Shown here in pieces: positions 1 to 64,000 of a stretch of DNA of 64,000 bases. The DNA comes from Paenibacillus sp. FJAT-26967 (GTDB lineage Bacteria > Bacillota > Bacilli > Paenibacillales > NBRC-103111): contig NZ_LMXH01000003.1 of assembly GCF_001541095.1 (NCBI RefSeq), positions 186,001 through 250,000 of the forward strand. Direction: 5' to 3'. Every line of letters begins with the position of its first letter. The stretch's first letter is position 1. The notes beneath the pieces were generated by a model. The model was not told where the DNA came from. It saw only the letters and a list, made by a program, of their open reading frames with translations, and made no database searches. The position numbers and the translations under genes are program-made.

Positions 1-129
1 TTGACCGAAGTGATCCGGCATTGCTGCGGGAAGGATACCAAGGAATATACGCCGACGGATTATCAATATAACAAGTTGTCCCAGAAACAGCTGAGTAAAA
101 TAGCCGGTTCCTTGAAGTTAAACCTGTAG
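1..129 (+). CDS. C-terminal tail of an upstream nonribosomal peptide synthetase (partial)
   Basis: Frame 1 is open from the window edge to a TAG at 127-129 and gives 42 residues. They include an HC pair followed by a polar stretch with YTPTDY and then LSQKQLSKIAGSL. This matches what usually follows the last motif of an NRPS epimerization domain: a short linker and a helical donor communication-mediating segment. It lies 204 bases before the next NRPS, which starts with a matching acceptor-type N-terminus. I infer that the missing upstream protein ends in an E domain and hands a D-configured intermediate to the 2600-aa synthetase. Only the tail is visible, so its modules cannot be described. 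Confidence 0.72.
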   Translation: MTEVIRHCCGKDTKEYTPTDYQYNKLSQKQLSKIAGSLKLNL

Positions 130-208
130 CCGGGGTTCATGGATCCGGTCAGATCAAGCAGCCGACAAAGGCGGCCCTCCATACAAGCGGGATATGGGTT
201 AACCGTAA

Positions 209-225
209 GGCTGGCTGAACCAGCC
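209..225. other. Small hairpin in the gap between two NRPS genes
   Basis: GGCTGG and CCAGCC flank a five-base CTGAA loop, within the 204-base gap between the upstream NRPS and the 2600-aa NRPS. No T-run follows directly, so an intrinsic terminator is unlikely. The rest of the gap shows only the ribosome site GGGAGTGAG at 320-328 ahead of the ATG at 334. Confidence 0.3.
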
Positions 226-333
226 GGGAAGAGGCTGCCGGTCCGGTCCGAATGTGGAAGGCACCGGCAGGCCGATTTCTTTAATACCGGACAGACAGGG
301 CATTTTTTTCTAAATAATAGGGAGTGAGCAGTC

Positions 334-3300
334 ATGAGTAGCCCTGAAATTGTAAACATAATCGAGATGACTCCAATGCAGGAGGGTATTCTTTTCCATA
401 GCTTAATGGACGAGGAGTCGGGAGCTTACTTTGAACAAGTGAACCTGACCCTGGAAGGCAGAATGGATCCGGAGGTATTTGAGAAGAGCTTTAATAAACT
501 GCTGGAGCGCCATGATGTTCTGCGGACGGTATTTATCGCCAAAGATGTAGATCAGCCTCTGCAAATTGTGCTGAAGGAAAGGAAGGCGACTCTCTATTAT
601 CAAGATATAGCTTCTCTTTCAGAAGAAGAACAAGCAGAGGAAATCAGGAATTACCTGGAGCGGGATAAAAGTAGAAGCTTCCAGCTGGAAAAGGATGTAC
701 TGATCCGCCTCGCCCTGCTGAAGCTGGGAGAAACCAAATATGCGATGATTCTGAGCTATCACCACATCATTATGGACGGCTGGTGCCTCAGCATCCTCGG
801 TAAGGAGCTCTTCCAGATCTATGCGGCGCTCGTGCGGGGGGTGCCTCCGCAATTGGAGGAGGTGTACCCGTACAGCGACTATCTCGAATGGCTTGGCAGC
901 CAGAACAAGGAAGAAGCGGTGGCCTACTGGACGGGCTATCTGACTGAATATGAGCAGCAGGCGTCGATTCCCTCTTCGGCAGGGGCAGGGAAAGCTGCGG
1001 GTTATGACTACAAGACTTATACTTTCAAGCTTCCAATAGATCTTACGTCTGCACTCGAAAAGCTGGCTTCCCGGCAGGGGGTTACTTTGAGCACGGTCGT
1101 TCATGCTTTGTGGGGGGTTATTCTTCAGAGATACAATCACTCGGACGATGTCGTGTTCGGATCGGTTGTATCGGGAAGGCCGCCGGAGGTGCCGGGCATT
1201 GAGAACATGGTCGGTATTTTTATCAATACCGTCCCGATGAGGGTCAAGAATACATCCGGTAAGACGTTCGGAGGGCTTTTGCAGGAAATGCACCACGCGG
1301 TCATTGAAGCGAACCGGTATAACTATGTGTCGCTGGCGGATATCCAGAAGAACACGCCGCTTAAGAACAATCTGATTCATCATATTCTCGTGTTCGAGAA
1401 CTACCCTATGGATGATGAGACGATTGGTGAAGAGAACGGAATTCGCATTACCGGGACGGAAATGATCCAGTATACCAATTACGATTTTGATATCACCGTG
1501 TTTCCGCAGGCGGAACTGGAGTTCGTATTCACTTATAACGGACGGCTTTACGGGGAAGCGTTTATCCGGCGGATGGAAGGACATATCCGGCAGGGGGCGC
1601 AGGCGGTAACGGAACATGAAGATCCGGAACTTAGCGGGATTGATATTCTGACCGCTGAAGAAACGAAGCGGATATTGAACGGATTTAATAAGGATGCCGT
1701 GGAATATCCGTGGGACAGAACCGTTCATCAATGGGTGGAGCATCATGCGGAGCAGGATCCTGAACGGATTGCGTTGATCTACGGGGAAGAGCGGATTTCA
1801 TACGGTGAACTCAACAGGCTTGGGAACAGACTCGCCAAGCGTTTTATCCTTGAGGGTCTTCAGCCGGGTGATTTTGCAGCCGTTATGCTGGAGCGCTCTC
1901 CGCTCATGGTCGCCGCTATTCTGGGGATCTGGAAAGCCGGAGCGGCGTATGTTCCGATGGATGTCGAGTACCCTACGGACAGGAAAACAGCGATTACCGG
2001 AGATTCGGCCGCACGCCTGATTCTGACTTTATCCAGGTACGATAGCAGCGCGTTTGAGCATCTTTACCCGGAAAGAGTGCTGCATCTGGACGGATACGGC
2101 TTCCGGGATGGGGCTCTTGCAGCCGAAGCAGCAGGCTCAGATGACACAGCTCCTGCTGTACAGGTGCAAATCGAAGATGCTGCGTATGCTTTATTTACTT
2201 CGGGCTCCACCGGCAAGCCGAAAGGTGTCGTGATTGAGCACAAAAGCATGTTGAATCATATATGGGCCGAAAAAGACTTCCTGGGCTTAACGGATGAAAT
2301 GGTGTTCGCTCAAAATGCGCATCACTGCTTCGATATCTCCGTCTGGCAGTTTTTCGGGGCACTCACGCTTGGCGGGACGACCGTTATCTACCCGGACGAG
2401 ATTGTCCTGCAGCCGCACGTGCTGCTGCAGAAGCTGGCAGCCGACGGCGTCACGCTGCTGGAAGTCGTGCCGTCATACCTGACAGTCGTCATGGATGTGC
2501 TGGAAATGCAGCCTGCAGCCCTGGAAGGGCTGGGCAGCTTGAAGCACGTGTTTATCACAGGAGAAGCGGGCAGTACCTCGCTGGTTAAGCGCTGGTTCGA
2601 GCTCTGCCCTGCGATTCCGATGGTTAACGCCTATGGTCCGGCCGAAGCAGCCGACGATATCAGTCAGGAGCTGATGGAGCGGGCCCCTGAGGAAGGGGAG
2701 CCAGTGTCCATCGGCAGGCCGCTGCCGAATATCCGGATGTATATAACGGATGCATCCATGAACTTGTGCCCGGTAGGTGTTCCCGGTGAGATCTCTGTTG
2801 CCGGAATTGCCGTAGGCAGAGGCTATCTGAATGATCCGGTGAGGACCGGGCAATCGTTCGGAACGGATCCGTTCTCGCCCGTACCGGGCCAGAGACTGTA
2901 CAAGACCGGTGATTTGGGCCGGTGGCTGCCGGACGGACGGATCGAATTCTTGGGACGCAAAGATCACCAGGTTAAGATCCGTGGCTTCCGGATCGAACTG
3001 GGCGAGATCGAGAACGCGCTGGCCGCATGCGAGGCCGTCAGGCAGAATGCCGTCGTTGCGCTGGAGAACGGACGCAGCAGCGCTTACCTGTGCGCTTACT
3101 TCACAGCGACAGGCACTTCTCCTGTTTCCGCTCAGGAGCTTAAGGATTTTCTCGCTGAACGGGTACCTGCGTATATGATTCCTATGCACTTCATCCAGCT
3201 GGATGAGCTTCCGCTGAACCCGAGCGGCAAGGTCGACCGGAAGCGGCTGCCTGAGCCGGAGGCTGTGAGCACGGAACCGTACGTACCGCCGAGAAACGAT

Positions 3301-6300
3301 CTAGAACAGGCGCTTGCCTTGATCTGGAAAGAGGTTCTGGACACGGAAGAAGCCGGAATTCATGATGACTTTTTTGACAGGGGCGGACACTCGCTTAAAG
3401 CTATTCTGTTCGTCTCCAAAATATATTCGGAGCTCGGTATGGAGGCGTCGGTCAAGGATATTTTCACGTATCCGACGATTGCTCTGCTGGCAGGGCGGTT
3501 TGCCGGAAGCAGTCCCGCCGAAATGGAAGCGATCCCTGCTGCGCAAATCCGGGAAGGGTATCCGCTTAGTGCTGCGCAGAGAAGACTCTTTATACTCCAT
3601 GAACTGGAGGGAAACAGCAGCACGGCTTACAACATGCCCATCGTTTATCAAGTTAGCGGACGCCTGGATGTACACAAACTGGAAGATAAGCTGCGCCAGA
3701 TTATTGCCAGGCATGAGATTTACCGGAGCAGTTTCATAACAGTAGAGGGAGAACCTATTCAGATCGTACACGATGAAGCTGAGTTTTCCATCACGCAGAG
3801 GGAGTTGCAAGAAGATTTCGATGGCGACATCCGTTCAGTGACGGCAAGTTTTATCCGTCCCTTTGACTTGGGAGAAGCCCCTCTGCTGAGGGCGGAAGCT
3901 ATCCGGACACCGGAAGGGAATCACTGGCTGCTCCTGGACATGCATCATATTATTTCGGACGGAATTTCCGGCCAGCTGCTGCTGAAGGAATTGACTGCTC
4001 TCTACGAAGGGAAGGAGCTTCCCGCTCCAAGCATCGCGTACAAAGATTACGCCGTATGGCAGGAGGACCGCTTTGCGGGCAACGCGATGAAGGAGCAGGA
4101 AGCCTACTGGCTGAATGTCTTCGGGGGCACCGAACTGCCTGTTCTGCAGCTTCCGCTGGACTTCAAACGGCCTCCGGTGCAGAGCTTCGAAGGCCGTACG
4201 ATCCGTTTCACCGCAGGGGAAGCATTAACCCGGCAGGTGAACGAGACGGCTGCGGGAACGAAAGCGACCTTGTTCGCCGTCTTGCTTGCCGCTTATCAGG
4301 TTCTGCTTATGAAGTATTCCGGGCAAAACGACATTGTGGTGGGCTCGCCTGTGGCCGGCCGCACTCATCCGCAGCTGCAGGATGCGATGGGGATGTTCGT
4401 CAGTACGGTAGCGCTGCGTGCCTACCCTTGCCGGGAGAAGACGTTCCGGGAACTCGTGAAGGAAGTATCCGGCAGTGTCCTGGCCGCTATGGAGAACCAG
4501 GAGTATCCGTTCGAGAAGCTGGTGGATCAGCTGAATGTCGTACGCGATACAAGCAGGAATCCGCTGTTTGATACGATGTTCAGTCTGTTTGACCCCGAAG
4601 AACAGCCGGTTAAGCTTGGCGGGATGCAGCTTGAACCTTACCCGTTTGCAAGTACGGCGGCCAAGTTCGACCTCATGCTCGATGCGGGCGAGGAGGATGG
4701 CCGGCTTATATTCGACTTGCAGTACTGCACCGCCTTATTCAGGGAAGATACGGCAGAGCGGATGGCCGGACATTATTTGAATCTGCTGAGAGAGCTTACT
4801 TTGCACCCGGACAAGCCATTAGGTGAAGTAGAAGTGGTGACGCCAGGCGAGCGCCGGCATATTGTGGAGATATTTAACGGCAGGAAGGGGGATTATGATT
4901 TCACACGAACCGTCCATGAACGGTTTGAAGAGACAGCGGCGAGTACGCCTTCCAAAACGGCGCTTTTGTATGAAGAAGAGGCGATTGCATACGGAGAGCT
5001 GAACGTTTCCGCCAATCGAATCGCCCGGTATTTAAGGCGGATCGGCCTTGGCGAGGAGGATGTTGCGGCCGTTCTGCTTGAGAGGACCCCGCAGTTTGTG
5101 GCCGGTGTACTCGGAATTTGGAAGGCGCAAGGTGCCTACGTTCCGATGGATCCCTCTCATGGCGTAAAGCGCCAAAAAGATATTTTGCTCGATTCGGGCG
5201 CCAAAGTACTCCTGACGCTGTCCTCGCATTTGGAAGAAGAAGTGACCGAATCTTTTGAGGGTATGATCGTATGCCTGGATAAAATCGTTCAGCAGCTGGA
5301 AGCGGAAGAAGCAGAAGATTTAGGTCTGGCTTCAGACATGAACCGGTTGGCCTACATCTTATTCACGTCCGGCTCTACAGGCCGTCCTAAAGGCGTCATG
5401 ATCGAACATCTCGGCATGCTCAATCACATACTTGCGGAAGCGGAAGAACTGGAGCTGGACTCCGGACTTATCTTCGCGCAGAACGCGAATCAGTGCTTCG
5501 ATATTTCCGTCTGGCAGTTCTTCGGCGCTTTGGCGCTGGGAGGTACGACCGCAATCTATCCGAAGGAGCTTGTGCTCGAAGTGAGCAAGTTCGCCGGCCG
5601 GATAGCCAGAGACGGGGTCACGCTGCTGGAAGTCGTCCCTACGTATTTGGCAATGCTGATGGATGCACTGGAAAGTGGGGACAATCCGCTTCGCAGCTTG
5701 CGTCACCTTATCATAACCGGGGAGTCTGTTAAGCCGGGAACGGCCGAGAGATGGTTCAAGCTATGCCCCGGCATACCGCTGGTTAACGCCTACGGTCCGG
5801 CGGAAGCGTCGGATGATGTCAGCCAGTACATGATGACCTCGGCTCCAGCCGGCATGCCAGTCGTTCCGGTCGGCAGACCGGTGCCGAACATGAACCTGTA
5901 TGTCGTGAACGAAGACATGCAGCTGTGCCCGGTCGGCGTCGTCGGCGAACTATGCGTAGCGGGCATCGGCGTAGGACGCGGTTATCTCAACGATCCGGAG
6001 AAAACGAGCCGTGCTTTCGGCGAGGATCCGTTCAGGCCCGGCGAAGGATTCCGGCTGTACCGCACCGGTGATCTCGGCAGATGGCTGCCGGACGGCAATC
6101 TCGAGTTTGCCGGACGAAGTGATTTCCAGGTCAAAGTGCGGGGCTTCCGCATTGAACTGGAAGAGATCGAGTCGGCGCTTCAGAAGCACCCGCTCGTGAA
6201 GGAAGCTGTCGTGATGGCTAGAGATGACAGCGCCGGGGATAAGTATTTGTGTGCTTACTTGACGGTGAAGGCCGGATTCGATCCCAAGTCTCTGAAGGAG

Positions 6301-8136
6301 GCGCTTCAGGATGAACTGCCGGATTATATGATTCCGGGCCATCTGGTGGAGCTTGCGGCTTTGCCGCTTCTGGAGAACGGCAAAGTGGACCGGAAATCAC
6401 TGCCTGAGCCCGTTCGCGATCCGGCTGCAGACAAGGAATACACCGCCGCTGCCAGTGAAACTGAGCAGTGCCTGGTGGATATTTGGGAAGAAGTGCTGGG
6501 AACCTCGCCGATCGGTACGCAGCATAACTTTTTTGAACTGGGCGGGGACTCCATCAAGGCCATTCAAATCTCTTCCAAGCTGAATGCGCGCGGGTATGTG
6601 ATGAGAATCAAGGATCTTTTTCAGAACCCGCATATTGTGAAGCTGGCCAAGCATGTCCATAAAGCCAGCCGGGAGATCGACCAGGGAATCGTGGAAGGTG
6701 AAGTACTGCTCACCCCGATCCAGAGGTGGTTCTTTGATCAGCGGTTCACGAATGGACACCATTACAATCAAGGGGTCGTTTTGTTCAAAAAAGACAGGTT
6801 CGATCTGGCGGCTCTGAAGGAAGCATGGACGAAAATCGTAGAGCATCACGATGCGCTGAGAATGGTTTTCCGGCTGAAGGCTGAAGGTGTAAGCAGCAGG
6901 GACGGCGGTGACGACAAGGATATCAGGGGAAGCAGTTCCAGTCTGGTCAAGCAGATCAACCGTGCTGCTGACGGTGAGTTGTTCCATCTGACGATTGCCG
7001 ACTTCCAAGGGGAAGTCGACCCTGGAGAACAGATCAGCGCAGCCATAAACGAGCTTCAGGCCAGTATCGATCTGGAGAATGGCCCGCTCGTCAAGCTCGG
7101 GGTGTTCCGGACAAGCGAGGGCGATCATTTTGCGATGGTTATTCATCATCTGGTCATCGACGGGGTATCCTGGCGGATTTTGTTCGAAGATCTGACAACC
7201 GCCTATACCCAGGCCATTCAGAATCAGAGGATTGAGCTTCCGGCCAAAACGGATTCGTATCTGAACTGGGCGCAAGGTCTCAGCGAGTATGCCAAGGGCA
7301 GGGAAATGAAGCGTGAGAATGACTATTGGAGCCGGTTGGATGCTGTAAAAGCAAAGCCTTTGCCACGGTTTAGCAGTGGTCAGTCGCTTAAGAACCGGGA
7401 TAACCGGACGTATACGTTCCGGCTTCCAAAGGAGGAGACCGATCAACTCCTTGCCGGCGCTCATACCGCATATGGGACAGAGATTAACGATCTTCTGATG
7501 ACCGGCCTCGGAATGACTGTCCAGCAGTGGACGGGCGAGGACCAAGTCTTCATCTGCCTGGAGGGACACGGCCGGGAAGAAATCATGAGAGAGATGAACG
7601 TCAGCAGAACGGTCGGCTGGTTCACTTCCACCTACCCGGTTCTGCTGGATATGGGCAATTCCGAGGATCTGGGCTATGTGATCAAGCAGACCAAAGAGAA
7701 CCTGAGGCAAATCCCAAGCAAAGGGATCGGCTACGGCATCCGCAAGTATCTTGCCTCCAGCAGCAGCGCAGTCAGCGAACCGGAGATTAAATTCAATTAT
7801 CTGGGCCAGTTCGACACAGATATTAACACGGATGTATTCCAAGCCTCCCCCATATCGCAGGGACAGACCGTCAGTCCGGAGGCCGACAGGGAAATTCCGC
7901 TCGATATCGGAGGCGTTATTGAGGAAGGCGAACTGGTTCTGTTTATCGAGTACAACCTGAATGAGTATACCGAGGCTTCCATGGCGGAGTTTGCCGAACT
8001 TTTTCAGCAAAGCTTGTCTGCGGTTATCGCGCACTGCTCTTCTAAGGATTCCAAAGAAATGACCCCCTCCGACGTAGGGGGAGGAGACCTGTCCATCGAC
8101 GAACTCGAAGCGATTATGTCTTTTTACGAAAGCTGA
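334..8136 (+). CDS. Nonribosomal peptide synthetase, two modules: C-A-T-C-A-T-E (probably Dab, then D-Dab)
   Basis: This cytosolic assembly-line enzyme has 2600 residues. The order is: acceptor segment and C1 (HHIIMDG, 143-149), A1 (about 450-960), T1 (GGHS, Ser1020), C2 (HHIISDG, from 1204), A2 (from about 1514), T2 (GGDS, Ser2073) and E (HHLVIDG from 2271, EGHGREE from 2410, FNYLGQFD near 2487). A helical donor tail closes it. GrsA-based pocket residues are DIWEFTADD(K) for A1 and DIWEITADD(K) for A2, so both should load the same kind of monomer. The Glu and two Asp residues suggest a cationic side chain, and a diaminobutyrate aminotransferase lies in the same cluster, so Dab is my inference. 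The E domain has all its motifs and should make the second residue D. C1 follows an upstream E domain and should be DCL type. The ATG follows GGGAGTGAG. The next NRPS starts 32 bases downstream. Confidence 0.97.
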   Translation: MSSPEIVNIIEMTPMQEGILFHSLMDEESGAYFEQVNLTLEGRMDPEVFEKSFNKLLERHDVLRTVFIAKDVDQPLQIVLKERKATLYYQDIASLSEEEQAEEIRNYLERDKSRSFQLEKDVLIRLALLKLGETKYAMILSYHHIIMDGWCLSILGKELFQIYAALVRGVPPQLEEVYPYSDYLEWLGSQNKEEAVAYWTGYLTEYEQQASIPSSAGAGKAAGYDYKTYTFKLPIDLTSALEKLASRQGVTLSTVVHALWGVILQRYNHSDDVVFGSVVSGRPPEVPGIENMVGIFINTVPMRVKNTSGKTFGGLLQEMHHAVIEANRYNYVSLADIQKNTPLKNNLIHHILVFENYPMDDETIGEENGIRITGTEMIQYTNYDFDITVFPQAELEFVFTYNGRLYGEAFIRRMEGHIRQGAQAVTEHEDPELSGIDILTAEETKRILNGFNKDAVEYPWDRTVHQWVEHHAEQDPERIALIYGEERISYGELNRLGNRLAKRFILEGLQPGDFAAVMLERSPLMVAAILGIWKAGAAYVPMDVEYPTDRKTAITGDSAARLILTLSRYDSSAFEHLYPERVLHLDGYGFRDGALAAEAAGSDDTAPAVQVQIEDAAYALFTSGSTGKPKGVVIEHKSMLNHIWAEKDFLGLTDEMVFAQNAHHCFDISVWQFFGALTLGGTTVIYPDEIVLQPHVLLQKLAADGVTLLEVVPSYLTVVMDVLEMQPAALEGLGSLKHVFITGEAGSTSLVKRWFELCPAIPMVNAYGPAEAADDISQELMERAPEEGEPVSIGRPLPNIRMYITDASMNLCPVGVPGEISVAGIAVGRGYLNDPVRTGQSFGTDPFSPVPGQRLYKTGDLGRWLPDGRIEFLGRKDHQVKIRGFRIELGEIENALAACEAVRQNAVVALENGRSSAYLCAYFTATGTSPVSAQELKDFLAERVPAYMIPMHFIQLDELPLNPSGKVDRKRLPEPEAVSTEPYVPPRNDLEQALALIWKEVLDTEEAGIHDDFFDRGGHSLKAILFVSKIYSELGMEASVKDIFTYPTIALLAGRFAGSSPAEMEAIPAAQIREGYPLSAAQRRLFILHELEGNSSTAYNMPIVYQVSGRLDVHKLEDKLRQIIARHEIYRSSFITVEGEPIQIVHDEAEFSITQRELQEDFDGDIRSVTASFIRPFDLGEAPLLRAEAIRTPEGNHWLLLDMHHIISDGISGQLLLKELTALYEGKELPAPSIAYKDYAVWQEDRFAGNAMKEQEAYWLNVFGGTELPVLQLPLDFKRPPVQSFEGRTIRFTAGEALTRQVNETAAGTKATLFAVLLAAYQVLLMKYSGQNDIVVGSPVAGRTHPQLQDAMGMFVSTVALRAYPCREKTFRELVKEVSGSVLAAMENQEYPFEKLVDQLNVVRDTSRNPLFDTMFSLFDPEEQPVKLGGMQLEPYPFASTAAKFDLMLDAGEEDGRLIFDLQYCTALFREDTAERMAGHYLNLLRELTLHPDKPLGEVEVVTPGERRHIVEIFNGRKGDYDFTRTVHERFEETAASTPSKTALLYEEEAIAYGELNVSANRIARYLRRIGLGEEDVAAVLLERTPQFVAGVLGIWKAQGAYVPMDPSHGVKRQKDILLDSGAKVLLTLSSHLEEEVTESFEGMIVCLDKIVQQLEAEEAEDLGLASDMNRLAYILFTSGSTGRPKGVMIEHLGMLNHILAEAEELELDSGLIFAQNANQCFDISVWQFFGALALGGTTAIYPKELVLEVSKFAGRIARDGVTLLEVVPTYLAMLMDALESGDNPLRSLRHLIITGESVKPGTAERWFKLCPGIPLVNAYGPAEASDDVSQYMMTSAPAGMPVVPVGRPVPNMNLYVVNEDMQLCPVGVVGELCVAGIGVGRGYLNDPEKTSRAFGEDPFRPGEGFRLYRTGDLGRWLPDGNLEFAGRSDFQVKVRGFRIELEEIESALQKHPLVKEAVVMARDDSAGDKYLCAYLTVKAGFDPKSLKEALQDELPDYMIPGHLVELAALPLLENGKVDRKSLPEPVRDPAADKEYTAAASETEQCLVDIWEEVLGTSPIGTQHNFFELGGDSIKAIQISSKLNARGYVMRIKDLFQNPHIVKLAKHVHKASREIDQGIVEGEVLLTPIQRWFFDQRFTNGHHYNQGVVLFKKDRFDLAALKEAWTKIVEHHDALRMVFRLKAEGVSSRDGGDDKDIRGSSSSLVKQINRAADGELFHLTIADFQGEVDPGEQISAAINELQASIDLENGPLVKLGVFRTSEGDHFAMVIHHLVIDGVSWRILFEDLTTAYTQAIQNQRIELPAKTDSYLNWAQGLSEYAKGREMKRENDYWSRLDAVKAKPLPRFSSGQSLKNRDNRTYTFRLPKEETDQLLAGAHTAYGTEINDLLMTGLGMTVQQWTGEDQVFICLEGHGREEIMREMNVSRTVGWFTSTYPVLLDMGNSEDLGYVIKQTKENLRQIPSKGIGYGIRKYLASSSSAVSEPEIKFNYLGQFDTDINTDVFQASPISQGQTVSPEADREIPLDIGGVIEEGELVLFIEYNLNEYTEASMAEFAELFQQSLSAVIAHCSSKDSKEMTPSDVGGGDLSIDELEAIMSFYES

Positions 8137-8168
8137 ACGCGAAGTACGAAGATTAAGGGGGAAACCAT

Positions 8169-11100
8169 TTGGAACGGACCATGGCGATTCAGGCCATTTA
8201 CAATTTAAGCCCGATGCAGGAAGGTATGCTGTTCCATCATTTGTTGAATAAGGATTCCCAGGCCTACTTCGAACAGTTTACCTGTGAGGTGACAGGTACT
8301 CTGGATGTAGCCGTGCTGCAGCAGAGTTTCAATTTGCTCATTGGTAAATACGAGATTCTGAGAACCAATTTTCTTCATGAAAATGTAAAAAGACCGAAGC
8401 AAGTCGTGTTCAAGGAGCGGCCGATCACGATTGCTTATGAAGATATCAGCGGGCAGGACGAACAGGCCCGTAAGCAGCTGATCGGGGAGCATATCCGGGA
8501 GGACAAGAAGCGTGGCTTTCACCTGGCGAAGGATCTGCTGCTCAGGCTGGCTGTCTGGAAGACCGGCAGCGAAGCATACACGCTGAACTGGAGCTACCAT
8601 CATATTCTGATGGACGGCTGGTGCCTGAAGACGATTGTCGATGAGCTGTTTGACACGTACCGGGAACTGAGACAAGGTCTGCCCGTAACGCTGACGCTGA
8701 CGGATGCGGCTCCCTATGCGAATTACATCAAGTGGCTGGATGAACAGGATCAGGAGGAAGCCCGGGCTTTCTGGAAAGAATACCTGGCGGGCTTCGAGAC
8801 CAAATCTGCTTTGCCCGGGAACAAAGGCAATCTCAAAGAGAACGGCTATACGCAGCGGGATGACGTATTTGCCATCCCCGAAGAGACAGCGATCTTGCTT
8901 GAACGAACCGCAACCGAGAACCAAGTGACCCTGAATACGGTGCTGCAAACGGCCTGGGGCGTGCTCCTGGGACGTTATAGCGGATCGGATGATGTCGTCT
9001 TCGGGACGGTTTCATCGGGACGACCGGCGGAGGTGGAAGGGATCGACAGCATGGTCGGGTTGTTTATCAATACGATTCCGACCCGCATCCGCTTCCGGGA
9101 AGAGCAGACTTTTGCGGAGCTGATCCGGCAGGTTCAGGCGGCTTCCGGTGAAACCAAGGAGTATGACTATTTTCCGCTGGCGGAAGTGCAGGCTCTTTCG
9201 GTAATGAAGCAGGGTCTGATTGACCACTTGTACGGCTTTCAGAATTATCCGGTCAGTGATGAATCGGCGGAATCTCTCTATACGGAAGAATTCCGGATGA
9301 CCGAGATCGAAGACTACGAGCAGTCCAATTATGACTTCAATGTCATTCTGACACAAAGCAGAGGTTTAGAAGTTTTATTCAAATACAACACCTGTGTCTA
9401 TGACGAAGAGTGGGTTTCCCGTATTGCGGGGCATTATCTGAATGTGCTGCGCGCTGTCGCCGGGAATGCCTCCCTGGAGCTGAAGGATATCGAAATCCTC
9501 ACACCTGCCGAGAAGAAACACCTGCTGGAAAATTTCAACGGGAAGGAAGTTTCCCTTCCAGCGGATACGACAGTACTGGATTTATTCGAGGCCAAAGTGG
9601 AAGAAATCCCCGGCAATACGGCTGTTGTCTTCAAGGGGGAGAGCCTTACTTACCGGGAGCTGAACGAACAGGCGAACGGGATGGCCGCTTATCTTCGTGA
9701 GCAGGGAGTCGGTCCTGAGAAGACTGTCGCCATCATGCTGGAGCACTCCATCGGCATGATCGTGGGGGTGCTGGCTGTTCTGAAGGCCGGGGCGGCTTAT
9801 CTCCCGGTAGATCCCGAGTATCCGGCAGAGCGCATCAGCTATATGCTCCAGGACAGCGGAGCCGCTATCTTGCTCACCCGCCGTCAGCATGTACGCGGAC
9901 GTGGGATGAACCTGCAGGTGCCGACGCTGGATTCAGACAGTCTGGTGCCTGTTCTGGGCACGCATTCATCCAATCCGCTGCGCGCAGCTGGGCCCGGCCA
10001 TCTGGCTTATGTGATCTACACATCCGGATCTACAGGTAAGCCCAAAGGCGTCATGATTGAGCATCATACTCTCGTTAACATGTCTCTTTGGCACAAGTCA
10101 TACTATGGTCTCAGCGAGCTGGACCGCTGCACCAAATATTTGGGCTTCGGATTCGATGCTTCGGTCAGTGAAATCTTTCCCTGTCTGATTGCAGGCAGTG
10201 CGCTGTATATTATCCCGGATGAGATCCGTCTGGATGTGCAGCGGCTCAATGCTTACTACGAAGAGAACGGAATCACGATCACTTCGTTCCCGGCAGCGAT
10301 TGCCGAGCAATTTATGCGTCTGGAGAATCGTTCGCTGACCCGCCTTATTACGGGTGGAGACAAATTGAATTTCTACCGGAAGACTCCATATAAACTTTAC
10401 AACAATTACGGCCCGACGGAGAATACGGTTTGTTCCACTTCGTTTGAAGTGGTTGATGAATATCCAAATATTCCGATCGGCAAACCTATTGACAATGTTA
10501 GAGCTTACGTCCTGGATGCCCGCAAACGTCTGCTTCCGGCCGGTGTGCCCGGCGAGTTATGGCTGGCGGGAGCAAGTGTGGCCCGTGGGTACAGGAACAG
10601 CCCGGAGCTGACGGAGGAGAAATTCACGGCCGATCCGTTCAAACCGGGTGAGCGGATGTACCGAACCGGCGATCTTGTGAGCTGGCTGCCGGACGGGAAT
10701 CTGGAGTTCTTGGGACGTGTGGACCAGCAAGTGAAAATCAGGGGCTACCGGATCGAACTGGGTGAAATCGAGTCCCTTCTTCTGAAGCAGAAGGAAACCC
10801 GGGAGGCCGTCGTTACGGCTTGCGCCAATTCACTCGGAGACAAGTTCCTGTGTGCATATCTCGTGCTGAACAGCGGGATGACGACTCGTGAGCTCAAGGC
10901 CAGACTGGCTGCAGAGCTGCCTGAGTATATGGTCCCGGCACATTTTGTTGTGCTGGATAAGCTGCCGTTGACACCGCATGGCAAAGTAGACCGCAAGGCG
11001 CTGCCGGAACCGGATCAAGCCGCAGGCCCGGGGGCAGATTATGTGGCCCCGCGCAGTGAGGCTGAACACAAACTGGCTGTAATCTGGCATGAGATTCTCG

Positions 11101-14100
11101 GTCTGGATGTAAGCGGCATTGGGGTGAACAGTCACTTTTTCGAGCTGGGGGGCCACTCCCTGCATGCGGTGAAGCTCGTTTCGGCCGTTCGAAAAGCATT
11201 CCAGAGTGATCTGCCTCTGACGGGTGTATTCGAGTCCCCGTTACTCGGAGAGATGGCACGGATGATCAGCGGCGGTACAGAAATGCAGCAGGGTTATGCT
11301 TCCATTGAACGGGTGCACCGGGCCGAGTATTATCCGGTTTCGCCGCCACAGAGAAGACTCTTTATTCTGGAACAGCTGGAAGAGCATAGTACGGTTTACA
11401 ACACGCCATCGGCCATCCGGATCAGCGGAGAGCTGGATGTGGAGCGTCTTAACCGGGTGTTCCAGACGCTTGTTAACCGGCACGAAGCATTCCGAACTTC
11501 GTTCGAACTTGTAGACGCGGAGCCTGTCCAGAAAATTAAGGACGAGGTCGAATTTGCAGTCAGCTTCATGGGACGGACGGATGAATCCGGGCTTGCGGGA
11601 GTGCTGGAGAACTTTGTGACCCCGTTTAACATAAGCAAGGCGCCACTTTTCCGCGCGGGTCTTGTTCAGATCGCGGAGCGTGAACATGTGCTGCTGCTTG
11701 ATTTCCATCACCTGATTGCAGACGGTTCCTCCGTCTCCATCCTGGTAGATGAATGGAATGCGCTGTATGCAGGCCGATCTCTGCCTGAGCTGAGCATTCA
11801 GTACAAAGATTACGCGGTCTGGCATCATAAACTCGCGAAGGACGGAATTCTGAAGAAGCAGGAGGAGTACTGGCTGGAGCGGTTCCAAGGCGAGCTTCCG
11901 GTGCTGAACCTCCCGGCGGACGGCCCCCGGACACAGATCCGCAGCTTTGAAGGAGACAGCTTATCGGTGAGGCTTGCGCCTGAACTGCTCAAGCGGCTGC
12001 ATCAGCTTGCCGCTGAGACCGGTACGACCTTCTATATGGTTATGCTGGCTGCTTATGGAATTGTGCTCTCCAAATATACCGGACAAGAAGATATCATCGT
12101 CGGGTCTCCGGCAGCGGGGCGCCCTCATTCGGATCTGGAACCGGTTATCGGAATGTTCGTGAATACGCTGGCGATGCGTAGTTACCCGGCAGCGGGCAAG
12201 AATTTCAGAGACTACCTCCAAGAGGTCAAAACAAGCACCTTGGGGGCTTTTCAGAATCAGGATTATCCGTTCGATGAACTCATCGAGCTGCTGGATATTC
12301 CGCGGGATTTGGGACGCAACCCTTTATTCGATACGATGCTGGTTGTACAAAATCTGGAATCTGGGGACATCCGGCTTGAAGGCCTTGAATTAAAACCCTT
12401 CGACCTGGAAGCGAAAGTGTCTAAATTTGAACTTACCCTTACCGTCATCGAAGATGCGGAAGGTGCCGAGCTTGATACGGAATATGCAGCTAAGCTGTTT
12501 CGTCCCGACACGGTTAAAAGATTGATCGGACACTATGTCCGGGTTCTTGAAGAAGTCACCGCAGATCCGTCCGTCAAGCTGGGGGATATCGATCTGCTGA
12601 CGGCGGATGAGCAGGATGAAATCGTATTTGCCTTCAACCGCAGTGCAGCCGAGTACGATCGAAACCGGACGATTCCCGGACTGTTCGAGGAACAGGCGGC
12701 AAAATCCCCGGATGCGCCAGCGGTTGTAAGCGGAGGAGCACAGCTTACTTACGGGGAGCTGAACCGCCTCGCGAACAGACAGGCCCGCGTGCTCAGAGAG
12801 CGGGGCGTCCGGCCGGGTACCGTAGCGGCAATCACAGGTGAACGCACCGCCGGAACCATAATCGCCATCCTGGCGATTCTTAAGGCAGGGGGAGCCTATC
12901 TGCCGATTGACCCGTCCTATCCGGTCGACCGGATCGCCCATATGCTCCGGGACAGCGGAGCGGAACTGGTGCTCTGCCCGGCGGAGTTGGCCCAGCAGGC
13001 ACGGGAGTGGACGGCGCTGGCGCAGTCAAGCACGCTCATCCTGGAGCTTGATGCGCTCACGGGTCCAGCCGGGACCGCCGGCGCTAATGACGGTCATGGG
13101 GCTGAGGACGCGAGCAACCTGCCGCCGCTCGGTTCGAGTCAAGATCTCGCTTATCTGATCTATACTTCCGGTTCGACCGGAGTTCCCAAAGGCGTCATGT
13201 TGGAGCATCAAGGGATTCTCAACCTGCAGGTGTTCTTCCGGGAGCAGCTCGGCATCCTGCCGGAAGACCGCATCGTGCAATTTGCGAGCTTGTCTTTCGA
13301 TGCGTCTGCCTGGGAGATGTTCATGGCCTTGCTGACCGGCGCGTCTTTGCATCTGGTTCCGCAGGATACGATCCAGGATATTCCACTGTTCCAGAAGTTT
13401 GTGGCCGGCAGCGGCATTACGGTTGCTACGCTTCCGCCTACGTACGTGGTACATCTGGACCCGGAGGCAATGCCTTCTTTGAGAAAGCTCATTACAGCCG
13501 GCTCCGAAACGAACCGCGATCTGGTACAGGAGTGGAGCCGCAGGCTATCGTACATCAATGCCTACGGCCCGACTGAGTCGACCATTTGCGCAACGATCTG
13601 GGAGGCTCCGCAGGATGGGCGGCTGCCGGAGGGGCCGATTCCGATCGGCAAGCCGATTGTGAACACCCGCGTCTACATCGTGGACGCGGGCAACCGGCCG
13701 GTGCCGATCGGCGTTACCGGCGAGCTCTGTCTCGCGGGAGACGGACTTGCCCGCGGTTACCGCGGCAACGAGACGCTGACCGCCGAGAAGTTCGTCCCGG
13801 ATCTGTTCTATCCGGGTGAGCGCATGTACCGGACCGGGGATCTTGCACGCTGGAGCCGGGACGGCAGCATCGAGTACCTGGGCAGGTCCGACCATCAGGT
13901 CAAAATCCGCGGCTTCCGTATTGAAACCGGCGAGATTGAAGCGCAGCTTCTGCGGCATGAAGCGGTCGAAGAAGTTCTGATTCTCGCCCGCAAGGACAGC
14001 TTTCATCAAGACTACTTATGTGCCTATGTCGTGTCCGGAGCGGATTGGACACCTTCGGTCCTGCGTTCATATCTGGCGAAATCGCTGCCCGACTATATGA

Positions 14101-17100
14101 TCCCGTCCTTCTTCATCGGGCTGGACCGCATGCCGCTGACGCCCAACGGCAAGCCGGACCGCAAGGCTCTGCCGGAGCCGAATACACTTCTTCACAGTGG
14201 AGCGGAGTATCTGGCTCCCCGTACGGAGACTGAGCGGAAGCTTGCGGCCGTCTGGCAGCACGTCTTGGGACTGGAGCGCATCGGCGTGTACGATAACTTC
14301 TTCGATCTCGGCGGCCATTCGCTCAAAGCCGCCTCTCTGATCGCCGGAATTAGCCGGGAATTCCAGACCAGCCTGCCGCTTAGAGAAGTATTCCAGTCCC
14401 CGCTGCTCGGGGAAATGGCGGACAAGATTGAAGCTGCCGCTTCGGCGGGGCATGGATATGCACCCGTGGAAAGATTGCAGGAAGCGGATTTCTATCCGGT
14501 CTCTTCCGGGCAGAAACGGTTGTTGATCCTAAACTCGCTTGATGAAGCCGGCATCGCGTACAACATGCCTACGATTCTCACACTCAGCGGCGAACTCGAT
14601 TTAAGCAGGCTGAAGGAAGCGTTCCATACCTTAGTACAGCGGCATGAATCCTTGCGGACATCCTTCCGTCTGGAAGAGGGGGAACCCGTTCAAATCATTC
14701 ACCAGCAAGTTCCTTTCGCTGTTCAATTTAGTGAGCTGGAAACCGGATCGGAGAGGGAGATTGAACAGGCTGTCGTGAATTTCGTGACTCCGTTTCAGTT
14801 GAGCCAGGCTCCGCTGTTCCGGGTTTCTCTCATCAGAGTCAGCGGCGGCAAGCATCTGCTTCTGATTGATATGCATCATATTGTGTCCGATGGAGCCTCG
14901 GTAGGACTGCTGGTGAGTGAATTTAACCGGCTTTACCGCGGAGAGCAGCTCCCCGAGCTGACGCTTACCTACAAGGATTACGCGGGATGGCAGGCAAGGC
15001 AGCTGCAGGACGGCAGTCTGGAGCTGCAGGAGCAGTTCTGGAAGCGGCAGTTTGAGGGTGAGATTCCCGTGTTGAACCTTCCGACGGATGATCCGCGGCC
15101 CAAGACCCAGAGTTTCGAGGGAGAGAGTCTTTCCATCCGCTTGGAGGGAAGCGCAGGCGCCGCTGTTAAGCAGCTCGTCTCTGAGACGCGCTGCACACTG
15201 TACATGCTCATGTTGACCGCATACAATGTGCTGCTCTCCAAATATAGCGGTCAGGAAGATATCATCGTAGGGTCTCCTGTTGCCGGCAGGCCGCAGGCAG
15301 AGCTGGAGCAGGTGATCGGGATGTTCGTCAATACGCTTGCCTTGCGGAATTATCCTGCAAGCACTAAGACGTTCCGGGATTTCCTGGATGAGGTGAAGGA
15401 TCGTACGTTAAGTGCTTTTGAGAACCAGGACTTCCAATACGAAGAACTGGTGGACAAGCTGAAGCTCAAACGTGATCTCAGCCGCAATCCGCTTTTTGAT
15501 GTGATGCTGGAAGTACAGAACATCGACATCGGAGACATGGAAATGGAGGGCCTGCATGTAACGCCGTATTCATTTGAATCGACTGTCTCCAAATTTGATA
15601 TGACCGTCTCGGTTTATGAGGACGCGGAGGGCTTTACACTGAGTGTCGAATATGCGGCGAAACTGTTCCGGAAGGGAACGATGGAGCGTCTGCTTCATCA
15701 CCTCACGAGAATTCTTCAGACCGTGACAACAAATCCGGATATCCGCCTTGCCGATATCAACATGCTGACGGAGAACGAGGAAAAGGTTCTCCTGACGGAT
15801 TTCAACGACACGAAGGCCAGTTATCCCGAGAATGCGACCTTACCGGAGCTGTTCAGGGAACAGGCAGCCCGCACGCCTGACAGCACGGCTCTGGTATATA
15901 AGGAAACTACGCTTACTTACCGGGAGTTGAGTGAGAAGACCAATCGGCTGGCGGCTGTTCTGCGGGATAACGGCGTGCGGAGCGGGAGCGTGGTAGCCAT
16001 TGTGGGTGACCGTTCCTCCGATATGGTAATCGGAATGCTGGGTGTCATGAAGGCAGGAGGGGCTTACCTTCCTATCGATCCGGAGTATCCTCAGGACCGG
16101 CTGGATTATGTGCTGGAAGACAGCGGCGCTCAAATTGTGCTGTATCAGACGATCTACGAAGATAAAGTGCCTGCGGGCATGAAGGCGATGGCTCTGGAGG
16201 ATGAAGCAACTTACCGGGGAGGGGAGAAGGATCTCCCGGACTGGAATACGTCTTCGGATCTGGCCTATGTGATGTATACATCGGGTTCTACCGGCAAGCC
16301 CAAGGGAGTGATGGTAGAGCACAGAGGTATTGTGAGGCTGGTGCGCAATACAAACTATGTAGAGTTCAAGCCGGAGGATAAGATTCTGCAGACGGCAGCC
16401 CAAGTGTTCGATGTAAGTGTTTTTGAAATTTGGGGTGCTCTGTTGAACGGCTCGGAGCTGTATGTAGTGGATAAGTTCACACTGCTGGATCCCTACAAGC
16501 TGGGTGAAGCCATCAAAGAATATGGCATCACGATGATGTGGCTGACTTCGCCGCTGTTCAACCAGTTGTCCCAGCAGAAGCCGGACATGTTCCGTCCGCT
16601 GCGCTATCTGATCGTAGGCGGAGATGCGTTGTCCCCCGTGCGGATTAACACCGTCCGCCGTATTTGTCCGAAGCTAACCGTTGTTAACGGCTACGGGCCT
16701 ACGGAGAACACGACGTTCTCCTGCTGTTTCGAGATTAACGAGGATTACCCGGACAATATTCCGATCGGATACCCGATCAGCAACTCTACGGCGTACATCC
16801 TGAACGCGCACGGCAAGCTGAATCCAATCGGAGTACCGGGTGAACTGTGGGTCGGCGGAGACGGCGTGGCACGAGGGTATATCAACAAGCCGGAGCTGAC
16901 GGCGGAGAAATTCATCCCGAATCCGTTCGCGCCAGGTGAACAGCTGTACGGGACAGGAGACCTGGCTAGATGGCTTCCGGGTGGGGCTATCGAGTATCTT
17001 GGCCGTATAGACAACCAGGTGAAAATCCGCGGCTTCCGCATCGAAATCGGAGAAATTGAAACCCAGATCTTACGCCATGAAGCCGTGAAGGAAGCGGCTG

Positions 17101-19184
17101 TTCTAATCAAAGAGCAGGGGGACCAGAACAAGTTCCTGTGCGCTTATGTTGTGTCGGAGCGGGCCGTAACTGACCGGGAGTTGAAGGATTATTTAGCCGG
17201 GCAGCTGCCGGATTATATGATCCCGGCCGTCTTCCTCTTCATGGAGAAGCTTCCGCTTACCCAGAATGGCAAAGTGGATAAAAAGGCGCTTCCCGAACCG
17301 CAGCAAGGCGAATGGAACGAGAGTGGATATACGGCGCCGAGAAACCGCACGGAAAGAACCATTGCGGATATATACAGCGAACTGCTCGGCATAGAGCGTA
17401 TTAGCGTAAGGGCCAATTTCTTCGAGCTTGGCGGCCACTCGCTCAAAGCGATCCGCCTGATTGCCAGATTCGCAGAGCTTGGCTGGCCGGTCTCCATCCA
17501 GGATGTCTTTACGCATCAGACACCGGCGGATATGGCTGCCCTGATCAGCAGGTCGGCAGTCGATCAGGTGCAGAAGATCAGACAGAAGGCCGAGGCAGCC
17601 CAATTCCTCACCGGGCGTCTGGGCAAACCTGTCCGGTATCTGCACTATTACTCCGGGTCGAGACGATATGACCTGCTGTCTGTTGAGGAACTGGATGAAA
17701 GCATCCGCAGGCAGGCCGAGCAGTTGATTGCCGCGAACATCGGAGCCGAGATTCAGCCTCATTACATTGTGAGTGGGATTCAGCCGGAATCGGGCCCGCA
17801 GATCAGCGCAGAGCAGTTTAAGGCGCTGACGGCGCTCCAGGAGCCGGAGGAAGCGGGAATCGCCGGAATTCTGGCGCAAATCGACGAGAGCCAGACCCAG
17901 TTTGCTGAAGGGATCACGGGTGGAGAGATCGTGACTCACTACGGGATTTCTCCTTCACAACGTTACCATCTGGCGCACAAGGACATCTCCGGGACGCATA
18001 TCAGCTTCGATCACTATGTCGATACGGACCTTCTCCGCGGCGTTATTCATCACCTCATCTGTACGCAGGAAGTGATGAGAAGTGTTCTGACGGAGGAAGG
18101 GGAGCAGGGCAGTTGGATGCTTCTGGACGAACCGGAGTCGATCACCCTGCCTTACCTGGATCTCTCGGGTTTTGGAGCGGATACCCGGAGACAGGTGCTG
18201 CAAGCTGTGATGGAGAATTTCTTCATCCGTACGCATGATCTTGTGGGCTCCTTGATGTACCGAATCCTTCTGGTGAAAGAAAATTTGAAAGAATACACCC
18301 TGCTGCTGCCGTTCTCCCACGCCGGATTTGATTATATGAGCGGGGAAATTATTCAGAATAAAGTGCGGCGTCTCTATGAGCAGTTCGAGAATGGGGAACA
18401 GCCTCAAGAAGAGAAGGGACACACTTACCAGGATTATATCGCGCAGATATCGAAAGGTCCGTCCGAAACGACGGATGAGGAGCTTGTTTCCAGTCTTGCT
18501 CTGGAAAGCTTCCAATTGCAAACGGAGAAGCTTTACCAGTTCTCCCGCCATTTTGACAGCAGTGGTTATACGGTCGTCAACTTCGAGAAGGATGCCGGTC
18601 AAGCGGCAGGAGGCGATGCGGAAGAGCTGTGGAAAGTGGCGATTGGAATAACCCGTGACTTTTTCAGCGAATACTTCGGTGTCCGTCACTTACCTGTCTG
18701 GCTGACCAATTATGGCAGGAAATATGGAAATGAGTCGTTCTTTGAAACCGTCGGGGAATGCATTGATTACATTCCGGTGCTTCTGAATGCGGCCGATGAC
18801 ATCTCCTACTCGGTGAAAGATATCAAGTTCCGACTCGATAAAGCGTCCAGACAAAATATCAACTATGCCAATCTGATGTATAACGGCGCCATGTCGGAAG
18901 CATTCGGACAAACCCAGCTGCTTCTGAAAGCGGCCTTCGAGAAATTCCCGCTGAACGTCAACTATCTGGGGGAAATGCCAGAGCTGGAAGACACGGTAAG
19001 CGGGCTGGATCTTGGAGGGGTAAACTGCGACGAGAAGGACCGCGTGGTCTGCATGGTCTGGCACAGTAAAGGCAAGATCTCGCTGACGATCGTTCTTCCT
19101 TACCTGGAGAATCAGGAGAAAGTCAGGAGTCTGCTCGAGCAAGTTTCCCGCAGCTATCTGTTCGCTCTCAGCACGGCCGAATAG
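8169..19184 (+). CDS. Nonribosomal peptide synthetase, three modules with a degenerate E-like C-terminal domain (X-Phe-Val)
   Basis: The TTG start at 8169 is chosen because AAGGGGG sits seven bases before it; an ATG at 8181 is the alternative. The 3671 residues read C1 (HHILMDG, 144), A1 (from 456), T1 (Ser997), C2 (HHLIADG, 1180), A2 (from 1489), T2 (Ser2051), C3 (HHIVSDG, 2236), A3 (from about 2545) and T3 (Ser3091). A linker of about 120 residues and an E-like domain (about 3255-3671) follow. Pocket codes are DASSIGNVC(K), unassigned; DAWTIAAIC(K), identical to GrsA PheA and so Phe; and DVFWIGGTF(K), Val-like. The terminal domain keeps E-type landmarks (SPSQR, VGECIDYIPVLL, NYLGEMPE). However, its HHxxxDG is SHAGFDY (3383-3389) and EGHGRE has become TNYGRK. 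No thioesterase or reductase domain is present, so the release mechanism is not obvious. C1 should take a D-residue from the preceding E domain. Confidence 0.97.
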   Translation: MERTMAIQAIYNLSPMQEGMLFHHLLNKDSQAYFEQFTCEVTGTLDVAVLQQSFNLLIGKYEILRTNFLHENVKRPKQVVFKERPITIAYEDISGQDEQARKQLIGEHIREDKKRGFHLAKDLLLRLAVWKTGSEAYTLNWSYHHILMDGWCLKTIVDELFDTYRELRQGLPVTLTLTDAAPYANYIKWLDEQDQEEARAFWKEYLAGFETKSALPGNKGNLKENGYTQRDDVFAIPEETAILLERTATENQVTLNTVLQTAWGVLLGRYSGSDDVVFGTVSSGRPAEVEGIDSMVGLFINTIPTRIRFREEQTFAELIRQVQAASGETKEYDYFPLAEVQALSVMKQGLIDHLYGFQNYPVSDESAESLYTEEFRMTEIEDYEQSNYDFNVILTQSRGLEVLFKYNTCVYDEEWVSRIAGHYLNVLRAVAGNASLELKDIEILTPAEKKHLLENFNGKEVSLPADTTVLDLFEAKVEEIPGNTAVVFKGESLTYRELNEQANGMAAYLREQGVGPEKTVAIMLEHSIGMIVGVLAVLKAGAAYLPVDPEYPAERISYMLQDSGAAILLTRRQHVRGRGMNLQVPTLDSDSLVPVLGTHSSNPLRAAGPGHLAYVIYTSGSTGKPKGVMIEHHTLVNMSLWHKSYYGLSELDRCTKYLGFGFDASVSEIFPCLIAGSALYIIPDEIRLDVQRLNAYYEENGITITSFPAAIAEQFMRLENRSLTRLITGGDKLNFYRKTPYKLYNNYGPTENTVCSTSFEVVDEYPNIPIGKPIDNVRAYVLDARKRLLPAGVPGELWLAGASVARGYRNSPELTEEKFTADPFKPGERMYRTGDLVSWLPDGNLEFLGRVDQQVKIRGYRIELGEIESLLLKQKETREAVVTACANSLGDKFLCAYLVLNSGMTTRELKARLAAELPEYMVPAHFVVLDKLPLTPHGKVDRKALPEPDQAAGPGADYVAPRSEAEHKLAVIWHEILGLDVSGIGVNSHFFELGGHSLHAVKLVSAVRKAFQSDLPLTGVFESPLLGEMARMISGGTEMQQGYASIERVHRAEYYPVSPPQRRLFILEQLEEHSTVYNTPSAIRISGELDVERLNRVFQTLVNRHEAFRTSFELVDAEPVQKIKDEVEFAVSFMGRTDESGLAGVLENFVTPFNISKAPLFRAGLVQIAEREHVLLLDFHHLIADGSSVSILVDEWNALYAGRSLPELSIQYKDYAVWHHKLAKDGILKKQEEYWLERFQGELPVLNLPADGPRTQIRSFEGDSLSVRLAPELLKRLHQLAAETGTTFYMVMLAAYGIVLSKYTGQEDIIVGSPAAGRPHSDLEPVIGMFVNTLAMRSYPAAGKNFRDYLQEVKTSTLGAFQNQDYPFDELIELLDIPRDLGRNPLFDTMLVVQNLESGDIRLEGLELKPFDLEAKVSKFELTLTVIEDAEGAELDTEYAAKLFRPDTVKRLIGHYVRVLEEVTADPSVKLGDIDLLTADEQDEIVFAFNRSAAEYDRNRTIPGLFEEQAAKSPDAPAVVSGGAQLTYGELNRLANRQARVLRERGVRPGTVAAITGERTAGTIIAILAILKAGGAYLPIDPSYPVDRIAHMLRDSGAELVLCPAELAQQAREWTALAQSSTLILELDALTGPAGTAGANDGHGAEDASNLPPLGSSQDLAYLIYTSGSTGVPKGVMLEHQGILNLQVFFREQLGILPEDRIVQFASLSFDASAWEMFMALLTGASLHLVPQDTIQDIPLFQKFVAGSGITVATLPPTYVVHLDPEAMPSLRKLITAGSETNRDLVQEWSRRLSYINAYGPTESTICATIWEAPQDGRLPEGPIPIGKPIVNTRVYIVDAGNRPVPIGVTGELCLAGDGLARGYRGNETLTAEKFVPDLFYPGERMYRTGDLARWSRDGSIEYLGRSDHQVKIRGFRIETGEIEAQLLRHEAVEEVLILARKDSFHQDYLCAYVVSGADWTPSVLRSYLAKSLPDYMIPSFFIGLDRMPLTPNGKPDRKALPEPNTLLHSGAEYLAPRTETERKLAAVWQHVLGLERIGVYDNFFDLGGHSLKAASLIAGISREFQTSLPLREVFQSPLLGEMADKIEAAASAGHGYAPVERLQEADFYPVSSGQKRLLILNSLDEAGIAYNMPTILTLSGELDLSRLKEAFHTLVQRHESLRTSFRLEEGEPVQIIHQQVPFAVQFSELETGSEREIEQAVVNFVTPFQLSQAPLFRVSLIRVSGGKHLLLIDMHHIVSDGASVGLLVSEFNRLYRGEQLPELTLTYKDYAGWQARQLQDGSLELQEQFWKRQFEGEIPVLNLPTDDPRPKTQSFEGESLSIRLEGSAGAAVKQLVSETRCTLYMLMLTAYNVLLSKYSGQEDIIVGSPVAGRPQAELEQVIGMFVNTLALRNYPASTKTFRDFLDEVKDRTLSAFENQDFQYEELVDKLKLKRDLSRNPLFDVMLEVQNIDIGDMEMEGLHVTPYSFESTVSKFDMTVSVYEDAEGFTLSVEYAAKLFRKGTMERLLHHLTRILQTVTTNPDIRLADINMLTENEEKVLLTDFNDTKASYPENATLPELFREQAARTPDSTALVYKETTLTYRELSEKTNRLAAVLRDNGVRSGSVVAIVGDRSSDMVIGMLGVMKAGGAYLPIDPEYPQDRLDYVLEDSGAQIVLYQTIYEDKVPAGMKAMALEDEATYRGGEKDLPDWNTSSDLAYVMYTSGSTGKPKGVMVEHRGIVRLVRNTNYVEFKPEDKILQTAAQVFDVSVFEIWGALLNGSELYVVDKFTLLDPYKLGEAIKEYGITMMWLTSPLFNQLSQQKPDMFRPLRYLIVGGDALSPVRINTVRRICPKLTVVNGYGPTENTTFSCCFEINEDYPDNIPIGYPISNSTAYILNAHGKLNPIGVPGELWVGGDGVARGYINKPELTAEKFIPNPFAPGEQLYGTGDLARWLPGGAIEYLGRIDNQVKIRGFRIEIGEIETQILRHEAVKEAAVLIKEQGDQNKFLCAYVVSERAVTDRELKDYLAGQLPDYMIPAVFLFMEKLPLTQNGKVDKKALPEPQQGEWNESGYTAPRNRTERTIADIYSELLGIERISVRANFFELGGHSLKAIRLIARFAELGWPVSIQDVFTHQTPADMAALISRSAVDQVQKIRQKAEAAQFLTGRLGKPVRYLHYYSGSRRYDLLSVEELDESIRRQAEQLIAANIGAEIQPHYIVSGIQPESGPQISAEQFKALTALQEPEEAGIAGILAQIDESQTQFAEGITGGEIVTHYGISPSQRYHLAHKDISGTHISFDHYVDTDLLRGVIHHLICTQEVMRSVLTEEGEQGSWMLLDEPESITLPYLDLSGFGADTRRQVLQAVMENFFIRTHDLVGSLMYRILLVKENLKEYTLLLPFSHAGFDYMSGEIIQNKVRRLYEQFENGEQPQEEKGHTYQDYIAQISKGPSETTDEELVSSLALESFQLQTEKLYQFSRHFDSSGYTVVNFEKDAGQAAGGDAEELWKVAIGITRDFFSEYFGVRHLPVWLTNYGRKYGNESFFETVGECIDYIPVLLNAADDISYSVKDIKFRLDKASRQNINYANLMYNGAMSEAFGQTQLLLKAAFEKFPLNVNYLGEMPELEDTVSGLDLGGVNCDEKDRVVCMVWHSKGKISLTIVLPYLENQEKVRSLLEQVSRSYLFALSTAE

Positions 19185-19380
19185 CAGAGAAGGCTGCAGG
19201 GGCAAATACCGGCAGGTAATCCCTTGCAGGAAGCGCTTCTAGATTTATGTGTGTGAGTGTGCTATCTGTTCAGGCGGCGCAGCAAAAGCTAGGGCAAGCT
19301 GTTCCGCCAGTCGCTTGATATGTATATAAACCGATCCATGCCGCATGATTTTTTATCAGGCAGGCAGAAAGGTGTAGAAC

Positions 19381-20673
19381 ATGAGAGATACCTCTAACAT
19401 TATTCTGTTCAGCATAAGCCGTCTGATTTCCGAGCTGGGGACTGCCGTTTTCAAATTCGCCCTCAGCCTCTACGTTCTGGATATTACAGGTTCCGCCAGC
19501 TTGTTTGCGACCGTGCTCGGCTTTACGTTCCTCCCCGGCATACTGGTTAATATTTTTGCAGGGGTGTATGTCGACCGGAGCAATAAGAAGAAAGTGATGG
19601 TCATAAGCGACTTTGCCAGCGGGATCATGATTCTGATCTGTATGGTCATTTTCAGCTACTATCCGGAGAACATCTTTACACTGATTCTATATGCAATCGC
19701 GCTTTCGACGATCCAGGCTTTCTTCTCTCTGGCTGTGAACGCCTGTATCCCCGATCTGGTTTCAAAAGACCGCGTTAATGCGATGAATTCCAGCCATCAG
19801 GGCATCAATGCTCTATTAAGTATTTTCGGACCGGTTGTCGGGGCGATCGCGTACAGCATGATCGGATTTCACATGATTTTCCTGATCGACGGCATTTCTT
19901 TTATCGTCTCCGGAATTCTCATTCTTTTTCTGAAATTCAGACCGAGAAGCACGCCCGCAGAAAAGCACAAGCCGTATTTCGAAAGCCTCCGGGAAATCCG
20001 GACGTATATCCGGGACCGGGCCGCCATCAAAAATATCCTGTTTGTTTTCCTGGCTACGAATTTTGTAATCGGTCCGGCGATTTCCCTTGTGCTGCCCTAT
20101 ATTATTTACAAACAGTTCCAGATGTCCGCGGAGCAGCTTTCTCTGATTGAAGCGGCTTTGGCGGTCGGGTTTATTGTGGGGGCCATTACCATTGCTATGA
20201 AAAGGGTCCATGCGTTCTTTATCAACAAAATTTTTGTCCTTATTCAGCTGCAGGCTCTCATGTTCACCTTATGGATCTTTCCGAAATTGCCGTTTATCGG
20301 CCTTGAGGCCAAGTGGGGCCTGACTTTCGGGTATATGCTGCTGCTGGCCTTCACGGGGATTTTCCTGGCTATGGGGAACATTCCGATGACCTCGTATGCA
20401 CAGCTGTATATTCCGGAGAAAATCAGGGCGAGTTTCTTCGGAGTGGTAGGAACGGTGACGACTTTGGCCGTACCTGTCGGGATGTGGATTTACGGTGTCC
20501 TGATTGATTTGATTAACTTCTCCTTTATCGTGATCGGATCGGGACTTCTTCTCTTTATTGTAGGCACCATTGCTCACCGGAACAAAGATCTCAGGGAATT
20601 CTTCAAGCAGGATCTTGAACCGGAACCGGATGACGTCACAGGAACAACCAAGACCAAAACCATAGAGGCTTAA
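19381..20673 (+). CDS. MFS transporter, probable exporter of the peptide
   Basis: This 430-residue protein is hydrophobic over nearly its whole length, with about a dozen membrane segments. The N-terminal half carries the MFS loop 2-3 pattern, with VDRSNKKKVM as the charged loop after the second helix and a YIRDRAAIKNILF-type start of the second half. The overall look is that of the MFS_3/enterobactin-exporter-like group often found in NRPS clusters. The ribosome site AGAAAGGTG ends about seven bases before the ATG. It starts 196 bases after the final NRPS and is followed 44 bases later by the aminotransferase, so it probably shares the cluster transcript. I infer export or self-protection from context; the substrate itself cannot be read from the sequence. 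Confidence 0.9.
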   Translation: MRDTSNIILFSISRLISELGTAVFKFALSLYVLDITGSASLFATVLGFTFLPGILVNIFAGVYVDRSNKKKVMVISDFASGIMILICMVIFSYYPENIFTLILYAIALSTIQAFFSLAVNACIPDLVSKDRVNAMNSSHQGINALLSIFGPVVGAIAYSMIGFHMIFLIDGISFIVSGILILFLKFRPRSTPAEKHKPYFESLREIRTYIRDRAAIKNILFVFLATNFVIGPAISLVLPYIIYKQFQMSAEQLSLIEAALAVGFIVGAITIAMKRVHAFFINKIFVLIQLQALMFTLWIFPKLPFIGLEAKWGLTFGYMLLLAFTGIFLAMGNIPMTSYAQLYIPEKIRASFFGVVGTVTTLAVPVGMWIYGVLIDLINFSFIVIGSGLLLFIVGTIAHRNKDLREFFKQDLEPEPDDVTGTTKTKTIEA

Positions 20674-20717
20674 TCGTTCGTGCAAGTCCAAATTCGGAGC
20701 ATGGGGAGGCAATTGAG

Positions 20718-21992
20718 ATGAGTATTTTTGAAGAGTTGGAATCAAATGTGAGGTCCTATTGCAGAAGTTTTCCGGTTGTGTTCGATAAGGCGAAGGACGA
20801 GTATCTGTATGCGGATAACGGCCGTGAGTATCTTGATTTTTTTGCGGGAGCGGGGGCTTTGAATTACGGGCACAACAATGAGTTTATTAAGGAAAAAATC
20901 ATTGATTACTTAAAATCGGACCGTATCATGCATGGGCTGGATATGTATACGAAGGCGAAGGAGGATTTCATCCAGTCCTTCTCCAGTCTTATCCTGAAGC
21001 CCCGCGAGCTTGATTACAAGCTGCAGTTCTGCGGACCGACCGGAACGAATGCGGTTGAAGCGGCTCTGAAGCTGGCTCGTAAAGTTACCGGCCGGACCGG
21101 CGTGTTTACCTTCATGGGAAGCTTCCACGGCATGTCCATGGGAAGCCTGGCGGTCACCAGCAACAAGGAAAGCCGGGCTGGGGCCGGGCTGCCCCTGGGC
21201 AACGCCACGTTCTTCCCGTACGATGGCGGCCCCTTCGCTGAGCTGGACACGATCTGGTACCTGGAGCAGGTTCTCCGCGATACGCATTCCGGGATAGACA
21301 CGCCGGCTGCCGTTATTCTCGAAACGGTCCAGGCAGAAGGAGGAATCAACGTAGCCGGTGTAGAATGGCTCAGAAGACTGAGGAACTTATGCACCGAGCA
21401 CGGAATTCTGCTTATTGCCGATGATATTCAGGTAGGCTGCGGAAGAACCGGCCCGTTCTTCTCTTTCGAGAGAGCGGGAATTACACCGGACATGGTCGTC
21501 CTGTCCAAATCAATCAGCGGATACGGCCTGCCGATGTCTCTGCTCTTGCTGAAGCCGGAGCTTGATCAATGGGCCCCGGGTGAGCATAACGGGACTTTCC
21601 GCGGCAATCAGCTCGCATTTGTAGCGGCTAAGGCCGCACTCGAGTACCGGAGGGAATCTCTCCTTGAGGAGCAAGTCATGCATAAGGAGGCCTACATCCG
21701 GCAGTTCCTGGAGCAGGAGATCATGCCGCTTCACCCCGCTCTTACCATGAGGGGAATCGGTCTCATTTGGGGCATCGACATGGCGGGAGTACCCGATCCG
21801 GAGGCGCCGCGGAAGATTGCCAAGCTGTGCTTTGAGAATGGGCTTATTATCGAAAGAGCGGGCAGAAACGACACGGTAATCAAAATCATGCCTCCGCTGA
21901 TGATTAGTCCGGCCGCGCTTAAAGAGGGGTGCGAAATTATCCTCGCAGGTATGAAGACAGTGCTCGGCGCCTATAATCTCGTTGCCAATTAA
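20718..21992 (+). CDS. ectB: L-2,4-diaminobutyrate:2-oxoglutarate aminotransferase (EctB/PvdH type)
   Basis: This is a class III PLP-dependent aminotransferase of 424 residues. It should transfer an amino group from glutamate to aspartate semialdehyde, making L-2,4-diaminobutyrate. Diagnostic stretches, recalled from EctB proteins, are VRSYCRSFPVVF, AGAGALNYGHNN, GPTGTNAVEAALKLAR, ETVQAEGGINVAG, DDIQVGCGRTG and LSKSISGYGLP (PLP lysine about 264). GTFRGNQLAF closes the active site. No ectA or ectC is nearby, so ectoine synthesis is unlikely. Lying between the NRPS genes and a type II thioesterase, it most likely supplies Dab for the peptide and supports the Dab reading of the acid-rich adenylation pockets. 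The ATG follows GGGGAGG at 20703-20709. The symbol is by similarity only. Confidence 0.92.
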   Translation: MSIFEELESNVRSYCRSFPVVFDKAKDEYLYADNGREYLDFFAGAGALNYGHNNEFIKEKIIDYLKSDRIMHGLDMYTKAKEDFIQSFSSLILKPRELDYKLQFCGPTGTNAVEAALKLARKVTGRTGVFTFMGSFHGMSMGSLAVTSNKESRAGAGLPLGNATFFPYDGGPFAELDTIWYLEQVLRDTHSGIDTPAAVILETVQAEGGINVAGVEWLRRLRNLCTEHGILLIADDIQVGCGRTGPFFSFERAGITPDMVVLSKSISGYGLPMSLLLLKPELDQWAPGEHNGTFRGNQLAFVAAKAALEYRRESLLEEQVMHKEAYIRQFLEQEIMPLHPALTMRGIGLIWGIDMAGVPDPEAPRKIAKLCFENGLIIERAGRNDTVIKIMPPLMISPAALKEGCEIILAGMKTVLGAYNLVAN

Positions 21993-22071
21993 GTCAGGAA
22001 GAACAACAAGAGCGACATGATAAATACGATAAACACGAGCGGTAATCCTTACAAAAGAGCGGTAAGAAATC

Positions 22072-22103
22072 GAGCAGATTGCGGCAAATGCCGCAGTCTG
22101 CTC
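22072..22103. other. Inverted repeat between aminotransferase and thioesterase genes
   Basis: GAGCAGA (22072-22078) pairs with TCTGCTC (22097-22103), and GCGGCA (22081-22086) pairs with TGCCGC (22089-22094) inside it. This gives a compact hairpin with small bulges. No T-run follows, so it may be an mRNA processing or stability element or a weak attenuator. It lies in the 268-base gap before the thioesterase gene, where the only other clear signal is the GAAGGAGTGG ribosome site just upstream of 22261. Confidence 0.4.
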
Positions 22104-22260
22104 TCTGAGCATTCTAAGCGATATCTGCGGTCTCTTCAGTCAAGCGACTGAGAGCGGGCTTGAAGCACTATCGAAGCGGCAATCTTCCGGATCGTGATTT
22201 AGTCCGGCAGCTTCGGCTAGAAAAGGTTTTCGTTCTATTAATATAGAAGGAGTGGAGTGA

Positions 22261-22965
22261 ATGAAGCTGTTCTGTATGCCTTACTCAGGAGCCTCCGCCA
22301 CGATTTTTACCCCGTGGATCAAGGAAGCTTCGCCTCAGCTGCAAATTGAGCCGGTGGAGCTTCCCGGCAGGGGACGGAGATTCAACAGTCCATTGCTGGA
22401 TGACATGGACGAGCTCTCGGAGGATGTCGTAAATACCATTGAACGCTCCCTGCAAGATGCGGTACCGTATGCCCTTTTTGGACACAGCTTGGGATCGCAC
22501 CTGGCATTTGAAGCGGCTCATCGGTTAATCAAGAGAGGACAGAAGCCTCCCAGGCATGTCTTCTTCTCCGGAGCGCTCCCCCCTAACGTGGAGCGAAGCT
22601 GCCGAATTAACCATGAACAGTCTGACCCGGATCTGGTCCGCCAGCTCATTGATCTGGGCGGCCTTACGGATGAGGTCAGTGAAAATAAGGATCTGATGGA
22701 CATTTTCCTGCCGATAATCCGTTCGGACCTCAAAGCGGTCAATACCCACCGGTATGCCGATAATCCGGCGCCTCTTGCTCTTAATATCTCGGTCATTTAT
22801 GGAACAGAAGATGAACTGACCACGGGGGACCTCGGGGGTTATTACAAGCTTACGCGGCAGAATTGCAGCATGTATCCGTTAGAAGGCGGGCATTTTTTTA
22901 TCCGGGACCGAACCCGGGAGATTCTTGAGATCGTTCGGACGGAGCTGCTGCAGCCGGTGGGGTGA
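22261..22965 (+). CDS. Type II thioesterase of the NRPS cluster
   Basis: This 234-residue alpha/beta hydrolase is of the GrsT/SrfAD type. Typical features are the N-terminal LFCMPYSGASA, the LPGRGRRF turn, the nucleophile elbow GHSLG (Ser76), an Asp-containing YGTEDELT loop and the late catalytic His in GGHFFI. Such proteins clear mis-primed carrier domains. Here the last NRPS lacks an integrated thioesterase, so a role in final release is also possible, though that is inference. Its length is normal for the family. GAAGGAGTGG precedes the ATG at a short distance. It is the last gene of the cluster and is followed by a strong terminator. Confidence 0.95.
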   Translation: MKLFCMPYSGASATIFTPWIKEASPQLQIEPVELPGRGRRFNSPLLDDMDELSEDVVNTIERSLQDAVPYALFGHSLGSHLAFEAAHRLIKRGQKPPRHVFFSGALPPNVERSCRINHEQSDPDLVRQLIDLGGLTDEVSENKDLMDIFLPIIRSDLKAVNTHRYADNPAPLALNISVIYGTEDELTTGDLGGYYKLTRQNCSMYPLEGGHFFIRDRTREILEIVRTELLQPVG

Positions 22966-23033
22966 AACCCTGGAGAATGTTAGCAATAGAAGAGTACAGA
23001 GTCTCAACTCGTTAACCCGGCGGGTAAAAGGTT

Positions 23034-23075
23034 AAAAGCGGTCTTTGCAGAAATTAATTTGCAAAGACCGCTTTT
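23034..23075. terminator. Strong bidirectional intrinsic terminator closing the NRPS cluster
   Basis: AAAAGCGGTCTTTGC (23034-23048) is perfectly complementary to GCAAAGACCGCTTTT (23061-23075), with a 12-base AT-rich loop. The A/T ends give a U-tract on either strand. It separates the plus-strand thioesterase gene from the minus-strand regulator gene ending at 23165 and can serve both. Confidence 0.93.
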
Positions 23076-23164
23076 ATTTAGGCGACGAGCCGTTAACCCA
23101 AGGAGAAAATACAGTCCGTCAACTCCTTGCAGAAGATCCACAACTGCGAATCCCGCCGCACCTC

Positions 23165-23890
23165 TCAGATCCCTGCGCCATTCTCGCCAAGCACCTGCTC
23201 GACTTTGGCGATGTGCAGCTCCATGCGCGCCGAGGCTTCGGCGCCGTTGCGGGCGGCTATCGCATCATAGATAGCCTGGTGCTCGCGCAGCAGACGCTCC
23301 GCGGACGAGCGCTCTGCGTAGAACCAGAGCGCCCGCGTGTCCCTCATGCTGTCGTGCAGCTTCTGCGACAGCGAGCCCATCAAATCGGCGAGCACCGGGT
23401 TGTGGGTGGCGGCAGCCATTTGCTGGTGAAACCGGACATCGGCCTGCTCGCTGCGCGCTTCGTCGCCCAGATGGGCCTCCATCTCGCGAAGGATACCCGC
23501 GAGACCGTGCAGGTCGGCTTCCGACCGGTTCCGCGCGGCAAGAGAAGCGCATCCGGTTTCCAGCACGCGCCGGACCTCGAGGATCTGGCGGAGTGAGGCC
23601 GCCCGGTCTACCCATGACTCGGGGTGCAGGAGGCCGGGATGCTGCGGCTCTGCCGCGGCAGCCTTCACGAAGGTTCCGCCGCCCTGCCGGATATCGAGCA
23701 TGCCCATGGCCTTCAGCGCACTAAGCGCTTCCCGCACGGTCGAGCGTCCCACGCCATACTGCGCGGCCAGATCAACCACGGAGGGAAGCCGCTGTCCGGT
23801 CGCAAGACGGCCCTCTTCGAGCTGTTTACGGATATCGCTCATGACCCATTCGTGGCTTTTCAAAGGCCGTCCGCTGCTGTTCGTCTCCAT
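23165..23890 (-). CDS. GntR/FadR-family transcriptional regulator, probably of the divergent glcDF genes
   Basis: The protein has 241 residues. The N-terminal winged helix (about 10-80) carries LPSVVDLAAQYGVGRSTVREALSALKAMG, the classic GntR recognition region, followed by a QGGGTFV wing. The C-terminal two-thirds is an FCD-type all-helical ligand domain, with VRFHQQMAAATHNPVLADLM, a REHQAIYDAI segment and a final His in MELHIAKVEQV, which in this family help bind a metal and carboxylate. It starts at ATG 23890, with GGAGGC seven bases upstream on the minus strand. It is divergent from glcD, so control by lactate or glycolate is a reasonable inference. Its GC content looks clearly higher than that of its neighbours. 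Confidence 0.9.
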   Translation of the reverse strand: METNSSGRPLKSHEWVMSDIRKQLEEGRLATGQRLPSVVDLAAQYGVGRSTVREALSALKAMGMLDIRQGGGTFVKAAAAEPQHPGLLHPESWVDRAASLRQILEVRRVLETGCASLAARNRSEADLHGLAGILREMEAHLGDEARSEQADVRFHQQMAAATHNPVLADLMGSLSQKLHDSMRDTRALWFYAERSSAERLLREHQAIYDAIAARNGAEASARMELHIAKVEQVLGENGAGI

Positions 23891-23967
23891 GTATTTGCCT
23901 CCATACCTTATTTTAAAATTTCCGCTTCCGGTTGATTTATTTTAGTGTATACTTATTCGTAAAGAAA

Positions 23968-23980
23968 GTCATCAGATGAC
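23968..23980. promoter_or_regulatory. Candidate operator for the GntR-family regulator
   Basis: GTCATCAGATGAC is a perfect inverted repeat around a central CAG. It lies in the 221-base divergent gap between the regulator gene and glcD, about 75 bases before the regulator start and 130 before the glcD start. FadR-type regulators bind short palindromes of this size, so it is a plausible shared operator. A TATACT box at 23948-23953 could be a -10 element, but no good -35 was found. Confidence 0.4.
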
Positions 23981-24111
23981 CTGACTAATTTTTATGTAAT
24001 TAAATGAAATGCTTATGATTGATTAAGTTTTATCAGTGGGCTTGCCACCTGAAATCGGCCTATTCTTATGTTCATCTAATGATTATTACTTCCATAAAGG
24101 GGTGTCTGATT

Positions 24112-25527
24112 GTGCTGCAGGAAGAAGTTAAACAGAAGCTGACCGCTATTCTCGGGCCCGGCGGATTCAAAGACGATCCGCAATCGCTCGTTACCCATTC
24201 GTATGACGGGACACCGATGCTGCAGTCTCTGCCGGATGCGGTCATTTACCCGGAACGGACGGCTCAAGTGTCGGAAGTTATGAAGGTGCTGAGCGAATAC
24301 CAGGTTCCGCTTATCAGCCGGGGATCAGGCACGAACTTGTGCGGGGGTACTGTGCCTGTAGAGGGCGGGATCGTCATGGTCATGCACCGGATGAACCGTA
24401 TTCTTGAAGTCGATATGGAGAATCTGACGGCTATCGTGCAGCCGGGACTGAATACCAAGGAATTTATTCTGCACGTGGAGTCGCTGGGGCTTTTTTATCC
24501 GCCGGATCCGAGCAGTATGTCGATTTCGACGATCGGCGGAAATATTGCCGAATGCTCAGGCGGGCTGCGCGGTTTAAAATACGGCACGACCAAAGACTAC
24601 GTCATCGGACTGGAAGCCGTGCTGGCAAGCGGGGAAGTGATCCGTACCGGCGGCAAGCTGATGAAGGACGTTGCAGGCTATGACTTGACGAAGCTGCTGG
24701 TCGGTTCGGAAGGTACGCTTGCCGTTATTACGGAAGCAACGCTCAAGCTGATCCCGCCGCCGAAGGCGAAGAAGACGATGCTGGCGATGTATAAGGATTT
24801 GTACGGTGCCGCGCGTACGGTATCGAAGATTATCGAGAATCAGATTATTCCCGCTACGCTGGAGTTTCTGGATAATCCGACGATCCGCGTGGTTGATGAT
24901 TTTGCGAAGCTGGGTCTGCCGCTGGATATGGAAGCGATTCTGCTTATCGAACAGGACGGCGATCCGGAGTCGGTTGAGCGTGACATCGCGCTGATCGAAT
25001 CAATCTGCCGCAGCGAGAATGCCGATCGGGTTGAGGTAGCTGCAAGCGAGGAAGAAGCGCTCAAGCTGCTGACGGCAAGGCGGAGCGCTTTTACGGCGCT
25101 GGCCAGGCTCAGACCGACAACGATTCTGGAGGACGCTACTGTTCCGCGGTCTAAAATCGCCGATATGGTCATGGAGATTAACCGGATAGCGAAGAAACAT
25201 AATGTAACCATCTGTACTTTCGGTCATGCCGGTGACGGCAACCTGCACCCGACAGCGACGACCGATGCAAGGGATGGGGAGGAAGTGCACCGGGTCGAGG
25301 CCGCGTTCGCCGAGATCTTCGAAGCCGCCATCAAACTTGGGGGAACGATTACCGGAGAGCACGGTGTCGGACTCGTTAAAGCGCCTTTCCTGGAATGGAA
25401 AGTGGGCACGGCAGGCATTCAAGTGATGAAGGGTATCAAACAGGCGTTTGATCCTCTGAATCTGCTTAATCCGGGCAAAGTATTTGCCAAAGAATCCCGC
25501 AAAAGGGTGGTGATCGACCGTGGCTGA
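24112..25527 (+). CDS. glcD: FAD-linked oxidase, glycolate/D-lactate oxidase subunit GlcD
   Basis: GTG 24112 is chosen as start because AAAGGGGTG (24096-24104) lies seven bases upstream and the protein then begins MLQEEVKQKL, typical of the family; the open frame extends back to 24019 without support. The 471 residues have a PCMH-type FAD-binding N-terminal domain (SRGSGTNLCGG, PPDPSS, IGGNIAECSGGLRGLKYG, VGSEGTLAVITEATLKL). The C-terminal FAD-oxidase domain has FGHAGDGNLHP and GTITGEHGVGLVK, which carry the conserved histidines. It oxidizes a 2-hydroxy acid such as glycolate or D-lactate and passes electrons to the iron-sulfur subunit encoded next. It overlaps glcF by eight bases, so the two are translationally coupled. 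The exact substrate is not readable. Confidence 0.93.
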   Translation: MLQEEVKQKLTAILGPGGFKDDPQSLVTHSYDGTPMLQSLPDAVIYPERTAQVSEVMKVLSEYQVPLISRGSGTNLCGGTVPVEGGIVMVMHRMNRILEVDMENLTAIVQPGLNTKEFILHVESLGLFYPPDPSSMSISTIGGNIAECSGGLRGLKYGTTKDYVIGLEAVLASGEVIRTGGKLMKDVAGYDLTKLLVGSEGTLAVITEATLKLIPPPKAKKTMLAMYKDLYGAARTVSKIIENQIIPATLEFLDNPTIRVVDDFAKLGLPLDMEAILLIEQDGDPESVERDIALIESICRSENADRVEVAASEEEALKLLTARRSAFTALARLRPTTILEDATVPRSKIADMVMEINRIAKKHNVTICTFGHAGDGNLHPTATTDARDGEEVHRVEAAFAEIFEAAIKLGGTITGEHGVGLVKAPFLEWKVGTAGIQVMKGIKQAFDPLNLLNPGKVFAKESRKRVVIDRG

Positions 25528-27157
25528 ACAGGCAGCATGCACCACGAATAATCCGCTGACAGAGAAGCTGAAGCTGCGCCTTGACCAGGATCAATTAACG
25601 AATTGTATGCGCTGCGGGTTCTGCCTGCCGGCCTGTCCGACTTTCCGGGAGACCGGAATCGAAGCGGAATCGCCGCGGGGCAGAATTGCGCTGATGAAAG
25701 CCGTCACCGACGGAATCATGGAGCCGGATGCGGCGTTCGAAGAACAGATGAACCACTGTCTCGGATGTAGAGCCTGCGAGCCTGCCTGTCCGGCGGATGT
25801 AAAATACGGGCAGCTGATCGAGCAGGCCAGAGACGCGATCGAAGATCATACCAGCTCCCACCGCGGTTGGGTAAAGCTGGCGAGGAACACGGCGTTCAAG
25901 GCCGTGTTCCCCAAGCAGAGCCGCATGCGTTTGGTAGGAGGGGCGCTGGGGCTGTATCAGCGCTCGGGCCTTCAGAAGCTGACGCGTGCCGCCGGCATCA
26001 TGAAGATGTTCCCGGCACATATGCGCGATATGGAAGCGATTCTGCCTGAGGCTTCCGCTAGCGGGGTCATCGACCGGATCGGCGCGCGCCATGCTGCTGT
26101 CGGAGAGAAGATCGCCACGGTCGGATTGTTCCGGGGCTGCATTATGGATGTGATGTTCACGGACACGAATGTGCATACGGTGGAGCTGCTGACCCGGGCG
26201 GGTTTCGAGGTATTCATTCCCGAGGCGCAGAACTGCTGCGGCGCCCTGCATGCGCACAGCGGGGAAACCGGCGGCGCCAAGTCGCTGGCCCGGGGCAATA
26301 TCCGGGCTTTCCGGGATGCAGGCGTAGACTACATCGTGTCCAATGCAGGCGGCTGCGGAGCTATCCTGACGGAATACGATCACCTGCTGCATGATGATGC
26401 AGAGTGGAAGGAAGGCGCAGCCTGGTTTGCCGAGCGGGTCAAAGACATCAGCGATCTGCTCGTGAACGCCGGCCGGGTGCCGGGATTCGCCGAGCACGGC
26501 TGCGCCGCTGCGGCGGGACGCGCAGAGCAGCTCGCCGGTACGGCGCAGTCCGCCCCGGCAGGAGCAGAGTGCATGGGCGGAGATCATGCCGCCATTGGCG
26601 GCGCGGGACGCGCAGCGGCTGGCATCAGCACCGCCGCCGCTTCTGAAGCGGCCGCATCTGGAGCCGCCGAGGCCGCTGCCAGTGCAACAGGCTCCCGGGC
26701 CGCGGTTGCCGGTTCTTCGACGGCCGCTGCGGAGGATGCCAGCACGGCCGCCCAGACAGAGGGGCAGCAGGTTACTCCCTCCGCCCCGGCCGAGAAGCTT
26801 CGCATCACCTACCAGGATTCCTGTCATCTGCGCAATGTGATGCGTTCGTCCGATGCGCCCCGGCGTCTTATGCGCCAGGTCGCCGGCGTTGACTACGTCG
26901 AGATGGTGGAATCGGACCGGTGCTGCGGTTCGGCGGGCATTTATAATTTGACGCAGCCGGAAATGGCGGATCAGATCCTCGGCCATAAGATGGAGCATGC
27001 GAATGCTACGCAGGCTCAGATTATGCTGACGAGTAATCCGGGCTGCCTTCTCCAGATGAAGCTGGGAGTAGAACGGTATGGAAGCAGCAGCATGAAAGTC
27101 ATGCACGTAGTAGACTTTCTGCACGAACGGATGCAGGAGAGAGAAGCCTCCGAGTAA
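25520..27157 (+). CDS. glcF: Iron-sulfur subunit GlcF with an unusual Ala-rich insertion
   Basis: This electron-transfer partner of GlcD has 545 residues and a GTG start inside the end of glcD. Two ferredoxin-type clusters are visible: CMRCGFCLPACP and CLGCRACEPACP. Two cysteine-rich CCG domains follow, with RGCIMDVMF and NCCGALHAHSG in the first and DSCHLRNVM and DRCCGSAGIYN in the second. GlcF proteins are normally about 400-450 residues. The excess lies between the two CCG domains at about 324-426, a low-complexity run rich in Ala, Gly, Ser and Glu. The reading frame stays open through it and the second CCG domain is intact, so it looks like an expanded linker rather than a frameshift. Confidence 0.92.
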   Translation: MAEQAACTTNNPLTEKLKLRLDQDQLTNCMRCGFCLPACPTFRETGIEAESPRGRIALMKAVTDGIMEPDAAFEEQMNHCLGCRACEPACPADVKYGQLIEQARDAIEDHTSSHRGWVKLARNTAFKAVFPKQSRMRLVGGALGLYQRSGLQKLTRAAGIMKMFPAHMRDMEAILPEASASGVIDRIGARHAAVGEKIATVGLFRGCIMDVMFTDTNVHTVELLTRAGFEVFIPEAQNCCGALHAHSGETGGAKSLARGNIRAFRDAGVDYIVSNAGGCGAILTEYDHLLHDDAEWKEGAAWFAERVKDISDLLVNAGRVPGFAEHGCAAAAGRAEQLAGTAQSAPAGAECMGGDHAAIGGAGRAAAGISTAAASEAAASGAAEAAASATGSRAAVAGSSTAAAEDASTAAQTEGQQVTPSAPAEKLRITYQDSCHLRNVMRSSDAPRRLMRQVAGVDYVEMVESDRCCGSAGIYNLTQPEMADQILGHKMEHANATQAQIMLTSNPGCLLQMKLGVERYGSSSMKVMHVVDFLHERMQEREASE

Positions 27158-27180
27158 GGTCATTTCAAAGCAACCCAAAG

Positions 27181-27221
27181 CCGGTGTGCGGAGCCGGATG
27201 TCCCACGGCGCCGCACACCGG
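27181..27221. other. Inverted repeat after glcF
   Basis: CCGGTGTGCGG (27181-27191) and CCGCACACCGG (27211-27221) are perfect complements with a 19-base loop, 24 bases after the glcF stop. There is no T-run, so it is probably a 3'-end stabilizing stem acting with the terminator at 27315. Confidence 0.5.
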
Positions 27222-27314
27222 ACAGCTTAAAGCAAGACAGCCCGCAATGGCACAGCATAGGAGCTGGCTTGTGTTACAACGGCATCCGAAATTGATCTTA
27301 TAAGAGAAGCAGAG

Positions 27315-27343
27315 CGGAGGGATTGTCTCTCCGTTCTTTTTTT
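27315..27343 (+). terminator. Intrinsic terminator of glcDF
   Basis: CGGAGGGA (27315-27322) pairs with TCTCTCCG (27326-27333), with one G-U pair and a short loop. It is followed by TTCTTTTTTT. This is a standard rho-independent terminator for the plus-strand glcDF operon. Confidence 0.85.
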
Positions 27344-27396
27344 GTGTGAGCGGATCAGGAGTCCCTGCCGGCATTCGACAACTGGATAAATAAGGG

Positions 27397-27425
27397 TTGA
27401 CATTGCAAATGTAAGCGCTTATATT
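27397..27425 (+). promoter_or_regulatory. SigA-type promoter with an overlapping CcpA-like (cre) site, upstream of the GH8 gene
   Basis: TTGACA (27397-27402) and TATATT (27420-27425) are spaced by 17 bases, a near-consensus vegetative promoter. TGTAAGCGCTTATA (27410-27423) overlaps spacer and -10 and resembles the catabolite-responsive element. Repressor binding there would block the promoter, so carbon catabolite control of the secreted GH8 enzyme is a fair inference. The untranslated leader would be about 260 bases. Confidence 0.6.
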
Positions 27426-27527
27426 TTAGTTAAAGATTACAAACGCCAGTAGATGCCGGTATGCTGTAAGGAACAATTTCGTTGACGGATTTGTAGGGGC
27501 AGAATGGCTATTTTTTATGTATAAAAG

Positions 27528-27541
27528 TTAAAGCGCTTTAA
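27528..27541. promoter_or_regulatory. Second palindromic operator-like site before the GH8 gene
   Basis: TTAAAGCGCTTTAA is a perfect 14-base palindrome with the AAGCGCTT core shared by the site at 27410. It looks like a LacI/GalR-family or CcpA operator inside the leader region. Apart from these sites and the ribosome site GAGAGGAG at 27679, I see nothing else in the 532-base gap after glcF. Confidence 0.4.
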
Positions 27542-27690
27542 TATTTATGAAATGACGATCTTATTGCTGGTGCTTAAAGGCAGTTTGATCCAAAGCCGCG
27601 GCAGTTATTTTATAAAGGGGGTGATGTGGACCCGGGATTGCTGAAATGAACCGGTTTGTGCCCATGCATGTAAAAATGAGAGGAGCATGA

Positions 27691-29058
27691 ATGATGAAAA
27701 TGAAATGGCTTACCTTATCTTTAAGCACTTGTCTCTTGTGCAGTCTGGCTGCTTCCGCAATGGCAGGCGCGGGTCCGGCCCTTGAAGGGTCAGCGGTTTC
27801 GGTATCCGCATCAGCTAACGGGAGCGGCCCGCTGGTACAAAACCCGTCCGCCGTCATTGCCGCCGCGGCCTTGAAGCCTTTTCCGCAGCATGTATCCTAC
27901 ACCCCGGGGACGATAAAGCCGGGTAATTTTACGCAGGCTCAGATGGATCAGCAGGTACAGCAGAAATATAACGAGTGGAAATCGGGATATTTGGTTAAGC
28001 ATCCGAAGATTTCGAATCAATACTACGTTTTTTATAACAAGGAAAACATCGTCACGGAACCGGCTAATGTCGTTTCATGCTCGGAAGGTCACGGGTACGG
28101 CATGATGATTACCGCCTATATGGCGGGCTATGATGCTAATGCTCAGACGTATTTTGACGGCTTATACCGTTTTTATAAGGCTCACCCGAGCTCCATTGAT
28201 CCGGCTCTGATGGCCTGGCAGCAGGCCAAGGACTCCAGCGGTAACATTGTGGATACCTCAGGCAGTGATGCCGCAACGGACGGTGATATGGACATCGCGT
28301 ACGCACTTCTCCTTGCCGACAAGCAGTGGGGAAGCACCGGTGCAATCAATTATAAGAGTGAGGCGCTCAAGGTTATCAATGCCATTCTGAAAAGAGAAGT
28401 TCATGCGACTTACTATCATCTGAAGCTGGGCGACTGGGCGTCCGACAGCGACACCAAATACGGCCCGGGCACACGGCCTTCCGACTACATGCTGAATCAC
28501 CTCAAAGCTTTCAAAAGCGCCAGCGGTAATGCCAAGTGGGATCAAGTTGCGGACCGGACGTACTCCATTATTAATACGATCTTCGCGAGTCACAGTCCGA
28601 ACACGGGGCTGATGCCGGATTTCGTCGTCCGTAAATCAAACGGAACGTATGCTCCGGCTCCTGAGATGTATCTGGAAGAGGCCACAGATAACGACTACAG
28701 CTGGAACTCCTCGCGTACGCCGTGGAGAATTGCAACCGATTACCTCGTCAGCGGGGATACGCGGGCGCTGAGCCAGCTCCGCAAGATGAACAGCTGGATC
28801 CAAACCAAAACGGGCGGCAACCCCGCCAAAATCGGCTCGGGGTATACACTCAGCGGAGGTGTTCTCGATTCCAGCCATGCGATCGCCTTTACGGCTCCTT
28901 TCGCGGTCAGTGCAATGGTTGATGCCTCCAATCAGCAGTGGCTGAACAAGGTATGGAGTGATATCGTCAATTCGCCGACCTCCGACAGCTACTATTTCGA
29001 CAACAGCATCCGTTTGCTCAGCATGATCACCGTTTCCGGCAACTGGTGGAAGCCTTAA
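27691..29058 (+). CDS. Secreted glycoside hydrolase family 8 enzyme (endoglucanase/chitosanase type)
   Basis: This 455-residue secreted enzyme starts with a signal peptide: MMKMK, a hydrophobic run and a likely cut after ASAMA or AGA. After a short Ser/Ala-rich linker comes a single catalytic domain (about 65-455). It carries SEGHGYGMM, with the catalytic glutamate at about 132, and ATDGDMDIAYALLLADKQW (195-213), which fits the family 8 signature. EEATDNDYSWNSSRTPWRIA is also typical of the branch that includes Bacillus bifunctional chitosanase-glucanases. It should cut beta-1,4-glucan, lichenan or chitosan outside the cell; which one cannot be decided from sequence alone. GAGAGGAG precedes the ATG. 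The gene is monocistronic, with its own promoter and terminator. Confidence 0.95.
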   Translation: MMKMKWLTLSLSTCLLCSLAASAMAGAGPALEGSAVSVSASANGSGPLVQNPSAVIAAAALKPFPQHVSYTPGTIKPGNFTQAQMDQQVQQKYNEWKSGYLVKHPKISNQYYVFYNKENIVTEPANVVSCSEGHGYGMMITAYMAGYDANAQTYFDGLYRFYKAHPSSIDPALMAWQQAKDSSGNIVDTSGSDAATDGDMDIAYALLLADKQWGSTGAINYKSEALKVINAILKREVHATYYHLKLGDWASDSDTKYGPGTRPSDYMLNHLKAFKSASGNAKWDQVADRTYSIINTIFASHSPNTGLMPDFVVRKSNGTYAPAPEMYLEEATDNDYSWNSSRTPWRIATDYLVSGDTRALSQLRKMNSWIQTKTGGNPAKIGSGYTLSGGVLDSSHAIAFTAPFAVSAMVDASNQQWLNKVWSDIVNSPTSDSYYFDNSIRLLSMITVSGNWWKP

Positions 29059-29120
29059 TGATGATGAGTGAGCAGGAGTAGGAAGAGAAACGTTTCTTTT
29101 GCTTGAGTAAAATAACGGGG

Positions 29121-29179
29121 CAGCCCTCAGATTAGAGCAGATTTAACCTTCCGGGTTAATTCCGTTCCTCTGAGGGCTG
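29121..29179 (+). terminator. Terminator of the GH8 gene
   Basis: CAGCCCTCAGA (29121-29131) pairs perfectly with TCTGAGGGCTG (29169-29179), followed by TTTGCTG. The loop is long and the T-run weak, but the stem is strong and lies about 60 bases after the stop. Between stop and stem is a 12-base palindrome, AGAAACGTTTCT (29086-29097). The rest of the 324-base gap to the next gene shows only an imperfect stem (29230-29262). Confidence 0.7.
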
Positions 29180-29382
29180 TTTGCTGTGAGGCGGGAGATG
29201 ATTGCTGCTTATCGTGCGGGGGCTTTACAGTACTTGAAGTCCGGGAGCCAGGCTTCACGTACTTTGTTTAGAAGGCGGGCATGAACTTCCTTCCCGCAGC
29301 GCACGCGGGATCGAATTTTCCTGCGGAATAAGCTAAAATAAATAGAAACAACCGTTAGATGGGAAAGCAGGAGGCGCATCAA

Positions 29383-29742
29383 GTGAATGTAGAAATGGAT
29401 TTGTACAAAGATTGGATTGAAACAGTCCGTGAAATTTTCCGGGGTTCGGGTGCTCCGCTGCCGCCGGATATGGGCGATGCGGAAGTGGGCAGGGAGTATT
29501 ATCTCCAGACCTCGCCTTCCGAAGAGGCGGCCGAAGAACGCAGAGAAGCCAATGAAGAGAGAATCCGGCAGCTGCAGCAGACTCTCCTCGACAATATGGA
29601 TAGCGTGGTCGTACCGGACATTCGCGCGAAGACGAACTACACCGGCAGCCATTTCCGCTTCCGCTGGGTATATTCGCAAGGTGAGCATATTGTGGAAGAG
29701 TGTTCGCAATACAGGATTTCATTAGGCCCGTCTCCAGATTAA
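29383..29742 (+). CDS. Small hypothetical protein, 119 aa
   Basis: I do not recognise this protein. GTG 29383 is preferred over ATG 29359 because AGGAGG lies at 29369-29374, eight bases before the GTG. The product is acidic and soluble. It has a helical start (MDLYKDWIETVREIF), a central charged helix rich in Glu and Arg (EEAAEERREANEERIRQLQQ) that could form a short coiled coil, and a C-terminal part that looks beta-rich (HFRFRWVYSQGEHIVEE). It has no membrane segment or cysteine motif. It stands alone between the GH8 gene and the mhqR promoter on the same strand. A real gene is likely from the ribosome site and codon pattern. Confidence 0.6.
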   Translation: MNVEMDLYKDWIETVREIFRGSGAPLPPDMGDAEVGREYYLQTSPSEEAAEERREANEERIRQLQQTLLDNMDSVVVPDIRAKTNYTGSHFRFRWVYSQGEHIVEECSQYRISLGPSPD

Positions 29743-29785
29743 GCCGCCCCGGAGAATTTTTATATAAAGTAGCGGGCAGATCGGC

Positions 29786-29832
29786 TTGACACCTCGTTCA
29801 AAGAGGTGTATATTTATCTTAAATTAAAGATA
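29786..29832 (+). promoter_or_regulatory. mhqR promoter with an MhqR-box-like operator
   Basis: TTGACA (29786-29791) and TATATT (29809-29814) are spaced by 17 bases, a near-perfect SigA promoter. Directly after the -10, TATCTTAAATTAAAGATA (29815-29832) is a near-perfect palindrome. It keeps the ATCT..AATT..AGAT skeleton I recall for the B. subtilis MhqR box. Binding there would block transcription, which suggests autoregulation. Confidence 0.7.
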
Positions 29833-29869
29833 TTTAAATTTCAGATAAATAAATCCGGTGGTGATACAG

Positions 29870-30325
29870 GTGAAGGATGCAGAAGACATGAATGAACTCG
29901 ATTTGTCGCTGAAGCTGTTCGTGGTGCTTGCCAAAGCACAGAAGGTCATTATGGACCGCTCCGTCAAGGATATGAAGAGGCACAACCTGTCACCGTCCGA
30001 ATTCGCGGTTCTGGAGCTGCTGTATCACAAGGGAAAGTTCCCATTGCAGCAGATCGGGGATAAGATACTGGTGACCAGCGGCAGCATCACGTACAATATC
30101 GACAAGCTGGAGAAGAAAGGGCTGCTCAAACGGGTCCCATGTCCTGAAGACCGCAGGGTGACTTATGCGCAGATTACGGCAGAGGGAACAGAGTTGTTCA
30201 ACGTAATTTTCCCCGAGCATACGAAGGTAGTGGAATCGAGTATGAGCGGTCTGACAGCTGAAGAGAAGATGCAAGCGATTGAGTTGATCAAAAAGCTCGG
30301 TTTGAGTGCACAAAAGCAGGAGTAA
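29870..30325 (+). CDS. mhqR: MarR-family repressor, MhqR-like
   Basis: This winged-helix repressor of electrophile and quinone stress genes has 151 residues from GTG 29870. That start is chosen because CGGTGGTGAT upstream matches the anti-Shine-Dalgarno complement in eight of ten positions at good spacing; ATG 29888 is the alternative. The DNA-binding core is very close to what I recall of B. subtilis MhqR: SLKLFVVLAKAQK, LSPSEFAVLELLYHKGKFPL, QQIGDKILVTSGSITYNIDK, LEKKGLL and the wing PEDRRVTYAQITAEG. It has no cysteine in the redox-sensor position expected for OhrR. The two downstream genes are homologs of mhqO and mhqD, and operator palindromes lie before both mhqR and mhqO. Confidence 0.92.
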   Translation: MKDAEDMNELDLSLKLFVVLAKAQKVIMDRSVKDMKRHNLSPSEFAVLELLYHKGKFPLQQIGDKILVTSGSITYNIDKLEKKGLLKRVPCPEDRRVTYAQITAEGTELFNVIFPEHTKVVESSMSGLTAEEKMQAIELIKKLGLSAQKQE

Positions 30326-30340
30326 AAATTTTTGGTATAT

Positions 30341-30356
30341 ATCTTAAATTTAAGAT
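30341..30356. promoter_or_regulatory. Perfect palindromic MhqR operator before mhqO
   Basis: ATCTTAAATTTAAGAT is a perfect 16-base palindrome. It shares the ATCTTAAATT half with the site in front of mhqR. It lies 16 bases after the mhqR stop and 83 before mhqO, where repression of a separate mhqOD promoter would act. Confidence 0.7.
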
Positions 30357-30438
30357 TCTTAATTTAAAAGAGATACTCCTCCAGGGATTCTATCCCATTA
30401 TTGAGCCATACTAACTTATAAAGAAGAGGTGCAGAGCT

Positions 30439-31389
30439 ATGACACAAAGAACAGCCGGAATTCATCACATAACCGCTTTTGTAAAACATGCACAGGAGAA
30501 TGTAGATTTCTACGCCGGGGTACTGGGGCTTCGTCTGGTGAAGAAAACGATCAATTTTGACGCTCCGGAAGTGTACCACTTGTATTTCGGGAATGAAGCA
30601 GGAAGTCCCGGGACGGCCATTACTTTTTTCCCGTGGTCGGCTTCGCGTAAAGGCCGGGTCGGCGGAGGCCAGGTAGGGGTGACGACTTATGCGATTCCGC
30701 AGGGCTCGTTTGAGTTCTGGGAACAACGCCTGAAAAAGCTGAACGTTGCTTATAACGTGACGGAGCGCTTCGGCGAATCCTACCTCCGCCTGCAGGATCA
30801 TGACGGGCTGCAGATCGAGCTTGTGCAGCGGAGCGAAGGAACGCCGAGCAAATGGACGTTTGGCGGGGTTCCGGCGGACAAAGCCATCAAAGGCTTCGGG
30901 GGAGCAGTGCTGCTGAGTCTGGCGCCGGAGAAAACGATGGATACACTGGAGAACGTAATGGGCCTTACGAAAGTTGGACAGGACGGCGAGTTTATCCGCT
31001 TCAAATCCGAAGGCGATATCGGCAATGTCATTGATGTGAAGGCACAAGCAGTGCCCCGCGGAGCGGATGGGGCCGGAGTGGTCCATCATATCGCATGGCG
31101 TGCCAAAGATTTCGAGGACCATGAGGCTTGGAGAAGCCGCGTGCAGGAAAGCGGATTTGATCCTACCCCGGTCATCGACCGGCAGTACTTCAATGCGGTA
31201 TACTTCAGGGAAGATGGTGGAATTTTGTTTGAAATTGCGACAGATCCACCGGGATTTACACGTGATGAGGCCTTTGATGAATTAGGCGGGAAACTGGTGC
31301 TGCCGGACTGGTACGAACCGCATCGTGCGGCAATTGAGAAGGGGCTGCCGCCTATTGAAGTCCGTGTACTGGAGGAGGACAAATCATGA
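30439..31389 (+). CDS. mhqO: Ring-cleaving dioxygenase of the glyoxalase/VOC family, MhqO-like
   Basis: This 316-residue cytosolic metal-dependent protein has two VOC modules. It begins with the family hallmark GIHHITAFVKHAQENVDFYAGVLGLRLV, shown here as separate parts GIHHITAF and DFYAGVLGLRLVKKTINFD. The first module runs to about residue 140 and the second (about 150-300) contains VVHHIAWRAKD and GGILFEIATDPPGFTRDE. Likely metal ligands are the His of each HH pair and the late Glu. In B. subtilis such proteins protect against methylhydroquinone and other quinone electrophiles. AAGAGGTGC precedes the ATG. Its last four bases overlap mhqD, so the pair is co-translated. The actual substrate is not known from sequence. 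Confidence 0.9.
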   Translation: MTQRTAGIHHITAFVKHAQENVDFYAGVLGLRLVKKTINFDAPEVYHLYFGNEAGSPGTAITFFPWSASRKGRVGGGQVGVTTYAIPQGSFEFWEQRLKKLNVAYNVTERFGESYLRLQDHDGLQIELVQRSEGTPSKWTFGGVPADKAIKGFGGAVLLSLAPEKTMDTLENVMGLTKVGQDGEFIRFKSEGDIGNVIDVKAQAVPRGADGAGVVHHIAWRAKDFEDHEAWRSRVQESGFDPTPVIDRQYFNAVYFREDGGILFEIATDPPGFTRDEAFDELGGKLVLPDWYEPHRAAIEKGLPPIEVRVLEEDKS

Positions 31390-31997
31390 AACATGTATAC
31401 CGTCAAGGGACAAACAGGGAGCTGCCCACGCTAGTGCTTTTTCATGGAACAGGCGGTACCGAAGAAGATCTGCTGCCGCTTGCCGACAGGATTTCACCCG
31501 AATCTTCCGTACTGAGCCTTCGAGGTAATGTGCTTGAGAACGGCATGCCGAGGTTTTTCAGACGGCTGGCGGAAGGCGTGTTTGATGAGCAGGATCTCAT
31601 CTTCCGTACGAAGGAGATTTATGATTTTATCAATAAAGCGGCCGCGGATTACGGCTTTGACCGGAATAATCTCGTAGCCGTAGGGTATTCCAACGGAGCT
31701 AATATAGCAGGCAGCCTGCTTTTCCATTATCAGAATGCGTTGAAAGGCGCTGCTCTGCATCATCCGATGGTCCCGCTTCGCGGAATTGAGCTGCCTGATC
31801 TGTCAAGTGTGCAGGTGTTTATCGGAGCCGGTTCCAATGATCCGCTTTGTACGCCGGAGGAGACGGAGGAATTGCAGGAGCTGCTCACCGCGGCAGGCGC
31901 CGGGGTAGACGTGAAATGGGAGAACAGAGGCCACCAGTTGACAGCTTCTGAGGTGAATGCGGCAGCGGAATGGTTCGGGAAGCACTACAAGGGCTGA
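31386..31997 (+). CDS. mhqD: Alpha/beta-hydrolase, MhqD-like carboxylesterase
   Basis: This 203-residue hydrolase of the phospholipase/carboxylesterase family starts inside the mhqO stop (ATGA overlap). Visible features are the oxyanion-loop motif FHGTGGTEEDLLPLA, the nucleophile elbow GYSNGAN, an Asp loop (GAGSNDPLC) and the catalytic His in NRGHQLT. Length and motif order match MhqD of B. subtilis, which is induced with MhqO under MhqR control. No signal peptide is present. Its role in quinone resistance is known genetically in relatives; the substrate is not. Confidence 0.9.
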   Translation: MKHVYRQGTNRELPTLVLFHGTGGTEEDLLPLADRISPESSVLSLRGNVLENGMPRFFRRLAEGVFDEQDLIFRTKEIYDFINKAAADYGFDRNNLVAVGYSNGANIAGSLLFHYQNALKGAALHHPMVPLRGIELPDLSSVQVFIGAGSNDPLCTPEETEELQELLTAAGAGVDVKWENRGHQLTASEVNAAAEWFGKHYKG

Positions 31998-32124
31998 CAA
32001 CAGCCGCATCTCCAAGCCAGATCCGGGACTTGTGCTGCCTTACAACGCGATAAAAGCTTGGTAGAGATGGTGGAGGCACTGTCAGGGGTATCGGCTGATC
32101 TTGAAGCACGAAGGAGGAGAGAGC

Positions 32125-32736
32125 TTGATCTCTATTGATCCCGAAAATCAGAGTGAGCACGATACGTATAAGCTATTAATCGGAAGCATTATTCCGAGAC
32201 CAATCGCCTTCGTGACGACACGTTCTCTGGATGGAATGGTAAATGCCGCTCCGTTCAGCTATTTCAACATCGTAGCGGCGAATCCCCCTCTTCTGTCCGT
32301 ATCGGTTCAGCGGAAGAACGGGGAGCCGAAGGATACCGCCCGCAATGCGCTGGACATCGGTGCTTTCGTCGTGCACATCAGCGATGAGTCCTATATCGAG
32401 GCGATCAATGGGACCGCGGCTAATCTGCCGCCGGATGAGAGCGAGATCGATCTCTCCGGACTCCAGCTGATCGAGAGCGACAAGGTCCAGGTCCCCGGCG
32501 TGGCGGAGGCCAAGATACGGATGGAATGCGTGCTGGAGCGTTCCATCCCGCTCGGCGGCGTAGTCACAGCGCCCGCCTGTGACTTGTTAATCGGGCGGGT
32601 CGTCCGCTTTCACGTCGCCCGCGAGCTGTACCGGGACGGGCGGATCGACCCGGAGCTGCTGCGTCCGGTCAGCCGTCTGGCGGGCAGCAGCTACAGCCGT
32701 CTCGGGGAGATTTTCTCGCTGGAGAGGCCTGAGTAA
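32125..32736 (+). CDS. Flavin reductase-like FMN-binding protein
   Basis: TTG 32125 is chosen as start because AAGGAGGAGAG lies directly before it at proper spacing; the frame is also open from a TTG at 32101 with no support. The 203-residue product is a split-barrel flavoprotein of the flavin-reductase family. Markers are YKLLIGSIIPRPIAFVTT near the start, the NAAPFSYFNIVAANPPLLSVSV block that binds FMN phosphate, and KDTARN in the next turn. Such proteins use NAD(P)H to reduce flavin, or act as small oxidoreductases. It is 127 bases after mhqD on the same strand, so it could be part of the quinone-response unit, but no operator is visible in front of it. A terminator follows. Confidence 0.88.
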   Translation: MISIDPENQSEHDTYKLLIGSIIPRPIAFVTTRSLDGMVNAAPFSYFNIVAANPPLLSVSVQRKNGEPKDTARNALDIGAFVVHISDESYIEAINGTAANLPPDESEIDLSGLQLIESDKVQVPGVAEAKIRMECVLERSIPLGGVVTAPACDLLIGRVVRFHVARELYRDGRIDPELLRPVSRLAGSSYSRLGEIFSLERPE

Positions 32737-32780
32737 CGCGCGTAAGCGTGAGAAAGTAAGGATTATTGAAACAAAGGTAG

Positions 32781-32818
32781 GCGTTCTGTGCGGTGTGTTC
32801 CGTTCAGGACGCTTTTTT
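32781..32818 (+). terminator. Terminator after the flavin reductase gene
   Basis: GCGTTCTG (32781-32788) pairs with CAGGACGC (32805-32812), with one G-U pair, followed by six T bases. It is a good rho-independent terminator 45 bases after the stop. Confidence 0.85.
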
Positions 32819-32851
32819 GGGCTGGGGCAAGCGAAAAGTTGATTTTTATCG

Positions 32852-33028
32852 ATGCAAGGAACGGGGGCTTCTCACCAAGGTGAAATTGTTTCAGGGAGCG
32901 GAAGAGCGACTACTATTTTTACGAAGGTGAATGACGGGCAGTGGAAAGGACTCTATTCAAACCGGGAAATCGCATTTGCTGCGGCTGATAATAGAATCTA
33001 TTTAAGTCTTCCGAGGTTCGGTCTATAA
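32852..33028 (+). other. Short open frame (58 codons), possible gene remnant
   Basis: The frame from ATG 32852 to TAA 33026-33028 reads as a plausible protein, with TIFTKVNDGQWKGLYSN followed by AADNRIYLSLPRFGL. It has no ribosome site, and a stop codon lies just upstream in the same frame. It may be the decayed 3' end of a lost gene, perhaps a repeat or propeller protein, or chance. The rest of the 374-base gap before the ABC genes holds only the preceding terminator and the AGGAG site at 33097. Confidence 0.25.
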
Positions 33029-33110
33029 TCGTAGGAATAGTGTTACAGCAGCTATGCTGATAATGCTGAAATGCCTATAATGTACGGAGTCCTGTTAGGA
33101 GTGTTATTGC

Positions 33111-33857
33111 TTGAGTATACAATTGACATTACAGGAGATCGGGAAAAAGCGGCACGGCGAATTCCCCGACTATTTGTTCCGGGAGATCACGGCTGAAGTC
33201 CAGTCGGGCCAGCGTATTGTGCTTCTGGGCACGTCGGGACAGGGCAAAACGACACTGCTGCGGATCTTGTCCCGCCTGGAGAAGCCCGATGAGGGGGCGC
33301 TGAGCCTAAGCGGTCGGCATTATCTGGAGTGGAAGCCGCAGGAGTGGCGCCGCAAGGTGTGTTACGTGGCCCAGCAGCCCGTCATGCTGACAGGGACGGT
33401 TGAGGCCAATCTCAGGACAGTGAGTGAGCTGCACGGAACGGCATTTGATAAGCGGTTGGCTGAGGAATGCATGGCCGCGTTGGGATTGGAGAATCTGGAC
33501 TGGTCTAAGCAGGCTGCGGATTTGTCCGGCGGCGAGAAGCAGCGCACGGCGCTTGTGCGGGCACTGCTGCTGCAATCGGAGGTGCTGCTGTTAGATGAAG
33601 TAACCGCTTCGCTCGATCCTGCCAGTAAACGGGCGGCGGAGCGGCTGCTCTCGGATTGGGCTCAGAAGCGCGGGACCGCGCTGATTTGGATCACGCACGA
33701 TCTGGATCAGGCCGCGCAGGTCAGCGATTTCATCTGGTTCATGGATGAGGGGAGGCTGCTGGAAACCGCACGGGCGGAGGAATTTTTCAGGGAGCCGTCA
33801 ACCCGGCAGGCAAAAAGCTTTATCCGGCGCACGGATTCGGAAGGGGGCGTTCTCTGA
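33111..33857 (+). CDS. fetA: ABC transporter ATP-binding protein, FetA/YbbL-like
   Basis: This 248-residue ATPase energizes the membrane protein encoded next. It has Walker A GTSGQGKTT (from 40), a Q-loop in VCYVAQQPVML, the signature LSGGEKQR, Walker B VLLLDEVTASLD and the switch THD. The start is TTG 33111, with AGGAG nine bases upstream. Its partner is a UPF0014-type permease. In E. coli, FetAB is linked to iron export and peroxide resistance, so metal export is the likely role, though the substrate here is inferred only from the pairing. Stop and next start overlap by one base. Confidence 0.88.
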   Translation: MSIQLTLQEIGKKRHGEFPDYLFREITAEVQSGQRIVLLGTSGQGKTTLLRILSRLEKPDEGALSLSGRHYLEWKPQEWRRKVCYVAQQPVMLTGTVEANLRTVSELHGTAFDKRLAEECMAALGLENLDWSKQAADLSGGEKQRTALVRALLLQSEVLLLDEVTASLDPASKRAAERLLSDWAQKRGTALIWITHDLDQAAQVSDFIWFMDEGRLLETARAEEFFREPSTRQAKSFIRRTDSEGGVL

Positions 33858-34612
33858 TGTCCAATATCGCGCTGATGAGTACCGCCGTCTTTGTTGCGGT
33901 CACCATCCTTTTATCTATGAAACAGAAGCTGGGGCTGGAAAAAGAAATTATCATAGGTACGATCCGTTCCGCGGTACAGCTGCTTTTTGTGGGTTACGTG
34001 CTTCATTTTGTATTTGATGCGGAGAATCCGCTCTTCATTGTGATAATTATTGCCGTAATGATCCTGGTCGCTTCCTGGAATGTCAGCAGCCGGGCACGGG
34101 ATATACCGGGCATCCGGCTGCGAATTGCTCTAGCCCTGTGCTGCACGGAGGCGGTGACGATGGCTCTGCTGCTTACGCTGGGAATTGTGGAGGCTACGCC
34201 TCAGTTCATTGTACCGATCAGCGGCATTACAATCGGCAGTTCCATGATCGTCGCAGGTCTTTTCCTGAACAGCATGAAAAGGGAGATGGAGGCCTCCAGA
34301 GGCGAGATCGAAGCGCTGCTCGCTCTGGGGGCAACCTCCAAGCAGGCGATTCAGAGATCGATTAAGCGATCCATCCGCTCGGGCATGATTCCGACTCTGG
34401 ATGGGATGAAAACCACCGGGCTGGTTCAACTGCCGGGAATGATGACGGGGATGATTGCGGCAGGCGCCGATCCTATCGAGGCGGTGCGCTATCAGATTCT
34501 GATTATGTTCGTGCTGTCCTCGGCTGCGGCTTTAACGGCGATGCTGCTGGGCCTGTTAAGTTCTCCCCTCTGGTTTACGAAGGATGGGCGGCTGCGGATC
34601 ACAGGGGAATAA
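33857..34612 (+). CDS. fetB: ABC transporter permease, FetB/YbbM (UPF0014) family
   Basis: This 251-residue integral membrane protein has about six or seven hydrophobic segments. Family landmarks are RSAVQLLFVGYVL near the start, the conserved loop SSRARDIPG, PISGITIGSSMIVAGL, and the cytosolic coupling segment EIEALLALGATSKQAI followed by SIRSGMIPTLDGMKTTGLVQLPGMMTGMI (shown here as consecutive short motifs). It is translationally coupled to the ATPase gene and followed by a strong terminator. Together they form a two-gene exporter. Confidence 0.9.
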   Translation: MSNIALMSTAVFVAVTILLSMKQKLGLEKEIIIGTIRSAVQLLFVGYVLHFVFDAENPLFIVIIIAVMILVASWNVSSRARDIPGIRLRIALALCCTEAVTMALLLTLGIVEATPQFIVPISGITIGSSMIVAGLFLNSMKREMEASRGEIEALLALGATSKQAIQRSIKRSIRSGMIPTLDGMKTTGLVQLPGMMTGMIAAGADPIEAVRYQILIMFVLSSAAALTAMLLGLLSSPLWFTKDGRLRITGE

Positions 34613-34689
34613 GCGGAGTGTGAACAGGAAATGGATCAGGCAGAGTTTGTAGCAGGCCGGATGGGGCTTAATGTTCTTTCGGATGCACC

Positions 34690-34727
34690 AAGATGGCTTC
34701 ACCGCTTAGTACGGGTGAAGCCATCTT
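34690..34727. terminator. Terminator between fetB-like gene and the convergent membrane-protein gene
   Basis: AAGATGGCTTCACC (34690-34703) pairs perfectly with GGTGAAGCCATCTT (34714-34727) around a ten-base loop, followed by TTG. It lies between convergent genes ending at 34612 and 34788 and may serve both. Confidence 0.85.
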
Positions 34728-34787
34728 TTGTGTGCGGAGAGAGAAGCGGTGGGCGGGTGAAGCACGGCCGCTGCCGGGATAAGACTG

Positions 34788-35849
34788 CTACCCGGCGGTG
34801 CGGCCCGCCAGCTTGCCGCGCAGCACCGCCCGCAGGCGGGTGACGGGCGCTTCCTTGACGGCCGGGCGGGCGACTACCGCGCGGCGGCTGGCTTCGAGCT
34901 CCTTGAGGTAATCCCCCAGCGCTTCGTAAGCCTGGTAATATGGAAATAGCCGGGCTATTTCCTCCTGTCCGGGATTACGCTTCATACGGGATGGCCTCAG
35001 AGCGCGAAGCAGCAGACCCAGCGGCATCCGCCTGCCGTGCTGCGTCATTCGTTCCTGCCCTCGAATGACAATGGCGAGGGCCTGGATCAGGCGTGCCGCC
35101 TCGGGATGCGCGGCATCTGCCTTCTGCAGCGCCTTGACGAGATCGCGGATGCGTTCGGCCATAGTCTCATAGGAGCGGAACAGCTCTCCCGCACCTCCAT
35201 CACTGCCGCGGGTCAGCCAGCGGTCTTCGCGGACAAGCTGGGATACGCTTTTGCCGCTTTCGATATAGGTACGGACTTCTTCGATTTGGAGCCGCATGGC
35301 AGGTTTGTAAGGAGTCATCCGCCCTGCCTGCAAGTCGATTTGAATGTAATGGAGCAGAACGCGCAGCATCGTTTCGGACTTGGCCAGCAGCACATCTTCC
35401 CGCTCTCGGTGGATAGGCTTGCTGATCAAATTGACGGCCGTACCGACCGTCATGCCCACAAGCACGAGCAGGAATTGATTGTAGGCCGCCATCCCGCCTA
35501 TCAGCTCATCGGAAGTGCCGATTGTGTTGATAGCAACGATGACCGCAAGCGTCAGAGAGGCAGTCCGCTTCAGCCGGACATGCATCGTCATCACTATAAA
35601 GGCTGCTGCTGCAATTACAAGAGAACTGCTGCCGAGTACAAGTGCAGCGGTAATTCCCAGAGCCGAGGCCGCCAGAGCGCTTGCCATATGGGAGAGCGTA
35701 TGATGGAGCGAGCGGTAGACGGAAGGCTGGACGGCAAGCATCGAGATGATGCCGGCAAAGTGATCCGGTTCCAAATGGAGCAGCCGCGCAATCCAGATGG
35801 ATAAGGCAATGGCGATTGAGGTTTTGACAACACGAAGACCGACGAACAT
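34788..35849 (-). CDS. Aromatic acid exporter family (ArAE/FUSC-like) membrane protein
   Basis: This 353-residue protein has an N-terminal membrane half (about 1-150) with four or more hydrophobic helices. It begins FVGLRVVKTSIAIALSIWIA and includes the family-typical PDHFAGIISMLAVQPSVYRSL. The soluble helical C-terminal half (about 150-340) has many charged heptad-like helices. This layout matches the Bacillus YqjA/YgaE-type proteins of the aromatic acid exporter superfamily. Transport of aromatic or weak organic acids is the family-level expectation; direct evidence is lacking for most members. GGAGCT precedes the ATG on the minus strand. The extreme C-terminus is Arg/Ala-rich. Confidence 0.8.
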   Translation of the reverse strand: MFVGLRVVKTSIAIALSIWIARLLHLEPDHFAGIISMLAVQPSVYRSLHHTLSHMASALAASALGITAALVLGSSSLVIAAAAFIVMTMHVRLKRTASLTLAVIVAINTIGTSDELIGGMAAYNQFLLVLVGMTVGTAVNLISKPIHREREDVLLAKSETMLRVLLHYIQIDLQAGRMTPYKPAMRLQIEEVRTYIESGKSVSQLVREDRWLTRGSDGGAGELFRSYETMAERIRDLVKALQKADAAHPEAARLIQALAIVIRGQERMTQHGRRMPLGLLLRALRPSRMKRNPGQEEIARLFPYYQAYEALGDYLKELEASRRAVVARPAVKEAPVTRLRAVLRGKLAGRTAG

Positions 35850-35934
35850 AGCGGGCAGCTCCTTTTTGTATTCGTTTGTTAACTATACTAACATAAAAAC
35901 AATGAAAATAATCCAAACGGCAACAAAAAAACGA

Positions 35935-36000
35935 TATAACAGCTAATATATAACATGTTATTAACATTTATATAACATTAATATAACGTAAGTATGTTAT
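35935..36000. promoter_or_regulatory. AT-rich region with repeated TATAAC motifs between divergent genes
   Basis: TATAAC occurs at 35935, 35949, 35971 and 35982, with the inverse ATGTTAT near 35955 and at 35994-36000. It includes the perfect palindrome ATAACATGTTAT (35950-35961). This cluster lies in the 338-base divergent gap between the membrane-protein gene and the oxidoreductase gene and could be a multi-site operator. The remaining gap (36001-36187) shows no clear further element except the GGAAGGAAG ribosome site. Confidence 0.4.
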
Positions 36001-36187
36001 CACAATTATTATGAGGTAGGTGTTAACTATTAAAGCTGGAGCTGTGACGCTGCCGGTCTAACGCCGCATAAACATTCCATCTACAGCCCGACTATTCAAG
36101 TGCAGGGTTGGTTATTAGAATTTAGCGAAAATCCTATGCGCATGATAAACTGGACGTAATCTTTCAGACGGAAGGAAGACAAGACTT

Positions 36188-37180
36188 ATGACACGATTTG
36201 CAGTAATCGGTACGAACTGGATTACGGAAGAACTGATCCGGGCCGCGCAGGAGTCCCCGCAATTTACTCTGACGGCGGTGTACTCGCGGAAAGAAGAAAC
36301 GGCTCGGGCCTTTGCGGATAAATTTGGAGCTGCGCATATCTTTACGGATTTGGAGAAGATGGCGCAGAGTGATCAGTTCGATGCGGTTTATATCGCCAGC
36401 CCGAATTCTTTTCACGCGGAGCAGGCGGTTCTTCTGATGAATCAGGGCAAACATGTCCTGTGTGAGAAGCCGATCGCTTCCAATACGGGGGAGCTGGACA
36501 AGATGATTGCCGCGGCTAAAAAGAATAACGTGCTGTTGATGGAAGCGCTGAAGTCCACCTTCTTGCCCAATTTCCAGGCGATCCGGGATCACTTGCATAA
36601 AATCGGGCCGGTGCGCCGGTATTTCGCAAGCTACTGCCAATATTCATCCCGCTATGACGCGTACAAAAGCGGCACAGTGCTGAACGCTTTTAACCCTATT
36701 TTCTCGAACGGTGCGATGATGGATCTGGGCGTGTACTGTATCTATCCGATGGTCGTTCTTTTCGGCAAGCCGGAGCAGGTAGCGGCAAATGCAGTCTTGC
36801 TCGAATCCGGTGTGGACGGTGAAGGGAGCATTCTGGCCAAGTATGGGGAGATGGATGGGGTCCTCATGTACTCCAAAATCACACAATCCCATCTGCCTTC
36901 CGAAATTCAAGGGGAGAATGGCACTATCGTGATCGATAAGATCAGTCAGCCGGAGAAGGTAGAAATCCGTTACAGAGACGGTTCGGTGGAAGATTTGAGT
37001 CAGCCTCAGCAGGCGAGAAATATGGTATATGAGGTGGAACATTTTATCGGCTTACTGGAAAAAGGGGTTTTGGAATCTCCTGTTAATTCGTATGAAAATT
37101 CCAGAAATGCGATGGAGGTCATGGACGAGGCCAGAAAACAGTTCGGGCTTGTTTATCCGGCGGATTACAGAAATGATTAA
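36188..37180 (+). CDS. Gfo/Idh/MocA-family oxidoreductase
   Basis: This is a 330-residue NAD(P)-dependent dehydrogenase-like protein. The Rossmann N-terminal domain begins RFAVIGTNWITEELI. It continues with AVYSRKEETARAFADKFG and the hallmark DAVYIASPNSFHAEQA plus GKHVLCEKPIASN, whose EKP lysine is catalytic in the family. The C-terminal domain has the usual beta-sheet with MMDLGVYCIYPMVVLFGKP and the DxxxH-type region replaced by LGVYCIYP. The first glycine motif is GTNWIT rather than the usual GxGxxG, a known variation in the family. The substrate, a sugar or polyol derivative, is unknown. GGAAGGAAG precedes the ATG. Confidence 0.9.
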   Translation: MTRFAVIGTNWITEELIRAAQESPQFTLTAVYSRKEETARAFADKFGAAHIFTDLEKMAQSDQFDAVYIASPNSFHAEQAVLLMNQGKHVLCEKPIASNTGELDKMIAAAKKNNVLLMEALKSTFLPNFQAIRDHLHKIGPVRRYFASYCQYSSRYDAYKSGTVLNAFNPIFSNGAMMDLGVYCIYPMVVLFGKPEQVAANAVLLESGVDGEGSILAKYGEMDGVLMYSKITQSHLPSEIQGENGTIVIDKISQPEKVEIRYRDGSVEDLSQPQQARNMVYEVEHFIGLLEKGVLESPVNSYENSRNAMEVMDEARKQFGLVYPADYRND

Positions 37181-37242
37181 TAGCATTAAATGAAAAATTC
37201 CATTTTTATAATATTTAAAAGAGGAAAATCCTTTCAAAAATT

Positions 37243-37279
37243 GCCCAAATCCTTGATAATAGAGGGAGGGCTTTTTTTT
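37243..37279 (+). terminator. Probable terminator after the oxidoreductase gene
   Basis: GCCC (37243-37246) and CCT pair with AGG and GGGC (37268-37271) in an interrupted stem, followed by eight T bases. The stem is weak, but the T-run is strong. Confidence 0.55.
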
Positions 37280-37287
37280 ATTCCGAA

Positions 37288-37303
37288 TATAAAGCGCTTA
37301 CAA
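37288..37303. promoter_or_regulatory. CcpA-like site upstream of the SLH protein gene
   Basis: ATATAAAGCGCTTACA carries the same AAGCGCTT core as the sites before the GH8 gene and resembles a cre element. It lies about 155 bases before the SLH-protein start. No convincing -35/-10 pair was found in this gap, although TTTACA occurs at 37324 and within 37355-37362. Confidence 0.4.
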
Positions 37304-37458
37304 GAAATCGTGAGCCAGCAAGTCTTTACAAAATCTCAAATTGTTTAGGGGGTGGGTTTTACAAGCGGCCCGTATACTTTCCTGATGTAAGACCCAGGTT
37401 GAAGAATCTTATTGGGAAGACGATCACTTCATAAATGTAAGGGAGGCATTCTGACGGA

Positions 37459-40400
37459 ATGGTAAAAAACAAAAAAATATTGCCATCTTTGCTGAGCGGC
37501 GTATTGCTCTTTTCATTACTTTTGCCGGCAGGGCAGGGGCTGGCAGCAGCTTCGGGCCCATCATCGTTAGGAAACGTATTGGACAAGCGGGAAATGGAGA
37601 TCGGCCCCGGAGCTACATACAGTTGGATGAACATGAAGCTGGACCGCGGTTCCCAGCAAATGCACTTCGTTGAATTCGATCCGAAGAACGCTGCGCTTGG
37701 ACTGCAGCCGGGACTGACCGACGGCAAAGTGTACGGCATGCAGGGGGTCTCCAAGATGGCAGCCGATGCGGATAAAGAAGGCAACCGGGTAATTGCCGCC
37801 GTTAACGGAGATTTCTATGACATGTCGACTGGGGTTCCGATGGGCATGTTCATGGGGGATGGGGAGATTCTGAGCAGTCCTCCGGACGGATGGTTTGCTT
37901 TTGGGATGAAGAAGGACGGCTCATCGCTGTACGGGCAGAGTCCCAAGCTGACGAGAACCTTGACTATTGCGGGCAAAACAAGTCCGGTTTCGGCAATCAA
38001 CCGGATGCGTGCAGCGGAGGGGCTGAACCTCTACACAGCCGCGTTTCATACATCGACGATGACCAACGATCTCGGAGATGAGATTGTGCTGGATGTGCTG
38101 GACGGAGAAGTGAAAAGCGGTCAGGCGCTGAAGCTGAAAGTGTCCGCGATCCACAAGAACAAAGGCAACACTCCGCTTGCGGCCGGTCAAGTCGTGCTGT
38201 CCGCATCCGGCAAGCACCGGGACGCTCTCGCAGCGCTTGCGGTCGGAGATGAAGTGACGGCAGACTTCGCCTTTGAAGGCGAGTGGAAGGACGTCACGAT
38301 GTCCATCGGCGGCTCCGCGCTGCTGGTGAAGGACGGCGTCGCCCAGCCAAACAGTGATCCGGCGGCTCATCCGCGGACGGCCATCGGCACGAAGGCTGAC
38401 GGCTCGGTGATCATGCTGGAGCTGGACGGCCGGCAGCCCGGCTTCAGCGAAGGCGTCACGCTCCAGGAGCTGGGCGTGATCATGAAGGACCTGGGAGCCG
38501 TTAATGCCTTGAACCTCGACGGGGGCGGCTCGTCAACGTTCGTAGCCCGTCTGCCGGGGGAGAAGACGCGCAAGATGCTGAACAGTCCTTCCGACGGCGG
38601 CGAACGTAAGACGGCGAACGGCATTCTGCTCGTCAACAAAGCACCGGAGGGAGCTGCGGACAAGCTGGTGGTTCAGCCGCAGCAGGAGCGCGTGCTGGCA
38701 GGCTCCAAGGCCGCCTTCAAAGCGGCGGCGGTAGATGCTAACCTGCATCCGGCTGCTTTGTCAGGCGATGTGCAGTGGAGCATCGATCCGGCGCTCGGCA
38801 GCATAGCCGCTGACGGTACGTTCACGGCAGGCAGGGCTGACGGCACAGCCGAGATCAAGGCTGCTGCGGGCAGCCTCAGCGGAACGGGAACCGTGGAAGT
38901 CGTCACGGAACTGACGGAGCTTAAATTCCCGGGTGAAGTGGCGACGGTTGCCTCCGGCGCTTCACAGACGATGAAGGTGACGGCTATCCGCGACGGTAAA
39001 GTCATTCAGGCGGACAACAGCCAGCTCCAGTGGCGGGTGGAAGGCCCGGTCGGCACGATCGACGCCAGCGGTGTTTTCACTGCCGCCAATGTGCAGGAGA
39101 AGCACGGCAAGATTTTTGCGAAACACCAGAATGTCGAAACTTCAATCGATGTGACGGTAGGACTGCCGCCGGTCATTCTGGAAGACTTCGAGAACGGCCT
39201 GGACCGTTATAAGCCGAGCTCGGGGGCGCAGGCCAAGTCTACGAAGGTCAGCATTGAAACCGATGAGGACCTGGTCCGGTTCGGCAAAAGCTCGCTGAAG
39301 CTGGAATATGATTTTACAGGCATGCCGGGTACGTCAGGAGCTTATTTGCAGACAACAGGCACCGACAAGAACATTGAAATCCCCGGGTATCCGGAGAAGA
39401 TCAGCATGTGGGTGTACGGGGACGGCAAGAAGCATTGGCTCCGCGCCCAGCTGCGGGACAGTAAGGGAGCGATTCCGCTTGATTTCGTCGATCAGACCGT
39501 CGGCGTAGATTTCACGGGCTGGAAGTATCTTGAGGCTGCCGTTCCTAAGGGCAGGACTCTTCCTTTAACAATTGATATGCCGGTCCGTTATATGGAAACG
39601 AAAGCGGCGAATAAAGACGCGGGAGCGATTTATATCGACGGGATCCGCGCTATTTACGGGCCGGTTCAGGATGATATGGACCCTCCTGTCCTGAAAAAGC
39701 TGGCTCCGGCAGAGAACGCGGTAATCCAGACGAACACGCCGGTGATTACAGCCTACGGAGAGGATGCGGGGTACGATCCGGTCAAGCATCCGGGCACGAC
39801 GCTGATTGATCCGGACAAAATCCGGTTCTACCTCGACGGCAGTCTGGTACCGCACACGCTGTATCCTCCGGAGGGGAAGATCTACTATACGCCGGGCGTT
39901 CCGCTGGCGGATGGAATTCACCAGGCCAAGATTTCCATTAAAGATTTATCCGGAAATCAGACGACCAAAGAGTGGACGTTTAACGTAAATACAGGCTCAT
40001 CCAAGATCGTCTATGATACGCCGGAGAAGGTCTATGCAGGCGGTACGTATACCGTTGATCTGAAAGCGGTAAAGGCGGCGGATATTAAGAAAGGGCAGGT
40101 TGAATTTGCGTTTGATCCGTCCAAGGTGGAGAATGTGAAGCTGATCAGGGGCAGCAAATTAAGCGAAGCCCAGATGACAGCGGACATCGATGGAAGTAAA
40201 GGGACGGTTAAGATCACGATGCAGGAGCTTAGCTCCGCACTTCTTACCGATGGGGATCTTTTCGGCCAGATCCAGTATCAGGTGAAGAAGGACGCGGCCG
40301 GGACGAACGCAATTTCATTCAAATCAGGTTCCGTCTCGTTCGTAAGCAAGGGGGATACCAGCTTCTCGTTCTTCGGCCTCCCGCTCTCTTCGGAGATCAA

Positions 40401-43400
40401 GAATCACTTCCAGCTCGGCTGGAATGAAGAAGGGATGATCCAGGGCTATTCCACTGAGCTTACGGTAAAAGATGAAAGCGGAGCTGCCGTGGCAGGGGCG
40501 CAGATCCTGGCCGACGGTGCCGAAGTCGGTGTGACGGATGCAAGCGGTGTGCTCAAAACGGATCAATTGACGTCTGCGCTGAAGACCTACAATCTGCAAG
40601 CGGTCAAAGGAGATTTCTTGAGCGCTGTCGTGGTGTTCAAGGTATCACCGCTCAGCGGGTCCGCAGCCCCGCACAACATCAGTGTGGGCATGGGGGCAGA
40701 TCCTGCGGTTTCACGTTCTTTCCAGTGGCATACGAATCCGGTTACGCAGCCGACGGTCGTGGAGATCGTGAAGGAGTCGGAATTCACGGATTTTGCCGCT
40801 GGGAATGTGAAGAAAATAACCGGTGACAGTTATTTGTATCACACGCTTGATCTCGGATCGGTACGCGTGCATAAAGCGGTGGCGGACGGGCTGCTGCCTG
40901 GAACGGGCTATGTGTACCGGGTCGGGGACGGGCAAGGGAATTACAGCCAGCAGGGGGAATTCCGCACTACAGAAGCTTCGGGAGATGCGTCGAAATTCTT
41001 ATATTTCGCGGATTCTCAAGCGTCTGACGCCGCCGGTTTCAAGCTGTGGGGCAACACGATCAAGAAAGCGGCCTCCGAGAACCCGGATGCCGAGTTTATG
41101 CTCCATGCCGGCGATATGGTGGATAAAGGATTTAACGAAAAAGAGTGGAACCTGTGGTTCTCTGAAGCGCAGGCTGAGCTGATGAAGACGACGCTTGTCT
41201 CTGTCATCGGTAATCATGAAGTGATGGGCAATAAGGAGAACGGCGATTTCCTGGCGCATTTTAATCAGCCGGGCAACGGCCTGGATAGTCTGAAGGGAAG
41301 CAATTTCTCTTTTGACTACAAGGATATGCATTTCGTCGTTCTGAACAGTGAGTACCAGTATGAAGAGCAGGCGCAGTGGCTGCGCAAGGACCTTGCGCAA
41401 ACGGATAAAAAGTGGAAGGTCGTCGCTTTTCACAGAGGTCCTTACGGCAGTATCTATGATGAGAAAATCGTGCGAGACACCTGGACGCCGGTGTTCGATG
41501 AATTTAAGGTCGATCTCGTCCTGAACGGACATGACCATATTTACAGCCGCACGTTCCCGATGAAAGGGAATAAACCGGTCGGCGAGGGAGAGGGCACGAC
41601 GTATGTCATTGCCGGCTCTACAGGGCCCAAGTTCTACTCCCGCACGGTGCGGGAATGGCAGAAGGTCATTGATGAAGAACAGACGCAGATGTACGCGGCA
41701 GTGGAGATTGCAGGAGATCAGCTCCAGGTTGTGACCAAGACGGTTGGCGGCAGGGTGGTCGATGAATTTACGCTGAGCAAAAATGTTGTGCCGCCCGGGT
41801 CCATCGAGATAGAGCCGAAGAGCGCACTGCTTGCCGTGGGTGAGAGCATTTCGCTTAACGCAGCGGTGAAGCCGGATAACGCTTCGGATAAAAGTGTAAC
41901 GTGGTCCGTCCAAAGCTCCACGCCGGATGGGGCCGCAGAGGTGTCGGCTGATGGAGTCGTAACAGCCCGCAAGCTGGGAACTGCGGTCATCCGGGCGACG
42001 AGCAAGGCGTCTCCGAATGTCTATGCGGACGTAACGGTGGAAGTCAACCGGATCCCGCTGGGCAAGATCGAATCCATTACGCTGGCGGGGCTTCCGCAGC
42101 TGAAAGCAGGAGGCGCGGATCAGACCGTTACGAAGGGCGTCTACACGGACGGGACAGCGGTTCTTCTATTGGAGAATGTCGCTTATGACAGCAGCGATAA
42201 GAAGGTAGCCACGATCGGGGCGACGGGGCGGATCAACGCGCTTGCTGAAGGTCAGACCGTTATCTCCGCTACTTACGGGGGGCACAGCGCGCAGTATGAT
42301 TTAACGGTTCTTGCCAAGGATATGCCGCTTCCGGCGCTGGAGAGAATCAGCCTGGACGGACTCCGCTCCGAAATGGAACAGGGACAGACCGCGCAGGCGG
42401 CTGTGACCGGAACTTACAGCGATCAGAGCTCCACTCTTCTGACCGAGGGTGTGCGGTACACGAGTAGTGAGCCGTCGGTCGCTCCGGTTAATGCGAACGG
42501 ACAGGTTCGAGCCGTCAGGGAGGGTCAGACGGTTATTACCGCGACTTACGGAGGCAAGTCCGCCCGGTTCGATATCCGGGTGAAGGCATCCGGAGGTTCG
42601 GGCGGCTCTGATGGCGGCAGCGGTAACGGTAACGGAGGCAGCTCAGGCGGCAATCCGCCGGTTCAGCCGCCGGTGACACCGGAAGAGCCGAAGCCGGATA
42701 CGACCGGCCGGATCGAGATCAGCGCAAGCGAGCTTGCGGATAAGATCGCCGGAGGCAGTGCAGCGCTGCACACAAACGCACCGCTGAAGGAGCTGATCCT
42801 GCCCGGCAACGCAGCCGAGCTGCTGCAGGGCAAGCCGCTCAGCATCACGGCTGCCGGTCTTGCGGTCACGTTTCCGGCAGAGGTGCTGAGCGAGCTTAGC
42901 GCGCTGGTGCCGGCCCGAGAACGTGCCGGCAGTACGATCACGCTAAGCGTGAGCAAGCTTGCCGAAGCACAGTCGCAGGCGCTGCTTAATAGCGCAGAGC
43001 GTGCAGCAGGCGCAGAGCTTGCTGCCGCAGGAGATTTGCTGGCTTTCCGTCTCACGGTTACCACGAAGGACGGTAAGACCAGCGAGCTGTCCGCGTTCGG
43101 CAAGCCGATTACACTCCAGTTTGCGGTCAATCCGGCAGCGGATCGTGATCTGTCGGGCCTCTACCACATAGCGGATAGCGGCAAGCTTGAATATGTCGGC
43201 GGAACATGGCAGGACGGCAAACTGACTGCACAGGTCCGTCACTTCAGCACATACGCCGTGCTGGAATACAGCAAGTCGTTCTCCGATGTGCCGGAGAACC
43301 ACTGGGCTGCCAGGGTCATCCAGGTGCTGGCAGCCAAAGGATTGATCGACGGAGTATCCGGCGATCAGTTCGCTCCCGGGCAGAAGGTCACGCGGGCGGA

Positions 43401-43830
43401 ATTCGCCGCCATGCTGGTGCGTCTGCTCGGTCTCCAGGCGGAAGGCGCAGCGCCGTTCGCCGATGTGCCTGCGCAGCAGTGGTACGCGGGCGCCGTAGCC
43501 GCAGCCGCCGAAGCGGGGCTGGTGAGCGGAGTCAGCGCCACCGAGTTTGCGCCTGACGCTGCCATTAAGCGCCAGGAGATGGCGGCGATGATCGTGCGCG
43601 CGTATAAGCACGCCGGCGGCCAGCAGGGCGGTAGCGGCGCCGATGCAGGCGGAACAGGCTTCACGGACGTGGAGACGGCTCCTGCCTGGGCGAAGGAAGC
43701 CGTCGCGTCCGCCTACGGCCTTGGGCTGGTGGACGGACGCACGGACAGCCTGTTCCAGCCGCAAGGCGTCACGACGCGGGCGGAGAGCGCGCAGGTGATC
43801 TTCAAGCTGATGAACAAATTAGCGGAGTAA
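37459..43830 (+). CDS. Giant SLH-anchored surface protein with phosphodiester glycosidase and metallophosphoesterase domains
   Basis: The protein has 2123 residues and a signal peptide (about 1-31, cut near GLAAA). Domain order: phosphodiester glycosidase/NAGPA-type domain (about 68-395; AAVNGDFYD, LNLDGGGSSTFVA); two Ig-like segments (404-570); a carbohydrate-binding-like jelly roll (573-735); a cohesin-like beta domain (853-965); a purple-acid-phosphatase-type Fn3 segment (1073-1171); a calcineurin-like phosphoesterase (1180-1440; FADSQ, HAGDMVD, IGNHEV, AFHRGPYG, NGHDHIYSR); three Big2-type repeats (1448-1711); a Gly/Ser linker; a beta domain; and three SLH repeats starting near 1939, 1998 and 2067. 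It should be exported and held by the secondary cell-wall polymer. Acting on phosphodiester-linked glycans or teichoic-type polymers is inference. GGGAGG lies 12 bases before the ATG, a long spacing. Confidence 0.93.
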   Translation: MVKNKKILPSLLSGVLLFSLLLPAGQGLAAASGPSSLGNVLDKREMEIGPGATYSWMNMKLDRGSQQMHFVEFDPKNAALGLQPGLTDGKVYGMQGVSKMAADADKEGNRVIAAVNGDFYDMSTGVPMGMFMGDGEILSSPPDGWFAFGMKKDGSSLYGQSPKLTRTLTIAGKTSPVSAINRMRAAEGLNLYTAAFHTSTMTNDLGDEIVLDVLDGEVKSGQALKLKVSAIHKNKGNTPLAAGQVVLSASGKHRDALAALAVGDEVTADFAFEGEWKDVTMSIGGSALLVKDGVAQPNSDPAAHPRTAIGTKADGSVIMLELDGRQPGFSEGVTLQELGVIMKDLGAVNALNLDGGGSSTFVARLPGEKTRKMLNSPSDGGERKTANGILLVNKAPEGAADKLVVQPQQERVLAGSKAAFKAAAVDANLHPAALSGDVQWSIDPALGSIAADGTFTAGRADGTAEIKAAAGSLSGTGTVEVVTELTELKFPGEVATVASGASQTMKVTAIRDGKVIQADNSQLQWRVEGPVGTIDASGVFTAANVQEKHGKIFAKHQNVETSIDVTVGLPPVILEDFENGLDRYKPSSGAQAKSTKVSIETDEDLVRFGKSSLKLEYDFTGMPGTSGAYLQTTGTDKNIEIPGYPEKISMWVYGDGKKHWLRAQLRDSKGAIPLDFVDQTVGVDFTGWKYLEAAVPKGRTLPLTIDMPVRYMETKAANKDAGAIYIDGIRAIYGPVQDDMDPPVLKKLAPAENAVIQTNTPVITAYGEDAGYDPVKHPGTTLIDPDKIRFYLDGSLVPHTLYPPEGKIYYTPGVPLADGIHQAKISIKDLSGNQTTKEWTFNVNTGSSKIVYDTPEKVYAGGTYTVDLKAVKAADIKKGQVEFAFDPSKVENVKLIRGSKLSEAQMTADIDGSKGTVKITMQELSSALLTDGDLFGQIQYQVKKDAAGTNAISFKSGSVSFVSKGDTSFSFFGLPLSSEIKNHFQLGWNEEGMIQGYSTELTVKDESGAAVAGAQILADGAEVGVTDASGVLKTDQLTSALKTYNLQAVKGDFLSAVVVFKVSPLSGSAAPHNISVGMGADPAVSRSFQWHTNPVTQPTVVEIVKESEFTDFAAGNVKKITGDSYLYHTLDLGSVRVHKAVADGLLPGTGYVYRVGDGQGNYSQQGEFRTTEASGDASKFLYFADSQASDAAGFKLWGNTIKKAASENPDAEFMLHAGDMVDKGFNEKEWNLWFSEAQAELMKTTLVSVIGNHEVMGNKENGDFLAHFNQPGNGLDSLKGSNFSFDYKDMHFVVLNSEYQYEEQAQWLRKDLAQTDKKWKVVAFHRGPYGSIYDEKIVRDTWTPVFDEFKVDLVLNGHDHIYSRTFPMKGNKPVGEGEGTTYVIAGSTGPKFYSRTVREWQKVIDEEQTQMYAAVEIAGDQLQVVTKTVGGRVVDEFTLSKNVVPPGSIEIEPKSALLAVGESISLNAAVKPDNASDKSVTWSVQSSTPDGAAEVSADGVVTARKLGTAVIRATSKASPNVYADVTVEVNRIPLGKIESITLAGLPQLKAGGADQTVTKGVYTDGTAVLLLENVAYDSSDKKVATIGATGRINALAEGQTVISATYGGHSAQYDLTVLAKDMPLPALERISLDGLRSEMEQGQTAQAAVTGTYSDQSSTLLTEGVRYTSSEPSVAPVNANGQVRAVREGQTVITATYGGKSARFDIRVKASGGSGGSDGGSGNGNGGSSGGNPPVQPPVTPEEPKPDTTGRIEISASELADKIAGGSAALHTNAPLKELILPGNAAELLQGKPLSITAAGLAVTFPAEVLSELSALVPARERAGSTITLSVSKLAEAQSQALLNSAERAAGAELAAAGDLLAFRLTVTTKDGKTSELSAFGKPITLQFAVNPAADRDLSGLYHIADSGKLEYVGGTWQDGKLTAQVRHFSTYAVLEYSKSFSDVPENHWAARVIQVLAAKGLIDGVSGDQFAPGQKVTRAEFAAMLVRLLGLQAEGAAPFADVPAQQWYAGAVAAAAEAGLVSGVSATEFAPDAAIKRQEMAAMIVRAYKHAGGQQGGSGADAGGTGFTDVETAPAWAKEAVASAYGLGLVDGRTDSLFQPQGVTTRAESAQVIFKLMNKLAE

Positions 43831-43890
43831 CGGGTAATCCTAAGCTTCATAACGGCTGACGGCTGCAGGCTATGGGCCGTCATCGTCATT

Positions 43891-43938
43891 AAAGCCTATC
43901 TTCTTTGGCCTCTGTGCCGGGAAGATAGGCTTTTTGCG
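43891..43938. terminator. Strong terminator after the SLH protein gene
   Basis: AAAGCCTATCTTC (43891-43903) pairs perfectly with GAAGATAGGCTTT (43921-43933), followed by more T bases. The A/T flanks would let it work in both directions. Confidence 0.9.
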
Positions 43939-44055
43939 GATTCCATTACAGCGGTCACGGTGATCTGAGGGGGTGTTCCGCAGGAGAAGCATCTGTTCGG
44001 ATGTGCCCGAACATGATAAGCTTTTTCTAGATGGAAATCCTTGTATGAATGGTGG

Positions 44056-44772
44056 ATGAAGGGCATGCAGCCGTTAATTTTACTGGTGGAAGATGATGTC
44101 GCGATTAGTGACATGGTGGATGACTATTTGAACAAGGAAGGCTTTACTGTTGTAAGGGCCTATGACGGCGAAGAAGCCGTCCGGCTGTTCGGGGAGTATG
44201 CGTTTGATCTGATCCTGCTTGACCTTATGCTGCCTAAGCTGAGCGGGATGGATTTTTTGCAGGTGATCCGGGAGCGGAGCCTGATTCCGATTCTGATTAC
44301 TTCCGCCAAGGACGGCGACGTGGATAAAGCGCTCGGTCTCGGTTTCGGGGCGGATGATTACATCGCCAAGCCTTTCTCGATGATCGAACTCGCTGCAAGA
44401 ATCAAGGCCGCTATCCGGCGTGCCACTAAATATACAGCGGGTTCACTGGCGGAAGCGGTTAAGCAGCCGCAAGAGATCCGCTTGGACGACCTGCTCATTG
44501 ACCTGGACAACTTTTCGGTGAGCCGTAACAACCAGGAGATCAAGCTGACAGCCAAAGAATTTCACCTGCTGAAACTATTTGCCGCGAATCCGAAGAAGGT
44601 GTTTACCAAAGCTAATATTTTCCGCTCTGTCTGGGAGGACGATTATCTGGGCGACGAGAACGTCATTAACGTACATATGCGGAGATTGAGAGAGAAAATC
44701 GAGATAGATCCCTCCAAACCGCGTTATATTCTGACTCTATGGGGAATCGGCTATAAGCTGGGGGACTTTTGA
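44056..44772 (+). CDS. OmpR/PhoB-family response regulator
   Basis: The receiver domain (about 1-120) has the acidic pair in LLVEDDVAISD, the phospho-acceptor Asp56 in LILLDLMLPKLSG, the conserved Thr/Ser in ILITSAKD and Lys in DDYIAKPFS. The C-terminal winged helix (about 140-238) has LTAKEFHLLKLFAANPKKVFTK and VINVHMRRLREKI, followed by the end motif WGIGYKL. The start is uncertain: TTG 44041, ATG 44056 and ATG 44065 are all in frame and none has a strong ribosome site; 44056 is a compromise. The cognate kinase gene starts one base after the stop. With a BcrA-like ABC exporter next door, it probably responds to cell-envelope stress or a peptide antibiotic. Confidence 0.92.
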   Translation: MKGMQPLILLVEDDVAISDMVDDYLNKEGFTVVRAYDGEEAVRLFGEYAFDLILLDLMLPKLSGMDFLQVIRERSLIPILITSAKDGDVDKALGLGFGADDYIAKPFSMIELAARIKAAIRRATKYTAGSLAEAVKQPQEIRLDDLLIDLDNFSVSRNNQEIKLTAKEFHLLKLFAANPKKVFTKANIFRSVWEDDYLGDENVINVHMRRLREKIEIDPSKPRYILTLWGIGYKLGDF

Positions 44773-44773
44773 A

Positions 44774-45730
44774 ATGATAGGAGCAGGAGTCTGGGCGCTT
44801 ATTGTACTGGCAGCCGTATCGGTCCTATTCAATCTTCTGCAGTTTCAATCGAAAAGGAAGAGGGACGCGGGCCTTGTTTACATCTCCGGGAAGGTAAGAA
44901 CGATTCTGGATTCGCATTCATCCGAGAAAGTGCTTCACCTGACGGATGATCGTGAACTGAAGCTTTTGCTGGCTGAGCTGAATGCCTTACTGGAGGACAA
45001 TCATGCAATTCACGCGGAGTATGCGAGATCGGAGAATGCAATGAGAAGAATGCTGTCCAATATCTCTCACGATCTCAAGACACCGCTTACCGTTGTACTC
45101 GGTTATATCGAGACCATCCGGCAGAACCCTCAGATGGACGATACCGAGAGAAACCGGCTGCTGGCGAATGTTCACGGCAAGGCGCTGGAAGTCGTAGGAC
45201 TGATGAACAAGTTCTTTGACCTGGCCCGTCTGGAATCCGGGGACAAAGAGCTGCCCCTCACACGGGTTGATCTGGTCGAAGTTTGTTCGAATGCGATCCT
45301 GGCTTTCTATGATGTGATTACGGCTAAAGGCATGGAGGTCCGGATCGAATTGCCACAGACGCCGGTTTATGTGGCCGGCAATGAAGAAGCGCTGACGCGT
45401 ATTCTGAACAATTTGCTCTCTAATGCGGTCCAGTATGGCAGTGATGGGGGCGTTATCGGCTTGAAAGTCCGGCAGGATGAAGAGCGGGCTTACGCGGAGG
45501 TCTGGGACAGAGGCAAAGGAATTACCGAGCTGCACAAAGACCGTGTCTTTGAAAGAATGTATACGCTGGAAGATTCACGCAACGTTCTGTATCAGGGAAG
45601 CGGGCTCGGGCTGACGATTACCAAACGGCTGGTGCAGATTATGGGCGGTGAAATTACCTTGTACAGCAAGCCTTATGAGAAGACGGTCTTTACCGTCCGG
45701 TTATCAAAATTCACGGTTGTCACAGCTTAA
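44774..45730 (+). CDS. Sensor histidine kinase with a single N-terminal membrane segment
   Basis: This 318-residue kinase has one hydrophobic segment (about 5-22) and no room for an extracellular sensor. It has a short cytosolic linker, the dimerization box NISHDLKTPLTVVLGY with phospho-accepting His99, and a catalytic domain with N-box NNLLSNAVQYG, WDRGKGI and GSGLGLTITKRLV. A kinase with almost no sensor region often takes its signal from a partner, frequently an ABC transporter, and one follows directly. It is coupled to the response regulator gene. The ligand cannot be read from the sequence. Confidence 0.92.
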   Translation: MIGAGVWALIVLAAVSVLFNLLQFQSKRKRDAGLVYISGKVRTILDSHSSEKVLHLTDDRELKLLLAELNALLEDNHAIHAEYARSENAMRRMLSNISHDLKTPLTVVLGYIETIRQNPQMDDTERNRLLANVHGKALEVVGLMNKFFDLARLESGDKELPLTRVDLVEVCSNAILAFYDVITAKGMEVRIELPQTPVYVAGNEEALTRILNNLLSNAVQYGSDGGVIGLKVRQDEERAYAEVWDRGKGITELHKDRVFERMYTLEDSRNVLYQGSGLGLTITKRLVQIMGGEITLYSKPYEKTVFTVRLSKFTVVTA

Positions 45731-45816
45731 GAATTTCGTAAGAAACGAGTAATAAAAAAGAAAATCGCTCCGTTTACACTTAGAGATAAGAAAGCGAGAA
45801 GGAAGGGGCAAGGGCA

Positions 45817-46740
45817 ATGAGCGCGATTCTGACAACGACACGGCTGACCAAAGCTTTTGACGGCCATGAAGTCGTATCTAATGTGAACATGACTATTCAG
45901 CAAGGTGAGATCTACGGATTTCTCGGATTGAACGGAGCAGGCAAAACAACGGTCATGAGAATGATGATGAATCTGGTTAAACCGACGGAGGGCGAGATCG
46001 AGGTTTTCGGAGAGAAGCTGACGGATCACTCTTATGATGTTTTCAAAAGAATGGGCAGTATTATTGAATACCCGGTCTTCTATGATAAGTTGACGGGGAG
46101 AGAAAATTTGGAGCTGCACTGCGAATACATGGGCTATCATAACCTTAAGGCGATTGACGAAGCGCTGGATCTGGTTCAATTGAAAGTGAGTGACTCCAAA
46201 CCGGTCAAAGAATATTCCCTGGGAATGAAACAGCGGCTGGGAATTGCCAGGGCGATCACAACCAAGCCCGAATTGCTGCTGCTGGATGAGCCTATCAACG
46301 GCCTTGATCCGGTCGGGATCAAAGAGCTTAGAAAACTATTCAAGCTGCTGAGCAAGGAATATGGCATGACCTTATTGATCTCTTCTCACATTCTAGGCGA
46401 AATTGAGCAGTTTGCCGATACGATTGGTGTCATTAGTGAGGGCAGGCTGATTGAGCAAGTTACGATGGAAGAGGTTCATGGCAGAAGCTCCGATTATCTG
46501 GAAGTCGTAACGCCGGACTTAACCAAAGCCGTGATGATTCTGGATAGTAAACTGGGACTGCGTAATTACAAAGTAATCGGGGAGAGGATTGTCCGGATTT
46601 ATGAGCCTGGTGCTGCCGCTTCCGATATTTCGAGAACGCTCCTCATGAACGGTGTGGACATTGATTCGATCAACAAGAAAACAAGTTCTTTGGAAGATTA
46701 CTTCCTGGAATCCATTCATGGGGGTGGCGTGAGTGCTTAA
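45817..46740 (+). CDS. ABC transporter ATP-binding protein, BcrA-like
   Basis: The protein has 307 residues. Its ABC domain (about 1-220) has Walker A GLNGAGKTT (37-45), the signature YSLGMKQRLGIAR, Walker B LLLLDEPINGLDP and the switch region LISSHILGEI. The roughly 85-residue C-terminal extension is typical of BcrA and lantibiotic-immunity-type ATPases. It should power the membrane protein encoded next, and probably removes or senses a membrane-active peptide; that role is by family analogy. AAGGAAGGGG lies before the ATG. The gene starts 86 bases after the kinase and overlaps the permease start by eight bases. Confidence 0.9.
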   Translation: MSAILTTTRLTKAFDGHEVVSNVNMTIQQGEIYGFLGLNGAGKTTVMRMMMNLVKPTEGEIEVFGEKLTDHSYDVFKRMGSIIEYPVFYDKLTGRENLELHCEYMGYHNLKAIDEALDLVQLKVSDSKPVKEYSLGMKQRLGIARAITTKPELLLLDEPINGLDPVGIKELRKLFKLLSKEYGMTLLISSHILGEIEQFADTIGVISEGRLIEQVTMEEVHGRSSDYLEVVTPDLTKAVMILDSKLGLRNYKVIGERIVRIYEPGAAASDISRTLLMNGVDIDSINKKTSSLEDYFLESIHGGGVSA

Positions 46741-47428
46741 ACTAATGAAGCTGGAACTCAAGAAGCACAAATTCGGCAGGTATTGGTACCCGGCGGCCAT
46801 TGCCAATGCGGTGATCCTGGCACTCATCGGCTTTATGCTTGTGGTGCAGCGGACGGAGCAAGATCTGGATTTCATGAAGTCATATTCGGGTGTTTTTGAT
46901 ACCGCAGGAACGATGGTGAAGGCAACTTTCATTATTTTCGCTTCGGTGCTTCTGGCCAGACTCGTCATTGGCGAATACAAGAACAGAACCATTACCCTTA
47001 TGTACACCTATCCGATTAAAAGGAAAAAGGTCTTAACGGCAAAGCTGCTGACTGTAAGTCTCTGGACATTCATGATGATTATCTTGTCACATGTCGTTGT
47101 TATCGGTGTCTTCCTCGCAGCAGATGCAATAATCGGAATTGTAAATGAGCCTTTGTCCGGTGATCTGATCCGGGATTTGGCCGTATCCGTACTGTTCAAA
47201 GCCGTGACAGCCAGCGGGATCTGCCTGATTCCCCTTCTGCTGGGCATGAAGAAGCAGTCTACTCCTGCCACGATTATTTCCGCAGTGATTCTCGTTTCGA
47301 TTACAGATTCCAATAACGGCGGTTATTCCCTGAACGCTTTCATTCTTGCCCCGGTTCTTCTCGCAATCGCCGGGATCGTCACCGCTTACTTCTGTATCCG
47401 TAATGTCGAGAAAGCAGATGTTCTGTAA
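46733..47428 (+). CDS. ABC-2 type permease, BcrB-like
   Basis: This 231-residue membrane protein has six hydrophobic segments. It starts with a charged amphipathic MLKLMKLELKKHK before the first helix, typical of ABC-2 permeases of the bacitracin and lantibiotic class. Other family features are IGEYKNRTITLMYTYPIKRKKVL after helix two (shown as IGEYKNRTIT and YPIKRKKVL) and a polar GMKKQSTP loop. The GTG start overlaps the ATPase gene, with GGGGGTGG upstream. It forms one exporter with that ATPase, probably controlled by the adjacent two-component system. Confidence 0.87.
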   Translation: MLKLMKLELKKHKFGRYWYPAAIANAVILALIGFMLVVQRTEQDLDFMKSYSGVFDTAGTMVKATFIIFASVLLARLVIGEYKNRTITLMYTYPIKRKKVLTAKLLTVSLWTFMMIILSHVVVIGVFLAADAIIGIVNEPLSGDLIRDLAVSVLFKAVTASGICLIPLLLGMKKQSTPATIISAVILVSITDSNNGGYSLNAFILAPVLLAIAGIVTAYFCIRNVEKADVL

Positions 47429-47448
47429 AATATTCCCTGACGCTGCTC

Positions 47449-47478
47449 TTGTACCTTCTGCGAATATTGGTGTATGAT
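47449..47478 (+). promoter_or_regulatory. Promoter of the glycosyltransferase gene
   Basis: TTGTAC (47449-47454) and TATGAT (47473-47478) are separated by 18 bases and lie about 30 bases before the TTG start at 47510. It is a fair SigA-type promoter, so this gene is probably transcribed apart from the ABC genes. Confidence 0.5.
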
Positions 47479-47509
47479 GTCCGAAAAGACGAAGGGTGGC
47501 TGCTGAGGA

Positions 47510-48790
47510 TTGTTTAGTCTGCAAAAAGAGAAACCGGCAATAAGAAATACGCTGTATATTTTAATGGCTCTGGTGCTTATTGTTTCTGTGGCGACTGTGC
47601 TGTTCTACGGGGACCGCTTCCTGCTGGGGACGTATGCTAAATTGAACAACGATGATGTAGGATATATGTATGCTGCGAAGGTTCTATTGGAGGAAGGCAC
47701 ACTCGTCTACAAAAGCTACCCGGATCCGACTCTGTTCATTATGCCTGGTTTGCCGATCATCCTTGCATTCTTCATGCTGATCTTTGGGGATTATGAGACG
47801 ACGGCTGCGGCTTTCCGGCTGTTTCAGTGCGTGTTACAGACTGCGATGATTTATTTTCTTTTCGTGATCGGACGACATTTATTCAATTCCAAGGTTGCAC
47901 TGGCTGCCTGCATAATAGCCGCTATATATTTGCCTAATTACTACACAAGCGGTGTTATTTTATCTGAATCTATCTTTCAGTTCTTATTCTTTCTGATCAT
48001 TTGTATGACTTTGTGGGCATTGAATAAGCCTTCAACAGGCCGCTATATTGTGATCGGGATTTTGATCGCTCTGGCCTGCTATTTTAAACCCCAGATCGTA
48101 CTCTTCCCATTAATTATCGGAATTACCTGGTTAACCCGTAAATATTCCTGGAAAAAGATGATCTTGTACACGATCACAATCGTGATGACCGTCTGTGTCG
48201 TTATGAGCCCCTGGTGGGTGCGGAACTATGTGGACTTCGGCAAGTTTATTCCCTTTACAACTTCCAGCGGGAATCCGATGCTGATGGGAATACTGCCGGG
48301 AGGGATCCCGGCCGAATTTTACAACAAATATCCCGAGTATTCACCTGATGTCTATGATGACTCGACGGAGACAGTGGGCAAAATTATCGGGTTTAATTTC
48401 GAAACCAGGCCTTTTGAAAGCTTCAAATGGTATGCTTTCGATAAAGTTCTCCTCTCTTTCGAACATGATTTTTATTGGATGGATTTATGGGGGATCACTC
48501 AGGAGCCGGCGCGTGTCGGGCACGTCATCCTGACTTTGCTTGGAGCGGCCGGTCTACTGCTTGTCTGGTTCAGGCGCAAGCACGACTTTACTGTCCTGAC
48601 TCTTACACTGCTGTATTTTATCGGTGTTCACATCCCGTTCGTCGCATTCTCCCGCTACATGTATCCGATTATGTTTATACTGACATTAACGGGTGCCTAC
48701 CTGCTTGTGTATCTATTCGAGCTTGGCTCCAATCTGACTTCTTCCAGAAGTAAGAAATCAACAGGAACGGGCATGAAGCTGGGAGGCTGA
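47510..48790 (+). CDS. GT-C-type membrane glycosyltransferase (ArnT/PMT-like)
   Basis: This 426-residue protein has roughly ten to twelve hydrophobic segments. The first extracytoplasmic loop carries NNDDVGYMYAAKVLLEEG, with the acidic pair expected at the active site of GT-C enzymes that use lipid-phosphate sugars. It is followed by the PGLPIILA segment common in dolichyl-phosphate-mannose-type transferases. A conserved-looking MSPWWVRNYVDFGKFIPFTT occurs in the middle. The donor and acceptor are unknown; modification of wall polymers or surface proteins is plausible. The start is TTG 47510, with GAAGGGTGG about ten bases upstream. The C-terminus ends in a short basic tail. Confidence 0.85.
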   Translation: MFSLQKEKPAIRNTLYILMALVLIVSVATVLFYGDRFLLGTYAKLNNDDVGYMYAAKVLLEEGTLVYKSYPDPTLFIMPGLPIILAFFMLIFGDYETTAAAFRLFQCVLQTAMIYFLFVIGRHLFNSKVALAACIIAAIYLPNYYTSGVILSESIFQFLFFLIICMTLWALNKPSTGRYIVIGILIALACYFKPQIVLFPLIIGITWLTRKYSWKKMILYTITIVMTVCVVMSPWWVRNYVDFGKFIPFTTSSGNPMLMGILPGGIPAEFYNKYPEYSPDVYDDSTETVGKIIGFNFETRPFESFKWYAFDKVLLSFEHDFYWMDLWGITQEPARVGHVILTLLGAAGLLLVWFRRKHDFTVLTLTLLYFIGVHIPFVAFSRYMYPIMFILTLTGAYLLVYLFELGSNLTSSRSKKSTGTGMKLGG

Positions 48791-48880
48791 CGGACGAAGG
48801 TTGACTGGACGAAGGTTGACGAACGCAGATCGGCATTTGACCCGGTTTGAAGGTGCAGGCGGAACGTGCGGCTGCACAGC

Positions 48881-48949
48881 AAAAGGACACTTCCTACCCG
48901 GTACTTATTGGCGGCAGCCAGTAAGTGCGGTCCAGGAAATGTCCTTTTT
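48881..48949 (+). terminator. Long-stem terminator after the glycosyltransferase gene
   Basis: AAAAGGACA (48881-48889) pairs with TGTCCTTTT (48940-48948), and TTCCT/AGGAA and the CTTATTG/CAGTAAG region extend the stem inward. A T-run ends it. Just after the glycosyltransferase stop, GGACGAAGGTTGAC also occurs twice (48792-48805 and 48807-48820). Confidence 0.75.
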
Positions 48950-49032
48950 GTTGTACGCTGGTTCATCGCAGATGGGATAGAGCAAGTGATTGCGGAGCAG
49001 GCGAGTGAACTGCAAGTGTTGAAGCCATGTGA

Positions 49033-49288
49033 CTGCAGCACATAAGCCCAGCAGCACACAAGCTCAGCAGCACGTAAGCCCAGCAGCACGTAAGCCCAGC
49101 AGCACACAAGCTCAGCAGCGCACAAGTTCAGCAGCACACAAGCTCAGCAGCGCACAAGTTCAGCAGCACACAAGCTCAGCAGCGCACAAGTTCAGCAGCA
49201 CGTAAGCCCAGCAGCACACAAGCTCAGCAGCGCACAAGTTCAGCAGCACGTAAGCCCAGCAGCACACAAGCTCAGCAGTCTACAAGCC
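49033..49288. repeat. Minisatellite: sixteen contiguous 16-bp units
   Basis: Sixteen units follow each other without spacers. Three main versions occur: CAGCAGCACACAAGCT (A), CAGCAGCACGTAAGCC (B) and CAGCAGCGCACAAGTT (C). The order is B-like, A, B, B, A, C, A, C, A, C, B, A, C, B, A and a diverged last unit. The A-C pairs suggest that 32-base steps were also duplicated. The period is not a multiple of three and no gene reads through it with a ribosome site, so it appears noncoding. It fills most of the 637-base gap between 48791 and 49427. Confidence 0.95.
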
Positions 49289-49298
49289 CGGCATTGCC

Positions 49299-49331
49299 CA
49301 TAGGCCGACAGGTATCGAAAGCCGGCCTATG
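49299..49331. other. Inverted repeat downstream of the 627-aa protein gene
   Basis: CATAGGCCG (49299-49307) and CGGCCTATG (49323-49331) form a stem with a 15-base loop, about 100 bases past the end of the minus-strand operon. No clear T-run accompanies it on either strand, so a terminator role is only possible. Confidence 0.4.
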
Positions 49332-49427
49332 CGCTGCGCGTTCTCCAGCCGGTTTGTGCGGCATATCGCTGCCGATACGGATAGCCGATGACTGCCCACC
49401 AGCGGCATTGGTATTGCATGCAGAATC

Positions 49428-51311
49428 TTACGGCTGCACACCGCTAACTTCCACCGTATAGGCCGGATATCGCTTGTCTCCCTGGGAGATTTCACTCTTG
49501 CCCTTATACTTACCGGTTACGAGGATGGTTTTACCAGGCTTCCAGGTATATTTACCAGTCAGCTGGATGAAGTAGCCTTCATACTCGGCAAGTGCTGTGC
49601 CGCTGCGGACCTGCGAGATCTGGACGGATAGCCGGACGGCTGTGCCCGGCTGCTGCCGGGAGAGTTCCGCTGCGTCGATCTCCTGGTAAGCTCCGGCGGA
49701 GTCCGGCGCCGGTACCTCTTCGCCGCTGTCCGAACTGCCCTGGGAACCGTCTTGACTGCCCCCGGGCTCGCTGCTGCCGTCCGCAGGTTCCTGCGGTTCT
49801 TCGGTGTGATCCGTAAGGGAGCCGGCATCCAGGCTGTACTTGCCTTTGCTGTAGAGGTACAGCACTTCCCTGCCGGCCCCTTCACCGCTCGGATTGCTGA
49901 CGCGAAGGACACCAGGGCTTGCAACCGTGTAGCCGTCCGCTTCCATATCCAGGAGGATATGGAGCTGAGAGCCCTTGGTCTGCTCATAGACGGTGTAGCG
50001 GGCTTTACGTGTACTTGACTCGCTCTCAACCTGTACAACAGGAAGCTTATTCATACCCAGCTCATCCGCGATCCGGATGTTCGTCACGGACAAGCCCTCG
50101 CCGATGTCCGCTTCTGTCCTGGCAAGCGACTGGTCAGACATTAGACGGACGAAGACCAGCTTGCCGCTTTCAGTCAGACCTACTGCCGCATACTCGGCGC
50201 CCCATAGTCCTTTCCCTCCGGCTGTGTGCGTGAATTTGGCATTCTCCACAGCTTTATTCAGGATCAATTCGGGACTCGATGTCATCCATTTGAGTTCAAG
50301 CTCGCGGATCTCTTTGCTGGTATCGCGGTATTCGCCGAGTTTCTTATACAAATCGGCCGCTTCCTGAAATTTACCGGATGAAGCAAGCTGTTCCGCACGG
50401 GCCGTCTGCTTCCGGATTGATGTCTGGATAAAGGTGTTTACTTTGGATGAAGCTCCGGCGATTTCCTTCGTGCCCTGATACAGTTTGGCATAAGTTATGA
50501 ACGTTTCGATGTCTCCTGCATTCAGCAGCTTCGTTAGCGCGCTTTGAATGTAGACCTCCAGCTTGGGAAGTACCCAAGCCGCTTCGAGGCTGCGCTCCGT
50601 ATAGAATTGGCGCAGACGCACGCCTTCCTGGATTACCTCATTGAATGGTTTTTCCTTGAACCAATATTCCAGCCGGGCCGTATCGTATTTCTGGAACAAG
50701 GCATTCAATTCTTTTTTCTTCGTCTTCTCGTCTTTGTACGCGGAGGCCGGGAGCTGAAGCAGGTAGGTGATCGCTTCATCGTTATCGAACGATTGGGCGC
50801 TCATTGCTTCTTGCAGGTTTTTCACCAGCACTTGTCTGGCCTGTGCCAGTGCGGCTGTAAATTGTTCGTCCAATTTGTAAGCGGCGCTCAGCTCGGCAAA
50901 TTTTTGCTTGGCGTTCTCGTCCTGAGTACTGATTTCGGATTTCTTGGCCTGATAGGTGGCGTAGGCCTGAATCAGGCGGCCGAAATCCTGACTTCCTCCC
51001 GCGGTCTGGGACAAGTCCGAAGACAGGGAGTTCATCAGCCGCTTCAGCTCTGTGACCGGACGGAGGGCGGCAAGCGCGGCATCTATCTCCGTTTCCTTGT
51101 AGTCGAAGGAACTTATTCCCTGCGCCCGGGAGTACCAGTCTTCGGCTTCTATATCCCGTCCGGCTGCCTGCTCGGCAGCTGCTTTGCCATAGAAGCTGAC
51201 CTTTTGCCAGACGGCATAGGATTTGTAGCCGGCGAGAAAAATCATGGCCGCTAGGACGAAGGCGGCCGCATTTCTGTAACGTATGGCGCGGCGATACGTA
51301 GAACCTAACAT
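49428..51311 (-). CDS. Membrane-anchored extracytoplasmic protein of unknown function, 627 aa
   Basis: I do not recognise this family. A basic N-terminus (YRRAIRYRN) precedes one membrane helix (about 12-31), so the remainder should be outside. Residues about 35-340 are mostly helical and look like TPR or coiled-coil repeats, for example SGKFQEAADLYKKLGEYRDT. A beta-rich region follows (about 345-490; AKFTHTAGGKGLWGAEYAAV). A Ser/Glu/Gly/Pro-rich linker (about 500-545) leads to a C-terminal OB-fold-like segment (about 555-627; VRLSVQISQVRSG, ITL-type strands, KTILVTGKYKGKSE). It is the last gene of a minus-strand operon, 15 bases after the zinc-ribbon gene. Its divergence from the vWA/tubulin operon suggests a joint role in the envelope. 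Confidence 0.8.
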   Translation of the reverse strand: MLGSTYRRAIRYRNAAAFVLAAMIFLAGYKSYAVWQKVSFYGKAAAEQAAGRDIEAEDWYSRAQGISSFDYKETEIDAALAALRPVTELKRLMNSLSSDLSQTAGGSQDFGRLIQAYATYQAKKSEISTQDENAKQKFAELSAAYKLDEQFTAALAQARQVLVKNLQEAMSAQSFDNDEAITYLLQLPASAYKDEKTKKKELNALFQKYDTARLEYWFKEKPFNEVIQEGVRLRQFYTERSLEAAWVLPKLEVYIQSALTKLLNAGDIETFITYAKLYQGTKEIAGASSKVNTFIQTSIRKQTARAEQLASSGKFQEAADLYKKLGEYRDTSKEIRELELKWMTSSPELILNKAVENAKFTHTAGGKGLWGAEYAAVGLTESGKLVFVRLMSDQSLARTEADIGEGLSVTNIRIADELGMNKLPVVQVESESSTRKARYTVYEQTKGSQLHILLDMEADGYTVASPGVLRVSNPSGEGAGREVLYLYSKGKYSLDAGSLTDHTEEPQEPADGSSEPGGSQDGSQGSSDSGEEVPAPDSAGAYQEIDAAELSRQQPGTAVRLSVQISQVRSGTALAEYEGYFIQLTGKYTWKPGKTILVTGKYKGKSEISQGDKRYPAYTVEVSGVQP

Positions 51312-51326
51312 AGCCTATCGTCCTTT

Positions 51327-52265
51327 CTATATGAAGCCCTGAAATTCAGGGTCAAACTCATATTTACGGCGGGCGGTCTCCTGCGTTTTCTGGTGCAGTT
51401 CAGCAGCGCGGTCAGGATGCTCGCCGAGAAGGCGGCACAGCCTCAAAAGGCGTTCCCGGGGCAGATCTTCCACGAAATCATAGAGGAGTGAGGAATATTC
51501 GAAGACATACTCCTTTACACGCAGAGCGGCGGCAGCCACAAGTGCAAGGGTGGCGCGCCCTTCAATCATCCCGCCGATCTGGATGCGGTGCTTCATGACG
51601 TAATCCAGTGTATCTCGCTTAACCAGCTGCGGGCTGACTTTGCAAATTTCGTTCAAATAGTAAACAAAACTCGGCTCGAATTCGTCAGGAATAAGGGAGC
51701 TGAGTTCCAGCTCCATATCGCTTCGCAGAATGAACCGGTTCAGGCAGAATGCTTTCAGCACCCGGATGTGATTGCCCGTGATCAGGAAGCCGATTTCGCG
51801 GAGCTTCTCATAAGCCTCCTTGAAATTCTCCGATTCAATATCACTCGCGGCATCCTGCACATCGAGCAGCAGACCTTCCCGGATGCCGAAGCTCTCGCGC
51901 TGGAGAAGCTTCCGGAGCGTTACAAGCTGGAGCGTCTGTGAATAACGCCTGCGCAGCAGCACGTACAAGACGATCAGGAGGACGCCGCCGGCAATCGCAG
52001 CTGCCATTTGTTCGAAGGAGCGTGCCAGGAAGTAGGCGGCCAGCGACCCGGCGGCCATGAGCAGCAAATCCCGCTGGAGATTGCGCCTGAGAATGCCCCG
52101 CACAATATCGTGCACGGACAAGAACTTGCGCTGCGAGCCGCACTCGAGGCAGCTTTCATGCCAGAGAACGGAATACGTTCCGCAACGCGAGCACTGTTTT
52201 AATCGTTCATAGGTATGGACGGTCTGAGTTGTGGGCCGAAGCAGTACCGGCATTTTATCGGTCAT
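51327..52265 (-). CDS. Zinc-ribbon membrane protein of unknown function, 312 aa
   Basis: The N-terminal CSRCGTYSVLWHESCLECGS supplies two Cys-x2-Cys pairs (about 25-43), a zinc ribbon. Two adjacent hydrophobic segments follow (about 67-107), forming a membrane hairpin that leaves both ends in the cytosol. The remaining 200 residues are soluble and helical with charged surfaces (SENFKEAYEKLREIGFLITG, LPRERLLRLCRLLGEHPDRA) and resemble a helical repeat adaptor. I cannot assign a function. It overlaps the preceding 48-aa gene by ATGA and lies 15 bases before the 627-aa gene, so the three form one operon. A zinc ribbon also occurs in the GTPase of the divergent operon. Confidence 0.85.
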   Translation of the reverse strand: MTDKMPVLLRPTTQTVHTYERLKQCSRCGTYSVLWHESCLECGSQRKFLSVHDIVRGILRRNLQRDLLLMAAGSLAAYFLARSFEQMAAAIAGGVLLIVLYVLLRRRYSQTLQLVTLRKLLQRESFGIREGLLLDVQDAASDIESENFKEAYEKLREIGFLITGNHIRVLKAFCLNRFILRSDMELELSSLIPDEFEPSFVYYLNEICKVSPQLVKRDTLDYVMKHRIQIGGMIEGRATLALVAAAALRVKEYVFEYSSLLYDFVEDLPRERLLRLCRLLGEHPDRAAELHQKTQETARRKYEFDPEFQGFI

Positions 52266-52408
52266 GGCTTCTCACCGTTGTTAAGGCGGTTCATAAATTC
52301 GAGGTCAATGTCACTGGAAGACAGAGCTTTCCGCTTCGCTGCGGCCCAGGAAATCCACTGGGAGGCGACAAAGATGACCAGAAGGGCAAGTGGGATAAAG
52401 GTCAGCAT
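52262..52408 (-). CDS. Small membrane peptide, 48 aa, first gene of the minus-strand operon
   Basis: Reading the minus strand from ATG 52408 to TGA 52262 gives 48 residues: MLTFIPLALLVIFVASQWIS, one membrane helix, then a charged tail with AAAKRKALSSSDIDLEFMNRL cut here to its key features (basic KRK, acidic DIDLEF). AGGAGA lies six bases before the ATG. The stop overlaps the start of the zinc-ribbon gene (ATGA), the usual sign of translational coupling. These two signals make it a real gene despite its size. The helix probably has its N-terminus outside by the positive-inside rule, which puts the charged tail in the cytosol. Its function is unknown; assembly or regulation of the envelope complex is a guess. 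Confidence 0.78.
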   Translation of the reverse strand: MLTFIPLALLVIFVASQWISWAAAKRKALSSSDIDLEFMNRLNNGEKP

Positions 52409-52619
52409 AAGAGTCTCCTAAACAATATTGTGCGTTACCCGGAATGGCGCCTGGGGTCCGGTCCCCATATAAAGTGGAATTAACTGACTGAAAAAGTTAG
52501 AATGTGAAGTAGATATCCAAATATTCTACCACCTTTTACATTTTACTACAAAGAAGCCGGACGGCGTCCATACACCGGGCTCCGCCGTGCAAACTATAAA
52601 GCTTTGGAGGAAGAAAACC
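52409..52619. promoter_or_regulatory. Divergent promoter region of the vWA/tubulin-like locus
   Basis: This 211-base gap must hold the promoters of both operons. I see GGGG/CCCC arms around TCCGGT (52453-52466) and an AT-rich stretch (52470-52550), but no -35/-10 pair close to consensus in either direction. The plus-strand ribosome site GGAGG is at 52606-52610. Regulation may rely on an alternative sigma factor or an activator. Confidence 0.4.
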
Positions 52620-54383
52620 GTGATGAACGTTAGAAAAATGACCCTTGGGGCCCTGGCCCTGCTTCTCGTGCTGCTGACGATTCCTGTCGCTGCTATAGCC
52701 GCACCGGCAGCTACCGATACGAAGATCGATGCGGTGCTCACGACAGACGTCAGTACTTCTATGAACGAAAGCGACGTCAATAAAGTTAGTTATGAAGCGA
52801 TGAAAATGTTTGTTGATATGGCATCGGTGCAGGGAGATAAGATCGGTGTCGTGGCTTATACCGACCAGATTCTCAGGGAGAAGGCTCTGCTGAAGATAAG
52901 CAGCGCAGAGGACAAACAGAACCTCAAAACCTTCATTGACCAGCTGACCCGGGGGCCTTATACGGATATCGCGGTCGGCCTGGATGAAGCTGTAAAGGTA
53001 CTGGAGTCAGGCTCCGAGAAGGATCATGTCCCGATGATCGTCCTTCTGACAGACGGCAATAACTCACTGAATCCGTCCAAGACCCAAGATCAGTCGGATA
53101 AGGTGCTTAGTGCCGCGATCCAGAAGGCCAAAGACAAGGGTTACCCGGTGTACACCATCGGGCTCAATGCCGACGGCAAGCTCAACAAGGATAAGCTGCA
53201 GAAGATTTCCGATGAAACGGGCGGCAAGCTGTTTGTGACCAGTACAGCGGATAAACTGCCCCAGATTCTGAGCGAGATCTACGCCAGTCATTTGAAGCTT
53301 AGAGTTGTTCCGCTTAACGGATTTACGGCAAACGGACAGTTTCAGGATGTGAAAGTGAATATCCCCAACGGCAGTGTGCTTGAAGCGAATATTTCGATCA
53401 TGTCGTCCCAGCCTGTAGAGGTGAAGCTTATTGATCCGGCAAGCAAGGAGCAGAACATTCCATCGGATAAAATCGTCTATACCTCGTCGAGCGCGTATTC
53501 GCTCATTAAAATTCTGAATCCGGCTCAGGGCGACTGGACGCTCAAAGTCAAAGGCGTTCCGCAGGAAAAGATTGATATTAATCTGGTTTATAATTATGAT
53601 TTGCAGGTTGTCATGGACCCTCTCGCGTCCAAAACATATAAGGCCGGTGATGGAGTCTCCATTAAAGCACATCTGGAATCCGGCGGTCAGAAGGCAGCGG
53701 ACGCAGAGCTGTATAAGGATGCCAAAGCGGCGCTGGTTGTGACCGACACCGATACGAATAAGACGTCGGAGGTTCCTCTTAAGATTTCGGATAAGGGGAT
53801 CGAAGGGGCCTGGAAGGTTGCGGACGCTCATTCTTACGAACTGAAGGTTAAGGTGGAGAACACAAACTTCTCGCGTGAATCTAGGCCGGTGAAGCTGAAT
53901 GCCAAAGGCGGAAGTACGGCGGCTCCGGCTCCGGGCGGCGACCAGGGCAAAGAAGGGACGAATTGGGTCAAAACCGGTTCGTGGATAGCCGGATTGCTTG
54001 TTCTGGTGATTGGAGCGCTGTTCGCACTTGCCTACTGGAAGAAAGCGAACAAAGGATTTTTCGGGCAAGTGGTCCTGGAAATCAAGGACGAGGAGACGGG
54101 AGAGCGCACGAATCCTCAGTACAAGAAGCTGAATGCGTTTAAGGGGAAGGTGCAGCTGCACCAGCTGCTGTCGCTGGCTCCAGAGTTTGCCGAGACCAAA
54201 GGCATTGTATTCAAACCGGGTCCCGGTGATACCCTTGTCATGTATAATCAGTCGGGCTGCACGATAGAGAAGGGCGGCCGGGTCTTTGATGCTTCGCAGG
54301 GCAAGGAAGTCAAGAAGAACGACCGGATCCGGATTACACTTCAGAACGTGAACAAGTCCATATCATTGGAGTATTTAAAATAA
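52620..54383 (+). CDS. Secreted, membrane-anchored von Willebrand factor A protein
   Basis: The start is GTG 52620 (GGAGG nine bases upstream); ATG 52623 is equally in frame. A signal peptide (NVRKMTLGALALLLVLLTIP, cut near AIAAPA) precedes a vWA domain (about 35-225). Its metal site is intact: DVSTS (Asp43), the Thr in GPYTDIAVG and the Asp in VLLTDGNNS. Beta-rich Ig-like segments follow (about 230-440), then a linker and a membrane helix (about 460-482). A C-terminal cytosolic beta domain of about 100 residues (FFGQVVLEIKDEETGE, SGCTIEKGGRVF, NDRIRITLQN) resembles an FHA-like sandwich. It therefore links an outside ligand-binding domain to the cytosol, where the tubulin-like protein encoded 35 bases downstream should be. 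Confidence 0.9.
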   Translation: MMNVRKMTLGALALLLVLLTIPVAAIAAPAATDTKIDAVLTTDVSTSMNESDVNKVSYEAMKMFVDMASVQGDKIGVVAYTDQILREKALLKISSAEDKQNLKTFIDQLTRGPYTDIAVGLDEAVKVLESGSEKDHVPMIVLLTDGNNSLNPSKTQDQSDKVLSAAIQKAKDKGYPVYTIGLNADGKLNKDKLQKISDETGGKLFVTSTADKLPQILSEIYASHLKLRVVPLNGFTANGQFQDVKVNIPNGSVLEANISIMSSQPVEVKLIDPASKEQNIPSDKIVYTSSSAYSLIKILNPAQGDWTLKVKGVPQEKIDINLVYNYDLQVVMDPLASKTYKAGDGVSIKAHLESGGQKAADAELYKDAKAALVVTDTDTNKTSEVPLKISDKGIEGAWKVADAHSYELKVKVENTNFSRESRPVKLNAKGGSTAAPAPGGDQGKEGTNWVKTGSWIAGLLVLVIGALFALAYWKKANKGFFGQVVLEIKDEETGERTNPQYKKLNAFKGKVQLHQLLSLAPEFAETKGIVFKPGPGDTLVMYNQSGCTIEKGGRVFDASQGKEVKKNDRIRITLQNVNKSISLEYLK

Positions 54384-54418
54384 AATTAAAAATATAAGAA
54401 CCATGGGGGGCTTATTCC

Positions 54419-57400
54419 ATGAAAGCGACAGTCAGGGAACATATTCAACAGCTTGACGTTTCACTCGGAGGCGGCATCATCAGTGACAAAATCCGTGTCG
54501 ATACCATCGATAACCCGATGCTCGTCATCGGGCTCGGGGGTACCGGAATCGACGCGCTTCTGCGTCTGAAATATCAGATTAACCGCAGATTCAAACTGCC
54601 GGAAGACCCTTTTACCAAGAAAAAGAAGGAAAAGCCGAATAATGTAGAATTTCTTGCCCTCGAAACCAATGAACATGACCGCAATAAGAAATACAAGGGG
54701 ATCGGGCTTGACCCGTTGACTGAATTCGTCCTGTTGTCCAATCCGGAAATCGGCAGCGTTCTTCAGAACCGCAGTATTCTGGAGCCTTACATCAAGGAAT
54801 GGCTTTCCCCGGAGCTGACGATTACAGACGGTATCAACGGTGCATCGGGTGTCCGCCAAGCGGGCCGTCTGCTGCTGTTCACCAAGATCGTCCAAGTTGT
54901 ACAAACGATTGAACGCAAAATCAAAACGCTCTCGGTCGGCACGAACAAGAAGCTGATGGTGTTCATACTGACCGGATTGTCCGGCGGTACGGGAAGCGGC
55001 TGCTTCCTCGATATTTCGTACATCGTACGAGGTATTATGGAACGTGACTACGGCTCTGCCGGCGTCGATAAAGTCAGCCTGCTCGGCTATCTGTTCACCC
55101 CGGACGTGAACTTGGCGAACAAGAGTCTGACGGAGCATTCCCGGGAGTATATCAAGAAGAACGGATATGCCGCGCTGAAGGAACTCGACTACTGGATGAA
55201 CGTAGACGAGCGTACGGAGCGCTTCAAGCAGCAGTATGCGAATATCCTGACGGTCAATTCGCCTATGCCTCCCTATAATCTGGCCCATCTGATATCGGCC
55301 ACGAATTTGGAAGGCAAACTGCTAGACAACGCTTATGATTATTGCATGAACGTAACGGCAGAGAACATTACGAACTTCATGGCAAGCGAAGATAAGCAGT
55401 CAGGCGAAGAATTCGCAATCCATGACTATATCAGCAACATCCGTACGAATATCAACCAGATGCCTAAGGCGTACGCAGCCAACTATCAGTACAACATTCT
55501 GGGCGCTTCGTCTGCGGTGCTGCCCATTGAAGAAATGACGACTTATCTGGCCTATAAGGTTTTCCAGCGGATGGATAAAATGTTCGAAGCCGGTCCTTCC
55601 CAGGAAGAAGTCGAGAAGCTGGCGCACAAGCTGGCTATTGATCCCGACTCTCTCCACCGGGAATTCGACAAGCGCGTGCCGGAGCCGCTGCCGGGCTATC
55701 AGAACAGCGAACGGCTGAGCTACGCGAATGTAGTCAAGCAGCAGGTTGTGAACATCGATACCGAACTGGAGCAGAGTTTCCTCTCCCGGGCGCGCGAAGA
55801 GTACATCAAATCACGCAAGCAGCTGCCGGGTCAGGTGAAAGAAGCATTCTCCGAGCAAGTGACCAAGATTTTCCGGAATCCGGAGCAGGGGCCGTTCTAT
55901 GTGTCCCGTATTATTTTGCAGGACAAAGGATTCTGCTTGCTGAAGCTGATCTCTTCTTATATTGAAGCGCTCAAGGAAAGCATTTACCGTGTGCCGCGTG
56001 ATATTCAGTCCGCCGAAGAAAATTCAGAGCAGAAAATGACCGAAGCGCGCAGTGCGTTCATTTCCAAAGACCGCAAAAAAGATGCCTATATCGAAGCCAA
56101 AATTCAGGAATATTTGCTGCACGCCGACCGTGAGCGGATGGAGCAGATGGTGGAATTCTACGAGGATTTATATAACCTGATCAATCAGGAGAATTCGCGC
56201 ATTTATACGGTGTTTACCGAGCTGCTTGGCGAGCTTAACAAGATTTTCGAGAAGAACGGCGACATTCTGACCCGCGGTGACGAAGAGATCGACCACAAAG
56301 GGAACCGGACTTATTACTGGAACGTAGTCAGTGTACCGGACATCGCCAAGCTGATCGGACAAGTGACGGAGGAAAGAAATGCCGATGAGCTGATCCGCGA
56401 TTTCACGAATGAGCTGCTTGCCAAATCGAATCAGTGGATTAAAGAGCAGGAAGTGGATGTCATCGGTTCGGTTTCCGAGTTCCTGACCGATCATTTCGGA
56501 GAGCTGATTACGAAGTCGATGGAAGAATACCTCGTTATCAAATACGGACATGAAGACTCCATTGAGAAGCTAGTGGAGGGGCGTATTGCGAATCGCCTGT
56601 ATGAAGAGGCGAAGCCGGTGTTCCATCTGACGAACAGTTCCGGTCACTTCAACTTTCCTTCTTGGGGCTTCGTGTCCGTACCTGTAGGGGCGCCGAATAT
56701 TTTCAAGGGAATCCGGAACTTCCAGGATAATGCGATTGCGAACTCCCGTTTTACGATCAAAGAAAGCCAAGTGAAGAACCGGATTTTCTGGCTGAACACA
56801 CAGAACGGGATTCCGCTTTTCCTGTACACGCCTCTGCGGGTCTACGAGGAAAGCTACGAAAGAACCATTCTGGAGCCGGAAGGCATCGGTCGTCACCTTG
56901 TGCAGACAGACCGGGTAAACTGGACGTACCTGCCTTCGCCGATTCCTGAGAAATCATGGGGCGAGACGTATGATAACGGCCGCGTCAAATCGTACAACGC
57001 GCAAGTCCGCGGATTGTTCGACCGTGCGGCGTCGTACGGAGCAGTCCGTCTGAAGGGCGAAGACAGCGGAACGATTAACCGCTACGAAAGCATATGGACG
57101 AAGCCGTTCGATGTGGAGAAGCATATTGCGTCTTACAATTTGCAGCTGAATACGCAGCGTCCTAACTTCGGAGAACTGCAGCGCTGCGTGAACGAGCTCA
57201 GAACGATCGTTCAGAATGGCCTCGAGATCGAGCGCACGAAGGACATATTCGGCAGTGTGAACGAGGAGATGGCGAAGGAGAATCTGATCCGCTCCCCGGA
57301 GCTGCTGAAGCAGGTAAGAGACGAGGTACGCAAATACGACAGTATTGTGCGTAAAATCGAGGAATTGGAACTGGCGCTGAGCTCATACAAAGATGAAGAG

Positions 57401-57808
57401 AAGTTCATTGCCCAGTTCATCGAAGCGATGTATACGTCCACGATTGCCAAGAAAGGCGCCCTGTACGTGTACGACCATGACGGGGATGAAGATCCGTGGG
57501 AAGCGTTTGTGAATCTGATGCAGACCAATAAATTCGTCGAGTATGAGATTTACAGCAAAATGCGCGAGCTGGACGCGAAGAAGCAAGCCATGCTGCAGCG
57601 CAAAGCTTCGAAACGGAGCCAGCAGATGATTGCTTCCGAAGATATTGAAGCGCTTGTGGAAACACTCCGCTCGATGAGTGTCTCTTACCAGGAGACAAAA
57701 TCGGCGCTTGACTATGACCGTTCGGAGTATGAGAACGGGGAAGAACTGTACCAGTTCTATAAGCAGGTAGCGGGCAAAGTGAACGATATGGTGAAAAGCC
57801 TCCGGTAA
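54419..57808 (+). CDS. Large tubulin/FtsZ-like protein, 1129 aa
   Basis: The N-terminal 300 residues look like a tubulin-type GTPase fold. PMLVIGLGGTGIDALLRLK (33-51) fits the first nucleotide-binding loop. TGLSGGTGSGCFLDI (from 185) contains SGGTGSG (188-194), an exact match to the tubulin/FtsZ signature. I believe the family is the poorly characterised Tubulin_2 group, from memory. The remaining 800 residues are largely helical and charged, including likely coiled coils (about 510-600 and 960-1129), with a predicted beta-rich part near 740-830. No membrane segment is present, so the protein should be cytosolic. It is about three times the length of FtsZ and no FtsA, MinC or TubR-like partner is nearby. 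It sits between a vWA anchor and a 788-aa unknown. Polymer formation is inference. Confidence 0.85.
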   Translation: MKATVREHIQQLDVSLGGGIISDKIRVDTIDNPMLVIGLGGTGIDALLRLKYQINRRFKLPEDPFTKKKKEKPNNVEFLALETNEHDRNKKYKGIGLDPLTEFVLLSNPEIGSVLQNRSILEPYIKEWLSPELTITDGINGASGVRQAGRLLLFTKIVQVVQTIERKIKTLSVGTNKKLMVFILTGLSGGTGSGCFLDISYIVRGIMERDYGSAGVDKVSLLGYLFTPDVNLANKSLTEHSREYIKKNGYAALKELDYWMNVDERTERFKQQYANILTVNSPMPPYNLAHLISATNLEGKLLDNAYDYCMNVTAENITNFMASEDKQSGEEFAIHDYISNIRTNINQMPKAYAANYQYNILGASSAVLPIEEMTTYLAYKVFQRMDKMFEAGPSQEEVEKLAHKLAIDPDSLHREFDKRVPEPLPGYQNSERLSYANVVKQQVVNIDTELEQSFLSRAREEYIKSRKQLPGQVKEAFSEQVTKIFRNPEQGPFYVSRIILQDKGFCLLKLISSYIEALKESIYRVPRDIQSAEENSEQKMTEARSAFISKDRKKDAYIEAKIQEYLLHADRERMEQMVEFYEDLYNLINQENSRIYTVFTELLGELNKIFEKNGDILTRGDEEIDHKGNRTYYWNVVSVPDIAKLIGQVTEERNADELIRDFTNELLAKSNQWIKEQEVDVIGSVSEFLTDHFGELITKSMEEYLVIKYGHEDSIEKLVEGRIANRLYEEAKPVFHLTNSSGHFNFPSWGFVSVPVGAPNIFKGIRNFQDNAIANSRFTIKESQVKNRIFWLNTQNGIPLFLYTPLRVYEESYERTILEPEGIGRHLVQTDRVNWTYLPSPIPEKSWGETYDNGRVKSYNAQVRGLFDRAASYGAVRLKGEDSGTINRYESIWTKPFDVEKHIASYNLQLNTQRPNFGELQRCVNELRTIVQNGLEIERTKDIFGSVNEEMAKENLIRSPELLKQVRDEVRKYDSIVRKIEELELALSSYKDEEKFIAQFIEAMYTSTIAKKGALYVYDHDGDEDPWEAFVNLMQTNKFVEYEIYSKMRELDAKKQAMLQRKASKRSQQMIASEDIEALVETLRSMSVSYQETKSALDYDRSEYENGEELYQFYKQVAGKVNDMVKSLR

Positions 57809-57826
57809 GGCGGCATAAGAGAAAAA

Positions 57827-57895
57827 GATACGGCAGAGGGTGTAGACAGCAGCGGGACGGCTCAGATATATTTGACCGTCTCGCTCTGCCGTATC
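57827..57895. promoter_or_regulatory. Long two-part hairpin inside the vWA/tubulin operon
   Basis: GATACGGCAGAG (57827-57838) pairs perfectly with CTCTGCCGTATC (57884-57895). Inside it, CGGGACGG (57853-57860) pairs with CCGTCTCG (57876-57883) with one G-U. The structure fills the 113-base gap after the tubulin-like gene and ends seven bases before the AAAGGAG ribosome site of the next gene. There is no T-run. It could be an attenuator, a processing site or a 3' stabilizer that sets the ratio of the two proteins. Confidence 0.75.
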
Positions 57896-57921
57896 GTCCT
57901 TAGAAAGGAGTATGAAGAATC

Positions 57922-60288
57922 ATGCGGGAGAAGTTGGTGGCGTTCGCAAACGAATATGCCGCGGCAACAGACAGCACGGGACTTATCGGAGATGAACAGC
58001 GCAGCATTCACCATCCGCTCGTTTTTCTGTTCCTGGGCGATACGTCGGCGGAAGCCCTTCATGAAATGGTGGAAATCAACCGCCGTAAGTGGGATAACAG
58101 CGCGGGTGTGGTTTACCTTCATATAGGATCGAAGCCGGTAGAGAAAGATTTGGGAGACAACGTATACGTCTGGACCCTTCCTGAAGTGCCGGAGAATGCT
58201 AGAACGGTAAGACCGGATACTCAGCGCTGTTTCCATAAGGACAAAGAGAAACTGCTGGAGCTTAATGTGCTGCTGCGCAGGATGAACAGCCGGATTTCGG
58301 AATACGGCCGGGTGTACTCGAATTTACAGAGGTTGAACGTAGCCGTCGTTACACGGCTGGATGACCCGGGCAGCGTACTGGTGCCGGAGTTAACCGCTTT
58401 GATGGAAACGATCTTCGGCGAGCATTTCCGTTCGGTGATCGTGGATCTGTACGGCCTGCTGGAGGAGAAGCAGGTTGGCGAAGAGTTTGCGCTGAGGGCC
58501 TCCCTCAGCTTCAGCTTCCTGCGGGAGCTCGATGTTCTCCAGAGCCGGGATTACCACTATTCCGGCCCGCTCCAGGTGACGGGCGAAGGCATTACCTTAC
58601 CGGCTGAGCACGGACCCGCTCCTTTGTTTGATACCGTTTATCTGCTGAGCGACAAAGATGAACGGGGGATTTTCACCGAAAGCGGGATCCGCAGCAGCTG
58701 CGAAACGATCGCTTCACTGAACCTGCTCAAGTACCGGAATGTCCGGGACGAGAAGGATTCCTTGAAGCAGGGCGCCTATAACCATCAGCATTTCAAGCAG
58801 AATGTAGCGCCGCCGGGCGAAGAAGGCGGCGGCTACGCATCTGCCGGATATGCGAGGGTCAGCCGGCCGAATCAGGCGATCGCTCTGACCGTGCTGTATC
58901 ACCTGTACCGCCATGTGCGCGGGCGGATGGAGGAACAGTGCGCGGGCGGGGCGCGCGCACTGCCGGACTTGCTGCGGATGGAGCCGCAACTGTGGGACCG
59001 CGCGATAGACGCGGTACTGCCGGAGCGGGAGAAGGCAGCCGATGAGATGTACGGCTTGATGCATGAGCCGGTTTCATACGGCGAGCTGAAGTCGATGACG
59101 CTGAAGGAGGCTGAGTCGGCTCTCTACGGCAGCGCAGCGGGCTTGTTCTTTGACATGAACGTCAAGGACAAAGCGGTGCAAGCGTTCGCCGATCAGAATT
59201 TCGCGAAGAGGCTGGAGAGGCTTCTGCTGGAGCGCGTAGTAGCCGAGCCGGCGTACGGGTATTGCGCCGTCAGAACGTGGCTGTCTGACGAGAGCAGTTC
59301 CGGCCTGCTTGGCGAGCTGCGCCAGCATTTGAGAGATGCGGCAGCGCGTGCCGACGCTGTGCGGGGCGAGCTGGAAAGCTTTTACGGGGAAAGAGTGGAC
59401 CGTCAGCCCTTCTCCAAAGGCTCTCTCTTCGGATTTAAGTCGGATAAAGCTTCGGTGAAGAACTTTATCCGTTATTTACTCGATGAAGTGTACGGGATGA
59501 AGCGGGATCTGCTTTTCCTGGAATTGAAGCAGAAGCTCATGTCGATGTATCTGGATGTTCTGGAAGATATGCGCGAACGCGCCAAGCTGGCCGTCGACAA
59601 GATGGACCGTCTGGAGAAGCTGCTGCTGGATACGAGCCGCAGCGGAATCTCGGCTGCCCGTGATTATCTGGGACGTAACATCAACGAATATTATGAGCAC
59701 GTCGTGAAGCAGATTGCGGGAGAGATGGAAGGGCGCCGGGAGGCGCGGTTTTATTACGACGACCGCTTCCTCGGCAATGTGTCTGTCCAGATCGATGAAG
59801 ATACCGCGCAATGGCTGGAGAAGCTGATGGGAATGGCGCGCAGGGATGTGCTCGTCCACCCGCTGTTCCATCAATCGTTCGAGGATGAACTGCTGCAGCG
59901 GGCTAATGTCGCCGCAAGCTATGACAACCAGGATGTATTGTCGAAGGAAGACCTCTTCCGCGACCTTTACGTTACACTGGAGAATGAAGCGGCGATCCGC
60001 ACGGATGTGTACCATTCTACCCACCGGAACCGTCACGAAGAGAAATACTTTTTCGGAGATGCGGGGAGTGAATTTATCCAGTACGCGTTCGCTGTGGACG
60101 GGGGGAGCCGGACTTACAAACTCGGCTGTGTTCATGAGAACAAGCCCGGAGGGATCGAGAAGCTGCGTTTGATGGGCGGCTTCCGGCTGGATGATCTGAT
60201 GGTTTACCGCAACGGCCGGCGTTATTATGAGACGTATCTGGAGAACGGTTACTTGTTTCACGGAATGAGCATGCCGGAGAATACCTAA
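57922..60288 (+). CDS. Unknown 788-aa cytosolic protein paired with the tubulin-like protein
   Basis: I do not recognise this protein. The N-terminal part (about 1-270) alternates hydrophobic strands and helices (HPLVFLFLGDTSAEALHEMV, AGVVYLHIGSKP, FDTVYLLSDKDERG) and could be a Rossmann-like or divergent tubulin-like domain; no P-loop or tubulin signature is visible. Residues about 320-460 are helical. A strongly charged helical region (about 500-640; KQKLMSMYLDVLEDMRERAK) is likely coiled coil. The C-terminal part mixes alpha and beta. There is no membrane segment or signal peptide. Its position right after the tubulin-like gene, with similar size class and helical tail, suggests a physical partner. 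The ATG is about 11 bases after AAAGGAG, a slightly long spacing. Confidence 0.8.
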   Translation: MREKLVAFANEYAAATDSTGLIGDEQRSIHHPLVFLFLGDTSAEALHEMVEINRRKWDNSAGVVYLHIGSKPVEKDLGDNVYVWTLPEVPENARTVRPDTQRCFHKDKEKLLELNVLLRRMNSRISEYGRVYSNLQRLNVAVVTRLDDPGSVLVPELTALMETIFGEHFRSVIVDLYGLLEEKQVGEEFALRASLSFSFLRELDVLQSRDYHYSGPLQVTGEGITLPAEHGPAPLFDTVYLLSDKDERGIFTESGIRSSCETIASLNLLKYRNVRDEKDSLKQGAYNHQHFKQNVAPPGEEGGGYASAGYARVSRPNQAIALTVLYHLYRHVRGRMEEQCAGGARALPDLLRMEPQLWDRAIDAVLPEREKAADEMYGLMHEPVSYGELKSMTLKEAESALYGSAAGLFFDMNVKDKAVQAFADQNFAKRLERLLLERVVAEPAYGYCAVRTWLSDESSSGLLGELRQHLRDAAARADAVRGELESFYGERVDRQPFSKGSLFGFKSDKASVKNFIRYLLDEVYGMKRDLLFLELKQKLMSMYLDVLEDMRERAKLAVDKMDRLEKLLLDTSRSGISAARDYLGRNINEYYEHVVKQIAGEMEGRREARFYYDDRFLGNVSVQIDEDTAQWLEKLMGMARRDVLVHPLFHQSFEDELLQRANVAASYDNQDVLSKEDLFRDLYVTLENEAAIRTDVYHSTHRNRHEEKYFFGDAGSEFIQYAFAVDGGSRTYKLGCVHENKPGGIEKLRLMGGFRLDDLMVYRNGRRYYETYLENGYLFHGMSMPENT

Positions 60289-60340
60289 ACGGTAAGTAAT
60301 TTTATAACTATAGAAGAATTGAGTAAAAGGGGGGAGAACG

Positions 60341-61630
60341 GTGAAACAGAGAAAATGGAGTCCGCTGCTGACGCTGTTCAGTGTAATTGGAGGGTTCGTC
60401 GGTTTTTTTGTCGGCGAGTATATGCTGAACCGGTGGGGTGGCAGCCTGCACGAAATCGTGCTGATGGGCTTGTACTTCGGCCAATTCGCCTTGTTCGTCG
60501 GCTTGTTCTGCCTGGTGGCCGAGATGATTTCGCCCGAGCTGAACGGAAGAAACTGGCGGCTGCGCTATGCCGGTGACGGCTGGAAATTTCTTGTGCCCGC
60601 TACACTGGTCATGCTGTTCGTGGCCGGGGCTTTGTTCCAGCTCTTATACGGGCTGCAGTTTGTCGGCAAGCAGGCTCCGAGAGATTATGTGCTTGTTCTC
60701 GATAAGTCTGAAAGCATGGTTCAGAACGACCCCGGCAAGCAGAGCCTGGAGGCTGCCAAATCACTCATCGGGAGGATGAACGGCGGCAACCGGGTGGCAT
60801 TGTTTACTTTTAATGAGGATACTCAGCTGGTGTCTCCGCTTACCAGCCTCAAGTCATCCGGGGCAAGAGAAGATCTTCAATCCCGGCTGGACAAGTTCGG
60901 AGAGCCGGTCGGTATGACGGATATCGGCAAAGCTTTGACTACCGTCATGGATGAGCTCAAGAAAGAAGGCGCCGCGAGCAGCAAAGCTGCCGTCATTCTG
61001 ATCTCCGACGGCTACAGCGATGTGAACACGGCCCAGGTGCTGGCTCCTTACCTGGAAGCGGGCATTCCGGTGCATACGGTCGGAATCGACGACTCTCAGG
61101 TGGAAGGCATCGAGCTGCTCCAGCGTATTGCGGGCGAGACGAATGCGAGCTTCCACGATGTGAAAAGCGCCGACCAGATTACAGGCGCGTTCGAGCAGAT
61201 TTACGCCAGCGAGCAGCAGTGGAATCTGGTCAGCGAACGGCTGGGTCCGGCAGCGTCAGACAGCTTCCACGGCATCCTCAGGGTTGCGCTGATCCTGCTG
61301 ATCGGTACTCTTATCGGTTTGTCGCTCGGAATTATTTTCGACAACCGCCATTTGGCGCTCAGCTTTGCCATCGGCGGCACGATCGCCGGTCTTATTGCCG
61401 GTCTCGTGCTGGAGCTGAGCTTGCCGGGAACCAGCATTCCGGCATTCTACCGTGCGGTTGCGGCGGTAACGCTGGCCTTCGTGCTGTCTCTGGCTACGCT
61501 GATTATCCCCGTCAACAATAACGACTCGAATCCGGGACTGCGTGCCGGTTCACGCCAGAAGGCAAGACCCGGGGCAAGCAGCCGCCTGGGTGACCGCAGC
61601 AGCCAATTGCCGGGTAAGCAATTCCGTTAA
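60341..61630 (+). CDS. Multi-pass membrane protein with an extracytoplasmic vWA domain
   Basis: The GTG start lies just after AAAAGGGGGGAG. Three membrane helices come first (about 8-30, 38-62, 84-108), with basic residues in the N-terminus and in the second-to-third loop. The vWA domain (about 115-290) should therefore lie outside. Its metal site is intact: DKSES (Asp121), the Thr in VGMTDIGKAL and the Asp in ILISDGYSD. A second group of hydrophobic helices follows (about 305-400; LILLIGTLIGLSLGIIF, GGTIAGLIAGLVLELSL, VAAVTLAFVLSLATLII). The basic, disordered tail (GSRQKARPGASSRLGDRS) is probably cytosolic. It is the second vWA protein of the operon; the two may bind each other or a wall ligand. 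Confidence 0.9.
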   Translation: MKQRKWSPLLTLFSVIGGFVGFFVGEYMLNRWGGSLHEIVLMGLYFGQFALFVGLFCLVAEMISPELNGRNWRLRYAGDGWKFLVPATLVMLFVAGALFQLLYGLQFVGKQAPRDYVLVLDKSESMVQNDPGKQSLEAAKSLIGRMNGGNRVALFTFNEDTQLVSPLTSLKSSGAREDLQSRLDKFGEPVGMTDIGKALTTVMDELKKEGAASSKAAVILISDGYSDVNTAQVLAPYLEAGIPVHTVGIDDSQVEGIELLQRIAGETNASFHDVKSADQITGAFEQIYASEQQWNLVSERLGPAASDSFHGILRVALILLIGTLIGLSLGIIFDNRHLALSFAIGGTIAGLIAGLVLELSLPGTSIPAFYRAVAAVTLAFVLSLATLIIPVNNNDSNPGLRAGSRQKARPGASSRLGDRSSQLPGKQFR

Positions 61631-61697
61631 TGGATTGTTCTAACGAAAACGTATGAAATAAACATATGAGGCATCCCATCAAGTGAGGCGATAGATC

Positions 61698-62336
61698 ATG
61701 AATTGGAAAGAAATGGGCGAATATTCCCGGATTGAGAAGCTTGCCGCCCAGCCCGTCCGGGACGGAGAATGCGTACTGACCTGGCAGTGGCCCAAAGACA
61801 TTCATGCCGTGTATGTATACAGCTTCGAGGCAGGAGCAGAGAAGCCTCCGGAGCTTCTCGCTCCGCAGCAGATGAAGCTGTTTACCCGGGAAGAATACAA
61901 GGCCAAGTCCGGTTACCGCGAGCGTATCGATTACATCGGAAGCCGGGGCTACCGGATTTTCCCTTGTATGATTAAGGAGGGTGCCGTCACCGCACTGCTG
62001 CAGAAGGACGAACACAATGTTGTGCGGGTAAACGGAGGCAAAGCAGGAATCCGGTATTCCGTTCATTACGGGAGAAAGCTGTTCGGTAAATTCAAGACAG
62101 CGCGGATTCAGTTGTTCTGTGAAATTCCGGTACCCCAGGAAGCGCTCTGTTATGTGAAAAAAGAAGGCGCTCCCCCGTCCGGCAGACAAGATGGCACGGC
62201 CTATCCGTTCCGGCGGGACTTTGACGCAGGCAGCCAGTCGCTGCCCGAGATCGAGATCGGCAGGAACGATTATCTCCGGCTTTTTCTGACTGATCCTTCC
62301 CGTTACGGGGAGATTTTCGAATTAATTCAAGAATAG
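61698..62336 (+). CDS. Hypothetical 212-aa soluble protein of the tubulin/GTPase operon
   Basis: I cannot place this protein in a family. It has no signal peptide or membrane segment. The sequence is rich in predicted strands (ECVLTWQWPKDIHAVYVYSF, ARIQLFCEIPVP, GYRIFPCMIKEG) with few helices, suggesting one or two Ig/Fn3-like beta sandwiches. The C-terminus EIEIGRNDYLRLFL looks like a final strand pair. GTGAGGCGAT precedes the ATG at suitable distance. It ends 11 bases before the GTPase gene and is 67 bases after the vWA membrane protein gene, so it belongs to the operon. An adaptor for the GTPase is a reasonable guess. Confidence 0.75.
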   Translation: MNWKEMGEYSRIEKLAAQPVRDGECVLTWQWPKDIHAVYVYSFEAGAEKPPELLAPQQMKLFTREEYKAKSGYRERIDYIGSRGYRIFPCMIKEGAVTALLQKDEHNVVRVNGGKAGIRYSVHYGRKLFGKFKTARIQLFCEIPVPQEALCYVKKEGAPPSGRQDGTAYPFRRDFDAGSQSLPEIEIGRNDYLRLFLTDPSRYGEIFELIQE

Positions 62337-62347
62337 GAGGGGCGCAT

Positions 62348-63613
62348 ATGCTAGGGTATCTGAAAAGTCTGTTCGAGAAAAAGCCGCCCGAAAAAGAGCG
62401 GCCTCCATTTTATAGCATCGTATGCCCTTACTGCTTCAGTAAGTTTGAGCCTGAGGAGGTTGTTTTCCGGGCGGCTCACGTTAAAGATACGGATGATGAT
62501 TTCATGCTGCAGGAAGATGCGAAGCTGAACAATTGGCGGCGTAAATTCAACCTGTCCGAGAACGATATGGAGGCGGTTATTAGTCCTTCTTCCATCCCGG
62601 ATGAACACAAGTCATACATCCAGAATGTGCTGGTTGCCGTGACCGACCGATACGGGGAGACGACAAGGCGCCGCCTGTGCCCGAATTGTCACAATGAGCT
62701 GCCGATTTCGGCCGGCAAGGTGCCAAGCAATATTATTTCGATCGTCGGAGCGTCCCAGGTCGGAAAGTCGGTATACATGACATCGCTGATCCATACGCTC
62801 CAGCATACGACAGCTTCTAACTTTAATGCCGCCTGTATGCCGCTCAGTGCCGAGATCAGCCGCAAATTCCGGCAGTATTATCACGAACCGATTTTCGAGC
62901 GGGGCAGTATGCTCCAGTCGACGAATCCGAATGAGCAGCAGGAGCCGTTTATTTTTCAGTTCGTGTTTAAAGATGAACGGGAAGCGCCGCTGACGATTGT
63001 ATTCTTCGATGTGGCCGGTGAAGGAATGGTCCAGCGGGAATACCTCGATATTTATGCGTCGCACATTAAAAATTCATCGGGAGTCTTGTTCCTGGTCGAT
63101 CCGCTGCAGATCCGCAGCATCCGGGACAAAATTCAGATTAATGTAGGCGGAGAACAGGGAGAATTCGCTAACCGCTACGACGAGCCCCGTGAAGTCGTGA
63201 TTTCCCTGTTTGAGAATTTCATCGCCCATCAGCAGAACAGCAAGACCGATATCCCGACGGCCATCGTCTTGACCAAGAGTGATATGCTTCAATATTTGAA
63301 AGAAGAAGACAGCGAATATATTCAGCCTAACAGCAACGTGTTCCGCAACGTCGTTCACCGGGGATTCCTGGATAACACGGAATTCGAGAACATTGACGGC
63401 GAGATCGGCCGCTTTATCGACAAGGTGGACCGGCCGTTCAAGGACGCTGTGGATGTTTATTTCTCCAACACGGCTTATTTCGCCGTCTCGGCGCTGGGCA
63501 CGAATCCTGTGAACAAGCAGGTCAGCGGGGTCATCAATCCGACTCGTGTCGACGAGCCGTTCATTTGGCTGCTGCATAAGCTGGGTTACATAGCGAGGAG
63601 AGATGCGACGTGA
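62348..63613 (+). CDS. Zinc-ribbon TRAFAC-type GTPase (DO-GTPase2-like)
   Basis: This 421-residue cytosolic protein starts with a split zinc ribbon: CPYC (26-29) and CPNC (111-114). A P-loop GTPase domain follows, with G1 GASQVGKS (134-141), the G3-type FFDVAGEG (Asp221, Gly224) and the G4-type TKSD (309-312). The end has the helical HKLGYIARRD-type tail. The layout matches what I remember of the double-GTPase type 2 family described computationally from bacterial conflict-system neighbourhoods; that name is from memory. AGGAGGGG precedes the ATG. Its stop overlaps the GTG start of the next gene, whose product looks like the GTPase-associated protein GAP1. Whether it acts on membranes or on the tubulin-like polymer is unknown. 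Confidence 0.85.
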   Translation: MLGYLKSLFEKKPPEKERPPFYSIVCPYCFSKFEPEEVVFRAAHVKDTDDDFMLQEDAKLNNWRRKFNLSENDMEAVISPSSIPDEHKSYIQNVLVAVTDRYGETTRRRLCPNCHNELPISAGKVPSNIISIVGASQVGKSVYMTSLIHTLQHTTASNFNAACMPLSAEISRKFRQYYHEPIFERGSMLQSTNPNEQQEPFIFQFVFKDEREAPLTIVFFDVAGEGMVQREYLDIYASHIKNSSGVLFLVDPLQIRSIRDKIQINVGGEQGEFANRYDEPREVVISLFENFIAHQQNSKTDIPTAIVLTKSDMLQYLKEEDSEYIQPNSNVFRNVVHRGFLDNTEFENIDGEIGRFIDKVDRPFKDAVDVYFSNTAYFAVSALGTNPVNKQVSGVINPTRVDEPFIWLLHKLGYIARRDAT

Positions 63614-64000
63614 CCGGGAGAAAATTACAGCAGCAGCTGTTTACACGCGACCGGGAAGGCATCTTCCGGACGAGCGAAGGGTTTGATACGGTAGCCAAGT
63701 CCCCGGGACTGGACGGTTCTTTTATCAAATCGGCGCTGCATCCTTATTGTGTTTATAAACCGCCGCAGGAGCTGCTGGAGCGGGGAGAAGAGAACAGCAG
63801 CCTGTACCCGGAATCGCTGGTGTCCTATCAGGCGGAGAACGGGGATCTGGTCATCGGGCGCAGCGTTTATGTGGCGACGGACTTTACCGGCCAGCGGAGC
63901 GCATCGTTTACGCACCAGTTCGTAGTCCCGAAGGAGAGCAAAGAGGCGTTCATCCGGGAGCCGCGGCGTATTTTCGGTATCCAGGCATTCCGGAGCCGTT
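63610..64000 (+). CDS. GTPase-associated protein, GAP1-N2-like N-terminus (partial)
   Basis: The GTG at 63610 overlaps the GTPase stop by four bases (GTGA), with GAGGAG nine bases upstream. The frame stays open to the window edge, giving 130 residues. It begins QQQLFTRDREGIFRTSEGFDTVAKSPGLD, given here by its key parts LFTRDREGIFRTSEGFDTVA and KSPGLD, followed by LHPYCVYKPP. This matches my recollection of the GAP1 N-terminal domain type 2, which occurs next to double-GTPase genes. Later strands include DLVIGRSVYVATDFTG. The translational overlap with the GTPase gene suggests a stable pair. The rest lies beyond the window. Confidence 0.8.
   Translation, partial: MTGRKLQQQLFTRDREGIFRTSEGFDTVAKSPGLDGSFIKSALHPYCVYKPPQELLERGEENSSLYPESLVSYQAENGDLVIGRSVYVATDFTGQRSASFTHQFVVPKESKEAFIREPRRIFGIQAFRSR

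Follow-up and report, generated by a model that had tools for sequence, protein, structure and literature searches.

At the end of the window, by which we mean the whole stretch of 64,000 nucleotides that was analysed, lie nine large genes (A to I) and a micro-gene (M) that form two divergent arms between window positions 49428 and 66705 (Table 1). The initial annotation had described two divergent, tightly spaced operons, and long, closely packed open reading frames are indeed found there. The final gene extends beyond the window end, and downstream extension of the analysis located its stop. The plus arm encodes two vWA proteins, a tubulin, a second, predicted tubulin-fold protein, a zinc-ribbon DO-GTPase and a GAP1-N2/GAP1-M protein. 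Scans for promoters (10 against 10.7) and terminators (17 against 15.9) showed no excess over shuffled sequences. Transmembrane (TM) segments were called by a hydropathy threshold.

Table 1. Genes of the two divergent arms, in window coordinates.
Gene	Position	Strand	Product	Evidence
A	49428..51311	-	627 aa, anchored, predicted extracytoplasmic	AF2 model pLDDT 89, pTM 0.61
B	51327..52265	-	312 aa	N-terminal zinc-ribbon-like motif CxxC...CLxC, 1-2 TM helices ~68-104, C-terminal domain
M	52262..52408	-	48 aa, single TM	AGGAG ribosome site; stop overlaps B start (ATGA)
C	52620..54383	+	Signal peptide, predicted external vWA with MIDAS-type DxSxSM	Pfam vWA 3.6e-16; side of membrane inferred
D	54419..57808	+	1129 aa, tubulin-like (Tubulin_2/FtsZl1), GGTGSG	PF13809 1.2e-76
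E	57922..60288	+	788 aa, predicted tubulin fold without GTP signature	Helical/coiled-coil stretch ~345-700
F	60341..61630	+	Multi-TM, vWA 117-284 between TM3 and TM4	Six hydropathy segments; Pfam vWA 1.1e-18
G	61698..62336	+	212 aa, soluble adaptor	Profile match to sister-locus PIN protein
H	62348..63613	+	DO-GTPase, two N-terminal CPxC zinc-ribbon motifs	P-loop GxxxVGKS, FDVAGE, TKSD
I	63610..64000, on to window-equivalent 66705 (L003:611-3706)	+	GAP1-N2/GAP1-M, 1031 aa	TM 798-816

Both vWA domains that had been proposed for this region are recovered by Pfam, one in C and one in F. Protein C probably starts at 52620 or 52623 rather than at 52587, from which the frame is open, and continues beyond its vWA domain with an Ig-like beta region, a TM segment (464-482) and a conserved, predicted cytoplasmic tail of about 100 residues. 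The Ig-like region gave weak matches to MG2 and hemicentin, below cut-off, and none of 11 C proteins matched YtkA. The vWA domain of F is predicted from the sequence to lie on the outer side. Protein G, which is perhaps an FNIII-type component, matched no Pfam family in the window copy, no fn3 domain was found among 54 members, and its profile matches residues 599-787 of a PIN-domain protein encoded in a sister GAP1-N2 locus.

The proposal of a TRAFAC GTPase with a GAP1-like partner holds for H and I. Protein H exceeds the Pfam cut-offs (27 bits) for both PF19993 (DO-GTPase2; 5.2e-9, 36.6 bits) and PF19975 (29.7 bits), and the P-loop pattern together with LTKSD is present in 43 out of 43 H sequences. 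Protein I, whose start overlaps the stop of H, matches GAP1-N2 (PF20013; 3.5e-43, 147.4 bits) and GAP1-M (PF20014; 5e-28, 97.7 bits; cut-offs 24) and carries a tail of predicted external Ig-like or cadherin-like repeats, followed at the very end by about 45 G/A/S/N-rich residues. Sequence and model place on the predicted outer side the vWA and Ig-like domains, and those of wall- or ligand-binding type, that are found in C, F, A and the I tail. H, the GAP1 part of I, G, D and E, which have no signal or TM segment on the relevant part, are predicted to be inside. This topology agrees with the earlier suggestion of ligand-binding-type domains outside and nucleotide-driven parts inside.

The exact tubulin signature noted earlier in the 1129-residue protein is that of Tubulin_2, and GGTGSG is found in all 41 D sequences examined. 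The length of D is nearly constant among relatives and the mean pairwise identity is 0.79 (42 sequences). Protein E had been described as a large coiled-coil partner. It does have a long helical/coiled-coil stretch, but according to its model E is itself a tubulin-fold protein without a GTP motif: the AF2 model (pLDDT 87.9) has FtsZ/tubulin-type proteins as its closest folds (CetZ, 3zid_A, Z 23.1), and the GTP signature motif occurs in none of 54 E sequences. Among these, 27 match Tubulin_2 (PF13809; best 1.5e-6), the window E itself reaching just 0.15. A predicted tubulin fold that has lost the GTP motif is what would be expected of a partner or cap. In profile-profile comparison E matches D as a whole (probability 93%, E 3.3e-7) and not in pieces (N-terminal pieces 9%, C-terminal pieces 0.3% probability), so that a split-tubulin reading would derive from the E model. 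By sequence, the profiles of D, E and G gave no convincing relative in the PDB.

In the divergent arm, A is predicted to consist of an N-terminal TM helix, an alpha-solenoid (~45-355), a beta domain (360-494), a disordered linker and a C-terminal OB-fold-like domain (557-626). This OB-like end superimposes on 3kf6_B, a Stn1-Ten1 entry (Z 11.6, rmsd 1.5 over 78 residues); VIA-align matches apart from this end were middling and all Foldseek matches for A had E > 0.001. The same C-terminal end is an SH3b domain in two Brevibacillus A proteins (2.7e-9 and 5.9e-11), and SH3_3 is matched by 11 of 55 A members. The A tree tracks the operon, and A is absent from the search results in some loci (e.g. 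L163-L166, L191 and L195). Protein B, without a Pfam family above cut-off, had been called a zinc-ribbon membrane hairpin; the zinc-ribbon-like motif, judged from its 8 commonest forms, stands, but just one of the two hairpin helices (86-104) clears the hydropathy threshold.

The overlapping genes of microprotein M and of B each encode a small membrane protein. M has a basic stretch beyond its helix and a C-terminal ID..(F/L)..LN pattern, and its dN/dS was 0.11-0.62 in 12 chosen pairs. It is easily missed and gene finders may skip it, but its profile finds a match adjoining B in 120 of 134 loci (E<=0.01), and at E<=2.8e-4 M is recovered in 46 of the 99 genomes of the family, one genome per species being sampled. 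B occurs in the identical 46 genomes, which are those with the tubulin-type operon, and therefore the divergent arm (B, M) belongs to the system.

All nine large genes were found in 40 of 46 neighbourhoods from the family, in 17 of 20 belonging to other families within the order or class, and in 60 of 72 named-genome loci; there is overlap between the three sets, since many of the named contigs represent the same assemblies, and some of the misses reflect contig ends. The possibility that the genes do not co-occur in other genomes, which had been raised against the initial annotation, is thus not borne out. The gene set and its order are nearly fixed in loci from Paenibacillus, Brevibacillus, Aneurinibacillus, Cytobacillus, Bacillus, Neobacillus and Cohnella, gene content is near-constant and no variable effector gene was recognised. 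Conservation peaks in the tubulin part of D (0.90) and the GTPase part of H (0.83), and the motifs of D, H and C are intact. The vWA domain of C is conserved at 0.76, yet the GAP1-C region only at 0.37, so the pattern is not plainly one of a slow inside and a fast outside.

Genes A to I share one common history, which is at odds with the rpoB/polC tree: the operon tree contradicts 13 of 22 strong species splits (FastTree, with SH-like support values rather than bootstraps). Vertical inheritance, our first guess, was rejected since the rpoB and polC trees agree with each other and conflict with the operon tree. The block thus appears to be passed from genus to genus as a whole and, as the flanking genes differ among lineages, into different chromosomal sites. 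GAP1-N2 was absent from all 25 genomes of one genus (g21). No empty site was found in five genomes of genus g7 without GAP1-N2, one flanking gene being missing in all five and the other represented by distant homologues, and searches of 72,556 plasmid and 50,697 phage records yielded no copy of D. That the gene set is co-inherited and membrane-spanning and includes the micro-gene is in line with the initial annotation, and the joint transfer argues that the set functions as one machine.

An association with defence islands was checked for ten neighbouring genes in this genome, and none was convincing. Three match PADLOC models (best an ABC ATPase to mad3, 3.6e-23); because Pfam makes two of these ordinary genes (a response regulator and an ABC transporter ATPase; the third is a putative kinase), there is no clear defence gene among them. 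The PADLOC matches of the nine large proteins themselves were weak (best E 0.0096). The neighbours in other genomes were compared by clustering.

Most likely, the block encodes a GTP-switched, membrane-anchored tubulin assembly that is triggered from outside. In the fuller reading, to which we give an even chance, it is a GAP1-N2/tubulin-type GTPase-centric system, in an organism closely related to Paenibacillus lutrae, in which the external domains would sense an envelope event (a breach, a bound ligand, or phage attachment or injection), and the zinc-ribbon DO-GTPase H with its GAP1 partner I would act as a threshold switch. The switch would release or nucleate a GTP-dependent assembly of the tubulin D with its nucleotide-free relative E, located on membrane sites that B/M and the C tail may form, and the polymer would brace or contain the site. 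Consistent with this, genes A to I have a common history, and M is found where they are. Whether the purpose is to stop invaders or to repair and shape the envelope, invader containment is slightly favoured; a PIN domain fused to a G-like adaptor in the sister locus L074 suggests an immunity-like use of the same switch. More tentatively, and on the improbable side, the block might be a transmembrane signalling machine with vWA outside and tubulin inside, in which external MIDAS domains act through the GTPase/GAP1 switch, an obligate microprotein and a zinc-ribbon membrane adaptor on a two-subunit tubulin polymer, one subunit having lost GTP binding, the unit being exchanged whole between genera.

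The most serious competitor, although doubtful, follows the view of Makarova and Koonin: envelope maintenance or membrane remodelling, in which a D/E polymer bends, braces or vesiculates the membrane under external vWA sensors and has no immune role. The near-constant gene content without a recognised variable effector speaks for it, as do the window neighbours (response regulator, ABC ATPase and glycosyltransferase genes) and the DO-GTPase in some phage-shock-protein operons, which a passage of PMC11237479 terms a predicted membrane-stress protein. However, a core envelope function would not usually be transferred as a block between genera or be lacking throughout a sampled genus, and the PIN domain of the sister locus also speaks against it. 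An outside-in adhesion or kin-recognition sensor, whose vWA and Ig-like/SH3b ends would attach to the wall or to neighbour cells and set the place of an internal tubulin track that serves colony or swarm behaviour, would account for the lineage-dependent wall-binding-type end of A (SH3b versus OB) and for the 601 of 904 GAP1-N2 organisms listed as multicellular (PMC7159879, Table 1), but several loci lack A, its most wall-like component; we regard it as unlikely. A chance neighbourhood of unrelated operons, for which we found nothing, is refuted for practical purposes by the shared 46 of 99 genomes of B, M and the tubulin-type operon and by the common tree history.

The class was proposed computationally in 2010 and 2020. 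With an explicit parts list of nine large genes and a microprotein, a predicted pair of GTP-binding and GTP-less tubulins, and culturable hosts in Paenibacillus and Brevibacillus, the sensing, switching and polymerisation steps can be put to a direct test.

Among known systems, the MoxR-vWA ternary systems (VMAP etc., as outlined in PMC7159879) share the logic of vWA plus an NTPase switch, but no MoxR AAA+ ATPase was matched among A to I at E<=1. The sister GAP1-N2 locus L074 (genome G081, same family) shares DO-GTPase2, GAP1-N2/M and a G-like adaptor; it differs in having two DO-GTPases and a PIN domain on the adaptor, with no match to C, D, E, F or B in the stretch and none to M in the genome at E<=0.01. 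The FtsZl1/vWA/GTPase membrane-remodelling operons of Makarova and Koonin 2010 (PMC2875224) overlap with the Firmicutes tubulin theme, and D, a Tubulin_2 (FtsZl1) protein with an N-terminal tubulin/FtsZ GTPase motif and a putative helical extension, likewise stands beside vWA and diverged GTPase genes. Here, however, there is no OmpA-type or protein kinase gene and, whereas the T6-H7 elements and the C-terminal tubulin half were not identifiable in FtsZl1, the model of E appears to show this half at its C terminus.

The closest match is the Firmicutes set of Kaur et al. 2020 (PMC7159879), whose main text describes two tubulins, two vWA proteins (one multi-TM with an external vWA), a DO-GTPase with two zinc ribbons and GAP1-N2, a class predicted to be conflict systems with tubulins counted among the effectors. 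Since this set matches the plus arm, the earlier term "undescribed" was not right, whereas the suggested kinship to DO-GTPase, GAP1, vWA and tubulin genes agrees with the family matches. What is published is the gene set; experiments on the GAP1-N2/tubulin-type system, including protection against invaders, were not found in the searchable open-licence literature. The passages that define the set name no divergent arm such as A/B/M; they do list an FNIII-repeat component and variable effector components for the GAP1-N2 systems in general, and a vWA-YtkA fusion and a GAP1 with a highly polar C-terminal extension for the Firmicutes tubulin theme. In our block, YtkA and FNIII domains lack Pfam confirmation, no variable effector gene was recognised, and E has a predicted tubulin fold without a GTP motif, its model suggesting a helical part inside the fold and not after it; the polar extension may correspond to the G/A/S/N-rich end of I. 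New here are that the system includes a 48-residue membrane microprotein and that the genes travel between genera together. Common to both are the zinc-ribbon DO-GTPase (H, with two CPxC, P-loop and TKSD), GAP1-N2 and M just downstream of it (I), two tubulin-type genes with coiled coil (D and E, the latter by its model), two vWA genes, one multi-TM with a predicted external vWA (C and F), membrane proximity, and a mobile neighbourhood, seen here in the 13 of 22 contradicted splits and the differing flanks. The block is a Paenibacillus copy of the predicted GAP1-N2 "GTPase-centric" system in its Firmicutes tubulin theme.

The nine genes plus a micro-gene that the initial annotation had placed in two divergent operons are indeed arranged in this way (see table), a minus arm reading M-B-A and a plus arm reading C to I, both originating at about 52.4-52.6 kb. 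The window DNA (C12:186001-250000) belongs to a genome of 5.46 Mb, and Paenibacillus lutrae provides the closest named relative of D, with 99% identity. Extension of the run downstream completed I, after which the first long gene lies on the opposite strand (L003:4146-5012, in the stretch continuing the window), so that I seems to be the last gene of the plus arm.

Gene arrangement of the block
Gene	Product	Window position	Arm	Remark
M	48-aa single-TM microprotein	52262-52408	minus	
B	zinc-ribbon membrane protein	51327-52265	minus	
A	anchored, predicted extracytoplasmic protein	49428-51311	minus	
C, D, E, F, G, H, I	vWA; tubulin-like; tubulin-fold; vWA; adaptor; DO-GTPase; GAP1-N2/GAP1-M		plus	in that order; I ends at window-equivalent 66705

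Immediately outside the block, a minus-strand frame (window 48697-49137) contains a short repeat of AAELVCCWAYVL-like units. Downstream, a row of BtrH-like, nucleotidyltransferase, EryCIII-like glycosyltransferase and phosphopantetheinyl transferase genes (L003:12091-15903) is a possible natural-product cluster. In one genome (G017:C91:166810-176102, right part = L049) C is separated from B and M by about 8 kb, compared with a few hundred bases elsewhere, so that something sits between the two arms. Operon copies in L079/L199, L059/L178 and L040 carry many or a few frame breaks, through either decay or sequencing error.

The divergent arm belongs to the block. In the survey of gene-neighbourhood conservation, which had been proposed as a check, GAP1-N2 was found in 47 of the 99 family genomes, B in 46 and M (E<=2.8e-4) in 46, the B and M genomes being identical and equal to the GAP1-N2 genomes minus G081. 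D accompanies B and M in 45 genomes (44 fetched loci and our own); in the one exception, G061, the contig starts inside the operon. These family genomes contributed 19 of the 32 sequences in the M alignment, so that some of the positives were bound to match; this does not apply to the 53 negatives. Weak matches occurred in three of these 53 (G006, G012 and G013; E 0.0066-0.0093), and six M-positive genomes showed a second weak match elsewhere (E 0.0014-0.0059). Across the class, 42 of 299 genomes have GAP1-N2; of the 26 listed genomes from the same order, 25 do.

The direct reading-frame screen, with strict limits, detected M in 98 of 135 loci, our own included. With a profile built from 29 microproteins (E<=0.01), M adjoins B in 120 of 134 B-bearing loci, and weakly in three more; nine of the other 11 have a match in the same locus beyond the distance limit, and the remaining two, both from Cytobacillus (L167, L174), have none, an M-like frame being visible in L167 in the direct screen. 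Outside the family training set M lies beside B in 80 of 92 loci, some of which duplicate family assemblies entered under a second locus id. The 63,450 reading frames searched contained no profile match of any other kind with an E-value below 0.12. The dN/dS values of M were 0.11-0.62 (12 pairs, not independent).

A is less obligate than B and M. It is present in 40 of 46 family loci, 17 of 20 from other families of the order or class and 61 of 72 from named genomes (overlapping sets), contig edges accounting for some misses, and it is missing from the loci of P. terrae, P. maysiensis, P. ottowii and P. brasilensis, which we take to be the P. polymyxa group. In the window protein, A has an OB-like outer end; two Brevibacillus proteins have SH3b there instead. 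A small gene within three genes beyond A, which by eye looks sortase-like, is common to the Brevibacillus loci L156, L175, L183, L184, L197 and L200.

Family matches were obtained for C and F (vWA), D (Tubulin_2), H (DO-GTPase2/1) and I (GAP1-N2, GAP1-M, cadherin-like and glucodextranase-B-type repeats). NCBIfam gave no match at or above its curated cut-off, and the best PADLOC match of the nine large proteins reached only E 0.0096. The tubulin signature noticed in the 1129-aa D holds, GGTGSG being present in 41/41 relatives in addition to the Tubulin_2 match; likewise, LTKSD is kept in 43/43 relatives of H and DxSxSM in 41/41 of C. Mean pairwise identity is highest for D (0.79) and H (0.78), followed by C (0.65), G (0.55), F (0.53), E (0.51), B (0.48), I (0.43) and A (0.41). 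By region, the tubulin part of D (0.90) and the GTPase part of H (0.83) lead, followed by the vWA domain (0.76) and tail (0.71) of C and the vWA domain of F (0.49), the lowest being A (0.40-0.42), the external part of I (0.39) and the GAP1-C region (0.37). The contrast between the C vWA domain and the GAP1-C region indicates that this pattern is not a plain inside/outside one.

E, initially described as a large coiled-coil partner, does have a long helical stretch but is itself a tubulin-fold protein. Tubulin_2 is matched by 27 of 54 E relatives (best 1.5e-6), the window's own E reaching only 0.15. An AF2 model from the 54-row alignment (mean pLDDT 87.9) gave six Foldseek matches at E<=0.001 (best 1.2e-4), and the 50 matches listed were FtsZ, CetZ, TubZ, tubulin, or tubulin-length chains of microtubule or gamma-tubulin-ring entries. 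VIA-align to CetZ (3zid_A) yielded Z 23.1 and rmsd 3.6 over 305 residues (model range 30-776). Since the matched range extends to the C terminus yet only 305-334 residues align, we infer from the model that the helical stretch (about 345-700) probably sits inside the tubulin fold. The GTP signature was found in 0/54 E relatives. In a profile comparison, E aligned with residues 206-559 of D (probability 93%, E 3.3e-7), a match that was lost once the profiles were halved.

For inheritance, trees of 30 chosen genomes were compared, strong splits having SH-like support of at least 0.95. The rpoB and polC trees have 19/27 splits in common without strong conflict; any two of the C to I gene trees have 12-20 in common and at most one in strong conflict. 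Of the species-tree splits, the concatenated operon recovers only 8/27, and it conflicts with 13 of the 22 strong ones. There is a vertical signal too, as 7 splits are common to operon and rpoB against an average of 0.2 (maximum 3) in label shuffles; groups f2, f23, g1 and g12 remain whole. The trees of A (25 genomes) and B (28) agree with the operon without strong contradictions, and not with the species tree, of which they contradict 7/16 and 4/10 strong splits, respectively. These trees, which cover A to I, suggest that the nine genes moved together by joint transfer, although undetected duplications followed by losses could produce a similar picture. The mean distance of D (0.274) is similar to that of polC (0.286). 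Relative to rpoB, the distance is 2.8-fold for D and 3.0-6.7-fold for seven further genes. Downstream flanks (20 genomes) and upstream flanks (named loci) are common mainly to close relatives, and copies of D were found on neither plasmid nor phage records.

G081, the one GAP1-N2 family genome without B and M, carries a different GAP1-N2 theme (L074, 35-19376), comprising two DO-GTPases, GAP1-N2 and a G-like adaptor that carries a PIN domain. By eye, the PDDEXK and UvrD genes upstream of it resemble AddAB, and a group II intron reverse transcriptase appears to interrupt the helicase gene.

Searches of the open-licence literature, aimed at the system rather than at the microprotein by name, yielded no experiment on it, and the accessible portions of PMC11237479, PMC10067837, PMC13092281, PMC9871819 and PMC6952346 contain no test of it. 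Mechanism and purpose of the block are matters of inference. The machine, at first a candidate undescribed one, belongs to a published class, as its theme is described in the available part of Kaur et al. 2020 (PMC7159879), the main-text account there making no mention of A, B or M. This theme partly coincides with the FtsZl1/vWA/GTPase operons of Makarova and Koonin 2010 (PMC2875224). The block is a confirmed and well-conserved member of this class, to which our analysis adds a parts list that includes the microprotein and its zinc-ribbon partner, a tubulin-fold partner without the GTP signature, and the joint transfer suggested by the trees.
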